Position numbers and translations under genes: made by a program. The notes under the pieces are model-generated. The model saw only the letters and a program-made list of their open reading frames with translations. It searched no databases and was not told the DNA's origin. From Diplonema papillatum (taxonomy: Eukaryota; Euglenozoa; Diplonemea; Diplonemida; Diplonemidae), in assembly GCA_030068145.1 (NCBI GenBank), contig JAPJBO010000041.1, positions 124,001 through 188,000 on the forward strand: a stretch of 64,000 nt of DNA. Direction: 5' to 3'. Of the stretch, positions 1-64,000 are shown piece after piece; position 1 is the first letter of the stretch; the number at the start of each line of letters is the position of its first letter.

Positions 1-1640
1 GCCCGCGAAAAGCAGGGCGGAAAGTGTCCTGAGCGCGACGTTCTCCCCCCGGGAAGAAGACTTGGGGCTGGCTTCAAACATACGGGAGAGAAGACAAGCA
101 GGGCCTGGACACGATACTGATATTTCCCCCCCGGACGGTTCGGGGATCGTCCCCCCGCACAACTCGCGCGCCTCGTCGGCACACCCGGGCGAACGAAAAG
201 TCGATGGCCGACGCCGCGGGGCCTGTCTTCCGAAACCGGAGCCTGAGGGGCCGGAATCACGGTTTCACCGGAATCATTCCCTGGGTCCGAAGGGAATGGA
301 CGGCATCGCGCGTCATCAGGGACAGGCTCCCGACTATGAACGACAAGTCGATGATCGACGCCGCGGGGCCTGTCTTCAGGAACCGGAGCCTGAGGAGCCG
401 GAATCGCGGTTTCACCGGAATCATTCCCTGGGTCCGAAGGGAGCGGACGGCATCGCGCGTCAACAAGGAAAGGCCCCCTACGATGATCGAGGCCGCAGGG
501 CCTGTCTTCAGGAACCGGAGGGGCCAGAATCGCGGGCTCGCTGGCATTCGCCCGCAGACAGGAAGGGGACGTCCCGCGTCCACCGTTGCCCTCCGCCGGG
601 AGTGGACCCGCCGCCGAACTCTCGGGCGACGCAAGCGGTGACTTCGTCTGACGGCGACAACTCGCCGCTGTTGACGTATTCGCCCTTCGACTCGCCGGAC
701 CGGCCGCCGCCGCCGGCAGCCCGCCGCGGCCCGCGCTTCACGCCGGGCGAGCCTCAGAGCGGCTCATCTCCTGGCAGCATCTTCGGCCGGGCGTCCCGCT
801 CGCCTGTGTCTCCTCCGCCCCCGACGCCGCGGGGCTTGTCTTCTGGAACGTGAGGGGCCAGGATCGTCGTTCGCTGGCATTCGCCCACAGACCGGAAGGG
901 GACGTCCCGCGCCCACCGTTGCCTTCCGCCGGAAGTGGACCCGCCGCCGAACGGGCGGCGCAAGCGATGACTTCGTCTGACGGCGAAAACTCGCCCTGTG
1001 GACGTATTCGCCCTTCGACTCGCCGGACCGGCCGCCGCCGCCGGCAGCCCGCCGCGGCCCGCGCTTCACGCCGGGCGAGCCTCAGAGCGGCTCATCTCCT
1101 GGCAGCATCTTCGGCCGGGCGTCCCGCTCGCCTGTGTCTCCTCCGCCTCCGACGCCGCGGGGCTTGTCTTCCGGAACGTGAGGGGCCAGGATCGTGGTTC
1201 GCTGGCATTCGCCCACAGACCGGAAGGGGACGTCCCGCGTCCACCGTTGCCTTCCGCCGGAAGTGGACCCGCCGCCGAACGGGCGGCGCAAGCGATGACT
1301 TCGTCTGACGGCGACAACTCGCCCTGTGGACGTATTGGCCCTTCGACTCGCCGGACCGTCCTCCGCCGGCGGCGGCCCGCCGCATCTGCTGGCAGCATCT
1401 TCGGCTGGGCTCGCCTGTCTCCTCCGCCCCCGACGACGCGGGGCTTGTCTTCCGGACCGTGAGGGAATTCACGGAATCATTTCTGGATCTCTGAAGGGAG
1501 CGAACGGCATTGCGTGTCATCAGGGACAGGCACCCGACGATAAACGACAAGCTGATACTCGACGCTGTGGCTGTCTTCCGGAACCTGAGGACCAGAATCG
1601 CGGGTTCGCTGGCATCATTCCCTGTCTGATGGCGTCTGCA
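1..1640. repeat. GC-rich tandem repeat block
   Basis: No gene is supported here. A segment beginning near 'GCCGCGGGGCCTGTCTTC' recurs at about 210, 356, 484, 820, 1149, 1430 and, decayed, 1557. From 199 to about 500 the unit is about 150 bp. From about 500 to 1470 it is about 290-330 bp: the anchor 'GGCAGCATCTTCGGC' falls at 773, 1101 and 1391. The block is open in several frames on both strands only because it is GC-rich and repetitive. The array runs off the left edge of the window. Confidence 0.8.
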
Positions 1641-3337
1641 TGGCGTATGGGTGACTCTTAACGTAAAAGCTACACACACACGAGGCTGCACAAACAAAAC
1701 CCGCTTATCGGGCCGAAGCGCCCAAACTGCCCCCCAAGCACCCAAGCACGCTTTTTACAATTTTCTCCAAGCACGCAGCCAGCCCCCCCCACCTTTTCTT
1801 TTCCAGTTTCCTTCCACTCGGCACCTCTCTCCCTCCTCTTTAGATCCGGCCCAAACAAAAGGCGGGTTTCGACGTAGACCTTGTTTTTTTTTTTGTTATT
1901 ATACTGGTAGCACTGTTGTACTGAAGAAGACATCCTTTTCCGGAAGCAATGGCTGCACATGAAACCAACCAAGCGAGAGGTGCATTCTTTGTACACGCGA
2001 AGAACAAGCATGGGTTACCTCTTACCGTTTCCACTGTCAGTGATGGTTGGCGCCGAACGTTCGTAATCTCGATTATCACTGCAAGACCTCCCAACTCCGA
2101 TACTATGCTTCAAGAATATGCGTCGCCGTGCACACGAATGTACGGCGATGCCGTTCACTCGCCTGCCGTCGACATTCGTATTGTCTTTGTCAGTAGCCCC
2201 CTCCTTCTGGACTTAGAGTCAGTGCGACAAGTGTTACAAGTGACAACGTGCAGTCGTCAACGGGTCGGAGGAGGTAAAGCATACTTGCATCAGGCTGCCA
2301 ACAGCCGTTGCGCAAGTTGCCGTCTGTAGCATCCTCCAGAAACTACCGCGGCAAATAAAAAGGTTGTTGAACGCTGACGCCCGCCACTAAACCCAGATTT
2401 ACCTGTGTTTCGTGTGGGCTACAGCACATTTACCTCCTTTGATCTATCGCAACTGGCAGTCTCCTCAAGCATTTCCTACAAAGCAGGTGCTTATACAAAA
2501 GAAAAATGACTCGATAGACTTGATCAAACATGCACGAGAGGCCTCTAGTGCAGGACGCTGCCCAAACATTAAGCTAATATTCCATCCACCCCTTCCCCTT
2601 CCCCTTCCGGACTTAGACCGGACCTCGAACGACAGGTCAGTAACAGTCAACAGCAAAACCCAGACCAAATCTCCAGCGCTTCTCACTTCGAAAGCGATCC
2701 GAGGTGGCTGCATTCAACATCAAAGTTCAGGGAGAGGGGATCCAACACGTTTGCCTTCGGCGGGCCACTTTTGCGGCTTCGTTTTTGCATCGTCTCTCTT
2801 TTCAGAACTGAGTTGGCACTGCAATCAAAGTTCAGACGTGAGGAGCTTCAGCGCGTCTGCGTTAGGTCGGCAGCTTTGGCGGCTTCGTTTCGCATCGCTT
2901 CTTCTGTCGAACTTAGACCTAAGAGACCCTGCAATCAAACTCCAGACGAGATAAAATAATCAGCGCGTCCTCCTTTCAACGATTCCCGGAACCTTAGACT
3001 GGAATCTACAATTAGTCAGAGCAGTTTCTTGCCACCCAGCTTCCTCTTAATTGACCCGTAGCTGGTGGATCTGCAACTGAAACCACAAACTGTGCTCAGC
3101 GATCTCAGGGACAAAAGAAGCGCCCCTCCCCCGTTTTCCTTCGGCTCAGCACGCAGGATTACTTCCTCGCACTCTTTTTCCTTTTGGTACTTCAACCATT
3201 GGTGCTGCACACGGCAACCCCATGTCCACTGTGCTCTGCGGAGTTTACTTCGCAGATTGCCACCGTAAAAAGAAGACAAGTTAGTGCTGCCAAGCGAGTC
3301 GCAGTCACAATCAGGGCGAGTGCCCTGAGTTTTTTAA
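1641..3337. other. Intergenic stretch without a recognised gene
   Basis: Low-complexity and AT-richer sequence. ORFs here are short and show no family motif. It contains one copy of a short dispersed repeat (2364-2432). Confidence 0.5.
2364..2432 (+). repeat. Short dispersed repeat (~70 bp)
   Basis: A segment starting 'TTGTTGAACGCTGACGCCCG' and ending 'GGGCTACAGCACATTTACC' recurs at 8966-9036, and in weaker form at 42536-42606 and about 32305-32345. I see no terminal inverted repeat or coding capacity. Confidence 0.6.
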
Positions 3338-3597
3338 CTGATTGCTCAGACACGGTTGTAGGGGCCTTCTCCCTGACGGATTCGCCTGTGCTCTAGTAGC
3401 ACGGGTGGTCCTGGCTGTGACAAGCTACGAACAGCCGCCTGACAAACCAGACTCACACCGCAGTTCTGTCTGCAGACACACAGGTTCCACGCTCGCCTTA
3501 TGTGTCCGTGGCTTAAAGGACCGAAACACGGCGCAGACGGGACCAGTGCGGTGTTGAGCACATACCCATTCCAAGCACGTTCTTGCAATCCCCCGTT
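3338..3597 (+). repeat. Dispersed repeat R2, copy 1
   Basis: About 260 bp from 'CTGATTGCTCAGACACGG' to the run 'CACGTTCTTGCAATCCCC'. It matches 3981-4248 in the same orientation with scattered substitutions. Partial copies lie at about 37800-37965 and 43075-43165. The two close copies bracket an M1 MITE. Confidence 0.75.
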
Positions 3598-3621
3598 TTC
3601 CTTCGTAGAAAGTTCTGATTT

Positions 3622-3845
3622 TGCTTTTACATGCAAACGCCAGCTTGGAAGGAAATGCTCGACGTAGCTGCCAGACAAAGAAACGAAGGGATCCCAAGTG
3701 CTGCGACGTTCGAACACGTGTTGAACGGACGTGCGGTCTTGCAGCACAGCGGGCTGCGGGCTCGGTCTGCAGCACGGCGGGCTGCGGAAAAAAACAGCAC
3801 ACGGTGTGTTTCCTCGGAGTCAAAGCAGCTACGTCGAGTATTTTT
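3622..3845 (+). mobile_element. MITE family M1, copy 1
   Basis: It begins with the family start 'TTTTAC...CGCCAGCTTGGA', followed by 'GGAAATGCTCGACGTAGC', and ends 'GCAGCTACGTCGAGTATTTTT'-like. The two ends are inverted repeats of each other (AAATGCTCGACGTAGCTGC against AAATACTCGACGTAGCTGC read from the other end). There is no coding capacity. The middle of this copy differs from the consensus because of an internal GC-rich duplication near 3745-3790. Confidence 0.7.
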
Positions 3846-3980
3846 CTTTTCAAGAGCCGGCAACCCGTGTTCTGCTTCTCTTTTTTCCTTCTTTCAGCTG
3901 CGCGGTGAGTGCGCGTGTACCCTTTTTGCCCTTGTCGATCTAACCCTTTTGATTGTTGAGCCTTTTCTTTTGTATAAGCA

Positions 3981-4248
3981 CTGATTGCTCAGACACGGTT
4001 GTAGGGGCCTTCTCCCCGTGACGGATTCGCCTGTGCTCTAGTAGCACGGGTGGTCCTGGCTGTGACGAGCTACGAACAGCCGCCTGACAAGCCAGACTCA
4101 CACCGCTGTCCTGTCTGCAGACAGTCAGGTTCCGCCCTGATGATGGTCCGCCTTATGCGTTCGTGGCTTAAAGGACCGAAACACGACGCCGACGGGACTA
4201 GTGCGGTGTTGAGCGCAAACCCATTCCAAGCACGTTCTTGTAAACCCC
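3981..4248 (+). repeat. Dispersed repeat R2, copy 2
   Basis: Direct repeat of 3338-3597. It ends about 150 bp before the ankyrin gene start, so it may contribute to that gene's promoter or leader. Confidence 0.75.
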
Positions 4249-4406
4249 CCGCCCATCTCTGGCCTTCTCCGTGTATACATGCGCGGGGATTCTACCCGAA
4301 CACCACTAAGAATTACCCCCCAGGCACCACGCGGGGCTCGTAAAAGACAAACAAGACTTTTTCCCTTCCCGCACCCAAGCTCGTGTGCACTTAATCGTCC
4401 AAGACA

Positions 4407-5144
4407 ATGTCGTTTACCACCGCCGTGCTCAAAGACGGGGACCTCCCTCTGACCGCTGCAAGCGCGGCTGGCCACGAGAAAGTCGTTGTGCAGCTGCTGG
4501 AAGCCGGCGCGCTTGTGGATTTGCAGGACGAAGCAGGCGTTGCGGCCCTGGGGAAGGCGAGTCACTGCGGGCGGCTGGGCGTGGTCCGGACGCTGATCCG
4601 GGCCAACGCGACGGTAGACCTGCGAGACAACGACGGGGGGACGGCTCTGATGCGTGCAGGCAGGCAGGGGCACCCGAAAGTGGTGCTTGAATTGATGCAA
4701 CGGCACGCGAGCATAGACATCCCCGACGTCACCGGCTGTACGCCGCTCATGTGGTTCTGCTTGCTTGGGAGACTAGAGGCAGTCCGGCTGTTGCTCAAGG
4801 GAAAGGCACTCGTCGACCTCGCCGACTCAGGAGGTTCCACACCCCTGATGAGAGCATGCGACGGCGGGCACCTGGACATCGTCCGCGAACTGCTCAGGGC
4901 CAACGCACAGGTGGACAGGCAAGACCAAGGCGGGTGGTCCGCCCTCATGCGCGCGTGCATCAACGGGAACTTGGAAGTGGTTCGGGAGCTCCTCACGGCC
5001 AATGCGAACGTGCGTCTGAAAGAAGGCCATGGTAAAACAGCCGTGCACATCGCCGAGAGGGCAGCAGCAACAATCCACGGGTCGTCGTGTGCGGAGATTG
5101 TGCGTGCACTGAAGTCGCACGATGATGCAACAGGACCGCCGTAG
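4407..5144 (+). CDS. Ankyrin-repeat protein
   Basis: Single-exon ORF of 245 residues made almost wholly of ankyrin repeats of about 33 residues. The characteristic TALMRA / TPLMRA turns and GH.xVV.xLL helices recur about seven times between residues 10 and 225, for example 'GGTALMRAGRQGHPKVVLEL' and 'GGSTPLMRACDGGHLDIVRE'. Ankyrin arrays bind proteins; no catalytic domain, signal peptide or membrane segment is visible, so partner and compartment are unknown. The start at 4407 is the first ATG of the frame and leads straight into the first repeat. The last ~25 residues lack the repeat pattern. Third positions are GC-rich, as in the other host genes here. The minus-strand ORF at 4562-5050 is a shadow of this gene. 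Confidence 0.85.
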   Translation: MSFTTAVLKDGDLPLTAASAAGHEKVVVQLLEAGALVDLQDEAGVAALGKASHCGRLGVVRTLIRANATVDLRDNDGGTALMRAGRQGHPKVVLELMQRHASIDIPDVTGCTPLMWFCLLGRLEAVRLLLKGKALVDLADSGGSTPLMRACDGGHLDIVRELLRANAQVDRQDQGGWSALMRACINGNLEVVRELLTANANVRLKEGHGKTAVHIAERAAATIHGSSCAEIVRALKSHDDATGPP

Positions 5145-5158
5145 CAATCGGGGCGTGG

Positions 5159-5479
5159 TTAGTTGCTGCTGGCAGGCAGGCCGCGGCGCAGGCAGGCACA
5201 GTAGCGCGTCTGTCTTCGTTTTGCGAACGTGTCTCTGAAACCCGTTCCATTGCAGTGCTCGCACGTCGAGACATGACTGTTGCGGCAGCACTCTGTCGTC
5301 GTGTTGCACGTCGCGCATTGCGTGTTGCGCAGAATTTCACCGTGTTCCTTGTGATGGGTCTCACAACACCATAGCAGGAGGCAGTTCGAAGACATTTTCT
5401 TCTCTCGCCACGGTGGTGCCGCACAGTTTGGGACTCCGCAAGTCCGCGTGCCGATTGCAGTGCTCGCACGTCGAGACAT
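5159..5479 (-). pseudogene. Cys/His-rich remnant, probably retroelement C-terminus
   Basis: A minus-strand reading frame of 106 residues holds a Cys-rich block, 'CATCNTTTECCRNSH' followed by 'CEHCNGTGF'. The spacing C-x2-C-NT-x-T-x-CC-x3-H matches the Cys/His block near the end of ORF2 of the complete LINE in this window (CVECNTPTACCKAGHH, about residues 1508-1523). I infer a fragment of a related element's ORF2 tail. A short part (about 5253-5290) recurs at 5450-5490, a local duplication. It could instead be a small zinc-binding host protein. Confidence 0.4.
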
Positions 5480-5668
5480 GTATGTTGCGCGCAGAATTGA
5501 GGCCTTTTCTTCAAACGTTCCCGTGACACCACTTCATGCGGCCAACAGCTTTTTAGCTTCGCCTTTTTCCTCCAATGCAAAACAGCGCGCGACAACCAGA
5601 CGCGACCGGTGGAACGAGAGCCGACGAACACAACCCGACGAGCGAGCGAGGATTTAATTCCATCGGGT

Positions 5669-5919
5669 GGATGGAAGGTGATCTCGCCGAGGTGGCCCAT
5701 TGGAATCCCTGTCAACAGGCACACTTTATCCCTGCACTACTCCACTGCTTACAGTGCACTGCTGCCTCCTGTCGACAGCATTCAGTTTGTGGACAGCCGG
5801 TGTCAGTATCATCATGATGCATCCCGGCAAGCTTGATAGAGCTTCGCGGAATCGCAGAGCTTCCCAAAGAAGTAGTGCTCCCAAAACCTCCCAGGAAACC
5901 CTGGTTACAGAAAGCGAGA
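5669..5919 (-). repeat. 251-bp direct repeat, 3' copy of YR element
   Basis: Nearly identical to 8554-8804 over the whole 251 bp, in the same orientation, with few substitutions. It begins (plus strand) at GGATGGAAGGTGATCTCGCC and ends at CAGAAAGCGAG. The ends are not TG...CA, so this is not an ordinary LTR. A distant relative of the middle part occurs at about 33975-34060. Confidence 0.85.
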
Positions 5920-6021
5920 AAGTTGACGTCCTTGCAGCGTTGCAAGAAAGAGTCGAATCGCTAAGTTGCCTCCTGCAACGAGCTTCCCATGACGACAAAG
6001 TTGTCCACCCAGGGTAGACCG

Positions 6022-6791
6022 TCACCCTCCGGCAGGAGCACCCGGGAGGCTCTCTGAGCTATCGCCAGCTCCAGCCCATGCACATGGCGGCGAGTTGTGC
6101 TTTACAAAACGGCCCCGCGGCCCTGCCAGGTGCATGCCAAAATACGGTCGGATGTCTGCGTCGAGCCGGAACTGATAATAATAGCTCCGGGCGTCCGCGA
6201 GAACCACCGATGAGGCCAGCACGCGGTCGATCACCTCGTCAACCGAAGGGAGCAGCATCGGAGGCGGGCGCGCCATGATCGCGTTGAGCTTGCGACCGTC
6301 ACACACAAACCTCTGCCCACTGCTCTTCTTGTCGACAGTGAAGGCGGGGAGGACGACCCTCAACCCGCCCGATGCGACCTCTGCCACGCCGTATCTAGGA
6401 GGTGGCGTAGCATGCGTGTCGACGTCGTTCGTGTTATCGCCGATGCCATCAGCGCTTCCTCCGCTCCCGGGAGCAGGGCAGATCGGAAGGATTCCCACGA
6501 ACGGACCACGTCCAGCACACCGCGCAGCAGCCCCCGGCTGTCCAGCGCTGTCAATCTCTCAAGGTCCATGAACGATGACGAGATGGGCGCGAGAGCCTCG
6601 CCGATTCTGCGTTGTGTAGGGACGGCCGTGAGGTTGTTGATGAGAAGTTCATCCCCGTAAACAACACCAACAAAGGGAGTGAACATCGAGGGGGGCAAGT
6701 CTTCTTCGGGACCTTCCCCCGGCCCCTGGTAGAACGTAGCCAACGGGTCGGGGAACTTCTTTGGCGGCTTGAACGGGAAAGGGGGGTTCAA
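6022..6791 (-). pseudogene. Reverse transcriptase fragment of YR element
   Basis: Two overlapping minus-strand frames (6791-6360 and 6498-6022) together give an N-terminal linker and RT fingers/palm. 'RFVCDGRKLNAIMARPPPML' corresponds to the RT motif with the conserved R and substrate loop. 'VLADARSYYYQFRLDADIRP' corresponds to motif A, with Asp and the YYQ of LTR/DIRS-type RTs. After 'GRFVK' the frame shifts into a residue of 'AAMCMGWSW', the PMGW-like motif B. The YxDD box and RNase H are absent; the 251-bp repeat follows directly. Confidence 0.75.
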
Positions 6792-6800
6792 GACGAAGGG

Positions 6801-7640
6801 TTAGAGAAGGCTTGCCGACGCCCTCGCGGTGTTCCGGACGAGCGGAACCTCGGCCTCCGGAAGGTATCGCATTAGCGCACTCATCGTCGTCTGGCGCGAA
6901 ACACTTTGGATCACCTTCAGGTCGATCCCGCTTCTCAGGAGGTGCCGCCGGAGAGAATGGCCGGAGAGTGTTCGCGCGCTTCAGCGCGGTCACAACTCGT
7001 CGGAAAGGGAGGTCGGGGAACAGGAGGCGTCAGGCCAAAGCCAGCGCAACACGCACCCTGGGGTCCGCTTTCAGGGCAACGGCAAGATGCAGCTCGTCCT
7101 TCGTCACCGGTACAGCCTGCTTCGACGGTTTCATCGCACCGGCCCGTTTCAGAGACCTGACAAAGTCCCTGACGAGCTGGCTATCGACAGGCCGCCCCAA
7201 CCGCTTCTCGGCCGACTGTACGTTGACGACGTACTGTACTGCCGAGGCAGCGCAGATGTCTCCACGAGCAAACGGGTCACGAACAAGACCAGCGCCGTCG
7301 GGACGTCGAGCTGCGAATCTGCCTCTGCATCCCAGTTACGTCGGAACTCCAGAAAGCGCCGGTACACGGAGTGGATCCCGCGTCGTGTGGATAGCGCCAG
7401 TGCATCCGCCACGTACGCGTTCGCAGTCCGGACAAGACGGTTCCGTTCGCCGGGTGAGAGAGGGGGCTCCGAGAGGAGGGGACGTCCGCATCGCCCAGAG
7501 ACCGGAGGAGGGAAGCGGTCCACAGCGTCTACTGGCCAGTTACGTCGGAACTCCAGAAAGCGCCGGTACACGGCGTCGTGTGGATAGCGCCAGTGCATCC
7601 GCCACGTACGCGTTCGCAGTCCGGACAAGACGGTTCCGTT
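6801..7640 (-). pseudogene. Tyrosine recombinase of YR element
   Basis: Minus-strand translation, in more than one frame, gives an N-terminal SAM-like arm ('VRDFVRSLKRAGAMKPSKQA', then 'VTKDELHLAVALKADPRVRV') followed by the C-terminal catalytic core 'SGHSLRRHLLRSGIDLKVIQ' and 'TTMSALMRYLPE'. The H-x-x-R box is at 6957-6949 (HSLR) and the nucleophilic Tyr codon at 6864-6866. The frame ends at TAA at 6803-6801. Members of this family cut and rejoin DNA through the tyrosine to integrate circular cDNA. About 204 bp of the N-terminal arm are tandemly duplicated (starts about 7332 and 7536), so the copy is broken. Confidence 0.75.
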
Positions 7641-7974
7641 CGCCGGGTGAGAGAGGGGGCTCCGAGAGGAGGGGACGTCCGCATCGCCCCGAGACCGGAG
7701 GAGGCAAGCGGTCCACAGCGTCTACTGCCTGGCCTTGCTCCTGGTTGCGTTCGTCCGCTGAGGGGCCTGGGGAGCGGAAGAGCTTCGCCCGAGTGTCGGG
7801 TGCGGGGCCTCGGGCTGCGCTTCCTGGGTGGCTTCGAGGCGGGCTGCTCCTCGGCTTTCTGTAGAGCCTGGAAGACGCTCCGTAGAAACGGAGGAAACCC
7901 GGCCTCGTGCTGATGCCGGTGCTGGAGGCTGCCTGCAAGAGACCAACCGGCTTTCAGAGCTGTCTTCAGGACCA

Positions 7975-8607
7975 TCATCCGGGAATGGTGTCTCTTCCCA
8001 GCTGGACGAGGGCATCTGGGTCTGTGGTGTCGTCCATTAGCCGCATGATGGTGGTGACGTGGTTGGTGAGATGTTGGGCGTCCTTTGCGACGCTCGGGAT
8101 GGCATCGAGGATGTCGGCGAAAAAGTCGCGGATGTGCACCAGGGCCAGCGACTTCTCGATGGGGCTGAGGAGCTGGGGGTCGAGGAGCTCTGGCCCGGGG
8201 GAGAGGAGCGTGGGGGAGCCTTGGACCGACCCGCCCTCCCCCAGCGAAGGCGGACCCTCCGGAAAATACGGAAGGGGTTGGGAAGACCCGGCGTAGGGCT
8301 GGGGGGGTTCGGCGCGGGGCTGGTGGGGCTCGGCGTACGGATGGTGTCCGTACACTGGAGGCGCGGCGCCCTCGATGGCCCGCAAGAGGCCGCGGGAGGA
8401 GCCCGGCAGCAGGACGGCCTGGGGTACCCGAGAGACGTCGACAAGGGGCGGAGCTGGCCTGCGAGCGGCCCCTGACGGGGCACTGGGCAGGGACAGGAGT
8501 CCCGCGGCGTGGCCGCGGCGGCGGGGAAGGACCCAACGGGCACCGCTACCGGGGGATGGAAGGTGACCTCGCCGAGGTGGCCCATTGGAATCACTGTCAA
8601 CAGGCAC
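7975..8607 (-). CDS. Gag-like ORF of YR element
   Basis: Open frame of 210 residues starting inside the 251-bp repeat (ATG at 8607-8605). The N-terminal two thirds are Pro/Gly/Ser-rich and low complexity. The last ~80 residues are more ordered ('IEKSLALVHIRDFFADILDA', 'AQHLTNHVTTIMRLMDDTTD') and could form helices. No zinc knuckle is visible. The role as nucleocapsid is inferred from position only. Because the start codon lies in the repeat, both repeat copies carry the same 17 leading codons before diverging. Confidence 0.45.
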   Translation of the reverse strand: MPVDSDSNGPPRRGHLPSPGSGARWVLPRRRGHAAGLLSLPSAPSGAARRPAPPLVDVSRVPQAVLLPGSSRGLLRAIEGAAPPVYGHHPYAEPHQPRAEPPQPYAGSSQPLPYFPEGPPSLGEGGSVQGSPTLLSPGPELLDPQLLSPIEKSLALVHIRDFFADILDAIPSVAKDAQHLTNHVTTIMRLMDDTTDPDALVQLGRDTIPG

Positions 8608-8804
8608 ACTTTATCCCTGCACTACTCCACTGCTTACAGTGCACTGCTGCCTCCTGTCGACAATATTCAGTTTGTGGACAGCCGGTGTCAGGATCATCAT
8701 GATGCATCCCGGCAAGCTTGATAGAGCTTCGCGGAATCGCAGAGCTTCCCAAAGAAGAAGTGCTCCCAAAACCTCCCAGGAAACCCTGGTTTCAGAAAGC
8801 GAGG
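8554..8804 (-). repeat. 251-bp direct repeat, 5' copy of YR element
   Basis: Same sequence as 5669-5919. In element orientation it holds the upstream region and first codons of the gag-like ORF, so it probably includes the promoter. Confidence 0.85.
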
Positions 8805-9029
8805 AACAACAAAATACTCGAGGGACTGCCTTGTGCCCATTTCGAAGGAGGCTAGAGGGGGAGAAAACAATACAACTACAAAGTGGTCTTTCTTGTTGAA
8901 CGCTTACGCACTCACCCTCTTCACCCAGCTCACCGCATCCGACCTATCGAGCTGCTTCGGCATTTTTTGTTGAACGCTTACACCCGCCACTGAACCCAGA
9001 TTTACCTGCTTTCGTGTGGGCTACAGCAC

Positions 9030-10695
9030 ATTTAACGCGGGCGAGGTGTCAATCCCCCCCACAGCATCGGCGCCCCCAGGGTCCTCATCGAGCTCACCCA
9101 GGACCTTCCGCTCGACAGTCGGCACAATGTCGACAGCATCGTCCAGAGGGTCTTCCCCCTCTGGTTGACGGCTAGCCTTTGTATTCCCGGGGCAGGGACG
9201 TCGACCCCGGTGTGGACCTCGAAGTCCACTGCCAGCTCGACGCACGACACCTCGCCCGCGTTCGTCCACCTCAGTGCCGACAGCCAGCCTTTGAGCGCCC
9301 GCATTGCACGGCCGCCGTACGGCCATCTCGGCGGCTCATCCGGAAGGCGGTCGAAGTTGAACAGGTGTTGCACCACCGGCAGCGGCGCAGCTGCGTGCCA
9401 GGGGTGCATCGGTTGCACAGCGGAGAGGCGGCGTCGCTCCGCCTCCACGCGCGCAGCGTACACCGCCGCCATGAGGCGGTGAAGGGCCGCGACCTCCACC
9501 CGCATTCCTTCGACAATAACCCATGCACACGCGTGCAAGACGGCCACCTCGCCCGGTCCGCCCGCAGGAGTTCGGCGAAGCAAGGACGGCCGCGAATCTC
9601 GTCGTAGGCGGGGCACTCCCACCATAGGTGATCCGCTGTGTCCTGGACGCCCCGGTCGCAGTCCCTGCAGCCGCGGTCCAGCGGCGGACGCTGAGGTTCC
9701 GAAGAGGAGGATTCGGAGGCGTGCTCGTCAAAGCTGCCGGTCGTATCAGAGGCGGTCGACGACACGGACGCCGAGGAGCTCGGCGACCCGTCTGACCCGG
9801 CCGCCCCTGCGCATTCCGTCCCCACCGCGCTGCGAGGAACACACCCCCGGACAGAATCACCGCCAGCGCACGTTTCTCGCCAGCGTCAGCCGTCGCTAGG
9901 CGCAGTTTGTTCGTACGCCTGCAGTCCACCGCCTGCACGCCGTCGTAAGACGGTCGTTCGCAAGCTGCGTCCAGGTCGTCTGCCGTAGCCGCACCCGGAT
10001 GGCGTGGTGCCTCTCGCCCCTCTCCATGTCGAGAAGCCGGCGGCCCTCGAGTGCCGCGGTCTCAAAATTGAGACCGTCGAAATCGACGCGACCGTGAAAC
10101 CGTCAGAGATGGCGATCCCGACAGGTCCCAGGCGCGCCTTCGGCAACAATATACCGTGCCGGATGTAAAGCCGGGCGATGTTCAGCATGCGGGCGTACGC
10201 GCGGGGGAGCCTCTCGCACGCGTCGAAAAGCGAGCACAGGATCTTGTACGGCCGTGCCAACAGTGGGTCCATACGGTGGGCTTTCGCCAGGATGGTCAGC
10301 ACCGCCGTCACATTCCTCGACGGATGCTTCGTCCCGAAAGCACCCTTCACTACCCGCGACCGCAGCCCCCTCGCAGCACCCCGGTACCCGGCCCTATACG
10401 AGCGTCGGCGACGAGACGATACCGACAGCGACGGCGGCGAAGATCCTCGGTGTGCGCACGTGTGTCGCGAGCGTTCAGGCGGAACGTACCAACGACGCGC
10501 GTCTGAAGGCCCATGACTCTGCTGGACAGGCTGAGCACCTCGCACCTTCCATTCGAGGTCCGCTGCGAGGTGGCGAGCTCCAATGTCCTCGGAAGCGTGC
10601 TGGCGGTCGAAGCACTTCGTGAAATCGAGTGCGACCATGTGCAACGACTTCGACTCGTCGAGCAGCGTCTCCTCGATCAGCGTCGTCAGCGCCAA
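9030..10695 (-). pseudogene. Decayed LINE ORF2 (relative of 21109-26247)
   Basis: Minus-strand frames match the complete LINE ORF2 in order. 'MVALDFTKCFDR' near 10630 matches its RT motif A (LSLDFSKCFDR). 'ILAKAHRMDPLLARPYKI' matches LEKAHLTHPATATAYRI. 'CRDCDRGVQDTADHLWWECP' near 9650 matches the CTLCD...HHVYWDC knuckle. 'GWLSALRWTNAGEVSCVELA' and 'PRPR' at 9032 match its late region. Large parts of the RT are deleted and several frameshifts are present. It is from a related subfamily rather than a recent copy, since protein identity is only moderate. Confidence 0.8.
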
Positions 10696-10704
10696 CGATT
10701 CAGC

Positions 10705-10830
10705 TTTACTTTTTTTGTGTTAACAATGCATTGTTGGTACTAAAAATTAGTAGTTGGCAGCGTACTAAAAGCAACTCACCAAATCAGGTGAAAAGCCGCT
10801 AGTGCGCACAAACAAACGGAAGCGCCATAC
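10705..10830 (+). repeat. Dispersed repeat containing TTTTTGTGTTAACA
   Basis: A ~120-bp sequence including 'TTTGTGTTAACAATGCATTG', 'GGTACTAAAAATTAGTA' and 'CCAAATCAGGTGA' occurs here, at 11835-11945 (inside the cytidylate kinase intron) and, more diverged, at 32595-32740. Confidence 0.65.
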
Positions 10831-11020
10831 TAATTTTTTTGAGGGGTCTGCTCATTTTGCTTTGCTTGCCAACTCGTCTATCGTCACAGATTATAGCTGC
10901 GCATCAAGTTCAAACTGCAGGCCACACACAAACCTATCCCTCTCTCTCTCTCTCTCTCTCTCTTTTTCTCAACTACAAACGAAAGAAAGAGGTACAACGA
11001 GGGCCGCCACACGCATCCTC

Positions 11021-13878
11021 ATGGGCAAGCGACCCATTGTTGCGATCGACGGCCCCGTCGGCGCCGGCAAGAGCAGCGTCTCGAAAGAAGTGTCCCGCAG
11101 GCTTGGCTTTGGGTTCGTGGACACGGGGGCGTGCTACCGATGCGTTGCGCTCGCGTCGATCAGGGATTCCGTCGGCCCCGAGAACGATGAGGCGCTGAAG
11201 GGAATCGTGGGCAAGGTGAACATCAGCTTCGAAATGACGCCGGACGGCATCAACCACGTGTACCTCGACGGGTCTGAGGTGACGACCGACATCAGAAAGG
11301 AAGAGGTCTCCATGCGCGCGTCGAAGACGTCTAAGAACCAGGTCGTCAGAGATGGGCTCATGGGCCTACAGCGCCGTCTCGGCGAGGTGGGCGGTGTTGT
11401 GCTCGAAGGGAGAGACATCGGTACTGTCGTTTTCCCGCAGGCGGAAGTCAAAATCTTCCTAACCGCCGACGAAAAGGTGAGGGCGAAGCGGCGCTTCGAC
11501 GAGCTCGTCGGAAAAGGCGAGACTCCAGACTTCGAGCAGGTGTGGCCAGAGAACACATCTCCCTCCCCCAAGAAACATTTTCCCCCACTTTGGGAGCCGT
11601 AGTGCACTACGGGGGGCCCACGTTCCCCCTTTTTTTTGGGACAAAATTTATAAGAGGTGGATGCTCAAGCTTTTTGTGCCGCGGAAAACCTTGTTGCCTT
11701 TATACATGTTCCCCGGATGTTGCCTCACATTTTTCCTCCCCAGATTGGCTGATTTTCGAGCCTCCAGGTGAACATCGTACTTTTCATGGACGGTTTACGG
11801 GGGAAATGCACTTAGCGTTTTTCTGCCCAGATACCATTTTTTGTGTTAACAATGCATTGTTGGTACTAAAAATTAGTTACTACATGAAACTTACCAAAAA
11901 GCAGGTGAGTTCCGCTAGTGCCCACAAACAAAGAAAGCGCTATATTCCTCAAATAGCCAACTTCGTTTCGGTTCGCCGAGATTTTGGTCTAGCGTCTCCC
12001 TCGAGCACCCCCCCCTGGTAAAGAAAGTAGAAGGAGAAAAAAGAAGTTGTCGACAACGAAAGAAGGAAAAGAACAGAAAATAAGACTCTGCATTCTGCGA
12101 AGAAGGCTTGATGCTAGCATCAAACACATGAGAGGCAAGCGCCTGAACACGAAACTAAGATTTTCCCCCGAACGCGCGATTAGATCTACTTTCCTGTGAA
12201 ATTCCCTATTGCCCAGGAAACACTGTGCCGAGCAGGAAGTTTTTAAGAAACACTGTGCCGAGCAGGAAGTTTTTAAGAAACACTGTGCCAAGCAGGAAGT
12301 TTTTAAGAAACACTGTGCCGAGCAGGAAGTTTTTAAGAAACACTGTGCCGAGCAGGAAGTTTTTAAGAAACACTGTGCCGAGCAGGAAGTTTTGAAGATG
12401 ATCGATCCAAGCACCCTAACTACTCCACAGTCGTGTTCTTGGGGGGGTTTGGATGAAGCATCTCCCTCGAGCACCCCCCCCGAACGCGCGATTAGATCTA
12501 CTTTTACATAAGCGCCAGCTTGAAAGGAAATGCTCGACGATGCTGCCCGACAAAGAACAGAAGGGATCCCAAGTGCTGTAACTACCGAACCACGTGTCGA
12601 ACGGACGTGAGGTCATGCGGGTCTACCCCTACACGACAAATCACACAAACACAACAGGTCAAAGTCCTGAGTGAGAAAACAACACACGGTGGTGTAAGCG
12701 AAGAACAAATCAGATTGTGTTTGTATTGTATTTGCCCCTTACCTCTATATTTCCCCCCTTCCATTCGGAGTCGAAGCAGCTACGTCGAGTATTTTCCTGT
12801 GAAATTCCCCATTGCCCAGGAAACACTGCCGAGCAGGAAGTTTTTAAGATGATCGATCCAAGCAACCTATCTACTCCACAGTCGTGTTTTTGGGGGGGTT
12901 TGGATGAAGCATCTCCCTCGAATGCGCGATTAGATCTTCTTTCCTGTGAAATTCCCCTATTTCCATGGCCCAGGAGGCACTGTGCCGAGCAGGAAATCTT
13001 TTGAGACGTGAGCCCCTACACGACAAGACCCACAAACACAACAGGTCAAAGTCCTGAGTGAGAAAACAACACACGGCGGTGTAAGCGAACAACCAAACGG
13101 ATTGTGCTTGTATTGTATTTGCCCCTTACCTCTATATTTCCCCCCTTCCATTCGGAGTCGAAGCAGCTACGTCGAGTATTTTCCTGTGAAATTCCCCATT
13201 GCCCAGGAAACACTGCCGAGCAGGAAGTTTTTAAGATGATCGATCCAAGCAACCTAACTACTCCACAGTCGTGTTTTTGGGGGGGTTTGGATGAAGCATC
13301 TCCCTCGAATGCGCGATTAGATCTTCTTTCCTGTGAAATTCCCCTATTTCCATGGCCCAGGAGGCACTGTGCCGAGCAGGAAAGCTTTTGAGACGTGAGC
13401 CCCTACACGACAAGACCCACAAACACAACAGGTCAAAGTCCTGAGTGAGAAAACAACACACGGCGGTGTAAGCGAACAACCAAACAGATTGTGCTTGTAT
13501 TGTATTTGCCCCTCTACCTCTACATTTCCTCCCTTTCATTTGGAGGAGGGCCGCACCGAGTCAGCCGTGCGCGTGCGTCGTACGTGCGACCGTGCGTGCT
13601 TTTTTTTAAATGCGAACAAACAACTAATTGCGAGAGGCTTTGACTTTCCGTCTCGGGTACTGTTCCTTCGACGATGTGGGCCGTCCGACTGCTGCAATGT
13701 ACCACGATTCTGCACTAAACAGAGCGAGCTGTAACACCATCACATAACAACAGGTGCTGAAGGATCTCAAGGAGAGAGACCATGCTGACATGACTAGAGC
13801 GGTTGCGCCGCTGAAAGAAGCGGATGACGCCGTCCGCGTGGATACGTCTACGATGTCCTTCGACGAGTCCGTAGACAA
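11021..13878 (+). CDS. cmk: Cytidylate (CMP/dCMP) kinase-like protein, spliced
   Basis: Exon 1 is 11021-11539 (173 codons); exon 2 is 13754-13878, followed by a GTATGT donor; the last exon is not identified. The family transfers phosphate from ATP to CMP/dCMP. Visible motifs are the P-loop GPVGAGKSS (residues 11-19), DTGACYR (34-40), GRDIGT (130-135) and a lid ADEKVRAKRR (149-158). Exon 2 supplies 'LKERDHADMTRAVAPL', which matches the bacterial-type Cmk C-terminus. The intron cag|GTGTGG...aacag joins in phase 0. This is the bacterial-type Cmk, not the short eukaryotic UMP/CMP kinase, so an organellar or transferred origin is likely. A (CT)n tract lies about 55 bp upstream of the start. Candidate ends include an acceptor before 14126 or at 14583; neither is convincing. 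Confidence 0.85.
12191..13540 (+). repeat. Nested tandem repeats in cmk intron 1
   Basis: The 2.2-kb intron is mostly repeat. A 30-bp unit containing CACTGTGCCGAGCAGGAAGT is repeated six times at about 12218-12397. A 387-bp unit (anchor TTCCTGTGAAATTCCCC at 12794 and 13181) is repeated about twice, each carrying the right half of an M1 MITE. An earlier version of the same anchor is at 12191. Confidence 0.85.
12502..12795 (+). mobile_element. MITE family M1, copy 2
   Basis: Near-full-length copy (about 294 bp) from TTTTACATAAGCGCCAGC to GCTACGTCGAGTATTTT. It lies in cmk intron 1 in the sense orientation. Its right half has been carried along in the 387-bp duplications at 13000-13182 and 13400-13540. 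Confidence 0.8.
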
Positions 13879-14089
13879 GTATGTTTTTTTTTTAGCAGCG
13901 AGGCGACTGAGAAACTCGTCCGAGGGATGGTCCATGCACCCTCTCTCGACTCTCCTTCTCGCCGTTTTTTTTTTTTTTTGGAGCGCGGGACACTGTACAA
14001 GCCATGTTGGTACAGCGGGGCTGCCGGTATCCGGTTGCTTCCGGAGCGGGAGCCCAAAAAAATGCTTCTTCAGCACACAGTGAACGCCA

Positions 14090-14430
14090 GTCTCACTGCG
14101 ACCTGGGCTGGCCTGCTAGCGAACAGGTCCGACCAGATAAAACAACCCGCGATGCAGTGACACTACCCCCTGCAACAGGGTGGACCGCTTCGTCCGGTCG
14201 CGCCCCACCAGATGCAATGACTATTCTTGCCACCCCTTGGGCCACCTGAAAGCTCAATTGGTGGAAGAAGTCCTGGCAGGTGGCCGAAGCGGTCCGGTCT
14301 TCACGGAGGGCGCTTTTGCGGGCTATTTGCCGCAACTCCGTGAGTGCTCCAGGACACCACGCTCCGAAGGTGTCCACGACTAGCGGGACAGCGAGCCATT
14401 CCGGGGGTTTGGCTCGTTGTCGACGATGCC
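14090..14430 (-). pseudogene. LINE ORF2 C-terminal fragment
   Basis: Minus-strand frame reading 'EWLAVPLVVDTFGAWCPGAL', then 'TELRQIARKS' and 'FFHQLSFQVAQGVARIVIAS'. This is the form of the extreme C-terminus of many protist and plant LINE polyproteins (VDTFG.W.P.A...L..IA...A...). It has no upstream RT, so it is a 5'-truncated or decayed insertion. It is not the same region as the tail of the complete LINE here, so it may be another family. Confidence 0.5.
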
Positions 14431-14747
14431 GCGGTACTTCCCTTCTTTGACAGCTGTTGCGTAGGCTGTCGCCGCCCCCCCTGGCTTCTCCGCTGCCCTT
14501 TTAGCTTTTTTTTTTTTTTTTTTTTCGAGAGGAAAAACACGAAGACTTTTTCCGGAAGGTTTTATTATCCTGCCACAAACAGGTAATCATCCATACACAC
14601 CTCTTTTTCCCTTTCCTGTGGTTTGCGACGTCTTTTTTCTTGACCCGCAGGTCAGAAACATTTTTTGAAGTCTAGGTTTCGGACATGTCTGATGTTCCCT
14701 TCACTGCGTCGCAAACACAGTGAAGGAAAAAGTCCTTAGAGGACTAG

Positions 14748-15000
14748 CACAATTCGTTTATTTCCTTAGAGGTACCAAACAATTTGTTTATTTCCTTAGA
14801 GGTACCAAACAATTTTTTTATTTCCTTAGAGGTACCAAACAATTTTTTTATTTCCTTAGAGGCACCAAAATCGAAATTCTCTAAGTACATTTCTCAGCCA
14901 ATTTGGCCTAAAAACAATTTTGGAAATTTCCTTAGAGGTACCAAAATTTGGCTTGAAATTGTTACCAGACTTTTTGGCTGGAAATGCACTTTGTGTTTTT
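14748..15000 (+). repeat. TTAGAGGTACCAAA repeat family, copy 1
   Basis: Tandem ~33-bp units 'TTTATTTCCTTAGAGGTACC' with AAACAATT spacers, followed by a segment ending GGCTGGAAATGCACTT. The family also occurs at 17640-17825 (reverse orientation), 59155-59217, 60380-60530 and 63055-63240. It lies immediately left of the composite minisatellite element at 15010. Confidence 0.75.
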
Positions 15001-15009
15001 TTTTGGGTC

Positions 15010-15665
15010 AAAATTCAACATTTTCCAGATTTTGGCCGTTTTTGCAGAATTTGGCCATTTTCGGCCATTTTAGCCGATTTTTCCAGTATTTGGCCATTTT
15101 GGGCCATTTTTGCCGATTTTTCCAGGATTTGGCCATTTTTGGCCATTTTTGCCGATTTTTCCAGTTTTTGGCCATGTTGGGCCGATTTTTCCACATTTTG
15201 GCCAATTTGGGCCGTTTTTGCCGATTTTTTCCAGTTTTTGGCCATTTTGGGCCATTTTTGCCGATTTTTCCAGATTTTGGCCATTTTGGGCCAATTTTGC
15301 CGATATCCAGATTTTGGCCATTTTGGGCCATTTTTGCCAATTTTTCCAGATTTTGGCCATTTTGGGCCATTTTTGCCGATTTTTCCTACATGAGTTTTGC
15401 ACGTCTCAACACTGAACCTTGACAGGTAGGACCGAGAATTCCAACAGGTAACGAAGAAATGTTCGCGTGTTATTCTACTCCAATTACAGGACAAGTTATG
15501 CAACAGTTCAACAAGCAAATTCAGTTCATTCGTTTCGCAAATGGGGAAAAATTGGCAAAAATGGGCCAAAGTGGCCAAAACCTGGAAAAATCGGCAAAAA
15601 CGGCCCAAAATGGCCAAAATCTGCAAAAATGGCCCAAAATGGCCAAAATCTCGCGCGCGGAAAAT
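15010..15665. repeat. Composite inverted-minisatellite element, copy 1
   Basis: Left arm (15010-15385) is an array of ~32-bp units 'TTTTGGCCATTTTGGGCC' + 'ATTTTTGCCGATTTTTCCAG'. A unique core (about 15386-15540, from CCTACATGAGTTTTGCAC to GTTCATTCGTTTCGCAAAT) follows. The right arm (15541-15655) is the same unit on the opposite strand ('AAAAATTGGCAAAAATGGGC'). The arms could pair into a long imperfect hairpin with the core as loop. The same architecture and core recur at 61460-62180. ORFs with FWPFWAIFADF-like repeats are products of the array, not genes. Confidence 0.85.
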
Positions 15666-15959
15666 GTTGGGAAACCGTGGAAAAAAAAATAGTTGAAAAA
15701 AAAAATATTTTTCTTTTTTGCTGTGGGAAGCACACAGCAAAAAAGGGAAGGGGCACAACAGGGTGCCACGGGGGGACTCCAGATGGTCACTGAAGTCCGC
15801 GCTTCGGCTGCGGAAACACCAACCCCCGCTCGTGGGGCCAACACGTCAGCGGAACGCCGGATTAGAAGCTCACTGTGAATCTCTAATTTGTTTTGACCCC
15901 CTGACCTATCTGTTGCTGCAGCACCACGAAAGCTGTGACGCCGGCAAATTTCACCTTGA

Positions 15960-17560
15960 CTAAGTGAGTGTTGCATGCTAATGCAAAAACAGGGCACAAG
16001 CAAAGGGAAGGGACACTGCCGTGTTTTTGCGCCATCGATGTTGAGATTGGTGCAGTGAAGGGTCGACACCTCCTTGAGATCAACGACCTGTCGTTGTCCT
16101 TCATGGAGATGTTTCAGCAGATCATAAAAGACCGTCACCTCCGGACGCCTGCCGAGTATGATGATGATGTGGTGGTGTCGGCTAGGGCTGATAGCAGGAG
16201 TGTGTGGAGAGATGTTTCTCTTGGGGCTTGTCTGTGCAGGCCATGGACTCCATGCAGTACCGGGAGGTTCGGTACGTTGTGAAGCAAAAGTTCCCGTAGC
16301 TCGAACACCTGTCAACGCCTTCGACCTGCTGATGAAAAAGAGCCAAGCCCGCGTGAAGCCGCTGCAAGTGGGTGAAACGAAGTCGTGGATAGTGTTGTTC
16401 AACAGGCTAGTCCAGGAAGAATTCGACAGGGCCCTCCTGGTCGATGAAAAAGGGCATCCGTTCTATCAGGAAGTGGCCAAGACCCTTCTCAAACTTGATG
16501 GGCTCCCACTTTCTGTGCAGCTGTTGCAGTAGTATGAGGGCACCACAACAAGGTGAACTCAGCATCCACTGCACGAAACTGCAGGAAGTGAGAGATGTGG
16601 TGTGTACCCGTATCGTCACGCAGCAAGCGCAAAACCAACAGCGCACTGAGCAACGCAGTGCGGGAGTTCCATCCAGAAACCCTGTTTGCGACTGGGGTCC
16701 ATCGTGAAAGCGGAGGGGTCTTCTTCTTGGGGAGAGCTGGAAGGGCAATTCGCCGAGGCAATTCGAGCCGTTTTCACTGGACACCGTGCCCAGCCTCTCT
16801 GACGATCGCCGTGCTCGGTTCAAGCAGATCCAAGGGGTAAAGACGAGCTTCCCCTTCGGTGTCCACAAATACAACGCTGGGGGGCAAGCGCTTGGTATTC
16901 AAGCTGCCACCGAGCGACCGCCGCCTACAGGAGGATGTCGTCAAGGCGTTCAAGTCGTGCATCGGGACGGGGAAAAGGTTCCACACCCGGGCCATGAGGA
17001 TGAAATTCGTCGAGGTCTGGGGTGTTCCGCGTACCATCCTCAAGACGATGTACTACATGTTCGTGACTGGAGATGTGAACCCCCTGCGCACATCAACCGA
17101 AAGCCACCTGGCTGAACTCCTCACAACTGATTCACCCCAGTGAGGTTGCATTCCGAAGCTCGTCAAAAGAGTCCAAATACGACGGCTACTGGGACGCCAT
17201 GGGCCGCGTTCTTGAGAAGTGCGGTACTGTCGTGGACGAGAGGCGTCATGGAGAAGTTTCACGCCTCACGTTTGAGGTCCCCGCAAGCATCCGGCTTCTC
17301 ATGGAAGAAGTGCAGAAGCGGCTTCCGGCCGATGCCCACGTCCCGTCCGAAACGTGGGTACGATACCAATTCTGGCCGAGTACGCCGAACAACACGGTTG
17401 CTCCCAGGCAGTCGCAAGGCCCACGACTAGACGCCTACTACTGTCGGTGGCAGCAGCTCTACGCTGAAGGCTCACCTGGTCCCTCCGTACAACAAAAAGC
17501 CTGAGCACATGCAGACGACGGGCATTTCCCAGTGCAAAAAGTCGCCGAAGAATCAAAGTG
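15960..17560 (+). pseudogene. Broken ORF of unknown, probably transposon, origin
   Basis: Four plus-strand segments look coding but lie in shifting frames: 15968-16282 ('LSLSFMEMFQQIIKDRHLRT'), about 16280-16532 ('NAFDLLMKKSQARVKPLQVG'), 16859-17143 ('SDRRLQEDVVKAFKSCIGTG') and 17199-17504 ('PASIRLLMEEVQKRLPADAH', then 'VPSETWVRYQFWP'). The simplest reading is one protein gene with several frameshifts. I do not recognise the family; the VPSxxWVRxQFWP stretch recalls large repetitive protist proteins but is not diagnostic. An intron-rich host gene is less likely because the joins lack clean GT-AG pairs. Confidence 0.4.
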
Positions 17561-17639
17561 AGGGACGCGTACCCCTCCGGGCGAACCCACAGGCCAGGTG
17601 ACTTGCCAAACTATTTTTTTTAAAAAAAAACTGTTTTTT

Positions 17640-17825
17640 TTTTTGCGCGCGCGCGCGGAAAATTTTCAGGGGTCGGGGGACGCGGATCAAAAAATAAAAA
17701 TAGTCTGCCCTAAGTACATTTTCAGGGCAAAAAACAAATTTGTTAGGTTTGGTACCTCTAAGGGCATTTTTTGGTACCTCTAAGGAAATAAACGAATTGT
17801 TTGGTACCTCTGAGGAAGATCACCC
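17640..17825 (+). repeat. TTAGAGGTACC repeat family, reverse-orientation copy
   Basis: Starts with a (GC)n tract 'GCGCGCGCGCGGAAAATTTT' and continues 'CCCTAAGTACATTTTCAGGG' to 'GGTACCTCTAAGGAAATAAA'. Nearly the same 185 bp occurs at 63055-63240. Confidence 0.75.
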
Positions 17826-17830
17826 TAAGA

Positions 17831-18085
17831 TTTTACATAAGCGCCAGCTTGGAAGGAAATGCTCGACAAAAGCTGCCAGACAAAGAACCGAAGGGATCCC
17901 AAGTGCTGTCACTACCGAACGTGTTGAACGGACGTGAAATCATGCGGGTCTATCCCTACACGACAAGACACAGGTCAAAGTTGTTCTTACACTGAGGACT
18001 TCGACCTGTGTTTGTATTGTATTTGCCCCTCTACCTCTATATTTCCTCCCTTCCATTCGGAGTCAAAGCAGCTTCGTCGAGTATC
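17831..18085 (+). mobile_element. MITE family M1, copy 3
   Basis: Copy of about 255 bp with both ends (TTTTACATAAGCGCCAGC; GCTTCGTCGAGTAT), shortened in the middle near 17970-18010. It abuts the TTAGAGGTACC repeat. Confidence 0.75.
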
Positions 18086-19281
18086 TTGGCTAGAGGTACC
18101 CTGGATAGGGGTACCTATGGGTTTCCCAGAAAAGCGGGCAGCTCGCTGGAGAATCTCAACTACTCGGAAAATGTGTAGCTAATACCCTGTGTTTGCTTTC
18201 TGACCAATGCGTTCCACGTCTGAAGGGTCCTTGCGTTAAGTTCGCGCCTTCTGTGGGTATACAGACTTGATCACGACGATTTTGGAAACGAAGCTTACTC
18301 TTGAGATCCGGGGTTTTATAGTCTCCGGGTGACCTCCTGCCGGGCGCCTGCTCCGTTGCGGTGTTTTGGAAACTAGGTAACTTTGTGCTCAGCGGTCCCA
18401 CGAATCATGTTCCACGTCCTGTGACTCGTACTTTCAAACTTAATGCCATGAATCATGTTCTACCTCCTGTGATTCGTGCGACTTTTAACAATCTTGTCCT
18501 TTCACCCCCATCCTTCCTACAGCAGGACAGGTCCTGCTCTGTGGGCAACCAATGTTTTCCCTCTCAGGCTGGTAGAACTGGTCATCCTGTCCAGACGTGG
18601 GGCATGTCTGTCGGGCTGGTCTGGTCTGGTCCAGGCTGGTGGTACTGGTGTGGTCAAGCTGTCCAGCATGTGCTTTTTCATAAAAACCTGGTGTCGGTCA
18701 CACAAGCTAAAAACGAAGATACACGGATGCGCAACCGCATGTGTCTCAAAGTATGAAAAGGAATGAAAAAAACACACTGCAGGCCCTGCTCTAACAGCAC
18801 AAAAGGAACCCCCACCCCCCCCTTTCCCCCCCGCCTCACAAGTCAAACGGAGACTTGAAAAACCGACCGCTTACTACAAGAAACAGTTTAGAAACGGTCT
18901 AAAAAGGTCGACCACAAAAAGCCTCGAAAAGATCTATCAGCTAAATATGTCCCTTTAGCACACAACTACGTAATAGAAGACACAGATAGCAATCAGACTG
19001 CCGCCAAGGCAACAACTACCAAAACACTAGACCGATACGGGCTACATGGCAACCCCTGCTAAACATTGCACCTTAAAGAACTCAATGCTAAACATCCAAC
19101 GATTTAAAAGCTACAGTTTCTGTACTTTATTGGTGTCACGGGATAAGCCGGCAGCCGCTGCTTAACGGTAGCCGCTGCTTAGCGGCAAAGGAAGCACACC
19201 AAGAGAGCACAGAAAGAAACGACAAGAGGAGAAGAGAACCAGACGGAGAGAAAACACGTCAGAAAACCGGGCCCGACCGCA
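18086..19281. other. Upstream region of the LINE, no gene seen
   Basis: No convincing coding frame. It holds the left copy of a perfect 29-bp inverted repeat (18306-18334) and, just before ORF1, a short direct repeat 'AGCCGCTGCTTAACGGT' / 'AGCCGCTGCTTAGCGG' (about 19152-19186). Probably includes the 5' untranslated region and internal promoter of the LINE. Confidence 0.5.
18306..18334. repeat. 29-bp perfect inverted repeat, left copy
   Basis: This 29-mer contains GGGGTTTTATAGTCTCCGGG. Its exact reverse complement is at 26504-26532, 8.2 kb away, with the complete LINE between them. The right copy read on the plus strand contains CTATAAAACCCC, a TATA-like sequence. Confidence 0.9.
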
Positions 19282-21003
19282 ATGGAGGAGATACAGCAGT
19301 ATCTCGCAAAGGCACAGCTCCTCGCGGAGACAGCCGAAGACGAGGCGCAGTACTGCACTGTGTTTGGGATTGTCAAGATCCTACTGATCCTGTCAGAAAG
19401 GATGGGACGAAAACATCCCACGGTAAGGGCAGAGAAGGTGCCGAAGGAGGAAGCGAAAGCGGAAGTGAAGGCCGAACCGCGAAAGACGCAGGCCAACTGG
19501 AAGGCGGACGCACCGGCAGTGCGGCGAGAAGGCGCGTGGACGACGGTGCCGCCGAAAGGAGGCCCGAAGAGCGCAGAGGCGAAGCCGAAGCAGGAGATGA
19601 AGAGCGGCTGGCTGAAGGTCGCGACCGCCGGGAAGGAAGCGCGGCGAACGACGACTGCAGATTGTGGTAAGAAGCCCGATGGCGAGAAGAAGCCCGTTAG
19701 CAGAGGAAAACCTGCTCTCAGAGCGAAGGATTGGGAGCTACCGCTGATCGATGCGAAGCTGCTCCTCGACGAATCCGAGAAGAAGGCGAAGCCAGAAGGC
19801 GTAATCGAAGCAACGATGGGCGAAGGGAGGCGCGTGCTCCAGTACGCCGACGAGCTGACGCAACTGGAGACGGAAGGGGTACGTTTGGTGATCGTCACCC
19901 CGCGATCCATAGCCGAAGACTCGACGCGCGAGCTAGTGTTCCGGGAAGACGGGTCAGTGGAGTACGCGCACGTGACACTGCGCGGAGCCAAAACGGCGAA
20001 GCCATCTGGAGGACAGGTGACGCTGGATGGGGACGCCTCGGCAACACGCGTGCTCGTGTTCACGGCACTCCATCGCGAACTGACAGACGAGAAGGTCGAG
20101 ATTCTGCGGAGTGAGACGAAGGGGGCCGGGGCCACCGACACGCTGTGCGCGAGATCGGCAAAGGGGGCAGCCGTCACCATCGAGAGGCGACACCGTTGGC
20201 GCCACGCTAGGATGTCCGATCGTAGCACGTGCATGGTCCGGGTGCCGCAAGCACACGCAGCCAGCCTCCTCGGGGCAAGCGGACACGAAGGGCTGTTCTG
20301 GTCGGCTCCGAGGTTCGTAGAAGGTGGGGAGTCCCACAAAGTTCAATGGCTTGCAGAGGACGCGACCTTGGAAGAGGCCCTGGCTCTTACAGCCTTACCG
20401 GGGACACACGGTCTGGTGCCGGCGAGAGCACGATTGGGTGTACGTTACAGCGCGGAAGGGGAGCAGCTCGAGGCGTTGCGAGAGGCGGCAGGCATGCTGC
20501 TCGCTCCGGAGCTGCCGGACGAAGGAGTTGCGTACTTTGTCACGGGCGGCCGGAACGAGCACGCCGAAGACATCGTGCAGGCGCTCGTGCGCGCGGGCTG
20601 GGTCGGCAGGACGCGGAAGACGTTCTCGAAGAAAGGGAGGACGCGGATGGTCGTGACGGCGCAAAGCCCGCCCCCAGCGGAGGTGCTCAGGCGCGCCGGA
20701 CGGGACCCACTGCACATCCGCGAGCTCGCCCACGGTGACGAGAGAAGGGCGGAAGCCAAAATCTGGCACGGGAAGGTCCCCAGAGTAACCGTACCTGGAG
20801 AACCACAGGCCGACGAAGCGGTAAAAGAAGAGCACTGCCACGAATGGCAGGAAGCAGCGCGCAACAAGAGCGAAACTGTATGCTCGGTATGCGACACCAC
20901 CCGCCAGAAGGGAACGATGATGAGGGCGTGCGCATGCGAGTCGAAGATCTGCGCCCCTTGCTTCGCGGCGAGGAAGAAGGCGAAGCAGGACGAGGCGGTC
21001 TGA
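19282..21003 (+). CDS. LINE ORF1 protein
   Basis: 573 residues. The N-terminus (1-50) is helical ('EEIQQYLAKAQLLAETAEDE') and may oligomerise. Residues 55-150 are Lys/Ala/Glu-rich and basic. The central part has no family I recognise. The last ~70 residues hold a treble-clef-like Cys/His cluster: 'HCHEWQEAARNK', 'CSVCDTTRQKG', 'CACESKICAPC', which resembles a RING/PHD-type zinc site rather than the CCHC knuckles usual in ORF1 proteins. By analogy it should bind element RNA. It ends at UGA (21001-21003) followed by CUA; the same frame stays open into ORF2 with no other stop. Confidence 0.8.
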   Translation: MEEIQQYLAKAQLLAETAEDEAQYCTVFGIVKILLILSERMGRKHPTVRAEKVPKEEAKAEVKAEPRKTQANWKADAPAVRREGAWTTVPPKGGPKSAEAKPKQEMKSGWLKVATAGKEARRTTTADCGKKPDGEKKPVSRGKPALRAKDWELPLIDAKLLLDESEKKAKPEGVIEATMGEGRRVLQYADELTQLETEGVRLVIVTPRSIAEDSTRELVFREDGSVEYAHVTLRGAKTAKPSGGQVTLDGDASATRVLVFTALHRELTDEKVEILRSETKGAGATDTLCARSAKGAAVTIERRHRWRHARMSDRSTCMVRVPQAHAASLLGASGHEGLFWSAPRFVEGGESHKVQWLAEDATLEEALALTALPGTHGLVPARARLGVRYSAEGEQLEALREAAGMLLAPELPDEGVAYFVTGGRNEHAEDIVQALVRAGWVGRTRKTFSKKGRTRMVVTAQSPPPAEVLRRAGRDPLHIRELAHGDERRAEAKIWHGKVPRVTVPGEPQADEAVKEEHCHEWQEAARNKSETVCSVCDTTRQKGTMMRACACESKICAPCFAARKKAKQDEAV

Positions 21004-21006
21004 CTA
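21001..21006 (+). promoter_or_regulatory. Candidate stop-codon readthrough site UGA-CUA
   Basis: The ORF1 stop is TGA followed directly by CTA. UGA-CUA is a known leaky context (for example mammalian OPRL1, AQP4 and VEGFA readthrough and several plant viruses). All 35 codons from 21004 to the first ORF2 ATG at 21109 are sense codons in the same frame, so readthrough would yield an ORF1-ORF2 polyprotein. I could not identify a convincing downstream stem-loop by eye. Confidence 0.6.
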
Positions 21007-21108
21007 CGACGCCACCACGGTGAGACGACGAAGGCGGCACCGGCAGAGGCCTCCTCCCATCAACCCGAACGCGCCCTGTCGGCGAGCCTCGTACGACCAC
21101 GACAATCG

Positions 21109-24100
21109 ATGCCCTGGGCCTATTGCCGTACTCGGCAGGTCCGCCAGTTCTCCCGACCGACAACGCGCACGACGAGCCGACACAGACGATCCGGAGGACG
21201 ATACCACCGCCGACCCACGCCCTTCTGTCGAAGCCCGCCGGAGCAGGTCAGACGGACGAAGTTATCAGTTGCGGAGGCACGCCGAAAGCACCTGCTGCTA
21301 GGAGGGGACATCGAAGAGAATCCCGGCCCCCGATGCTGGAGCGTCGCCACACTCAACGTGTCCTCGCTCTTGCGGTACATCCCGGCAGTGAAAGGGGTGT
21401 GTACCGACGTCCTCTGCTGTCAGGAGGTGACACTCCTAGAGACGAGAAGGCCGGAAGCGGAGATGCATCTCGAAGACTGGAAGTGTCACTGGGGGAGTGA
21501 ACCGATGGGGAGGAGCTGTCGATCGTCCGGAGTCAGGTCCGAGACGAGCGCGAGGAACGGGGGAGTTTGCACCTTGGTCCAGAAGCCCGTGCCGGCGTTC
21601 TCTCCCACGGCGCTGCACCAGATGATTGGCAGTGCGTACACTGATGCCCGCTTTCTGCACACGGCGGTCGCCACGGGAACGGGCAGCACGTTCGTGCACG
21701 TGATCAACCTGTACTGCCCGTCAGGAAACGACAGGTCGGTAGTCGACGACAGGGAAGCATTGTTGGAGAGGGTCCTCTTCGCCGCAGCGGACAGCCTCGG
21801 CGACGTTCCAATCATAGTCGCCGGGGATCTTAACACCGACGAGGCGAGATCCCCGACACTCCGGAAGGCTCTGCGGAACGGGTGGTCCGACGCAGCGCGA
21901 CTACAAGAAGTCAGCACAGGGCAGGCCCCCGACGCCACCTTCGCCACCTGTAGCACCCCGGGCACGCGCATCGACCGCCTGATGATGAATCGGGTCGCGG
22001 CGCAAGCGTTCTCGAGCTGCACTACGACGATCGTGGACGTACCTGGACACCGACTCGTGACTGCCACTTTCGATCTCGAGGCGTTCGACCAGACGGTTTG
22101 GCGGTACCGGTTGCCGCGGCCGATTCAGGTCAGACCGCTCCAACAGCAATTGGCCACGGTGGAAGAAGACTCAGCGCGGGCACGTCAACTCCTAGAGCAG
22201 TCGAGGTTTGCCCAGGCAGTGGGGAACAGCGACGTCGACGAGGCGTGGCGAGAATGGTCTGCAACGGCGGAAAGGCACCTGCTGGACTTGTGCCAAGTTC
22301 AGACGTCAGAACGTCGGCGTTTCACAGGACGAGGTCGTCTGCTGGCACCAACGCGTGCGAGGGCGACAGCGAGAAGTTCCAGTGACGGCACAGGAGCAGC
22401 CTCGGGTGTTCAACTCCGACTGCGCAACACCATCCATCGCCTAGAGCAGCTACACCGGCACCTTACGAACCGAGGGGGACCACAGTCGACGCCGAGTCAG
22501 ATGCAGAACTGCTGGAAGAACTGTAGGAAGCTCGCGAGTGAGTGCGCAGCACTACGCGGAAAGCCGATGACGGCATGGGACGAATTGCCCAGTCTCCAGG
22601 AGTGCAGCAGTCTGTTGCAGGCAGTCCGGGAGAGGAACGGAGCGATCGGAAAGGCCAGCATGGAGGCTCGACGTGCAAAATACTTCACCGGAGCGACAAA
22701 GCGAGCGGACGAAAACAGGCGGAGTGTCGTAGCGTGGTGCCGACGGCAACACAGGCAGGAAGCGACCACGCTGGAAGGTGAGCGGACCACGGCAAACGCA
22801 GAGGAAATGGACGCAGTGCTTCAGGACGCATGGGATCCGGTCTTCCGCGCCTACAAGGACGGTCCCGAGCCGCCCTACACACCTTTTGCTGGCCGGTACC
22901 AGCGCTACATCGATGGACACCCTCAGGAAGTAGGCGAGATCACGGGGACAGAGCTACGCGCGCTGCTAACGAAGAAAGGCGTCAAGGGTGCTTGCGGGAT
23001 CGACGGCTGGAGGATGGCTGAGCTGAAGGCACTCCCCGACCTGTACCTTGAATCCCTGGCCACGCTGTTGAACCTGGTCGAGAGAACGGGGATCTGGCCG
23101 CAGGCAATGCGAACAGCTCTCGTGAGTATGATTCCGAAGGGCGACGACGGGCAACCGCTCAACATGCGACCGATAACGGTGACATCCTGCGTGTACCGCC
23201 TCTGGGCCTGCCGGCGTCTGAAGGATGTTGCGGTGTGGCAGGAGAGTTGGGTCGAGGAGGGTCAACACGGTTTCCGACCTGGCCACCGGGGAGAGGACCC
23301 GTTGTTTACAATGACGCTCGAGATCGAACGCGCCTTGCTGAGCGGCGAGCCACTGTGCGGGCTATCTCTGGATTTCTCGAAGTGCTTTGACCGCGTCCCG
23401 CGGGAAATCGCACTCCGCCTCATGCAGGACCTCGGGCTCCACTCCCGGATTCTGAAACCGCTGAAGTCCATCTACGACACCCTCGTCAGGCGGTTCAAGC
23501 TCCCCCTCGGGGTCGGAAAGGAGTTTCAGGTGACGAACGGCATTCTGCAAGGGTGCCCTATCTCGGTCATCCTGATCAACGCGCTGCTGTCAGTGTTGAT
23601 GAAGGCGGTAAAAGTCGAGGCACCAGGCGTGTCGACGCAGTCGTACGCAGACGATGCGAATTTGTTGGCGAAGCACTCCGAGGCAGATCTGCAACGGGGC
23701 GCGGACTTAGTCGATGAGTTCTGCGCGCTGACCGGCATGTCGCTGAACATGGAGAAGACGGTAACGTTCGCGACGGGGCTGGGCCGTAGGACGAAGATCT
23801 TCCGCAGCAGCACGGGCGAGCAGTTCGCACAGAAGGAATCGCTGAAGTGCCTGGGGGCTAAGGTGAGCACCTCACGCAGCGGCCGCGACCACTTTGACTC
23901 TTCCCGGTTTGAAGCAGCAGCAACCACAGCTCGGAACCTACGGCACGTCCCAATTCCGAGGCAGCAGAAAACCCTCATCGTTCAATCAGCCATCCTGCCC
24001 GCCGCTCTCGCGAGAATATCGTTCGCGCCCCCTACGACTGAAGCCGTGGAGAAGCTGGCGACAGCGTTAACGAGAGCGATCTGGGGGCCGAAGAATCCGA

Positions 24101-26247
24101 AGCGCTCCTCGGAAGTAGTCTTGGGAGTCCTCGAAAAAGCCCACTTGACGCACCCTGCGACGGCGACGGCGTACCGAATAACCGCGGATTTCTACAGCGC
24201 CTGTGGGAGACTGCCGCACCTGATGCCGCTGATGACGGAAGTCCGGCGCCTATACGGCGAACGAGTGACCGCAGCCCTTGGCCCGGTGGGAACCGCGGTA
24301 AGGCACGGCCTGCAACCCTGCGGCCACACGTGGAACGGCGGCCCGCCGTCGTCCGTCAACCTGGACGGAGCTGCACTCCGACCCCTGGCAATGTCCGCCT
24401 CCTCGCGAAATCACATCATCCGCGACAACCTGCGGAACCGACTGTGGAAGCGGTTGGAAACACGACGGCCAAGCTTCTCCGGCATCACCAACATCGCGAT
24501 CGAGTCCACCAACGCTCTATGGACAACGCGCCACTGTCCGCCCCAGAACGCGCTGCTGATCAGGGTTGCCCTCGCAGGTGGCGTGAACACCGCCGAATAC
24601 ACGTCGAGATTTCGCCAAGGCGGAAGCCCCGCCTGTACGTTGTGTGACTCGGGAGCATTGGAAGACGAGCACCACGTCTACTGGGATTGCACGGCCTTCG
24701 AGAACATACGCACGAAGCCCGAGTACGCGGGGATCGCACAGTCCGACAGGAGGCTCTGGCCGAGCTGCCTGCGGGAGCACGGAATCGTGACGCCGGCGAC
24801 ACGGGAATTTGCCGGGCCGGTACAAGCGCTGATGGCAGAGATCCTGGCGGAGCGGGCGCGCCGGGTCAGCGTTAGATGGCTAGAACGTAAGGCGGCGACC
24901 CCCTGGGAGCGCTGCGCGCAGATGCCAACGGCGAAACGCGAGTTCCCGTTCCGGCGCATCGCCCCGGCCTGGGCGTGGCTACGCTACTGGGACGAAGGGA
25001 CATTCCTGGCAGCGATCGACTGGCTCTCGGGCCTCGAATGGTCATCGGATGGCGACATGGCAGCGGTAGAGGCAGCTATCGACTTCGAGCTGTTCTCGGG
25101 CCTCGACATCAAGGCACCTAGCAAGGCGGCCAAGACGCATCGGGAGAAGGCCAACGGGATGCGCTGCATGTTGAGCGCAATCAACAAGCTGGCCGTGCAA
25201 CAACAACTCGGCAAGTGCCTCCCTGGCGACTTCAAGTCGAAAACGACAGCCTTGTCGTTCATAGGCCTGAGCAGCGTACCCGGCTTCCAGCCCCGGCCCC
25301 GCCACCGCATGCCCGAAACCGGGCCGACCATCATGCAGCAGGTGAAAACCGGCTACGGCACAGCGCCGGCGTACCCGCCCGAGCGGACGGACAGAGCGCG
25401 GCGATGGGTAATCCCCAGAGCGCCACTGGCCAACCCGGATCCCCTGCACCTCCCACACGCAGTGCCGGAGGCGACGAAGAATGCCCCCAAGTGCGCTACC
25501 CATCACAAAGGGAAGTGCGCAGTCTGTCGCGCACTCGGACACCACCACGGCCCTACGGTGGAGGCATGTTGCCGACACCACCACGCCGACAACGACGGCT
25601 TACCTCCGGCCGTCTGCGACCGGCACCGCATGACGAGATGCGTGGAGTGCAACACGCCAACAGCGTGCTGCAAGGCCGGCCACCATGACTGCCGCGAACA
25701 CGCCCGCGGTCCGTGTGACGACTGCCGCGGCTTACCGACGCTAGCGGAACGGCGGCCGTCAGCCTGCTGCAAAAAGGGCCACCACGTGCCAGCGCCCCCG
25801 AAGCCAGCCCCCGCTAAGCCGAAGCCAACAACGCCGCGGAAGAAGGGCCGACAGAAGCCGACGACACCACCGCGCATGAAGAGGACGCGTCAAGCGTCCC
25901 CAAAGGCGGCCAAGATGGCGAAAAAGCACGCTCCGACCGAGCCGGCCCGAGCGACACCACCAAGGAAGGGGCAGAAAAGAGCCCGACTCCCGACACCACC
26001 GAATGACCCGGCGGGAAAACCCGGAAAAAAGCACGCGGCGCGAAAGCGCAACATTTCGAGAATGGAGCTGGATATCACCAGCCCTGCCACCTCGACTGCA
26101 TCCTCATCCATGTCAGGATCGCCCCCTCGAGCGACTGCTTCGGCAGGACAGCCGGCGCGAAAGCGCAACAAACGAAGAATGGAGCTGGATATCACCAGCC
26201 TATTATCACCGTCCTCGAGATCGTCCTCGGACGACGTATTCAAATAA
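21109..26247 (+). CDS. LINE ORF2: 2A - endonuclease - reverse transcriptase
   Basis: 1,712 residues. Order: basic leader (1-66); 2A motif (67-74, DIEENPGP); APE-type endonuclease from about 76 (TLNVSSL, CCQEVTLLE, VAGDLNTD, IDRLMMN, GHRLVTATF supply the Asn, Glu, Asp-Asn, Asp and His positions); RT with 'LSLDFSKCFDRVP' (motif A), 'NGILQGCPIS' (motif B) and 'SYADDANLLA' (catalytic YADD at 23644-23655, residue 846); a thumb; a C-x2-C-x11-H-H-x4-C knuckle (24634-24690); a Cys/His-rich block (about 1461-1560, many CC and HH pairs); then a Pro/Lys-rich end with a duplicated 'RRMELDITS'-type motif (about 26062 and 26179). The tail is longer than in most LINEs. Start chosen as first ATG after the ORF1 stop, but translation may enter by readthrough. 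Confidence 0.9.
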   Translation: MPWAYCRTRQVRQFSRPTTRTTSRHRRSGGRYHRRPTPFCRSPPEQVRRTKLSVAEARRKHLLLGGDIEENPGPRCWSVATLNVSSLLRYIPAVKGVCTDVLCCQEVTLLETRRPEAEMHLEDWKCHWGSEPMGRSCRSSGVRSETSARNGGVCTLVQKPVPAFSPTALHQMIGSAYTDARFLHTAVATGTGSTFVHVINLYCPSGNDRSVVDDREALLERVLFAAADSLGDVPIIVAGDLNTDEARSPTLRKALRNGWSDAARLQEVSTGQAPDATFATCSTPGTRIDRLMMNRVAAQAFSSCTTTIVDVPGHRLVTATFDLEAFDQTVWRYRLPRPIQVRPLQQQLATVEEDSARARQLLEQSRFAQAVGNSDVDEAWREWSATAERHLLDLCQVQTSERRRFTGRGRLLAPTRARATARSSSDGTGAASGVQLRLRNTIHRLEQLHRHLTNRGGPQSTPSQMQNCWKNCRKLASECAALRGKPMTAWDELPSLQECSSLLQAVRERNGAIGKASMEARRAKYFTGATKRADENRRSVVAWCRRQHRQEATTLEGERTTANAEEMDAVLQDAWDPVFRAYKDGPEPPYTPFAGRYQRYIDGHPQEVGEITGTELRALLTKKGVKGACGIDGWRMAELKALPDLYLESLATLLNLVERTGIWPQAMRTALVSMIPKGDDGQPLNMRPITVTSCVYRLWACRRLKDVAVWQESWVEEGQHGFRPGHRGEDPLFTMTLEIERALLSGEPLCGLSLDFSKCFDRVPREIALRLMQDLGLHSRILKPLKSIYDTLVRRFKLPLGVGKEFQVTNGILQGCPISVILINALLSVLMKAVKVEAPGVSTQSYADDANLLAKHSEADLQRGADLVDEFCALTGMSLNMEKTVTFATGLGRRTKIFRSSTGEQFAQKESLKCLGAKVSTSRSGRDHFDSSRFEAAATTARNLRHVPIPRQQKTLIVQSAILPAALARISFAPPTTEAVEKLATALTRAIWGPKNPKRSSEVVLGVLEKAHLTHPATATAYRITADFYSACGRLPHLMPLMTEVRRLYGERVTAALGPVGTAVRHGLQPCGHTWNGGPPSSVNLDGAALRPLAMSASSRNHIIRDNLRNRLWKRLETRRPSFSGITNIAIESTNALWTTRHCPPQNALLIRVALAGGVNTAEYTSRFRQGGSPACTLCDSGALEDEHHVYWDCTAFENIRTKPEYAGIAQSDRRLWPSCLREHGIVTPATREFAGPVQALMAEILAERARRVSVRWLERKAATPWERCAQMPTAKREFPFRRIAPAWAWLRYWDEGTFLAAIDWLSGLEWSSDGDMAAVEAAIDFELFSGLDIKAPSKAAKTHREKANGMRCMLSAINKLAVQQQLGKCLPGDFKSKTTALSFIGLSSVPGFQPRPRHRMPETGPTIMQQVKTGYGTAPAYPPERTDRARRWVIPRAPLANPDPLHLPHAVPEATKNAPKCATHHKGKCAVCRALGHHHGPTVEACCRHHHADNDGLPPAVCDRHRMTRCVECNTPTACCKAGHHDCREHARGPCDDCRGLPTLAERRPSACCKKGHHVPAPPKPAPAKPKPTTPRKKGRQKPTTPPRMKRTRQASPKAAKMAKKHAPTEPARATPPRKGQKRARLPTPPNDPAGKPGKKHAARKRNISRMELDITSPATSTASSSMSGSPPRATASAGQPARKRNKRRMELDITSLLSPSSRSSSDDVFK
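21307..21330 (+). other. 2A ribosome-skipping motif in ORF2
   Basis: Codons read D-I-E-E-N-P-G-P, a full match to the 2A consensus D-(V/I)-E-x-N-P-G-P, preceded by the usual hydrophobic LLLGG. In 2A peptides the ribosome fails to join Gly (21325-21327) to Pro (21328-21330), releasing the upstream product and continuing. Here that frees the endonuclease/RT with an N-terminal Pro, two residues before its first conserved strand. Confidence 0.9.
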
Positions 26248-26503
26248 CCCTAGCCTATGACAAATGCAAGCTTACCCCTGTGGTACCTGCATTTCAAGTT
26301 CACACTGCTAAACATGTATGCACGTGGGGGACCCGAGGTCGCTTTCCTCGCGAACGTGAACTCGGTGTCGGTCACAAGAGCCATGGACTTGGCAAAGCAC
26401 ATAGGAAAAAAGAGCGCGCGCTAAAATAAGTCGAATAGTCGGCAATAGGCAGCAAAGATACACACACAAACATACTATACCTTAAAGGAACCTTTGCGAC
26501 TAC

Positions 26504-26532
26504 GGTCACCCGGAGACTATAAAACCCCGGAT
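26504..26532. repeat. 29-bp perfect inverted repeat, right copy
   Basis: Exact reverse complement of 18306-18334; includes GAGACTATAAAACCCC. It lies 257 bp past the ORF2 stop. Confidence 0.9.
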
Positions 26533-27119
26533 CCCTAAGCGAATATGCACTCTACAAAACTCACACAGAATCGTGAAGCTCGTTGAAACGCGCTCGGGCA
26601 AGTAAGGTACTCGCCACGTATCTGTCCCGTTGAACCATTTCTTTTTTTTTTGGAGCCAAGGTACCAGGGAAAGCCTGCTACACGGGAGCCAAGCTTCACG
26701 TGTTCGGCGGTACTGCAGAGCCACGGGCCTACGGGTCAAGTGGCTACTGATTTCCCAAACTAAAGCATCAAGGCTTGGCGCACCTTAGGGCTTGGCGCTC
26801 GCGCTGAACACAAGCTCGTCGAGACGGTCAGCCGCAGGGCAGAGCGGACGGAGTTGTGGCACTGTGCTGCCTCCGACTCAAGCTTTGCAAGCTGTGGTTG
26901 AGCGTCACGTTCCTGGACCAGGAGCGGCCTTTTTCTTCTTCTTCTTTTCTTGGAGCCCAAGGATTCACCCCTGGAAGTTGATTCTAATCGAAATGTCCTC
27001 GGTGCGGCGCGCAAGTAGCGAAGCACAAGAATCCCAGGGCGATTCGAAACGATAAACAAACCCAGGGCACCCAGAAGGGCGGCCTCCCTTTACCCCGCTT
27101 GACGTTTCACGAGTCCTGT

Positions 27120-27390
27120 TCAGTACCGACAATCTTGCGGGTTGCCCTTCAATGCAGTGCGCAGGCTAAAACGACGTAGGCAGCGTGTTTTGGCGGTTGA
27201 TCAGAGTTCCTCATCTGAAAATGACACAGGGTAAATACAAGCGGGAAACCGAACAACCGGTAAAGACCGGCGCCCAGCGAGACTAGAGGCAACTGGGCCC
27301 AAAAGGCACCTTCCCCGCGTAGATTGCCACCGATTTAATGAGCGGCACGCACGAACAAAACGAAGCGCCTGTCTTTTTCTCTTGTACCGC
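27120..27390 (+). repeat. Dispersed repeat R3, copy 1
   Basis: Segment from 'ACAATCTTGCGGGTTGCCC' through 'GACGTAGGCAGCGTGTTTTG' to 'ACGAAGCGCCTGTC'. It matches about 37600-37760 and, for its right part, 44095-44205 (just before the glycosyltransferase gene). It lies close to the 5' side of three host genes, so it could be a promoter-carrying repeat. Confidence 0.6.
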
Positions 27391-28030
27391 CGAGTGGGGG
27401 AGGGAGAAGATAAACTCAGGGAGAATATTTGCGCCAGACAAACGCTGCCCGACATCTTCCTCAGTCCTGATGGCTGCTCAAGGCACGAAAACTGTGTTCG
27501 TTTCTCGGCAACACAAAGAAGAGCGAAACGTCACACAGAGAGAAGAGAGGATGAAAACGTCGCTTCTTTTTTTCCCGCGTAAAAAGGGTGCATCCCGCGT
27601 TTCCGCTCTTCTTCCACTGTACCACCGACGCCAGGTCTGTACACGCCGGACACTCTATATGAGACGATGCCAAAACCTTCCCCATCCCCTTCGCACTAAT
27701 AGAACACTTTTTCGAGACAATTCCATGTGTTCCAAAAATGTATGCCTAAGCAATGAGCGAACCAACACCAAACTGAAGATCATGTCTCTGTCACAGTTTG
27801 GGAAGACCACAGTTGTGTGTACACGTCACTGCCCAGCTCCAGTGCTGTGCAGTGCGCGCTACCGCCTGCACTGAAGAACCGGTGAATCCGAATTCAACAC
27901 CGAAGAAAAATAGCACTGAAAAATGTGCAAACCGTTGAGTTAGCTCCTGTAAACAACACAAGTCAGAAGAGAACCAACGAACAAGCAACATCGACAGAGA
28001 AAAGAACCTTCTAAAAAACGGAAAGCCGGC

Positions 28031-28360
28031 ATGAAGCGGTTGCGGAAATGCGCTGTAGCGCAGCCGAGGGCGCGGCAGACGCGACGGGAGAGTGACTATG
28101 TGATCGTGGGTGGAGGCACGGCGGGGTGCGTGCTGGCGAACCGGCTGTCGAAGAACGGGACCAAGAAGGTGACGCTGCTCGAGGCCGGCGGCGACGACAG
28201 CTGGGTCTGGCTGAAGACCCCGATCGGGTACCTGCTCGCGATGATGAACAAGCGGGTCGACTGGTCGCAGCGGCACCTGAACGGGGGGAAGACCACAGTT
28301 GTGTATACACGTCACTGCCCAGCTCCAGTGCTGTGCAGTGCGCGCTACCGCCTGCACTGA
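28031..28360 (+). pseudogene. Truncated GMC oxidoreductase N-terminus, copy 1
   Basis: 109 codons: about 84 from the GMC N-terminus with the FAD-binding GGGTAG motif, then 25 codons read from the next unit's 5' flank up to a stop. It cannot make an enzyme. One substitution (KTP for KIP) distinguishes it from the intact gene. If transcribed, the upstream promoter copies would yield short truncated peptides. Confidence 0.85.
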
Positions 28361-28515
28361 AGAACGGGTGAATCCGAATTCAACACCGAGGAAAATAGCG
28401 CTGAAAAATGTGCAAACCGTTGAGTTAGCTCCTGTAAACAACACAAGTCAGAAGAGAACCAACGAACAAGCAACATCGACAGAGAAAAGAACCTTCTAAA
28501 AAACGGAAAGCCGGC

Positions 28516-28833
28516 ATGAAGCGGTTGCGGAAATGCGCTGTAGCGCAGCCGAGGGCGCGGCAGACGCGACGGGAGAGTGACTATGTGATCGTGGGGGGAG
28601 GCACGGCGGGGTGCGTGCTGGCGAACCGGCTGTCGAAGGACGGGACCAAGAAGGTGACGCTGCTCGAGGCCGGCGGCGACGACAGCTGGGTCTGGCTGAA
28701 GATCCCGATCGGGTACCTGAACAAGCGGGTCGACTGGTCGCAGCGGCACCTGAACGGGGGGAAGACCACAGTTGTGTATACACGTCACTGCCCAGCTCCA
28801 GTGCTGTGCAGTGCGCGCTACCGCCTGCACTGA
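28516..28833 (+). pseudogene. Truncated GMC oxidoreductase N-terminus, copy 2
   Basis: 105 codons, same structure as copy 1 but lacking 12 bp (LFAM missing before NKRVDW). Its stop lies in the next unit's flank. Confidence 0.85.
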
Positions 28834-28989
28834 AGAACCGGTGAATCCGAATTCAACACCGAGGAAAAATAGCGCTGAAAAATGTGCAAACCGTTGAGTT
28901 AGCTCCTGTAAACAACACAAGTCAGAAGAGAACCAACGAACAAGCAACATCGACAGAGAAAAGAACCTTCTAAAAAACGGAAAGCCGGC

Positions 28990-29319
28990 ATGAAGCGGTT
29001 GCGGAAATGCACTGTAGCGCAGCCGAGGGCGCGGCAGACGCGACGGGAGAGTGACTATGTGATCGTGGGTGGAGGCACGGCGGGGTGCGTGCTGGCGAAC
29101 CGGCTGTCGAAGAACGGGACCAAGAAGGTGACGCTGCTCGAGGCCGGCGGCGACGACAGCTGGGTCTGGCTGAAGATCCCGATCGGGTACCTGTTCGCAA
29201 TGATGAACAAGCGGGTCGACTGGTCGCAGCGGCACCTGAACGGGGGGAAGACCACAGTTGTGTATACACGTCACTGCCCAGCTCCAGTGCTGTGCAGTGC
29301 GCGCTACCGCCTGCACTGA
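28990..29319 (+). pseudogene. Truncated GMC oxidoreductase N-terminus, copy 3
   Basis: 109 codons, same structure. Closest to the intact gene in the LFAMMNKR segment. One early difference (KCTV for KCAV). Confidence 0.85.
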
Positions 29320-29475
29320 AGAACGGGTGGATCCGAATTCAACACCGAGGAAAAATAGCGCTGAAAAATGTGCAAACCGTTGAGTTAGCTCCTGTAAACA
29401 ACACAAGTCAGAAGAGAACCAACGAACAAGCAACATCGACAGAGAAAAGAACCTTCTAAAAAACGGAAAGCCGGC

Positions 29476-31149
29476 ATGAAGCGGTTGCGGAAATGCGCTG
29501 TAGCGCAGCCGAGGGCGCGGCAGACGCGACGGGAGAGTGACTATGTGATCGTGGGGGGAGGCACGGCGGGGTGCGTGCTGGCGAACCGGCTGTCGAAGGA
29601 CGGGACCAAGAAGGTGACGCTGCTCGAGGCCGGCGGCGACGACAGCTGGGTCTGGCTGAAGATCCCGATCGGGTACCTGTTCGCAATGATGAACAAGCGG
29701 GTCGACTGGTGCTTCGCCACCACGCCGCAGGGGCACCTGAACGGGAGGCGGATCGCGATGCCGCGCGGCAAGGTCCTCGGCGGCTGCTCTTCGATCAACG
29801 GGACCATATACATGCGCGGGCAGCGCCGCGACTACGATGAGTGGGCGGTCGCCAACCCCGGCTGGTCTTGGGACGACGTTTTGCCCTACTTCAAAGGCAA
29901 CATGGACTACTACCGGGGAGCAGACGCCCTGCACGGGGCCGGCGGTGAGTGGGCCGTCAGCGCGCCGCGCGTCCACTGGGAGGTCCTCGACGTCTTCCAG
30001 CGCGCGGCCGCGGAGAACGGCATCCCCGTCACGGACCACTTCAACACCAGCGACGAGCAAGCCTGCGGGTACTTCCAAGTGACGCACCGACGCGGGGTGA
30101 GATGCTCAGCGAGCACAGCGTTTTTGCACCCGATTCTGCACCGGAGGAACCTCAACGTCGTCAAGCACGCGCTGACTCGCCGGTTGATCATCGAAGGCGG
30201 CAGGTGCCTCGGAGTCGAATACGAGGACGCGAAGAGCAAAAACGTGCGGGAAATCTTCGGGAAGGAGGTCATCCTTGCGGCCGGGTCGATTAACTCGCCG
30301 CACCTGCTGCAGCTTTCGGGTGTCGGCCCGCGGGCTTTGCTCGAAAAACACGGCGTCGCCGTCGTGAGAGACGCTGCGGGCGTCGGGGGCAACCTGCATG
30401 ACCACCTGCAGATTCGGCCGGCGTTCCGCTTGAAGGACGGGACCACCACGCTGAACCAACTGACGAAGAGCTACCTGCAGATGGTCTGGATGGGCGTTCA
30501 GTACGCGGCCAGTCGGTCGGGTCCCCTCGCAATGGCGCCGTCGCAGTTCGGCGCGGTCGCAAGGAGCAGTCCCGGGGAGGCCACTCCCGATCTCGAGTTT
30601 CACGTGCAGCCGTTGAGCTGCACGCGGCTCGAGCTGGGCGACCTGGATGACTTCCCCGGCGTGACGCTTTCCGTCTGCAACCTGCGGCCGACGTCGCGCG
30701 GCACGGTGGCCCTCTCCGGCAACTCAGTGCACTCACCCCCCACCATCGACCCCAACTACCTCTCGACTCCGGACGACCAATTGAAAGCAGTCCTCGGCAT
30801 CCGGCTGGCCCGCACCCTCATCTCTTCCCCGGCGTTCGCGCACCTTGCGCCCGTCGAAGTCCGCCCCGGTCCCGCCGAGCAGACCGACCAGGAGCTAGTG
30901 GCCGCCGCCGCGGACATCGCGTCGTCGATCTTCCACCCGGTGGGCACGTGCAAGATGGGGCCCGCGTCCGATCCGGGCGCGGTGGTGGACAGCCGGCTGC
31001 GCGTGCACAGCGTCGAGAGGCTGCGGGTGGTCGACTGCTCCGTGATGCCGAGCATCCCTTCGGGCAACACTTGCTCCCCCGTCGTCATGCTCGCGGAAAA
31101 GGCCGCAGACATGATCAAGGAGGACACGCTAAAGTTGGCCCACGCCTGA
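29476..31149 (+). CDS. GMC oxidoreductase, choline-dehydrogenase type
   Basis: 557 residues, one exon, usual family length. GMC flavoproteins oxidise alcohols with FAD; this subtype includes choline and glucose dehydrogenases. Seen: FAD motif GGGTAG (27-32) ending VTLLEAGG; signature 1 'GGCSSINGTIYMRGQRRDYD' (from ~102); signature 2 'AAGSINSPHLLQLSG' (from ~268); catalytic 'HPVGTCKMG' (H487) and 'PSGNTCSP' (N531). The 44-residue His-Asn spacing equals that of choline oxidase (H466/N510), which favours a choline-type enzyme and hence glycine-betaine synthesis, an inference. The basic N-terminus ([19 protein letters not shown]) could be a mitochondrial presequence. The start is the ATG shared by all array units. 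The 580-residue ORF on the opposite strand is a shadow. Confidence 0.93.
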   Translation: MKRLRKCAVAQPRARQTRRESDYVIVGGGTAGCVLANRLSKDGTKKVTLLEAGGDDSWVWLKIPIGYLFAMMNKRVDWCFATTPQGHLNGRRIAMPRGKVLGGCSSINGTIYMRGQRRDYDEWAVANPGWSWDDVLPYFKGNMDYYRGADALHGAGGEWAVSAPRVHWEVLDVFQRAAAENGIPVTDHFNTSDEQACGYFQVTHRRGVRCSASTAFLHPILHRRNLNVVKHALTRRLIIEGGRCLGVEYEDAKSKNVREIFGKEVILAAGSINSPHLLQLSGVGPRALLEKHGVAVVRDAAGVGGNLHDHLQIRPAFRLKDGTTTLNQLTKSYLQMVWMGVQYAASRSGPLAMAPSQFGAVARSSPGEATPDLEFHVQPLSCTRLELGDLDDFPGVTLSVCNLRPTSRGTVALSGNSVHSPPTIDPNYLSTPDDQLKAVLGIRLARTLISSPAFAHLAPVEVRPGPAEQTDQELVAAAADIASSIFHPVGTCKMGPASDPGAVVDSRLRVHSVERLRVVDCSVMPSIPSGNTCSPVVMLAEKAADMIKEDTLKLAHA

Positions 31150-31264
31150 GACTGGAGTTCCTGAATACTCTGTCCTGCTCCGACGACCAGTGTCTCTATC
31201 CAGTGATCACTGCATGCTAATCTGTGTGGTGCTCAAAAAGCTCAATGCTCACTGGAGCTGGATG

Positions 31265-31400
31265 TGCGACCATTCAGCTGCACACGGTTGGAACTGGAGC
31301 GTTGTTCATGGGGTGACACTTTCTGTGCTTGATGTGGTGCATTCGCTGTCTCCGATGATACAGTACACTCGCCCCTCACGATCGACCCCAACTACCGCTT
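31265..31400 (+). pseudogene. Old decayed copy of mid-GMC gene
   Basis: 'TTCAGCTGCACACGGTTGGA' and 'ACGATCGACCCCAACTACC' are diverged versions of bases about 30610-30760 of the GMC gene. There is no open frame. It is much more diverged than the copy at 31611, so duplication of this locus has happened more than once. Confidence 0.7.
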
Positions 31401-31610
31401 AGGGTAGGCGAAGGCCTGACTGTCACACTAATGCGATAAATTGGGTGGTGACCCCTCCGAAGAGCCTCCCTGGCGCCCACGCCTGATGCCGCAACCCCTT
31501 AACCCGGGCGGCGGCGCTTTGGCATGAGCCAGGAACCTCAAGGGGAGCAGCGCGAGAGGCATCATCCACGCTTCAAAGGCCCACACACTAATGCAACAAA
31601 CTTACACCTC

Positions 31611-31971
<361 letters not shown>

Positions 31972-31976
31972 AGTTC

Positions 31977-32167
31977 TCGCAGTTTACTGAGGGAATAGGA
32001 GCAAGACGCATGGCTAGATGAGCACGACCACCTCGAATCAACACCAGAAGAATTCGGGGTGGGGCTGGCTTCTACGACTAGTAATATCCCCGTAAAAGGT
32101 AGCCACTCCTGAACTAGCCCGAATCAACAGGTTCAAAGAATGTCAACCACACCTTCCCGATTCTTTT
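31977..32167. repeat. Inverted partner of 39521-39712 (~190 bp)
   Basis: Reverse complement of 39521-39712 with few mismatches, for example 'GAAGAATTCGGGGTGGGGCT' against AGCCCCGCCCCGAATTCTTC. A diverged third copy lies at about 57380-57545 in the 39521 orientation. Position 31977 begins at the end of the GMC 3' copy. Confidence 0.8.
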
Positions 32168-32771
32168 ACTCTGTCCATTGCTCCCCGTAGTCAGTAACTG
32201 CCTCCTTGGAGGGCATGCTCGTTGCTTAAAAAAAAGGAACGTTGGCGGCTGAGCAACCTGAACGCGTAGGGTCAAAATCGCAGACAAACAGGCTTGCGCC
32301 CGGCGCTGGACCCGATTTACCTGTGCTTTGCGGGTGCAGCCGTTCCCCTTTTTGTGATTTGTTTTGCCCCGGTGGCCTCCTCGGGTACTTCCTGCAGAGC
32401 AGGTGCTTGTGCACGAAAAAAGTAATAAGCAAGCAAAATTATAAACGAAGTCGCCAGACATCTGAACTTCTCGACTGCACAAAGAACAAGTTCTGTGACC
32501 TCATGCTTTCCAGCGACGGTACACAGAGCCGCAGGTGCGCAAACAACACCGCGGAGCTATGAGCAATGTCTTTCTCTACAGCGAACGAAGGGTCAACTCT
32601 TTGTGTTAACAGTGCTTTTTTGGTACTCATAGTAGTTGGTAGGGTACTGGGGTACTTGGTATTTACCAAATCAGGTGAGTTCCGCTCGTGAGTACAAACA
32701 AAAGCTTTAACTCTAGAAATAAGCGCCACAACAATTGCATAATATAACACGAAAAACCTCTGGCACGAATC

Positions 32772-33434
32772 ATGTCATTTCTTCGAAGAAGACTTGTTGC
32801 TAGGGCGCATGCACACAAGAAGCAGCGTTTCAGCCTTTGCATTAAGCGAAGACTTTCCACCCCCGTGGACACGTCACTCCTTGACCGGAGTCGGCAAGAT
32901 TCTGCTAGGATTTGCCTGTACATTGGGGTACCGCCACCTTCCATAGCTGCTACTCCAAGGCAAAGACAGGCAAATGCCAGCAACGCAAGTCCTGTTTGCC
33001 AAACAACCACGAGAATGGTTGCGGACGGTTCCGGTCTGGAAAACGGGTTCTGTCGGTTGAGTCTCCTCCGGCCTACAAAAAGTGGACTAGAGAAAGCCCT
33101 CTCAATCGCGGTGCGTCGCATTAGCGTGGAGTTGAATGCGGGGGCACCTCAACACAATATGTTGTCAACAACAACACTGGTATTGCTTTCAATGCTTGAA
33201 TACCGAAAACACGCTTCACAACAAGTGCTCCGTCCGCCACGGTGCCTCCAGCTGCGGCTTCTCGTGTTTTTTTCTACGATTTCCTCTGCCACAGCTCGTT
33301 TCGTGAAGCTGGTGGCTAACATTCAGATTCTCGATTATTCTGCCAAATATTTTCCCATCGATTCGCCGACACCAACAGGTGGTGGTCTTGCTTCTAGAGT
33401 TTACGTATTTGACCTGGAGGCGGCATCGAGGTGA
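32772..33434 (+). CDS. Hypothetical ORF, 220 residues
   Basis: Opens MSFLRRRLVARAHAHKKQRF, a basic start, and has a hydrophobic stretch near residues 165-185 ('LRLLVFFSTISSATARFVKL'). No family is recognised, base composition is not GC-rich like the other host genes, and no relative is seen in the window. It may be chance. Confidence 0.2.
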   Translation: MSFLRRRLVARAHAHKKQRFSLCIKRRLSTPVDTSLLDRSRQDSARICLYIGVPPPSIAATPRQRQANASNASPVCQTTTRMVADGSGLENGFCRLSLLRPTKSGLEKALSIAVRRISVELNAGAPQHNMLSTTTLVLLSMLEYRKHASQQVLRPPRCLQLRLLVFFSTISSATARFVKLVANIQILDYSAKYFPIDSPTPTGGGLASRVYVFDLEAASR

Positions 33435-34139
33435 ACGAAAAGAGATGAAGTGAAAATATTCCGGCTCAACCCGAAGGTAGAGAACTAAAAGAAATCCTTC
33501 GCCGGTCCAACCGTCCAGAATAACAAACAGCTTGGCAGTCTACTTTACCTCCCTTCCCTTTGCTTCCTGTTTCTTCAAACGTTCCGGTGACACCACTTCA
33601 CGTGGTCAGCAGCTTCGTAGCTTCGCCTTTTTCTTCTTAATCCTGTGCGCGGCGAGCAGACAGACCGACCGGTGGACGACTTGTTATTTCATGCTTTATC
33701 ATTCACGGCGAACGCCTGCTGTGGGCACGCTGGGTTGTTCACAGTAACATCGGTGGTCGACCCGTATGTATGGTGTACGCGTAAGCGCTATCCCGATGAA
33801 GAGATTACTTGCAAGGCACCAGTATCACCGTTCATAGAGCACAGGTCTTGATGCGAGGGGTTTGTCCCAGCTTTCTAAACACCAGCAGTACGCTGATGCT
33901 CAGAACTGGGCCGCCTTGCAACCTGAGCTCCGCGGGTGCTGGCACCAAGACTTGTCCACCAATTGTGTTCATTTAGTGTCCAGTGTCAACAGGCACACTC
34001 TGCATCCCTGCACGAGTACCTTGCTCAAGGTGCACTACCACCCGGAGCTACCACGAACGCCTCCACTACGGTGAAATAGACTACCAGTTTGGATTGGAAT
34101 GCAAATAATCTCTGGCGATAAGCTGCATCGCCAGCGTCG
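33435..34139. other. Intergenic, repeats only
   Basis: 33570-33690 matches 5510-5625 ('TTCTTCAAACGTTCCGGTGA', 'CACCACTTCA'). 33975-34060 is a distant relative of the 251-bp repeat of the YR element. No gene seen. Confidence 0.5.
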
Positions 34140-35060
34140 CTGGCATCTCTTTGCACGTGATGTATGTATCATGGGGAACGGGTGACGGCGTATGCGAGTT
34201 CTGCGACGGTGGGACGCCGGGGACCCTGCTACACTATTTCTGGGAATGCCCGGGCCCAGGAGGCAGGTGGGTCAATCTACGCTGCCGACTCGACGTCGCA
34301 GGAGTGGCGGCACAGAATATGCCCCTATGCCTGAGCACACGGGGGATTCCCCGTCGGAACCCCGCCGGTACTCGTGGAGCGGGTCCAGAAGCTGATCGGG
34401 ACCATCTCCTTCGAGATGGTGCAAGCGCAGCACAATATCGCGACAACGCGCCCCTGGGAGCTTGCCTCCGCCGCGTCAGGGAGATATGACGTTGAGCTGA
34501 CAAGGGACAGCCGCTCCTCACGAAGCAGATCGGGACGCGCTTCGCGGCGACGCTAGTCTACTGGCTATGGAATCTACGTTGGGTCAACACCCCACCTCTC
34601 CCTGGAACTCGCTTTGGATTTCGAGGCCTGCACGCGATCCAAGCTGCCTGGGGAAACGTTTGCCGAAAAAGGGTTGCAGATAGGATATCTAGCGCGAGCC
34701 ATCAACGACCTCAGCTTTGCTGACACGGGGGCCTCAGCCTTCCCCGGGTGTATGCTCTTTACGCTGCCTCGATGCGCCGGCAATGCCGGGATTCACACAC
34801 CGTCCACGTTTTGCAGCTGGACGAGTTTGCTCCAAAGACAGCTGGAACGACGCCAAACCCGTGTACCCTCAGGACGTAGCCTTCGCTCAATGGAAGCTGA
34901 AGTTTCCCATCAAGGTGTTAGCCGCCGCCGTAGGCTGCGCAGTCGCGAGGAAGAAGAGGGCCCGCAGCGTTACAAGGCGGCGATCCCCCGCGAGACGAGC
35001 TCACCCGCCGGCCAGAACGCCCGCTGCAGCACCAACTCCGGTGCCGTCACTCACTGAAGC
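34140..35060 (+). pseudogene. Decayed LINE ORF2 C-terminal region
   Basis: Plus-strand frames match the late part of the complete ORF2 in order: 'CEFCDGGTPGTLLHYFWECP' (the knuckle, about 34195-34250), then 'ELALDFEACTRSKLPGETFA' and 'KGLQIGYLARAINDL' (34600-34720; compare EAAIDFELFSGLDIKAPSKA and MRCMLSAINKL). Several frameshifts separate them. The 5' end is missing. Confidence 0.7.
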
Positions 35061-35149
35061 AGAGCCGCAACTGCAGCGCGCCTCCGGAGCGACTTTTTGC
35101 GCCCGCTGTAGCAGTGCGAAGAGAAGTGAGGGGTGGCTGCACTCTAACT

Positions 35150-35150
35150 C

Positions 35151-35186
<36 letters not shown>
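35150..35186. repeat. (CT)n microsatellite
   Basis: Uninterrupted CT run immediately before the palindromic minisatellite. Other CT runs are at 10941-10966, 36245-36263, 63560-63580 and 63636-63650. Confidence 0.95.
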
Positions 35187-35187
<1 letters not shown>

Positions 35188-35194
35188 GCTTTTG

Positions 35195-36125
35195 CCTCGT
35201 CATTGAGGGGACCCACTCCCTCATTGAGGGCCCCCGCATTGAGGGATTGCCACTCCCGCATTGAGGGAGTCAATGCGGGAGTGGGACCCCTACCTCATTG
35301 AGGGGATCCCACTCCCGCATTGAGGGGGTCCCACTCCCGCATTGAGGGAGTGCCACTCCCGCATTGAGGGGGTCCCACTCCCGCATTGAGAGGTCCCACG
35401 CGGGAATGGCACTCCCTCAATGCGGGAGTGGGACCCCCTCAATGCGGGAGGGGTCCCACTCCCGCATTGACTCCCTCAATGCGGGTGTGGCACTCCCTCA
35501 ATGCGGGAGTGGGACCCCCTCAATGCGGGAGTGCACTCGACTCCCGCATTGAGGGAGTGCCACTCCCGCAATGAGGGAGTGCCACTCCCGCATTGAGGGG
35601 GTCCCACTCCCGCATTGAGGGGGTCCCACTCCCGCATTGAGAGGTCCCACGCGGGAGTGGCACTCCCTCAATGCGGGAGTGGGACCCCTCAATGCGGGAG
35701 GGGTCCCACTCCCGCATTGAGGGGGTCCCACTCCCGCATTGAGGGAGTGCCACTCCCGCATTGAGGGGGTCCCACTCCCGCATTGAGAGGTCCCACGCGG
35801 GAGTGGCACTCCCTCATGCGGGAGGGTCCCACTCCCGCATTGAGGGAGTGCCACTCCCGCATTGAGGGGGTCCCACTCCCGCATTGAGAGGCCCACGCGG
35901 GAGTGGCACTCCCTCAATGCGGAAGTGGGACCCCTCAATGCGGGAGGGGTCCCACTCCCGCATTGACTCTCTCAATGCGGGTGTGGCACTCCCTCAATGC
36001 GGGAGTGGGACCCCCTCAATGCGGGAGTGCACTCGACCCCCGCATTGAGGGAGTGCCACTCCCGCAATGAGGGAGTGCCACTCCCCCATTGAGGGGGTCC
36101 CACTCCCGCATTGAAGGAGTGCCAC
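35195..36125. repeat. Self-complementary minisatellite array
   Basis: About 930 bp of ~21-22-bp units CCACTCCCGCATTGAGGGGG and the inverse CCCTCAATGCGGGAGTGGG, intermixed in both orientations. Higher-order units of about 230-250 bp repeat (for example around 35440 and 35680). Opposite-strand units can pair, so hairpins or cruciforms are expected. ORFs across it (35364-35938) are repeat artefacts. Confidence 0.9.
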
Positions 36126-36831
36126 AGGGGGTGTGTGTTTGTCCAATCGTAAAGCGTGCGGCAAACAGATACGGTGAACGAGGGCGACGAACACAACCAG
36201 ACGAGCGAGGATGTTTTGAGTCCAGAGGTTTGGTAACTTTGAAATTCTCTCTCTCTCTCTCTCGAATTTAGCACTCGTTGTGCTCTTTAGTTAGAAGAAG
36301 AGCATTTGGCTGTTACCCCCGCCGTTTATACGCGCTTGACCTGATCTCTCAGCGTTGACATTCAGGGCACTGGGCGGCGGGCACATTCCACTCGCCATCG
36401 CTGTGATGAAGCGAAATGCTGCTACAAGCACGCACTACTGCCGAGCTTCACAAATAAACGACACCGAATCTCATTAGATTGGGAGTCGGTTCACGCGCGT
36501 CTTTAATTAGAAGACGAGGCATGTGGCTACCTCCAGAGAGTCATCCCACTCCCGCCGTTTACCCGCGTGTGACCTAGGGCACTGAAGTCACATTCCACTC
36601 GCACGGTGATGAGGCGAAATGCTGCCACAAGCCCGCACTACAGCCGAGCTTCACGAAAAAGGCTATAGCGCAAAGTCAAAGGTTGCAATTGTAAACAACA
36701 TCAAATGTCAAATAGCGAACATACCGGACCATCACTCTCAAGAAACGCTAAAAGGTCGAGGGGCACCGATCTGTCCGCCTGTACGGGATCGTCGGAAGAA
36801 AAAGATTCTACACTCGAAACCGTCTGACAAT
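36126..36831. other. Upstream region of the Erv1-like gene
   Basis: No gene seen. Two similar ~120-bp segments occur (about 36275-36440 and 36500-36650; shared 'CCGTTTA' and 'GATGAAGCGAAATGCTGC' / 'GATGAGGCGAAATGCTGCC'), a local duplication close to the gene's 5' end. Confidence 0.5.
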
Positions 36832-39800
36832 ATGGACTACGCGTCTCCCCCGCGGTGGCAGTCGCTGGCGACGGGCGATTCGCCGCATCGCTTCGCCCGC
36901 GCGGCGTCGCCGATCTCGGTGCCGTCCGCGTACGAGAACCAGGGCTCGGACAACAACGCGCGCGCCATCGCGGTCCTGCGGGCCGGCATCGACAACTACC
37001 ACCGCGTCCTCAGCTCGACTGACCCGGCCACTTGGGCGTGGTCGCGCCCATTGTGGTCCGCCATGTTCGAAACCGCCAACGCGTTGGCAGACCCAGGTGC
37101 GCTTCCATGCTTTCTGAGCAAGTGTAAACGGTGAACTCCAGCAACTTTTGCTCGAGCTAAAGTCCGGCCTCAAGTGCGGGTGTGACCACACCCGGAAATT
37201 GGGTGTGCACACTCTATTGCACGGTGAACTCCAGCAACTTTTGCTCGAGCTGAAGTCCGGCCTCAAGTGCGGGTGTGACCACACCCGGAAATAGGGTGTG
37301 GCACACCCGGAAATAAGGTGTGAAATCGGGTGTGCACACCCGGCCTGCCTTTGATCTCTGGTCTGCGTCTACTCGTGCCAATGATTCACCAGCACGCAGT
37401 ATCGAGTGGTGGTTGAATTTGAAATGGGCTGTTGCCTCTAGGAATGTGCAGTGTTTATTGTGACAAACAGACTGATCGCGGCGTGTACAGTTTTTGGAGT
37501 CCAGCATCAGAAGCTGGAGTTAAAAGCTGGATTCAAAAAAAAGCGGGCGTCACACCCGCTTTTCGGGTGTGGAGTTTTGGTTGTGGCACACCCATTTTTA
37601 GTACTAACAATCTTGTGGGTTGCCCTTCAATGTATTGTGCAGGCAAAAAAGACGTAGGCAGCGTGTTTTGGTGGTTGATCAGAATTCCTTACCTGCATAC
37701 ACACAGGGCAAATACAAGTGGGAAAACGATCAACCGACACGCACAAACAAACTGAGGCTGGACCTCACCGCGTACCTGAACCCGACGCCAGCCAGGGTGG
37801 CGCACATGGGTGGTCCATTGGTTCCGCGCTGATGATGGGCCGCCTTATGTGTTCGTGGTTTAAAGGACCGAAACACGGTGCAGACCGGACCAGTGCGGTG
37901 TTGAGCACAAATACCGCACTGGTTCTGTGCAAGCACAGAACCAGTGCGGTGTTGAGCACAGAACCTCTGCAAACTCTCCCCCTTCGCGTTCAAGAGCGAA
38001 ACCTGAGACGAAGAACGAGGTGCACACAATACCGCGGTGAAAAAATGAAGGGGGCTAGTCCCTCAAGGTTGCGTACCCCACTTTGGGAGCCGGACATCCC
38101 CTTTTTACCTTTTTCTATTTTTGCATCCCCTTCGTGGTGTCATGGGGGGGCCTTCACGTGGCGACACTGTTGACCGCACCTTAATTGAGGCGGTCGCCGA
38201 TCCCCCAACCGCCAGCATCATGTACTTGACGCGACGCGGAGTGCTGACAGCACCTCCCGGCGAATAGAGGGCCACAAGAGTGGCAATCGACAGGTCGGGA
38301 GGTGCTCAGCAGCCAATGCCTGTGATGGCTGAGTGCACACCTAAGCACGGCTGCATCCTCGTGTTGTAGCCGTGTTGTATACGGCTTCGGGGGCCTGGTC
38401 ACCACCTCATCACTATAGGTCGCAAACCTTTCGCGACCGTGATTGGGGGGGCGGGTCTCCACGAAGAAGAGAAAAGTAAAGCAAGACCCGCCCCCTGCGC
38501 CTGCTGTCTCCGGCTGCTTCGGCAGACGACACATACTACTACTTGTGCAGTCTATCGTCACAGATTGTTGCTGCATAACAAGTTCAAACTACTACTACTA
38601 CTACTGCATCCCTTTCCTAGACAACAGCTTCCTTGAAGAAGACTTGATGCTAGCACATGAGAGAGGTAATGCTCTGCCTAAACGTTAAACTAAGACTTCC
38701 CCCCCCTTTCGTCACTACTCGACCTCCAGCCTCAATGGGCCAACCGGAGACTCCAAGATCCCGGTCCTTTAAGCCTCTGCTACCCATCCTCGTTGAAGAG
38801 CTCTCTCTTTCTGAAACCCGTTGCCAACCTTTTGATGAACCAACGCAGTGTCGCAGTGGGCGTCCGAGACCATCTACGCTACGTTCAACGACCTTGGAAA
38901 CACGATTCCGTGTCCGCTGTGCGTGGAGCACTTCCGGCAATCATTGTCGACGTTTCCTCGGTACAGTATGACTCAGGCGAATCTCCTAGGCTGGATCTCA
39001 CAACTCAAGAAGGAGGTAGACGAAAGGGTATTCAACTTTTCTTTTTTACGTCAGCGCCAGCTTGGAAGGAAATGCTCGAATAAGCTGCCAGACATAGAAC
39101 TGAAGGGATCCCGAGTGCTGTAACTACCGAACCACGTGTTGAACGGACGTGAGGTCATGCGGGTCTACCCCTACACGACAAATCACACAAACACAACAGA
39201 AGAAAGTCCTGAGTGAAAGAAACAACACACGGTGGTGTAAGCGAAGAACAAGTCAGATTGTGTTTGTATTGTGTTTGCCCCTACCTCTATATTTCCTCGC
39301 TTCCATTCGGAGTCGAAGCAGCTACGTCGAGAGTGATGATGAGTCCTCCCCCACGGCTTAGAGAATCGACCATCAGGTGCCACGTCAGAACAGGTCGAGG
39401 AAGACGGGGATGCACTTATGTATCCACTTTGTCGTAATCCAGTTATATGGAATCCGTTTTGTCGTTGACCCCTTGCAGTTCTCTCTAGCCTTCTTCGAAA
39501 TGAGCACAAGGCAGTCAGAAAAAGAATCGGGAAGGTGTGACTGACATTCTTTGATCCTGTTGGTTCGGGCTAGTTCAGGAGTGCTACCATTTACCGGGAT
39601 ATTACTAGTCGTCGAAGCCAGCCCCGCCCCGAATTCTTCTGGTGTCGATTCGAGGTGGTCGTGCTCGTCTAGCCATTGCGTCTTGCTCCTATTCCCTCAG
39701 TAAACTGCAAGATTTCCTGATTCCCATCTCAAAACCAGCACCATTAACAACGACCCCCCCCCCCCCCCCCCCCCGCCCCCTTCAAGCTAAAACCATTCTA

Positions 39801-40515
39801 CAACGACCCCCCCCCCCCCCCCCGCCCCTTCAAGCTAAAACCATTCTACAACGACCCCCCATTCCAGCCTTCAAGCTAAAACCATTCTACAACGACCCCC
39901 CATTCCAGCCCTTCAAGCCAAAACATTCTACAACGGCCCCCCCCCCCCCCCGCCCCCGGTGCAAGCACCACGCGCTCTTCAAACCCAAGAAACATTTTCC
40001 CCCCCTCAAAGCCCAACACGATCGAATTACAGGCGCGCCAAAGGCAGCTGGGCCAGGCCCAAACGGCGGGAACGCCGACGCCTTCGCCCGCGCGGTCCGT
40101 CGGCTCGATCCCCTCGCCGCTGCCGCCGGCCCCCGTGTACAGCGTCCCTTCCTCGCCCGCCTACAGCGGCCACACGCACACGTCGCCGGCTACGCAGCGC
40201 CCGTACCAAACCGCCCGCCAGCACTCGTCGCCGCCGCCGCCGCACATCGGCTCGCCGCAGCCGCCCGAGTACCACTCGCCGCCCCGCAGCGCCGGGTACC
40301 CGTCGCCTCCGCCCCCCAACCGCTACTCCTGGCCCTCCCCCCAGCGCAGCCCGGTGCCGACCGTGGCCTACGGCGCGCCGCCGTCGGCGTCCCGGCCGCC
40401 CCCGTGGGAGGAGCTGCGGCAGTACCAGCAAACGTACGGCCTCTGCATGCACGGGATCGCCCCCGAGTGCTGCGAGCTGTGCGCGCGGTGCAATCAGAAT
40501 GTCTTCTGCCACTGA
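36832..40515 (+). CDS. Erv1/Alr-like sulfhydryl oxidase domain protein, three exons
   Basis: Exons 36832-37096, 38849-39027 and 40033-40515 join in frame (donors GTGCGC and GTATTC; acceptors cgcag and ttacag) to give 308 residues. The family uses a CxxC next to FAD to make disulfides. Seen: 'WAWSRPLWSAMFETANALA', like the W-G...W..h..A start; 'CPLCVEHF' (CPLC 110-113, H116) after a helix; then P...L..WI..L...V, the usual end of the fold. Residues ~150-280 are Pro/Ser-rich and disordered. The protein ends 'CMHGIAPECCELCARC' + NQNVFCH, a Cys-rich tail that could be a second redox shuttle. No signal peptide is visible. Intron 2 carries an M1 MITE 15 bp after its donor. The domain is short and divergent, so the call rests on pattern. 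Confidence 0.75.
37131..37345 (+). repeat. Tandem repeat in Erv1-like intron 1
   Basis: A ~91-bp unit starting GGTGAACTCCAGCAACTTTT occurs at 37131 and 37222, followed by short CACACCCGGAAAT units that pair with GGTGTG (self-complementary). Related 'CACACCCG' sequence occurs near 37550 and 63280-63345. Confidence 0.75.
39042..39331 (+). mobile_element. MITE family M1, copy in Erv1-like intron 2
   Basis: Nearly full length, from TTTTTTACGTCAGCGCCAGC to GCTACGTCGAGAG. It starts 15 bp after the exon 2 donor, so it postdates that splice site. Confidence 0.8.
39521..39712. repeat. Inverted partner of 31977-32167
   Basis: Lies in intron 2 of the Erv1-like gene. See the entry at 31977. It is followed by long poly-C runs and CAAGCTAAAACCATTCTAC repeats (39750-39960). 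Confidence 0.8.
39740..39965 (+). repeat. Poly-C and TTCAAGCTAAAACCATTC tandem repeat
   Basis: Four to five units of about 55 bp: 'TTCAAGCTAAAACCATTC' + TACAACGA followed by 7-20 C. Lies just before exon 3 of the Erv1-like gene. Confidence 0.85.
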
Positions 40516-40631
40516 TGAAGAAGCATCCCTCCTGATAGACCGCGTTGGCGTGGTGCACCGTGATAGTTTGCATAACATCTGTAGCGATGTCCTCATTGGT
40601 CACTGGGTGAAATCGTACCGTGTCGTGCTCC

Positions 40632-41230
40632 AGCATGCACGAGATCGCCCCCGAGTGCTGCGAGCTGTGCGCGCGGTGCAATCAGAATGTCTTCTGCCGC
40701 TGATGAAGAAGCATCCCTCCTGGTAGACCGTGTTGTACCGTGGTACACCGTGATAGCTTGAGGTTAGAATGCAGAACATCTGTAGCGATGACCTGCGGGT
40801 GACTACTTCTTCGATCGCACCGTGTCGTGCTGCAGGCGTGCAAGCGATCGCCCCCGAGTGCTGTGAGCTGTGCGCGCGGTGCAATCACTATGTCTTCTGC
40901 CACGGAAGGAAAAGGCCTGATAGACCGTGTTGTACCGTGGTACACCGTGAAAGTGTGAGGTTAGAACGCAGACTATCTGTAGTGATGGCCTGCATTAGTT
41001 ACGATTAGTCACTGGCAACTACCTCTTCGATCGCAGGCATGCACGGGATCTCCCAGCGCAGCCCGGTGTCGAGCGTGGCCTACGGCGCACCGTCAGCGTC
41101 CCTGCCAACCCTTGGGAGAAACTGCAGCAGTACCAGCAAACGTACGGCCTCTGCATGCATGGGATCGCCCCCGAGTGCTGCGAGTGTGCGCGCGGTGCAA
41201 CGTCATTCGTGTGGGGTCGAGTATCCCAAT
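40632..41230 (+). repeat. Tandem copies of the Erv1-like gene 3' end
   Basis: The end of exon 3 (from GCATGCACGGGATCGCC at 40445, coding CMHGIAPECCELCARC) recurs at about 40633, 40836 and 41152, with a longer upstream piece (SQRSPV..VAYGAP) at about 41050. Spacing is about 190-200 bp, so each unit is exon end plus 3' flank. The units at 40633, 40836 and 41037 are directly preceded by AG (ctccag, ctgcag, tcgcag), so they could serve as alternative last exons. The last copy has lost three bases in the Cys cluster. Confidence 0.85.
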
Positions 41231-42222
41231 GGGAAAGTGATAATCCGCGTGGTTCATGCGGGCCTCGGTCTGGCCAACGAGAAGAATGAGCGCGCAGATC
41301 CATGGAGCAAACTCCTTCCTCCCCTTCTCTCTAGCATTTGTACGGACGTCAGCGGGTCTCCTCGCACGGTGGAGCGGCCTCAGAAGCTGGAGGTACAGAG
41401 GGCGTGCCCCGGCCCGAAAAAAACGGGAAAACGCGTGTAAAGTGTACACCCGATAATGCGGGTAGGGGGGGCACCCGCTTTTAAGATCCAGCTTCTAAGG
41501 CTCCACCGCGCAGGCACCCACGGTCATTATGAGCCGCATATTTTGTCAAGCCAACGAGAAGCCTTCTGTGTTACGTCAAGAAGCCCGTTGCTCCGACAAC
41601 GGACAGGCAACCTTTTTTCTTGTTATCTGTTGTTCACGAGCATTCGTTAGAGCGTCTTCTTTTGTTTTCTTTGTCTAAACACGCATATGATCACACAATC
41701 AACGCACGATTCATGCCGGTCTGTTCCTTTGCTGGACCAGCCCCGTGTTGATTCACTGCGTTTGTTCGTCGGACACGCAGCCAACAACTCGGGCTTTTTG
41801 TCCGGGCATTATGCATGAGGCGGTTGGGTGAGGTAACTTACCCAACGAAAAGTGAAGAGCGGATGGGAAGTTTAACTTTTGTACACCACCTCGGAAACTT
41901 TACCTGGACACGTGTGTCGGTTGCTTGAGTCATTTCCTTGGCCGACCAGTGTGCGGACCGTGATCACAGAAGGCGAATAGCTCCCGTCCGGTGAGAACAA
42001 GCGCGGTGGGGGTTCTGTCGGATACGTGCTTCAAACCGTTGATACCGCCTTTGAAAGGTTCTGTAGGCTTTGCAGCTAACCACGCCAGCGCTGTGATTAT
42101 CGTCTTCCTCAGAGTCTTCCTCAGTCAAGTCCTCCGCAGAGTCGTATACGTACTCGCAAACGCGTAAGAAAGAACTACTCAATCGGCGGAGAACTCTCTA
42201 CCCTTTGCTACCCGCCCTTTTG
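41231..42222. other. Intergenic, no gene seen
   Basis: Mixed sequence with a tandem 'GTGTACACCCG' motif near 41440 and no convincing coding frame. The small minus-strand ORF 41964-42182 (acidic, 72 residues) has no support. Confidence 0.45.
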
Positions 42223-42486
42223 TTTTACACAAGCGCCAGCTTGAAAGGAAATGCTCGACGATGCTGCCCGACAAAGAACAGAAGGGGTCCCAAGTGCTGT
42301 AACTACCGAACCACGTGTTGAACGGACGCGAGGTCATGCGGGTCTACCCCTATCAAAGTCCTGAGCGAGAGAACAACACACGGTGGTGTAAGCGAAGAAC
42401 AAGTCAGATTGTGTTTGTATGCATTTGCCCCTACCTCTATATTTCCTCCCTTCCATTCGGAGTCAAAGCAGCTACGTCGAGTATTT
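42223..42486 (+). mobile_element. MITE family M1, copy
   Basis: From TTTTACACAAGCGCCAGC to GCTACGTCGAGTATTT. The ACACGACAAATCACACAAAC block of the consensus is deleted. Confidence 0.8.
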
Positions 42487-42695
42487 CCCCCGACTGATCT
42501 AGTTAAAGGACGCCGCCCCGCCTCAACCGGAGCGTTGACAGATCGCTTGCACCTGGCACTAGACCCAAATTGCCCTGTGTTTGTGTGGGCTGCAGCACAT
42601 TTCCTCATTTTTGGGTTTTGCAGCTGGCGTGTTCGCGAGGAGTATTTACAAGGCGCCGACTCGTGTTGAAACAAGAACTGGTCCAAAACGTTTCC

Positions 42696-42825
42696 GAGAA
42701 GGATTCAGCCTGTTTCGAGTCCCCCTCATGAGAAGGATTCAGCCTGTTTCGAGTCCCCCTCATGAGAAGGATTCAGCCTGTTTCGAGTCCCCCTCATGAG
42801 AAGGATTCAGCCTGTTTCGAGTCCA
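42696..42825 (+). repeat. 34-bp tandem repeat, about four units
   Basis: Units start at 42696, 42730, 42764 and 42798: GAGAAGGATTCAGCCTGTTT plus 14 more bases; the last is partial. Three full units are identical. Confidence 0.95.
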
Positions 42826-43328
42826 TTTTATACTACATGTTCGGAAGACATGGAGTAAAGTCAAACAAAATCGGTCACGTGCCAACGCAAATGCAACGGT
42901 CAAGACCGTTCCTGTTCCATGGACCCGATCCAGATCCGAGCTAGCATACTCGAGTGCGCTCGACTCAAAATGGTCAAGGTAGGACATGATGACAAACAAA
43001 AAGGCAGTCGAGGAAAGCAAGCGGTCGTATGATCGTCGACAGCCCCGAAAGTTGAGAGGGTTTGTCTATGCCATCGTAGCATGGGTGGTCCTGGCTGTGT
43101 GACGAGCTACGAATACCCGTCTGGCAAACACAAGTTGTCCTGTCTGCAGACACTCAGGCTCCGCGCTGCGAGTCGGTAGCCTTTCGAGAATTGGTCCGCA
43201 GCGGGTTAGCTGTTTGATGGCATCTCGCCATTAGGTAGACCGCAGCCAAGACCGCACAAATTATGTCCATCTTTGTCGAAAGTGCACAGGCGCTTCCCAA
43301 GCGGTGCGCGAATGAGCCGCTTTGCGCG

Positions 43329-43626
43329 CAAAATACTCGACGTAGCTGCTTCGACTCCGAATGGAAGGGGGGAAATATAGAGGTAAGGGGCAAATACAAT
43401 ACAAACACAATCTGATTTGTTCTTCGCTTACACCACCGTGTGTTGTTTTCTCACTCAGGATTTTTTGACCTGTTGTGTTTGTGTGATTTGTCGTGTAGGG
43501 GTAGACCCGCATGACCTCACGTCCGTTCAACACGTGGTTCGGTAGTTACAGCACTTGGGATCCCTTCTGTTCTTTGTCGGGCAGCATCGTCGAGCATTTC
43601 CTTTCAAGCTGGCGCTTATGTAAAAC
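43329..43626 (-). mobile_element. MITE family M1, reverse-orientation copy
   Basis: Full length, inverted relative to the others: starts AAAATACTCGACGTAGCTGC and ends AGCTGGCGCTTATGTAAAA. Nearly identical to copies at 12502 and 54280, so recent spread is likely. Confidence 0.85.
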
Positions 43627-44361
43627 ATTATCCAACAACTGAGCCACGAAACGCACGCGCACACAGGGCATCACAAGAAAACGGTTCCACAACGCACAGA
43701 CACACGCACCCACACACAGCAGGCTTGCTTGAAGTTGGAGTCCCTACGAACGGAGCAGACTTCTCGCCAAAGTGAGGTTGGAAGGGTTGAGCGAGAAGAT
43801 GGCAAAATGCAGCCGCTTGGCCCCCCTTTTTCGCGTCTTTCTCCCTCTCTCTCACTATCTCTCCGCCTGCCTTTCAATTCCACCTTTTCTATGCTGCCGG
43901 ACCGGTCTTCTAGCCACTCTTACAACGGTTGTACCACTACAATTCTCAGGTTTGCTTCGCATTCGCGCACAACAAATCGTACTGTGCTACAAGGCAGTGA
44001 GAACACTTCGCAGTTCAAGACTCTCTGTGTCCCCAGCAATGGAGCTCCCTCGTTCGCTCGTTCAAGGGGAGGCAGAACGCCACTGAGGTCAGAATTCTTC
44101 ACTTGCAAATGAACCAGACCGCAAACAAGTGGGAACCCGATCAACCGGCACGCAAAAACAAGACGAAGCGCCTGTCCTTTTTTTGTTAGTACAAGCTCAA
44201 CTGCTTGCAGAAAACGCTTATTTGCACGTCTCGTGCGTATTGTGTACGTCAACCTAAACCCGCCTTCCCCTCTCGTAGGAAAGAGTATCACACACGAACA
44301 CGCACACACACCACACACGCGCACACGCGTACGTGCGAAAAGAAGCTCCAAAAAAGCGACG
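43627..44361. other. Upstream region of the glycosyltransferase gene
   Basis: No gene seen. 44095-44205 matches the right part of dispersed repeat R3. A CA-rich tract 'ACACGAACACGCACACACAC' lies 40-80 bp before the start codon. Confidence 0.5.
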
Positions 44362-45525
44362 ATGAAGCAGCAGCGGCGGTCTGCGCGGAGCCCCATGGTG
44401 TTTGCCGGATTTTCCGTGGTCGCGTGTCTCATGATCCTGCACCTGATGGCCCACAGCGGCGACGGCCCGTCGAATCCGGCCCAGCTGGCCGCGAAGCCGA
44501 AGACTTTGTCTTCCTCCGCCCAGGATCTGTTCGACAAGGTCACGAACCAGCAGGCGGCGAAGAAGCCCCGGACCGCCGTGGCAGTGTACATCCACCAGGG
44601 CTCGTACGACCGCGGGTTCCACGCGAACGCCGAAGGAATGCTTGACAACATCGCCGTCATCACCTCACAGGTCCACCGGTTTGCGCCCGTCATGAAGCAC
44701 GACGTTCAGCTCATCGCACTGCTTACCAACACCAGCAAGACCTTGGCCCCTCTCCTCACAAAACTAGGCTGGCATGTCCGTATAGTCGAACTGCCCATGC
44801 AGCCGTGGGAGATCCGCAACCCGCAGATTGCGAAAGAAGTCTGGTCGGATGGTGCCATCGGGATCTGGGAGATGCTGAAGCTCGAATTCTGGCGGCCGTC
44901 TGTCGTCGACCTGGACGTGGACTCCATTCTGATCATCGACACGGACATCCACCTGCGGAAGCCGTTTGACTCCGTCTTCGAGCCTCCAAACATGCCTGCG
45001 AACGCGACCCTGGGTTACACGCACGGGGCCTGGACCATCGAGAAGGTAAACGGCGGTTACCTCGTGGTCAGACCGGACGAGCGGTCCGAACGGGACTACC
45101 ACAACATCTACGACATCTTCCGGGAAGGGGACTTCCGCTCGGGGACGGGGTGGAAAGGGAAGGTCGGCTGGACGTACGGCGGGAGGACCATCCAGGGGCT
45201 GCTGCCGTATTACTACTTGTACGGAGAGGGGAAGGGCCGGGGGAACTACATGTCGCGGTGCCTCTACAACAACATGGTGAACTCGGACGAGTGCAAGCCG
45301 ACGAAGCCGGAGGCTGTCATCAGCAACCATTTCACGGGGGGGTGCATGAAGCCGTGGGCGTGCGCCCGGGCGGCGCACCCGCTTTGCAAGGCGTTGACGG
45401 ACCAGTGGTGGGAGGACGTCGCTGTCGCTGAGAAGTGGCTGGGGCTCCCGCACAGGCGGAGGTGCCCTGGCGGCTCCTACGAGGCGATGGGCCTGCGCAC
45501 GACGCAGTGGAAGCTGCCGGGCTGA
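44362..45525 (+). CDS. Type II membrane glycosyltransferase, GT8/glycogenin-like
   Basis: 387 residues, single exon. A short basic head (KQQRRSARS) is followed by a membrane anchor (about 12-30, 'MVFAGFSVVACLMILHLMAH') and a stem, typical of Golgi enzymes. The catalytic core starts near residue 70. 'DVDSILIIDTDIHLRKPFDS' carries the D-x-D metal/nucleotide-sugar motif (193-195). Downstream 'TIEKVNGGYLVVRPDERSER' resembles the GFNxGVLVI segment of GT8 enzymes. The C-terminus is Cys- and Trp-rich ('ISNHFTGGCMKPWAC'). Family GT8 transfers Glc, GlcNAc, Gal or GalA from UDP/GDP-sugars; the donor cannot be told. The first ATG of the frame gives the anchor; the upstream extension to 44233 starts at GTG and is rejected. 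Confidence 0.8.
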   Translation: MKQQRRSARSPMVFAGFSVVACLMILHLMAHSGDGPSNPAQLAAKPKTLSSSAQDLFDKVTNQQAAKKPRTAVAVYIHQGSYDRGFHANAEGMLDNIAVITSQVHRFAPVMKHDVQLIALLTNTSKTLAPLLTKLGWHVRIVELPMQPWEIRNPQIAKEVWSDGAIGIWEMLKLEFWRPSVVDLDVDSILIIDTDIHLRKPFDSVFEPPNMPANATLGYTHGAWTIEKVNGGYLVVRPDERSERDYHNIYDIFREGDFRSGTGWKGKVGWTYGGRTIQGLLPYYYLYGEGKGRGNYMSRCLYNNMVNSDECKPTKPEAVISNHFTGGCMKPWACARAAHPLCKALTDQWWEDVAVAEKWLGLPHRRRCPGGSYEAMGLRTTQWKLPG

Positions 45526-46640
45526 TGCGGCGAGCCGGCACTTCTCAAGTGGCGGAAAGCCCTTTTATCCTTCTTCACAACCCGCAGCAGAAATTGCCTT
45601 CTGACGAGTCCTTCGCGGTGTGCCTGCGTAGCTTGCACACTCGAAGCTGCCGGTCTGGCACAGGAACACCCTCAGTGGCGTGACAGTCTTTTATCCTTCT
45701 TCACAATCCGCAGCAGAAATTGCCTTCTGGCGGGGTCCTTCGCGCGGTGAGATCCACTATCCAAGCTGCCGGTCTCACAAAGGAACACCTTCAGTGGCGT
45801 GCAGTCCTTCCTCCTTCTTCACCACGTGAAACTACAAGTCGCGGTGCCTCTCGGGAACTCGGACGAGTGCGCGCCGACGAAGCCGGAGGCTGTCATCAGC
45901 AACCATTTCTCGGGGGGGTGCATGAAGCCGTGGGCGTGCGCCCGGGCGGCGCACCCGCTTTGCAAGGCGTTGACGGACCAGTGGTGGGAGGACGTCGCTG
46001 TCGCTGAAAAGTGCTGCTGGGGCTCCCGCACAGGCGGAGGTGCCCCGGCGGCTCCTACGAGGCGATGGGCCTGCGCACGACGCAGTGGAAGCTGCCGGGC
46101 TGATGCGGCGAGCCGGCACTTCTCAAGTGGCGGAAAATCCTTCTTCACAACCCGCAGCAGAAATTGCCTTCTGACGAGTCCTTCGCGGTGTGCCTGCGTA
46201 GCTTGCACACTCGAAGCTGCCGGTCTGGCACAGGAACACCCTCAGTGGCGTGACAGTCTTTTATCCTTCTTCACAATCCGCAGCAGAAATTTCCTTCTGG
46301 CGGGGTCCTTCGCGCGGTGAGATCCACTATCCAAGCTGCCGGTCTCACAAAGGAACACCTTCAGTGGCGTGCAGTCCTTCACCACGTGAAACTACAAGTC
46401 GCGGTGTCTCTACAACAACATGGCGAACTCGGACGAGTGCGCGCCGACGAAGCCGGAGGCAGTCATCAGCAACCATTTCACGGGGGGGTGCACGAAGCCG
46501 TGCGTGTGCCACGATGCAGCGGCCGACACTTCTCAAGTGGCGGAAAGCCCTTTCTCCTTCTCAACCCGAGACGAATCCTTCGCGCGGTGGAGCCTGCGTG
46601 GTTTGCACCATCGAAGCTGCCGGTCTGACATCGGAACCGT
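45526..46640 (+). repeat. Tandem copies of glycosyltransferase 3' end and 3' flank
   Basis: The gene's last ~90 codons (KPTKPEAVISNHFTGGCMKP onward) recur at about 45835-46104 with a frameshift near AEKC, and a shorter piece at 46395-46520. The anchor ACCACGTGAAACTACAAGTC lies at 45821 and 46381, an exact 560-bp period. Inside each unit the 3' flank is itself a ~110-130-bp repeat (CTTCTTCACAA.CCGCAGCAG near 45570, 45695, 46145, 46270). Coding parts lack starts. Confidence 0.9.
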
Positions 46641-46949
46641 GGCATGTGCTTACCCAGCACAACTCCGAGTTGGGAGACTCTACCAACTCGGAGTTGTGCT
46701 GCGGGAAATTCTCGGCAGTTGGGTTATAGACTGTTTCGAGTTGTAAGAAGTCGGTATTTTCGAGTCTCTGGTTGTCCTGTCGGGGCGGATCCTCCTTCAT
46801 TCGGAAATGCGTGCTGTTGCGGAAGGGGTGTGCCATGGTCACACAACCTGCTTTCAGCAAAATTGCCTTCTGGTGGGTTTCGAGCCCGCGCAATCAAGGC
46901 TGCCGGTCTGACATCTCGGTGGCGCGAAGTCCTTTCTCAAAACCGTGAC

Positions 46950-47335
46950 GCATGGGCGCAAACACCTTCAGCGACTTCACGAAATACGTCTTCGAAACAT
47001 CCTCTCACCCGTACCTCTCCCGCCAGTCCTTGTTTGTCGGCAACTGCGCGTACACAGCTTCCCCTTGCATCCGCTTCACGAGGTTGACAGACCCTGGCAG
47101 CGTGTCATTTCTTGATGTCGGCAATCCGGCGATTATGCCTGGCAGCGTCTGTCTCACAAAGTTCAGCACGGCATGGTTGATGATGGCATATAGCACCGTC
47201 GGCGACTTCACACACGCGGGGGCGACGCACAATGTCGCCCGCGAGCACGTCTGAGCACGCCTCGCTCGTGCACCCCATGTAGTTGTACCGCTGCAATGCG
47301 CAGTAGTACTGCGTCCCCAAGGCATCGTTTACAGC
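46950..47335 (-). other. Possible coding remnant, unknown
   Basis: Minus-strand frames 47320-47105 and 47325-47005 look protein-like but lie in different frames ('GTQYYCALQRYNYMGCTSEA', then 'KSPTVLYAIINHAVLNFVRQ'). A single frameshift would join them. No family recognised and no start is evident. Confidence 0.25.
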
Positions 47336-48249
47336 CGTGGACTACGACGGTATCTGATCATCTTGGATCCCCACGCTCTCGTTCTTGATTAATGAAGACA
47401 TTCTTGTCGAATGCTTTCGCAGAAGTTCGTCTTCCTACGATCTAAGAATCTCACCTCTGACGTAGTAGGAGTACGCAGTACGCAGTCCTTATTGATCCCG
47501 CGAACGAGGCTTTAGACGAAACTCAAAAGAGAACCGCTAAGAGCTTCGTTTTGATTATTCGACTTCGACCTAAATCTATGTGAAACCACGCATGAGTTCA
47601 AACGTACGATGGGGTCGCCCCTCGAGCAGGGCTTACGCAGCTCTTTTGCCTTGGAGCTGAATACCTACTGAAAATCAGTGCGTAGGGTCAGGCAAAAAAG
47701 AAATAGAGCATAGGGGGCTCACCTGCCAGTGTTGCATGTCTTTGCCCCTGCCCCTCCTCTCCGGCCCCAACCCTCCAGTGTCGCGGTGGGAAGCAACAGC
47801 AGGATCTGTCGCTACTGCGGTTGATTCCCCAGATGAATCTTCAGAAAAGAGAGTACGTGCTGATAACGTACTGATTTCAGCACTTGTACACGTACTAGTT
47901 CAGCACGTGTACAAAAAGAAACTAAGAAAAATAACGTGCTGAAATCAGTACGTTCAGCATGCTGAACGTAAGGCCTGCTCTCGAGATAGTCATGATGTGT
48001 AAGCGAACGGCTCTCCCGGGAGGTCACTCCACTCCACGCCGAGCCAACTCTTGCCCCATGGCTGCCCCCCATGAGTAGGAAGCGGTTGGAGACAAAGGAT
48101 CTGGATATGGATTAGGAAGTCGCCGTTCCCCGAAGCTAGTCGTTGCCCGATAAATCCGATGTGCCCTCAAAACCAGCACCAATACCAACGACCCTCACTT
48201 CCCTTTTTTTTTTTGACAGAATAACACCGCCGTCTTTTTTAGCGTTTCT
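47336..48249. other. Intergenic, no gene seen
   Basis: Contains a perfect 19-bp inverted pair AACGTACTGATTTCAGCAC (about 47873-47891 and 47934-47952 on the opposite strand), a possible 80-bp hairpin. Otherwise nothing recognisable. Confidence 0.5.
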
Positions 48250-48681
48250 TTTTTACATAAGCGCCATCTTGGAAGGAAATGCTCGACGAAGCTGCCAGAC
48301 AAAAACTCGAAGATGCAAGTACCGAACACGTGTTGAACGGACGTGACGTCATGCGGGTCTACCCCTACACGACAAGACACACCACGCAGTCTTTTTCCCT
48401 CAGGTTTTCTTGTCGCAAACGAATCCCCGCGTGCATCGGCGGCGCCCACAGCACGGAACTAAGCGCCCATGCAGGGCTTCAAGCTCATTAGACAATCGAC
48501 GCATACCACTCGAACGTATCAGGTTACCACACAACGTAAGCACACTCTCCCCGGTAGCTTAAAAAATAAACACACGGTGGTGCACGAAGAACGAGTCCGA
48601 TTGTGTTTGTATTGCATTTGCCCCTCTACCCCTACATTTCCTCCCTTCCATCCGGAGTCAAAGCAGCTACGCCGAGTATTT
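48250..48681 (+). mobile_element. MITE family M1, long diverged copy
   Basis: From TTTTACATAAGCGCCATC to GCTACGCCGAGTATTT, about 430 bp. The two ends are conserved but about 150 bp of unrelated sequence (48390-48570) replaces the usual middle. Confidence 0.7.
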
Positions 48682-48779
48682 CTTCTATCTGTTCTGCCAG
48701 AGCTGTGACTGGACCTCTGCCAGCGCGAGTATTGCCCAACTTCGTCCAAATGCGGCCACCCCCCCAGGCATCTTGTTAA

Positions 48780-49140
48780 GAACCATCCATCCATCCATCA
48801 GCCGGCTGACCCCCCCCCCCCCCCCCCCCCCCCCCCTCAGGCTATTTTCACTGTGGAGGGGGGAGACGCTACCTGTCACACTCTAAGGTGGTCACCACGG
48901 TGGGCGGTCAGAAAAAAAAATTTTTTTTTTGCCCCAAATACCCCAAATACCACACTTTGGAAAATTTTTGTGGGCCCACTTTTGGCAGGGAATTTTGACC
49001 ATTTCACCTTAGAGAATTTGACCACCCAGCCTCCAAGGCAACTGCACTGTAGAGGGGGGGGGGGGTCTGGTTTATCCGGCCATCCGGCCAAAGTGGCTGA
49101 TCCTTAACAAGAGCGCTGCCCCCCCCCCCCCCCCCCAGCT
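48780..49140. repeat. Poly-C / poly-G low-complexity block
   Basis: Contains a (CATC)n run, a run of about 28 C (48809-48836), AAAAATTTTT at 48915, a G run at 49053-49064 and a C run near 49121-49136. Some resemblance to the interior of M2 ('TTTTCACTGTGGAGGGGG' against TTTTTACTGTGGGGGGGG). Confidence 0.8.
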
Positions 49141-50097
49141 CTTCTCTTTCGTATCTGGTTTAGTGGCTCCGTCCGTGAGGTTCGCCTCTTCTTCTCACAC
49201 ACGTTTCGGCGCTTCCATTTTTTAGCCCGGACCAGCAAAGCGTGGAAGTCAATTGTGTCCTATCTTGCCTGCTGGCCAGCGCACCCCCTGCAGCACCCAC
49301 TCCAGCGCCGCAGCAGAGCCGCAACCTGCGGCGCGCCTCCAGAGCGACTTACGCAGCACGAAGAGAAGTGAGGAGACCGGAAACTCCCCGAGATGGTCCC
49401 TGCACTCTAACATCCAGTCCCTCTCTCGGGAAAGGTCAGCGCGGTAGCGATGACCACGAGAACACATACAGGAGAGAGACTGGGACTGCTAAGGCGAGAC
49501 TAACTCTCTTATTTGCAGCAACTTGTGGATTTGTTGTTGGGAATGTTGAGTGACTGCCTTAACCCGGGGAAATGAGCTTGGACGAGGTCACCGGGGGGTA
49601 AGGGAGAGTGGGAAAACTTGACTGTTTCTTTGAACCAACCGCACCCTGAAAGCTGTGTAGAGTTCTCTAATCGACTTTTGGTGGTGCATCAACTCCCTCA
49701 GTGAAACTGTGAAAGTGCGCTGTCGATGACATGCGGTCGTATCTGTCGTTGGAACTGTGTCGGCTTCAGCAAGTGCCGTCGTGTTCCGGTGACCGCTTGG
49801 GGATGCCTCCGAGGCAGATGAAGTGGAAGGAAGGTAATTTGCGTGTTGTTCTGATTCCTGCTTTTCCGGTTTCGCAGCTAACTTTTGACGTCCGGGGTGT
49901 TTGTATCCCATGTCTTCGGGGTACTTTATGCAGCCCATCTGGCGAGAGAGGGCAGGGGCTATGTTATTATGTGTGTGTGGGCCGATCCGATCCTCTCGAT
50001 TCACATCCGTGGATCCAGAGAAGTCGGAGACATCACAGCCTCTTGTTACGAGTTGCCAGAGTCTCAACATCGTCCCGATCTCGCAACCGAGCAAACT

Positions 50098-50345
50098 ACA
50101 ATCTGCGATCCTCCGGCCGTGCTGGCGAGGGTGTCGTTTACTACCAACGAATCCATTGAGAAGTTGACGACCGGTATCGAGTCGGCAGTGTGGACCCGAA
50201 ACGGGCGCCTGAGGTGCTGGGAATCCTCGAGAAGGCGCATCTGACAGACCCGGCGACCCGGATGGCTTATAGCATTGCGGGACAGTTCTACACCGCACCT
50301 GGAGCACACGGGAATCCTGCGTACTGGTCTGTCTGCGCCTTTTGT
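50098..50345 (+). pseudogene. LINE ORF2 fragment (RT thumb region)
   Basis: Plus-strand frames give 'PPAVLARVSFTTNESIEKLT', then after a shift 'PEVLGILEKAHLTDPATRMA' and 'YSIAGQFYTA'. These match ORF2 of the complete LINE at about 23996-24200 (PAALARISFAPPTTEAVEKL; EVVLGVLEKAHLTHPATATA). The 289-residue minus-strand ORF across it (49588-50457) is antisense. Confidence 0.8.
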
Positions 50346-50550
50346 GTTCGCTGACGTAAAGTCTGCGGGATACTTCTTGGTGAAATGACTGCAAGAAAGA
50401 ACGAAGAGGAAGCAAACCATCCAGGGTAAACCTATCACTTACATTGCGTAGGGGCAAGATGAAAATACCCGTCCAGGGGACTTACGGAAATAAGCTTGTC
50501 TGGACAAGGTCACAGGGGGAAGGGATGGTGGGCTTTCTTCCCGCACGGTG

Positions 50551-50842
50551 CACTAGTCATTAGGAATTCAGCGTTCTTACTAGTAAAATTACTAGTGAAA
50601 ATGTCTTACTAGTGCCACTAGTCATTCTTACTAGTGCCACTAGTCATTCTTACTAGTGGCACTAGTAAGAATGACTAGTGCACTAGTAAGAATGACTAGT
50701 GCACTTGTCATTTTTGCTAGTGTTTTACACAGTAAAGTCCATTTTTAGGCGGTGGATATGGTGTGGGTGTACGACCCACGCTCGAATACTGTTCCGCGGG
50801 TTCGTCCTGCCGCTGTTGTGCACGCAGCAACATGAATGGTGA
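50551..50842. repeat. Left terminal inverted repeat of 3-kb transposon
   Basis: Palindromic ACTAGT occurs repeatedly at 10-22-bp spacing (50583-50700), so the arm is also self-complementary. Pairs with 53262-53585. Confidence 0.85.
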
Positions 50843-51033
50843 ACACAACAGGTTGCCGAGAAGAACAAGTGAATGGGATAAGCATGGCCCGAAGTCTGGG
50901 GTGTGATGGGTGGGGAATTGCAAGAACACGTGTTTGGAATGGGTATGTGCTCAGGGTGTGATGGGTGGGGGAGGGGGGAACAACGGAAGAAAGGGCCATG
51001 TGGCATAGAGTGCTGAATTCAGAGGAGGTAAGA

Positions 51034-52598
51034 CTACCTTCCACCCGTGTGGGCATCGCGCATGTGGGCATCCCTTCTGCGTGCATCGGCGAACCTTTGC
51101 ATGCACAGGGGGCAGGTCTTCTTGTCAAGCTTCTCAGCATGAACGTACAGCAGGTGTTGGGTCAGCCCGCCCTTGCGAACTGTCTTTTTGCACGATGGAC
51201 ATTGCGTTGTGCATTCGCAGGTGACTGTAGGGCGGTGGTGTGCGTCGTAGTGTGCGAAGAGGCCGTGGATTCGCGTGTAGCTCTTCTGGCTGATAATACA
51301 CCCGTGCTCGCTGCTCTCGTTTTCAGGGTCGGTTGTGCTGCTGTCCGCATCGTCATCCTCCTCCTCATCGGAAGTCGGGTTGTTGTGCCACGGCTTCTCG
51401 TTGCAAATGCAAATCTTGAGAAGAACACCTTCACGAGCAGGACTGCTACGAAACTTCTGTCCCCATCGTTCAGTTCTCCGGCATACGTGGGCACCCAAAC
51501 CAGCCCTTCGGAGGCGGGCCTCCAGGTTTTCTGCGGCTTGCTTCCACACCGTACTTCGTGCAGTGATGCACTTGCAAAGAAATATGGTGTCGTACTGGTA
51601 CAGGTGTGGGAGGGGATTGCGACACGCGGGCGCGAGGTCAGGCGCAAACCCTCGCGGCGCGCTTCGCTTCGTGTCCAGGCTCTTGAGGTGCTTTGTCTGC
51701 AGCTCGATTTCCTGGAAGTCTCGTTCCATTGTCTTCTGGGACGTGCAGGCGGACCACCTTTTGCGCTCACCGTTCATCTGCATCCTCTTCTACCCGACTA
51801 GCATCCGGAAGTGTCCGGATCATGAGCCATAGCATGCCTTTCACATCGTGCAAGGCTGGTGTGATGACATGCGCTGGTTCCGTGATAGCAATGTTGCAGT
51901 GGAAGCCCTGCGCATGCATTTCCTGGATGCTAAGCCGTTTGCATCTGTGCAGGTGTGCCAACCGCGTCTCAATGCAGGTTGCACAAAAGGCACTTCGGTG
52001 CCCGCCACCGCCCACGCCTCGAAAGAGCGACCACAATTCTGCGTGGTCACCACCAAACACAAATCGACTCAGAGGAATGATTGCATTGTTCTTGCGGAAC
52101 GTACTTTCCTGAATAGCGCTCAGATGCGGCAGGCAGCTGAAGATCCACCATGAGTGGAAGGCAGGCTTCCGCTTATCGCACTCAGTAAGAAACCGCGTCG
52201 CCTTGAGGTCCCCGGACAGTCCAACAGCAAGACGCTGCCTCCCTGTTGCCCCACGGAAGGCGTTGCCTGGTTTGTACGCGTCCATTGTCACAACCACTGC
52301 GGGTGGGCAGCCACCCTGCTCCAGTGGAAACTTGGACAGCAGGAACGAAATTGCCTTCGGGGTATCCCCGACCAACTCGTCGGCCATCGCCTTGAACCCT
52401 GCTTCGCGTGCAGCAAGGGTGTTGTAGGACAGCCCCATGGTCCAGGCCAAGTTCGCTATTAATTAGCGAGCCCAGCTGGGCACACTGACGCATAGACATG
52501 CCGAATCGCATTCTGTTCTCTGCAATGATGCCACCGATAGCGCGCGCTGTCGGTGCATGGTATGCATCCATTGTTGTCTTCCCCCTGCGGTGTTTCAA
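51034..52598 (-). pseudogene. Putative transposase with C-terminal C2H2 fingers, frameshifted
   Basis: Three overlapping minus-strand frames read in order: 52598-52182 ('TTMDAYHAPTARAIGGIIAE'), 52450-51767 ('PPAVVVTMDAYKPGNAFRGA', 'RFVFGGDHAELWSLFRGVGG', 'HRSAFCATC') and 51783-51034, ending in two fingers 'CPSCKKTVRKGGLTQHLLYV' + H and 'CPLCMQRFADARRRDAHMRD' + AH. The pattern Asp...GGDHxxL...G...C-x2-C resembles the core of DDE-type transposases of several eukaryotic superfamilies; position inside inverted repeats supports this. The 51783/51767 overlap contains CG|GTGAGC, so one change of frame could be an intron. A catalytic Glu is not assignable. Confidence 0.55.
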
Positions 52599-53090
52599 GG
52601 CTGGCGATGTGGGACCGTACGAGAATCATACTACGTAAGAACTATTGCAACGCGCCCTCCTCTCTGGCCGAGACCCCGACTCCTGTCCATCAGGGCTGAC
52701 ATCGTCAACACATGCTCATTTTGTTGTTTTTGTTGGGAGTAGTCCTGTTGACGATGACGATGACAGTTGACGAAGACAATGGCAGCCCTGATGGACAGGA
52801 GTCGGGGCCTGGTGGTTCATAAAGTATCCTGGTGGTTCCACATTGTTCACCAGCGAGTGCACTTGGGCCAGAGGGTGGGGCGCGTTGCAATAGTTCGTAC
52901 GTAACTTTGTGTAGTATGATTCTCGTACGGTCCCGCATCGCCAGCCTTATCACTCACGAAACACCGCAGGGGAAAACAACAATGGATGCATACCATGCAC
53001 CGACAGCGCGCGCTATCGGCGCCATCATTGCAGGGAACATAATGCGATTCGGCATGTCTATGCATCAGTGTGCCCAGCTGGCTCTCTACA
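52470..53090. repeat. Internal foldback of the transposon
   Basis: About 52470-52735 is reverse-complemented at 52790-53090. For example 'TGTCCATCAGGGCTGAC' near 52685 pairs with the strand at 52790, and the TTMDAYHAPTARAIG codons occur on both strands. The centre is at about 52745-52780. Confidence 0.85.
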
Positions 53091-53261
53091 GCAGTGAATG
53101 GCGAGCTTGGCCCGACCACGGGGCTGTCCTCCACAACATCTTTGCTGCACGGAGGGCTTCCGCTGCAACATTGCCTCACAACACAAAAGGTTCTTGGGAA
53201 ACTCCTCTGCCAGGCGACTGGAAATGTTGTGCGCACTTACGGCAGGTGGCTTGGCAACCTA

Positions 53262-53585
53262 GTGTTCACCTGTCATGTTTCTGCGTGCACAACATCGGCA
53301 GGACGAACCTGCGGAACAGTATTCGAGCGTGGGTCGGACACCCGCGCCATATCCACCGCCTAAAAATGGACTTTACTGTGTAAAACACTAGCAAACATGA
53401 CTAGTGCACTAGTCATTCTTACTAGTGCACTAGTCATTCTTACTAGTGCACTAGTCATTCTTACTAGTGGCACTAGTAAGAATGACTAGTGGCACTAGTC
53501 ATATTACTAGTAAGATTTCTTACTAGTAAGTTCACTTTAAAATGACTAGTGATTGGCCTTACTAGTGCACTAGTCATGCATTAGG
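53262..53585. repeat. Right terminal inverted repeat of 3-kb transposon
   Basis: Partner of 50551-50842; ACTAGT subrepeats at 53398-53575. Confidence 0.85.
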
Positions 53586-53658
53586 TTCTCCCTCCAACCT
53601 CTTCCCTCTCTCTCAGCCCGAGAGCCCCAAGGGTACGGTGAGACTTGGCACGACGGCC

Positions 53659-56554
53659 ATGGCCGCTAGTCCGAATCCAGCCTCCGGACAAGAGATTTGC
53701 TCTCCCCGGATGGTGATGGCTGCTTGCATGAGCTTCATGTGCGGGTGGTTTCTGATGGCGGTCCCGCCGCCAATAGTAGTTGCGTCAGGGCGGGTCACAC
53801 CGGTCCCGTGGACACCGCAACCGCCGCCGGAACCGCCGCAAGTGTTCCACCTCACCGCGTTGTCGTCTTCACTTCTCAACCATTCACTCCTCAATCATCC
53901 ATTTTACAAAGATCTTCCCGGCGAGCTGCTGAACTGGGATTTCTACAACAAGACGCTCCTCTTCAAGAATGCCAGCGTTCAGCTGCCGCGCGACGAGCTC
54001 CGACAACTTGTTGCGGGAAGGAACTTTCTTTGGATCGGTATGCAGCCTTTTGCCGTTGCCGTATACTCGCCTGTCCCACTCACCAGCGTGCTGGAAGCCA
54101 CTATGATTCCAGCAAACCTCTCAATACTTCTGCAGGAGTGCTGCCTCGAACAGGCAACATTTCTTGGTGTCGGAAGCCTGAAGTAAAGGCGGGTGCAAGC
54201 GTTGCTTTTTGATCCTTCGATGTCGGCTCTGCCTAACCTAGACAAGCAGAATTGTCTAAGGGTGCTCTGACTTTTTTTTTTTACATAAGCGCCAGCTTGA
54301 AAGGAAATGCTCGACGATGCTGCCCGACAAAGAACAGAAGGGATCCAAAGTGCTGTAACTACCGAACCACGTGTTGAACGGACGTGAGGTCATGCGGGTC
54401 TACCCCTACACGACAAATCACACAAACACAACAGGTCAAAAGTCCTGAGTGAGAAAACAACACACGGTGGTGTAAGCGAAGAACAAAAAGGGATGAAGTG
54501 GTGCGTGCATCGATCTGGCCCGAGAGTACGGACTTGAGCTCACGGCTACGTGGGTGCCGACCCACGAACAGAGGGCGGACGAGTACACCCGGGGTACCCA
54601 GGCGAGGAAAGAGAACGCGACGCCTGGAGGTGGTTACCGAAGGAGGAAGATCTCTCGCCTCCTCCGGATCTGACTACTTGAAAAGCCACTGCGTGGTCCC
54701 TGGGGGTCCTGGATGGTGTAAGCGAAGAACAAATCAGATTGTGTTTGTATTGTATTTGCCCCTTACCTCTATATTTCCCCCCTTCCATTCGGAGTCGAAG
54801 CAGCTACGTCGAGTATTTTTACTTAAGCGCCAGCTTGAAAGGAAATGCTCGACGATGCTGCCCGACAAAGAACAGAAGGGATCCAAAGTGCTGTAACTAC
54901 CGAACCACGTGTTGAACGGACGTGAGGACATGCGGGTCTACCCCTACACGACAAATCACACAAACACAACAGGTCAAAAGTCCTGAGTGAGAAAACAACA
55001 CACGGTGGTGTAAGCGAAGAACAAATCAGATTGTGTTTGTATTGTATTTGCCCCTTACCTACCACCCCCCGTGTATAAGATCGGTTTTTTTGAGAAATGA
55101 GGGCGATCTTACACACGGGGGGGGAGTGGGGTGGGGTCCCGCGCAGCGGGAAATTTTTTTTTTTTTGGGCGTTTTTACTGTGGGGGGGGGTTCAAGGCCC
55201 CGCGCAGCGGAAAAAAAATTTGGGGTGTTTTTTGTCCCCCCCCGTGTTTAAGATCGTCCCCCCCCGTGTATAAGATCGGTTTTTTTGGGGGGCGATCTTA
55301 AACACGGAAAAACGCGATCTTAAACACGGGGGGGGTAGGTACCTCTATATTTCCCCCCTTCCATTCGGAGTCGAAGCAGCTACGTCGAGTATTTTTGTTT
55401 CTGGTCCCGCGTGCGTAGAGATTTCTGAGAATTGCCGGAAAAAAAGATAATCCAAGAAAAAGGTAATTTGCACAAGAACTGACCATCACGTTACAAACTG
55501 GTCGGTTCGTCTCTGTCTCGTCGCGCTGTGGTAGGTTCCTAAAGCACGCGCTCTCAGTGTCTTCGGAACAGCACCAGGCCACAGCTAGACAGGGAGCTGT
55601 GAACGCTGTATGAACGCTCTGGATGCTATCAAAGCCCTTCTTGGGACCGCACCATACAGCAGACAACCGGTAGTTGTATAAATGACGATACCGCAACTGA
55701 GCAGGCATCTCTCCTTGCGTACGTCCAGGAGAAGTTTGGTATCAGCAGTCCTATGGTGAGCAAGGAAGAAAAAGCAGAAGGCAACAACAGGCTGGAAGCA
55801 GATTCATCCCCGCACCTTGTCAACCTGCGGAGCTGCGAGGATACAAGTTGTCCTCTCTCTCTCATTGTCGACAAAGCCGACCTCCTCGAGTGCCCAACAC
55901 TTGTAGCCCAAATAGGAGAGAATCGCTGAGGAAATTTGAGAAGGTGTTTGACAAAGCTGACACGAGGACACCTTCAGACCGTCGCCCGCTGCCCCGAAAG
56001 CGCCAATCGGCCTTCATCCAGATACAGAATCTGCACCAGTCTATTAAGTGCCCAATGTGTAACAAATTTTGCGGAATCTTCCGGGCAAGTGTATCCCAGC
56101 CAAGCTTCACCAGGGTGCCTTGTCTCAACTCATCGAGGAAACACATTACATTGCACCAGGACATTTCCTGAGGAGGCTGCTACGAGTACAGGGCGAGGGA
56201 GACAATGCTAGTGAGATTAAGCTGTCATCCGTGTTGCCACTGAGGGAGGGATGTCCTGTACTGCCCATGTCGAGTAGACCTTAAACCTGACGACACTCTA
56301 CAACGGAAGTACAAGACGACTCAACGTATCTGTAATCTGTGTACAACCAGAGTCAGCCACGACAGATGCGACGCCTTTATGAAGAAGAGGCTCAGAGAAA
56401 AACACCTTTTTAGGCCCTAGTTTCTTTGGGCTATTTATTTATATTTTGCGTGCGTGCGTACAGATTTTTGGGGGGGGCGGGGACCAGAAACAAAAAAAAA
56501 AAAAGTCAGAGCACCCTAAGGGACCCCCCTGGGTTGGATTGTTCACCCACTAAC

Positions 56555-56597
<43 letters not shown>

Positions 56598-58649
56598 CTT
56601 ATCCTACTGATGGAGAGAGAGCCCATCGGGCCAGCGCATTCCGACAGCAATACGGGGTAGTACGAGAGGAACTCCCGTTTCTAGTTCCTGGTATCCACGG
56701 TTGTTCGATCGGACAGTGCCGTGCTGGTTGTGTTTGTATTGTATTGCCCCTCTACCTCCCCTTCCGTTCGGAGTCAAAGCAGCTGCGGTACCTCTATATT
56801 TCGTCTTCCATTTGGACTCGAAGCAGCTACGTCGAGTATTTTTGTTTTGGCCACATGCAATGTGAGGAAACTGAACCGCCCAGGTAGGACCGTCTGATCA
56901 TGATCATTTGCCTTCTGAAATCCAGGATTTGGGCTCAGGGTAGTGCGGTCAACGAATCATCTAGTTTCCCTTTCTACTTTTTCCTACTTTCGCGGTGTAC
57001 GGTGTTTGGATGAAATGCAGGGGGGGGAGTGTGCCGTAGTTCATTCTCCACCGCTCGCACACACAGGTGAAAGCGTTCTGCGTTTCCACTTTCTGCTTTT
57101 CTTGCGCATCATCGAAGAGAAGGACAACCTCGACAGGGATTTGGTTCTTGGCCGGTTCAACGATTTCATACGTACGCACGGCTCGAAGCCGAAGGACCCG
57201 AACCTTGTGTCGCTGAACGAATGGAATGGTTGGCCCCACTTCCTCTCCGGTATGTATCAGTCAGTTCTTTGTCCCTCCTCGCCCAGATCTTCCTGTTCCT
57301 TGGATCTTGCTGCTGCCTTGGTCTGGAAGAGCTATCTGCTGAGGCGAACCACTGAAAACAGAATGAAGCAGGTGAGACCGACACTCTTTGATCCTGCTGA
57401 GTTTGGTCTATGCAGTATCTCAGTAACGCCGGAGTGACTGTCTGCTTTCAACCCGCCTCATCCCAAGCTCTTCTGGTGTTGGTTCGGGATGGTGCTCATC
57501 CTGCCATGCACTTTGCTCCAATTCTCACAGTAAACCGCAGTAAGTAGATTCCACAAGTAATAGATTGCAAGCATCGACCAGACGAAGCCATCCGCTGGGA
57601 TCACATTGACACTCGGCACGTTCAACGGAATGAAGGGTTGGTTGGACATTCCGAACTCTGCATTCTACAGGTTCCGTGAGTTCCTTCAGGGAAGGCCAGT
57701 AACCACCTCCCTAGTGAGCATAATTGTTACAGCTAAAAACTTTAACTCTGAAAAGGAACGTTTGGCAGCGGTTTAACCTGCACGCGTACAGGTCAAATCG
57801 CCCTTTGGGCAAAAACAAAAAAGAAAACACCCCCTTGTGAACGCAGATTGCCCCCCTCTGAGAAGGTCCAAACAACCTCCTGCAGGCACGACGAAGGCCT
57901 TCGATCGAATGTGCTGCGAATGCCGCCGCGTGGATCGGCGCCCTGGCGATCGCGATCCTCTCAAGTTCTGGGCACAACAGAAAGAATACCGTTTCTACTA
58001 CAACAAAGAAAGAGATGTGCGGGCATCCTTCTATTTCACGCATGGCGATGCAGTCGGGGACGGCTTGACCCACAACTTCGAGGATTGCAACGCATTGAAG
58101 GAGACCGCAGGGTTGGCCGATGATCCGAGCCGAGTCCCGACGTGGAACGGAAGCGCCAACGATCTTGCGCAGTCTCTGCTCGCTCGCAATGAGTCGCACA
58201 ACGTGATTATGGTCAACGCGGGCTTGTGGTGGCCGAAGTGGCGTACAAATATGACTGCTGTGGCCGAGTACGTCGACAGTTTGTCACTGATCCTGAAACG
58301 TGCAGAAGAAAAGTCAAAACATGCACCCGTTGGTATTTGGTGGTCAACTTCGTCTAGTTGCTTTGACCTACCTAAAGACTATGGCACAGAGGACAAGGTC
58401 TTAGACATCTTAATGAGCGCGGCGGCACGACACGGAGTGCGATGGAAGCATTTTGACTTGAAAGCACTAACTGAACAGCATTCGCGGATGATCCAGAAAC
58501 TTCCTGTCATGTCCAGCTATAGCAGAGGCAACGGGGGAAGGCGCAGCACAATGGATGACTACTGCGCGGAGACCTATGCGGACGGAATAGGGCACTTGCA
58601 ACCGTTCGTGTACAAGCAGGACTGCCACGCTCTTTTCCGAATGCTGTAG
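53659..58649 (+). CDS. Type II membrane SGNH/PC-esterase-like protein, three exons
   Basis: Exons 53659-54037, 57067-57249 and 57886-58649 join through GT-AG introns with matching phase (G|GT twice) into 441 residues. The N-terminus has an anchor at about 18-37, then a Pro-rich stem. 'RNFLWI' + 'GESVLRFHF' spans the first junction and fits SGNH block I (GDSxxR) with Glu for Asp; the Ser is the expected nucleophile (residue 129). 'NVIMVNAGLWW' fits a later block. 'DGIGHLQP' (D420, H424) near the C-terminus gives Asp and His. The family includes polysaccharide O-acetyltransferases and esterases (TBL, CAS1-like); a Golgi role in glycan acylation is inferred. ATG 53659 is in good context (GCCATGG). 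Intron 1 (3 kb) is full of MITEs. Confidence 0.75.
54280..54820 (+). mobile_element. MITE family M1 copy, interrupted
   Basis: Both ends present, split at 54487/54715 by a 227-bp insertion. Lies in intron 1 of the esterase-like gene and abuts another M1 copy head to tail at 54817. Confidence 0.85.
54488..54714 (+). mobile_element. Retroelement RNase H fragment inserted in M1
   Basis: 227 bp flanked by an exact 19-bp duplication GGTGTAAGCGAAGAACAAA (54469-54487 and 54715-54733). One frame reads 'DLAREYGLELTATWVPTHEQ' + RADEYTRG, the form of the C-terminal end of retroelement RNase H (WVP...N..AD..SR). No poly(A) is seen. The long target duplication is typical of target-primed reverse transcription or staggered-break repair. 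Confidence 0.65.
54817..55396 (+). mobile_element. MITE family M1 copy, interrupted by M2
   Basis: Begins TTTTACTTAAGCGCCAGC and ends GCTACGTCGAGTATTTTT, with M2 inserted at 55058-55339. Otherwise near-identical to the copy at 54280. Confidence 0.85.
55058..55339. mobile_element. Nested MITE M2 with TA target duplication
   Basis: 282 bp beginning CCTACCACCCCCCGTGTATA and ending in the inverse (TTAAACACGGGGGGGGTAGG). It splits an M1 copy exactly between TA and TA (55056-55057, 55340-55341), so removing M2 and one TA restores the M1 consensus CCCCTTACCTCTAT. The interior holds further GTGTWTAAGATCG inverted subrepeats and CCCGCGCAGCGG twice. TA duplication points to a Tc1/mariner-type mobiliser. 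Confidence 0.85.
55640..56420 (+). pseudogene. Broken protein-coding remnant in esterase intron 1
   Basis: Plus-strand pieces in different frames: 'QASLLAYVQEKFGISSPMVS' (about 55705), 'IKCPMCNKFCGIF' (about 56044), 'KLHQGALSQLIEETHYIAPG' (about 56100) and 'DVLYCPCRVDLKPDDTLQRK' ... 'ICNLCTTRVSHDRCDAFMKK' up to a stop at about 56420. Cys pairs suggest zinc binding. Several frameshifts; no family recognised. Probably a dead transposon or host gene copy. Confidence 0.4.
56421..57066. other. Rest of esterase intron 1
   Basis: Contains partial right ends of M1 at about 56725-56845 (two nested TACGTCGAGTATTTTT-type ends) and no coding sequence. Confidence 0.6.
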
Positions 58650-59545
58650 ACCCGCGAGGTGGAGCCCGCTTCTCTGCTCTTTCGGCTGACCAAGCTGCGT
58701 TGTCATTGGTTGCCACTCGCGCAAGAAGAACGGTGGAAAGGGTGCGTCGGCCGGACACTGAAGTACTCTCATTCTTCGGGGGAAACATTTTGTTGGGGGC
58801 GGTGTACTCTCGGGAATGGTGCCACAGGACGTGGCTTTCGGGAGCAGCAACTGCGAGATTGCGACAGCGGTGCGTAAAAGTCGAACTTTAAATGCGTGCA
58901 GCCCCTCCGAAGAACCCCCACCACCAGTTCCCGGCTACTTACCCCGGGTCTCCGGAAACTCACCAAAGCCGGTGAGTCAGCGCGCAAAGAAAAGACTGCG
59001 CCAAACTATACTTGTGACACAGCTCTTCCTGATGCAGAAGTGAGTGAGTGATACAAGGTAAGAAATACTCAAAAGCTGCAGGAAGGAACGTCCCTCAAGC
59101 AACAAAAACCTTCGAATTCCTATATTCCAGTTCAAAAAGAAAAAAAAATGAGAAAAAGTCCTTAGAGGACTAACACAATTCGTTTATTTCCTTAGAGGTA
59201 CCAAACAATTTTTTTATTGAACGGGAAAAACACGCAGTCTTTCGCACATATCCCTAACCATCGTTGCATCGTTGCAGGAAATCATGGGCTTTTTTCTTTT
59301 TTTTTTGCATCGTTGCATCGTTGCATGATCGTTGCTCACTATGGTAGGCATAGGGCAACCATGCAGCGACGTAGTGCAACGATGTAGTGCAACGATGTAG
59401 TGCAGCGATGTAATGCAACGATGCGATGTCGTGCAACTATGGGAGTAACAAACCATAGGTTTGAACTGCGTATGCAGCAGTAGTGCAACTATAGGACACA
59501 ATGCAACGATGCAATGGTTGGTTGGTTCAGTATGTTGTTGCAACT
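58650..59545. other. Intergenic, simple repeats
   Basis: Includes one TTAGAGGTACC repeat copy (59155-59217) and a GCATCGTTGCA / TGCAACGATG tract (59255-59530) whose halves are inverted, so it can fold. No gene seen. Confidence 0.6.
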
Positions 59546-59554
59546 ACCTGCGAT

Positions 59555-59880
59555 GAACCAAGTGGATGGTGATGATGATGACGATAATGATGATGATGAT
59601 GAGCTGGCGTGTCGGCTGATGAAGCCAGTGGCAGCGACGTGAGCGACTCTTCGGTGGATGACACTTCTTCGGCGGACGACGACGATTCATCTCTTGATGA
59701 TAAACCTCTTTCGCAATCGCGTGTTCCCGTGCAAGTCCGGCCTCGGGAGAGCAGAAGTGACCCCTGCACCAGTGAATACAGAGCCAGAATCGTTGCTGAC
59801 CCAGGCATCTGCACCAACCGCAAAGGCAGGAAAAGTGCGAAAGGCTGCTGCTGCTGGTCGAGCTTTGGCTTCACGGTAGG
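59555..59880 (+). CDS. Possible exon, acidic Ser/Asp-rich
   Basis: The plus strand holds a (GATGAT)n tract, then 'SADEASGSDVSDSSVDDTSS' and 'ADDDDSSLDDKPLSQS', followed by a shift of likely frame and 'LASR|GTAGGTG', which could be a donor. Acidic low-complexity tails are common in nuclear proteins, but no domain is visible and no gene context supports it. Confidence 0.2.
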
Positions 59881-61459
59881 TGACTATCCGCCAAGAAGAC
59901 GTGTACTAGTCGTCTTCGGGCAGTATGCAGATATTTTTTTTTGCATCGTTGCAAGAGGGTCCCGGCCGCCGAGAGTTAGGGATATGTGCGCAGTCTTTTA
60001 TCCCCGAGGTTTTATTATCCCGCAATCGAACCAGGTTGTAATACCTAAGCACATACACACCTTCTCCGGTAGCTCCCGGCTCAGCCGACTCTCGCGGCCT
60101 TCTTAAAAGGTCCAGTGTCCTTCCGCATGGAGGCACACGGAAGAGCTCCCCCGCAAGGGTGCTTACCCCCGCGAGTAAAAGGGTGCTTCTTTCCAGGGCA
60201 GGCATTCTCATCTTGCAAGGTGGCCGGTGCTTCCTCACGGGCCCCGACGCACGCCTGCGTCCTCTCCATCCAACCCTCTGTTTTTCTTCTTTCTCTGTAT
60301 CTCCAAGTTCTCCCCTCGTGCTGGCACCACGAAGCGAGGTCCGTCGCTGCTAGCGGGCCCAGAGAAGGGAAATAAAAATTTCCCTTAGAGGTACCAAATC
60401 GAAATTCTCGAAGTACATTTCTCAGCCAATTTGGCCTAAAAACAATTTTGGAAATTTCCGTAGAGGTACCGAAATTTGTCTTGAAATTGTTACCAGACTT
60501 TTTGGCTGGAAATGCACTTAGTGTTTTTTTTTGCCATTTTGGGCAGGGTATTCGTTTGAAGGCTTCCGGGGTTTGCAGATTTAGACCGTTACTATGGGGT
60601 GGTTTTGGGCGGTGTTTCGGTGTCGTTTTCGCCGATGTACGGCGTCTTGGGGCGGAGCCGACACATCTCCACAACTTCGTTCGGCAAAAGAGGGGTCTTT
60701 CTTCATGGGTCCTTTATGGGGTCTTTATGGGTCTATTATGGTCACCCCGTCAGTTTGGCGACAGCGACACATTTTGCGGGCGTTTTTTCAACCTGCACCA
60801 GTCTGGATCAAGCTTTATCTGGCCTGTGGGGTTGGGTGCCATATGGGGACACGCCCCAAAAACAGTCAAAATCGTAAACAGACAGTCTCGTCAGTCAGCT
60901 AACCTGGGGACCTATTATCCTATGATTCCTATGATAATAGGTCCACGGTTTTGGTGTATCTGCACCTGCACCGCCGTGCAAACAACAATATTTTTAGCGT
61001 TATTTTTAGCAACATCGCGCCGAAGGCGCGACGGAAAAAAATTGCCACTCACCCATTGGAGAAAGCCTAATAATAGCAAGTTTTATCTTCCAATAAATTT
61101 TACATTCACGGGAAAATCTGGGCAAAAAAAATCCAACCCCCCCCCCCTTTATCGTGTGTGGGCCACTCTTAGCTCGTGTGGGTTACTCAACTGTCAAACA
61201 GGACCTTGGCCCGGTAATGAAGCACAGTGGTAGCTGCAACCTGCCGACCCGAAGCTGAATACAATTGAACGGCAGCGGCTGGGTCTCAGCAGCAGAGGCT
61301 CAGCAGCCTTCCAGCACCTTCAGCACTGCTACAAACACCACACCCCCCGCCTATATTTACTTCGAACACCGTTTTTTTGAACATTTCTTTCTTTTTTTTT
61401 CCCGGCCAAGTCCGGTTTGCAGATTTAGACCGACGGTCTAAATCTGCAACGGAAACTAA
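59881..61459. other. Intergenic, repeats only
   Basis: A TTAGAGGTACC family copy is at about 60380-60530. The 261-residue ORF 60448-61233 crosses this repeat and low-complexity DNA and is not credible. Confidence 0.5.
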
Positions 61460-62180
61460 TCCCCTGATTTTGGGCCATTTTTGCCGATTTTTCCAGATTT
61501 TGGCCATTTTGGGCCATTTTCGCCGATTTTTCAACATTTTGGCCATTTTGGGCCATTTTTTGCCGATTTTTCCAGTTTTTGTCCATTTTGTGCCATTTTT
61601 GCCGATTTTTCCAGTTTTTGGCCATTTTGGGCCGTTTTGCCGATTTTTCCAGATTTTGGCCGGGGCCGTTTATGCCAATTTTTCCAGTTTTTGGCCATTT
61701 TGGGCCGACTTTGCCGATTTTTCTAGGTCTTGGCCATATAGCTAGCTGATCTGATACCGTTCTAACGCTTTCGATTACTTTCTTCCGCACCCAGCACACT
61801 CTAAGCCATTGGAACAGGAATTCCAATTGAGGTTGCGATTCCTCCTACATGAGTTTTGCACATCTCGACACCACTGAACCTTGACAGATAGGACCGAGAA
61901 TTCCAACAGGTAACGAAGAAATGTGTTCACGTGTTATTCTACTCCAATTACAGGACAAGCTATGCAACAGTTCAAAAAGCAAATTCAGTTCATTCGTTTT
62001 GCAAATTGGCCAAAATTTGGAAAAATTGGCAAAAATGGGCCAAAGTAGCCAAAACCTGGAAAAATCGGCAAAAATGGGCCAAGATGGCCAAAAACTGGAG
62101 AAGTCGGCAAATACGGCCCGGAATGCCCAATTTTCCAGATTTTGGCCATTTTGGGCCGTTTTTGCCGATTTTTCCATATT
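61460..62180. repeat. Composite inverted-minisatellite element, copy 2
   Basis: Left array 61460-61735 (TTTTGGCCATTTTGGGCC units), core about 61840-62000 with the same 'CCTACATGAGTTTTGCAC' to 'TTCAGTTCATTCG' sequence as copy 1, right array 62005-62115 in the opposite orientation, then a few units back in the first orientation (62125-62178). About 100 bp of extra sequence (61738-61840) separates left array and core, unlike copy 1. Confidence 0.85.
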
Positions 62181-63054
62181 TTGGCAAAACCCAATGTGGG
62201 CTTGGCGACTTCTAGGCGACTCGCAGACTTAGAGGAGGATGCGCGTCCCCTAAACAACATGCTGTTGGGGCGGCGCTTGGGCGATGGCCGCGCTTCGATG
62301 GACGCTCCTCTACGCCGTTTTGTTGTCGGCTTCGACGCAGAGTTCGTTCGCCGCTTCTTCGCTCGTCTTTTTGACCCTCGCCGCTGGTTTCGTTGTTGAT
62401 GTTGCGGTCTCTGATGTTGCTCGTCTTCTGCTGCTTCCGGTAGCAGGATCACTCGATAAGAGAACTTCACAGCCTTCAGGGTGTAGCTGGTTCAAAGAAA
62501 AAGTCAAGTTTTCCCATTCAAGCATCCTGCAACCGTAGGATGGTGGCGGTAAGGGGTCCGTTCAAAAGAAAAAGGTGACACAGAAGGTTTCGTGTCCAAC
62601 TGACGTGACACAAATTTCGGGTTTCCTTCGCCATTCGACGTGATGGTCTTTTGTAGGCACACCTGTGTAGCTCCTTGCCCGAACCTTTTTACGAAGCCGC
62701 GCGTTGGCTCAAGCGGAGATACGTACGACGTGAGAGTTGAGCACAAGAAAGCAATACAACAACGAAATGACACGCAAAGTCTCTTCATCCACACGAACAT
62801 CACAGTGTGGCATGACAGACTTGTGACAAATGGCCGACTTTTCTTTTTTCGTCCGCCAAAAACCCCGGAATTTCAAGCGAACTTTAACTCTAAAAATTAC
62901 TCAGTGTATGTTAAACCCTGCCTCTAAACGCGGAAATGCGGTGTTTCTTGGATTTGTCGGTCTCTTTTGATGCCCCCCTGGTCCTCATGAGGACCCGGAT
63001 CTTCGTTTCTCCCCTCCGGGGACGTTGTGTTTTCCCAGCCAAGAAAAGTTTTAT
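62181..63054. other. Intergenic, no gene seen
   Basis: Short ORFs on both strands (for example 62284-62538, hydrophobic) without recognisable motifs. Confidence 0.45.
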
Positions 63055-63240
63055 TTTTGCGCGCGCGCGCGGAAAATTTTGGGGGTCAAAAAAACATAAA
63101 AAAAACTTTCTACCCTAAGTACATTTTCAGGGCAAAAAACAAATTTGTTAGGTTTGGTACCTCTGAGGGCATTTTTTGGTACCTCTAAGGAAATAAACGA
63201 ATTGTTTGGTACCTCTAAGGAAGATCACTCAAAAGAAATA
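63055..63240 (+). repeat. TTAGAGGTACC repeat family, near-copy of 17640-17825
   Basis: Starts at a (GC)n tract, continues GGAAAATTTTGGGGGTCAAA and ends GGTACCTCTAAGGAAGATCA. About 185 bp shared with 17640-17825. Confidence 0.8.
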
Positions 63241-63651
63241 CAAAGCAATCCCAAACATAGGTAACCAGACGGTGGAGTCCGCCTCGGAAGCTGGAGTGAT
63301 CAGGAGTGTGCCACACCTTCGCGCGGGTGTTAAACTCCAGCTGTAGTTCCAGCTCCTGAGGTTGCATCCGTATTCTTTCCGTCGCTTCTTTTCAAACGTT
63401 AACCACAAACAGACGAACGACGCATATATGCGTCGTTTAATACAAGGTTATTCCTGTGAGCATGTAAGCCCTGATTATTCACGGTTAAACGAAGCTAGCG
63501 CACAAGGTTTGCCTGATCTCGCACCTACTTTTCGATACCAAATAGATTTTCTATTCAAACTCTCTCTCTCTCTCTCGGGAAAGGTCAACGCGGTAGCGGT
63601 GCCCATACAGGTGGCCCTGGGACTGCGAAGGCGTGACTCTCTCTCTCTCTC

Positions 63652-63873
63652 ATGACTGCTGTGGCCGAGTCCGTCGACAGTTTGTCACTGATGCTGAAAC
63701 GTGCAGAAGAAAAGTCAAAACATACACCCGTTGGTATTTGGTGGTCAACTTCGTCTAGTTGCTTTGACCTACCTAAAGACTATGACACAGAGGACAAGGT
63801 CTTAGACATCTTAATGAGCGCGGCGGCACGACACGGAGTGCGATGGAAGCATTCTGACTTGAAAGCACTAACT
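63652..63873 (+). pseudogene. Partial copy of the esterase last exon
   Basis: Bases match 58251-58472 (residues about 310-383) at nearly every position; changes include AESVDSL for AEYVDSL and KHSDLK for KHFDLK. The left junction is a CTCTCT run; at the right the sequence leaves the exon after KALT. It lacks the catalytic Asp-His end and the first two exons. Confidence 0.9.
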
Positions 63874-64000
63874 CACGTGATCTGCAAGACACTAGGCTTT
63901 GGCAAACAAACGGTTGCTGTAAGCACGCTTGGCATTTGCACACCCGAACCGCTCATTCGGGGTTCTTCTGTGGGTCGAAGTTTCTTGTCGTGTGAAAAAC

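What the first reader, a model, noticed from the sequence alone, without database searches (positions are those of the whole stretch)
21001..21330. LINE that may combine UGA-CUA stop readthrough with a 2A ribosome-skipping peptide
ORF1 and ORF2 are in one frame, separated by a single TGA followed by CTA, with no other stop in the 35 codons before the first ORF2 ATG. UGA-CUA is an established leaky context. The product would be a polyprotein in which the 2A motif DIEENPGP (21307-21330) then frees the endonuclease/RT. Together these would make both proteins from one start, with RT dosage set by readthrough and release set by 2A. 2A in non-LTR elements is known; I do not know of one described together with a UGA-CUA readthrough junction.
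Basis: partly seen in the sequence, partly recalled or inferred. Interest (0 to 1): 0.92.

Follow-up and report, generated by a model that had tools for sequence, protein, structure and literature searches.

The report
LINE with readthrough stop and 2A
A jumping gene in an unnamed eukaryote, like related ones in the same genome, appears to make its reverse transcriptase by letting some ribosomes run through a leaky stop codon and then splitting the new chain with a self-separating 2A peptide, and in some relatives the stretch between the two encodes a predicted repair-type enzyme.

Summary
At 21001 one TGA-CTA separates ORF1 (573 aa) from an in-frame ORF2 with a canonical 2A motif (21307-21330), then endonuclease and RT. 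It is a young non-LTR retrotransposon (about 19096-26308, target duplication TAAACAT). Near-identical copies prove little; related families in the genome are informative. A, E and a B1/B2/C group (53-69% endonuclease identity between the three) share one layout: ORF1 zinc-finger-like motif, UGA-CU(A/C/G), in-frame extension of 101-379 codons, 2A, EN-RT. All 41 loci in which the ORF1 end could be read have TGA there, and 40 have CTN next. In B2 the extension evolves as protein and encodes an AlkB-like dioxygenase whose iron-binding HxD precedes the first in-frame ATG (codon 221), so AUG reinitiation would not make it. UGA readthrough plus StopGo, a protease-free 'gag-pol', is the best-supported mechanism (about 0.75). 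For family A alone, reinitiation at ATG 21109 is not excluded, and nothing was measured. The conserved signal is UGA-CU, not the exact hexamer. My open-access searches listed no paper recognisable as describing this combination, or AlkB in a LINE. New variant of a known kind.

The parts
19089..19095 (+). 5' target-site duplication TAAACAT
   Evidence: identical 7-mer on both sides of the element
19096..26308 (+). non-LTR retrotransposon, family A
   Evidence: ends inferred from the target duplication and from where copies stop aligning
19282..21003 (+). ORF1, 573 aa, C-terminal Cys/His zinc-finger-like motif directly before the stop
   Evidence: no Pfam, PHROGs or PDB match; H518 H520 C534 C537 C550 C552 C557 C560 invariant in five aligned ORF1s, some partial
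21001..21006 (+). leaky-stop candidate UGA-CUA
   Evidence: TGA in 41 of 41 loci in which the ORF1 end could be read, CTN next in 40
21004..21306 (+). in-frame readthrough extension up to the 2A core, 101 codons
   Evidence: open in frame; 154-379 codons in relatives
21109..21111 (+). only ATG between stop and 2A, in frame; alternative ORF2 start
21307..21330 (+). 2A / StopGo motif DIEENPGP, break expected between G and P
21328..26247 (+). ORF2 body: endonuclease, reverse transcriptase, C-terminal Cys/His-rich region
   Evidence: Pfam Exo_endo_phos 2.4e-10, RVT_1 8.4e-25, zf-RVT 9e-4 but below its cut-off; PDB LINE-1 ORF2p 3.5e-21
26309..26315 (+). 3' target-site duplication TAAACAT

Best explanation
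A non-LTR retrotransposon that makes its proteins in two dosages from one start. Most ribosomes stop at UGA and yield ORF1p. A minority read through UGA-CU(N) and continue in frame through an extension to the 2A. StopGo then ends an ORF1p-extension-2A protein and a free EN-RT protein begins with proline. In families B1, B2 and C the extension contains an AlkB-like dioxygenase, so the same leak would set its dose. Shown: frame, stop, context, 2A motif, protein-level selection on the B/C extension. Inferred: readthrough, StopGo activity, dosage, enzyme function.
For: Same layout in A, B1, B2, C and E. Junction types A, B2/C, E (with the recombinants) and B1 have unlike flanks but all keep TGA-CT. 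B2: 63 of 63 genome places with matching flanks read TGACTA although six bases were free, but these copies are near-identical. B2 extension: first in-frame ATG at codon 221 in 3 of 3 standard copies and 263 in 3 of 3 recombinant ones, yet codons 100-221 show dN/dS 0.32 against C and 0.16 against B1 and third-position excess (p 0.036 and 1e-5). The AlkB HxD (codons 200-202) lies before that ATG. UGA is a normal stop here: the window GMC oxidoreductase gene, whose C-terminal domain is complete, ends in TGA, and neither ORF1 nor ORF2 contains another.
Against: No expression data. Only A and B2 carry the best-characterised CUA. The window has CUAC; changing CUAG to CUAC cut OPRL1 readthrough by more than half (PMC9841425, passages). 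No consistent RNA structure: z 0.60, -2.53, -0.62, -0.81, -1.92 for five junctions. In A, C and B1 the first ATG after the stop is in frame. The A extension shows no clear codon-position signal against E. B2 against recombinant B2 has 4 nonsynonymous and 0 synonymous differences in codons 100-221, too few to inform. B1, B2 and C are 88-97% identical in the endonuclease, so there are about three independent lineages, not five.
Confidence: 0.75

Rival explanations
1. Termination then reinitiation: ribosomes stop at UGA 21001, resume at AUG 21109, and the 2A then trims a leader off EN-RT.
For: In A the only ATG between stop and 2A is in frame, 105 nt after the stop codon; the first ATG is also in frame in the C and B1 representatives. 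Stop-restart coupling in SART1 and a proposed termination-reinitiation in LINE-1 are described in PMC5972666 (passages).
Against: B2: the first ATG after the stop is out of frame, and the first in-frame one (codon 221) would cut off the conserved AlkB HxD. E: the first two ATGs are out of frame. The position of the first in-frame ATG differs between families (36, 221 or 263, 17 or 207, 101, 32). Nothing in this model requires ORF1 and ORF2 to share a frame in each family.
Confidence: 0.15
2. ORF2 is made from its own transcript or by internal or non-AUG initiation; the shared frame is left over from an ancestral fusion.
For: Cannot be excluded without RNA data.
Against: A leftover stop without function would not be expected to keep TGA-CT in lineages only 53-69% identical in the endonuclease. 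Splicing out of the stop is unlikely because copies pass through RNA and would lose an intron (inference).
Confidence: 0.07
3. The TGA is a defect in decayed copies of a once-continuous polyprotein.
For: One copy alone would look like this.
Against: TGA is in 41 of 41 loci read, including 6 of 24 A-type loci in which ORF1 (573 codons) and at least 1747 codons after the TGA are open.
Confidence: 0.03

Closest known systems
APE-type non-LTR retrotransposons with 2A (L1Tc; elements of Odon et al. 2013)
   Same: Non-LTR element with endonuclease and RT and a D(V/I)ExNPGP motif in frame with its proteins. Known here only from citations and short mentions in PMC4981915, PMC5972666, PMC11512398 and PMC12846837 (passages); the two main papers were not held.
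   Different: Here the 2A lies downstream of an in-frame UGA that ends a separate ORF1, so on the favoured reading it acts only on readthrough products.
Gammaretroviral gag-pol (Moloney MuLV)
   Same: gag and pol in one frame, pol made by stop-codon readthrough (PMC5009743, passages).
   Different: UAG there, UGA-CU here; a protease processes the product there (recalled), 2A would separate it here.
Cardiovirus StopGo with nearby frameshift
   Same: Two recoding events combined, StopGo release next to a dosage-setting event (PMC5009743, passages).
   Different: There the frameshift diverts ribosomes after StopGo; here readthrough would admit them before it.
Human UGA-CUA readthrough genes (LDHB, OPRL1, AQP4)
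   Same: Same hexamer in A and B2 (PMC4359377, PMC9841425, passages).
   Different: Cellular genes with CUAG in these cases; here CUA, CUG or CUC by family.
Orchid Ty3/Gypsy elements with AlkB domain
   Same: Retroelement that gained an AlkB-like dioxygenase (PMC9289625, passages).
   Different: LTR element with a separate ORF; here a LINE extension between stop and 2A, closest PDB sequence ALKBH8.

Membership tests
APE-type non-LTR retrotransposon | AP-type endonuclease followed by RT in one ORF | tested here: met
   Pfam Exo_endo_phos and RVT_1; PDB LINE-1 ORF2p best
APE-type non-LTR retrotransposon | No LTRs, target-site duplication, dispersed copies some 5'-truncated | tested here: met
   No long terminal repeats in 17500-27500; TSD TAAACAT; 27 genome matches; L025-L027 5'-truncated, but with identical upstream flanks, so perhaps one insertion
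APE-type non-LTR retrotransposon | Placement in a named clade by RT tree | not tested
   No reference RT set was at hand
2A / StopGo element | D(V/I)ExNPGP motif in frame between two coding stretches | tested here: met
   motif as given in PMC4981915 (passages)
2A / StopGo element | Two separate products in translation | not testable with these tools
   needs in vitro translation
Programmed stop-codon readthrough | In-frame coding region after the stop under protein-level selection | tested here: met
   Met for B2 against B1 and C; inconclusive for A itself
Programmed stop-codon readthrough | Conserved leaky stop context UGA-CUA | tested here: inconclusive
   UGA-CU kept in the families read, third base A, C or G
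Programmed stop-codon readthrough | Measured extended product | not testable with these tools
   needs reporter or profiling
AlkB-type 2OG-Fe(II) dioxygenase (relatives B1, B2, C) | Family profile match and HxD...H iron ligands | tested here: met
   PF13532 2.1e-12 for B2 only; HxD and distal H aligned with ALKBH8; same motifs found in C and B1
AlkB-type 2OG-Fe(II) dioxygenase (window family A) | Domain present between stop and 2A | tested here: not met
   A extension is 101 codons; its translation lacks the motif

The most novel reading that the evidence does not exclude
A lineage of LINEs has evolved a protease-free gag-pol strategy: UGA-CU readthrough sets the dose and 2A separates the products. 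In part of the lineage the readthrough module carries an AlkB-type demethylase, fused behind ORF1p, that could strip methyl marks from the element's own transcript.
Probability: 0.5. Interest if true: 0.88.

Novelty: new variant of a known kind. Interest (0 to 1): 0.78.

Why it matters
How LINEs with two ORFs set the ratio of ORF1p to RT is an old question (recalled), with reinitiation a usual answer (PMC5972666, passages). Here several families in one genome point to a retrovirus-like answer: same frame, leaky stop, then separation by 2A without a protease. Short reporters can test it. The AlkB module would be a LINE-borne dioxygenase delivered only in readthrough amounts, which would link recoding with possible evasion of RNA marks.

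Tried and rejected
Reassigned UGA: rejected. The GMC oxidoreductase gene at 29476-31149 ends in TGA just after a complete C-terminal domain, and ORF1/ORF2 contain no other TGA. A second window ORF, 44233-45525, also ends in TGA but has no Pfam match and is not relied on. Stimulatory RNA structure as a shared signal: not supported (E itself not folded, only the near-identical recombinant). Single-sequence fold of ORF1: mean pLDDT 40.4, not used further. Relatives in viral contigs: none. Pfam, PHROGs and PDB for ORF1: nothing.

Rows left out of the junction count: of 26 loci examined for non-A copies, ten gave no junction by walking back from the 2A (L028, L031, L037, L040, L043, L045, L049, L051, L055, L057: truncated, interrupted or decayed). 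L055 was then found to carry TGA-CTG by its ORF1 end; its extension has in-frame stops. L033 and L035 (families D and F) have a 2A but no recognisable ORF1 upstream and were not counted. The 41 are 24 A-type (window, L009-L031) and 17 others. L025-L027 retain only the last 17 ORF1 codons, and L039, L041, L042 only three, so for these three the junction rests and on likeness of the extension to E (for L039 and L041). Five A-type loci lack an intact 2A: L022, L024, L028, L029, L031. One further 2A variant (C1193) could not be fetched.
Full report
What is there. The window lies in an unnamed 271-Mb genome. About 19096-26308 is a non-LTR retrotransposon flanked by a 7-bp target duplication TAAACAT. 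ORF1 (19282-21003) encodes 573 aa with no Pfam, PHROGs or PDB match. It ends in a Cys/His motif that is invariant in five aligned ORF1s, some partial. ORF2 carries an AP-type endonuclease, an RT and a weak zf-RVT match below its cut-off; the nearest solved structures by sequence are LINE-1 ORF2p.

Copies of the same family. A 501-base probe gave 27 matches, 95-100% identical but for one at 74%. I fetched 23 stretches. In the 24 A-type loci (window included) all have the TGA; 23 have TGA-CTA, while the decayed 74-75% relative L029 has TGA-TTG. The 2A is intact in 19 of 24, the TGA-to-2A stretch is open and in frame in 17 of 24, and in 6 of 24 both ORF1 (573 codons) and at least 1747 codons after the TGA are open. 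As most copies are nearly identical, this shows only that the TGA is not a private defect of the window copy.

Relatives. A 2A-motif pattern gave 360 hits against 0 for its reversal (about 100 places listed). Sorting by 2A DNA gave families A, B1, B2, C, E and a different kind (D, F). I fetched 26 further stretches. The 17 non-A loci in which the ORF1 end could be read all have TGA followed by CTN: CTA in three B2, CTG in C and B1, CTC in E and in three recombinant B2. Endonuclease identity is 69% between A and E, 53-56% between A and B1/B2/C, 58-60% between E and B1/B2/C, and 88-97% within B1/B2/C, so there are about three diverged lineages. Four junction types (A; B2 and C; E and the recombinants; B1) differ in the bases around TGA-CT; B2 and C resemble each other after the stop. 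Sense codons from TGA to 2A are 101 (A), 154 (E), 297 or 324 (C), 334 (B1), 337 or 379 (B2) in the loci walked back from the 2A; L055 (B1) has the junction but stops in its extension. Open frames of that length arose in 12% (A), 4.4% (E) and 0-0.12% (the rest) of simulated sequences. With six bases left free, 63 of 63 B2 places read TGACTA; for B1 5 of 45 places were shown, all TGACTG, and for C (38) and E (21) none were shown.

Evidence for translation through the stop. In B2 the first in-frame ATG is codon 221 (263 in recombinants; 3 of 3 each), and the first ATG in any frame after the stop is out of frame. Yet codons 100-221 evolve as protein: dN/dS 0.32 against C and 0.16 against B1, with differences by codon position 8/6/17 and 7/10/32. 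Over the whole extension the ratios are 0.48 and 0.42, and B2 against recombinant B2 is too close to inform. The B2 extension matches the AlkB-type 2OG-Fe(II) dioxygenase family (PF13532, 2.1e-12) and ALKBH8 (1.8e-6). The iron-binding HxD sits at codons 200-202, before the first in-frame ATG, so a protein begun there would lack it. This is the strongest argument that ribosomes enter the frame from ORF1. UGA is an ordinary stop for at least one window gene, a GMC oxidoreductase.

What speaks against it. In A, C and B1 the first ATG after the stop is in frame, so reinitiation is possible there. The A extension shows no clear codon-position signal against E: 20/17/25 in the last 45 aligned codons, 31/26/32 in the first 59. 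RNA folds after the stop are not consistently strong. The best-described human motif is UGA-CUA, highest with CUAG (PMC4359377, PMC9841425; passages), whereas the window has CUAC and other families CUG or CUC. No translation was measured.

Mechanism. Most ribosomes would make ORF1p. A minority would read UGA and carry on to the 2A, releasing ORF1p-extension and a free EN-RT. This works like a gammaretroviral gag-pol readthrough with a 2A in place of a protease. In B1, B2 and C the readthrough module would also deliver an AlkB-like enzyme; that it acts on RNA is inference.

Literature. 2A in non-LTR elements is known (citations and short mentions in PMC4981915, PMC5972666, PMC11512398, PMC12846837; passages). 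StopGo beside frameshifting is known in cardioviruses, and readthrough in retroviruses (PMC5009743, passages). Searches (all hits listed; 12 of 18 listed) showed, by title and start of abstract, no paper I could recognise as describing readthrough plus 2A in a LINE. Searches (15 of 15 listed; 12 of 138; 12 of 44) showed none with AlkB in a LINE; an AlkB domain in orchid Ty3/Gypsy elements is published (PMC9289625, passages). The library is open-access only and key papers on 2A in LINEs were not held, so priority is not established.

Verdict. A real feature whose interpretation is strengthened by relatives. The conserved signal is UGA-CU rather than the exact hexamer. I file it as a new variant of a known kind.

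Noticed in passing
L036:1003-2034 (minus strand): AlkB-like 2OG-Fe(II) dioxygenase encoded between the ORF1 stop and the 2A of LINE family B2; the same catalytic motifs are in B1 and C.
   Followed up: partly
L033, L035: Two further element kinds (families D, F) with 2A near the start of a reading frame and no recognisable ORF1 upstream; L035 shows two 2A-like motifs close together.
   Followed up: no
L041 and L034: B2-type element L041 carries the E-type junction and the first part of the E extension (only three ORF1 codons were fetched): apparent recombination between families that keeps the frame.
   Followed up: partly
L009:1-8318 and other copies: An A copy follows the 3' end of another head to tail in L009; 3' flanks of copies often begin TTAAC, TCAAC or TAAAC, which suggests a preferred target recreated by insertion.
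   Followed up: partly
window 47272-47733 (minus) and 56505-56594 (plus): Partial small- and large-subunit rRNA matches in Rfam; cause not examined.
   Followed up: no
window 18305-18334 and 26504-26533: Perfect 30-bp inverted repeat on either side of, but outside, the LINE; possibly ends of another element that the LINE entered.
   Followed up: no
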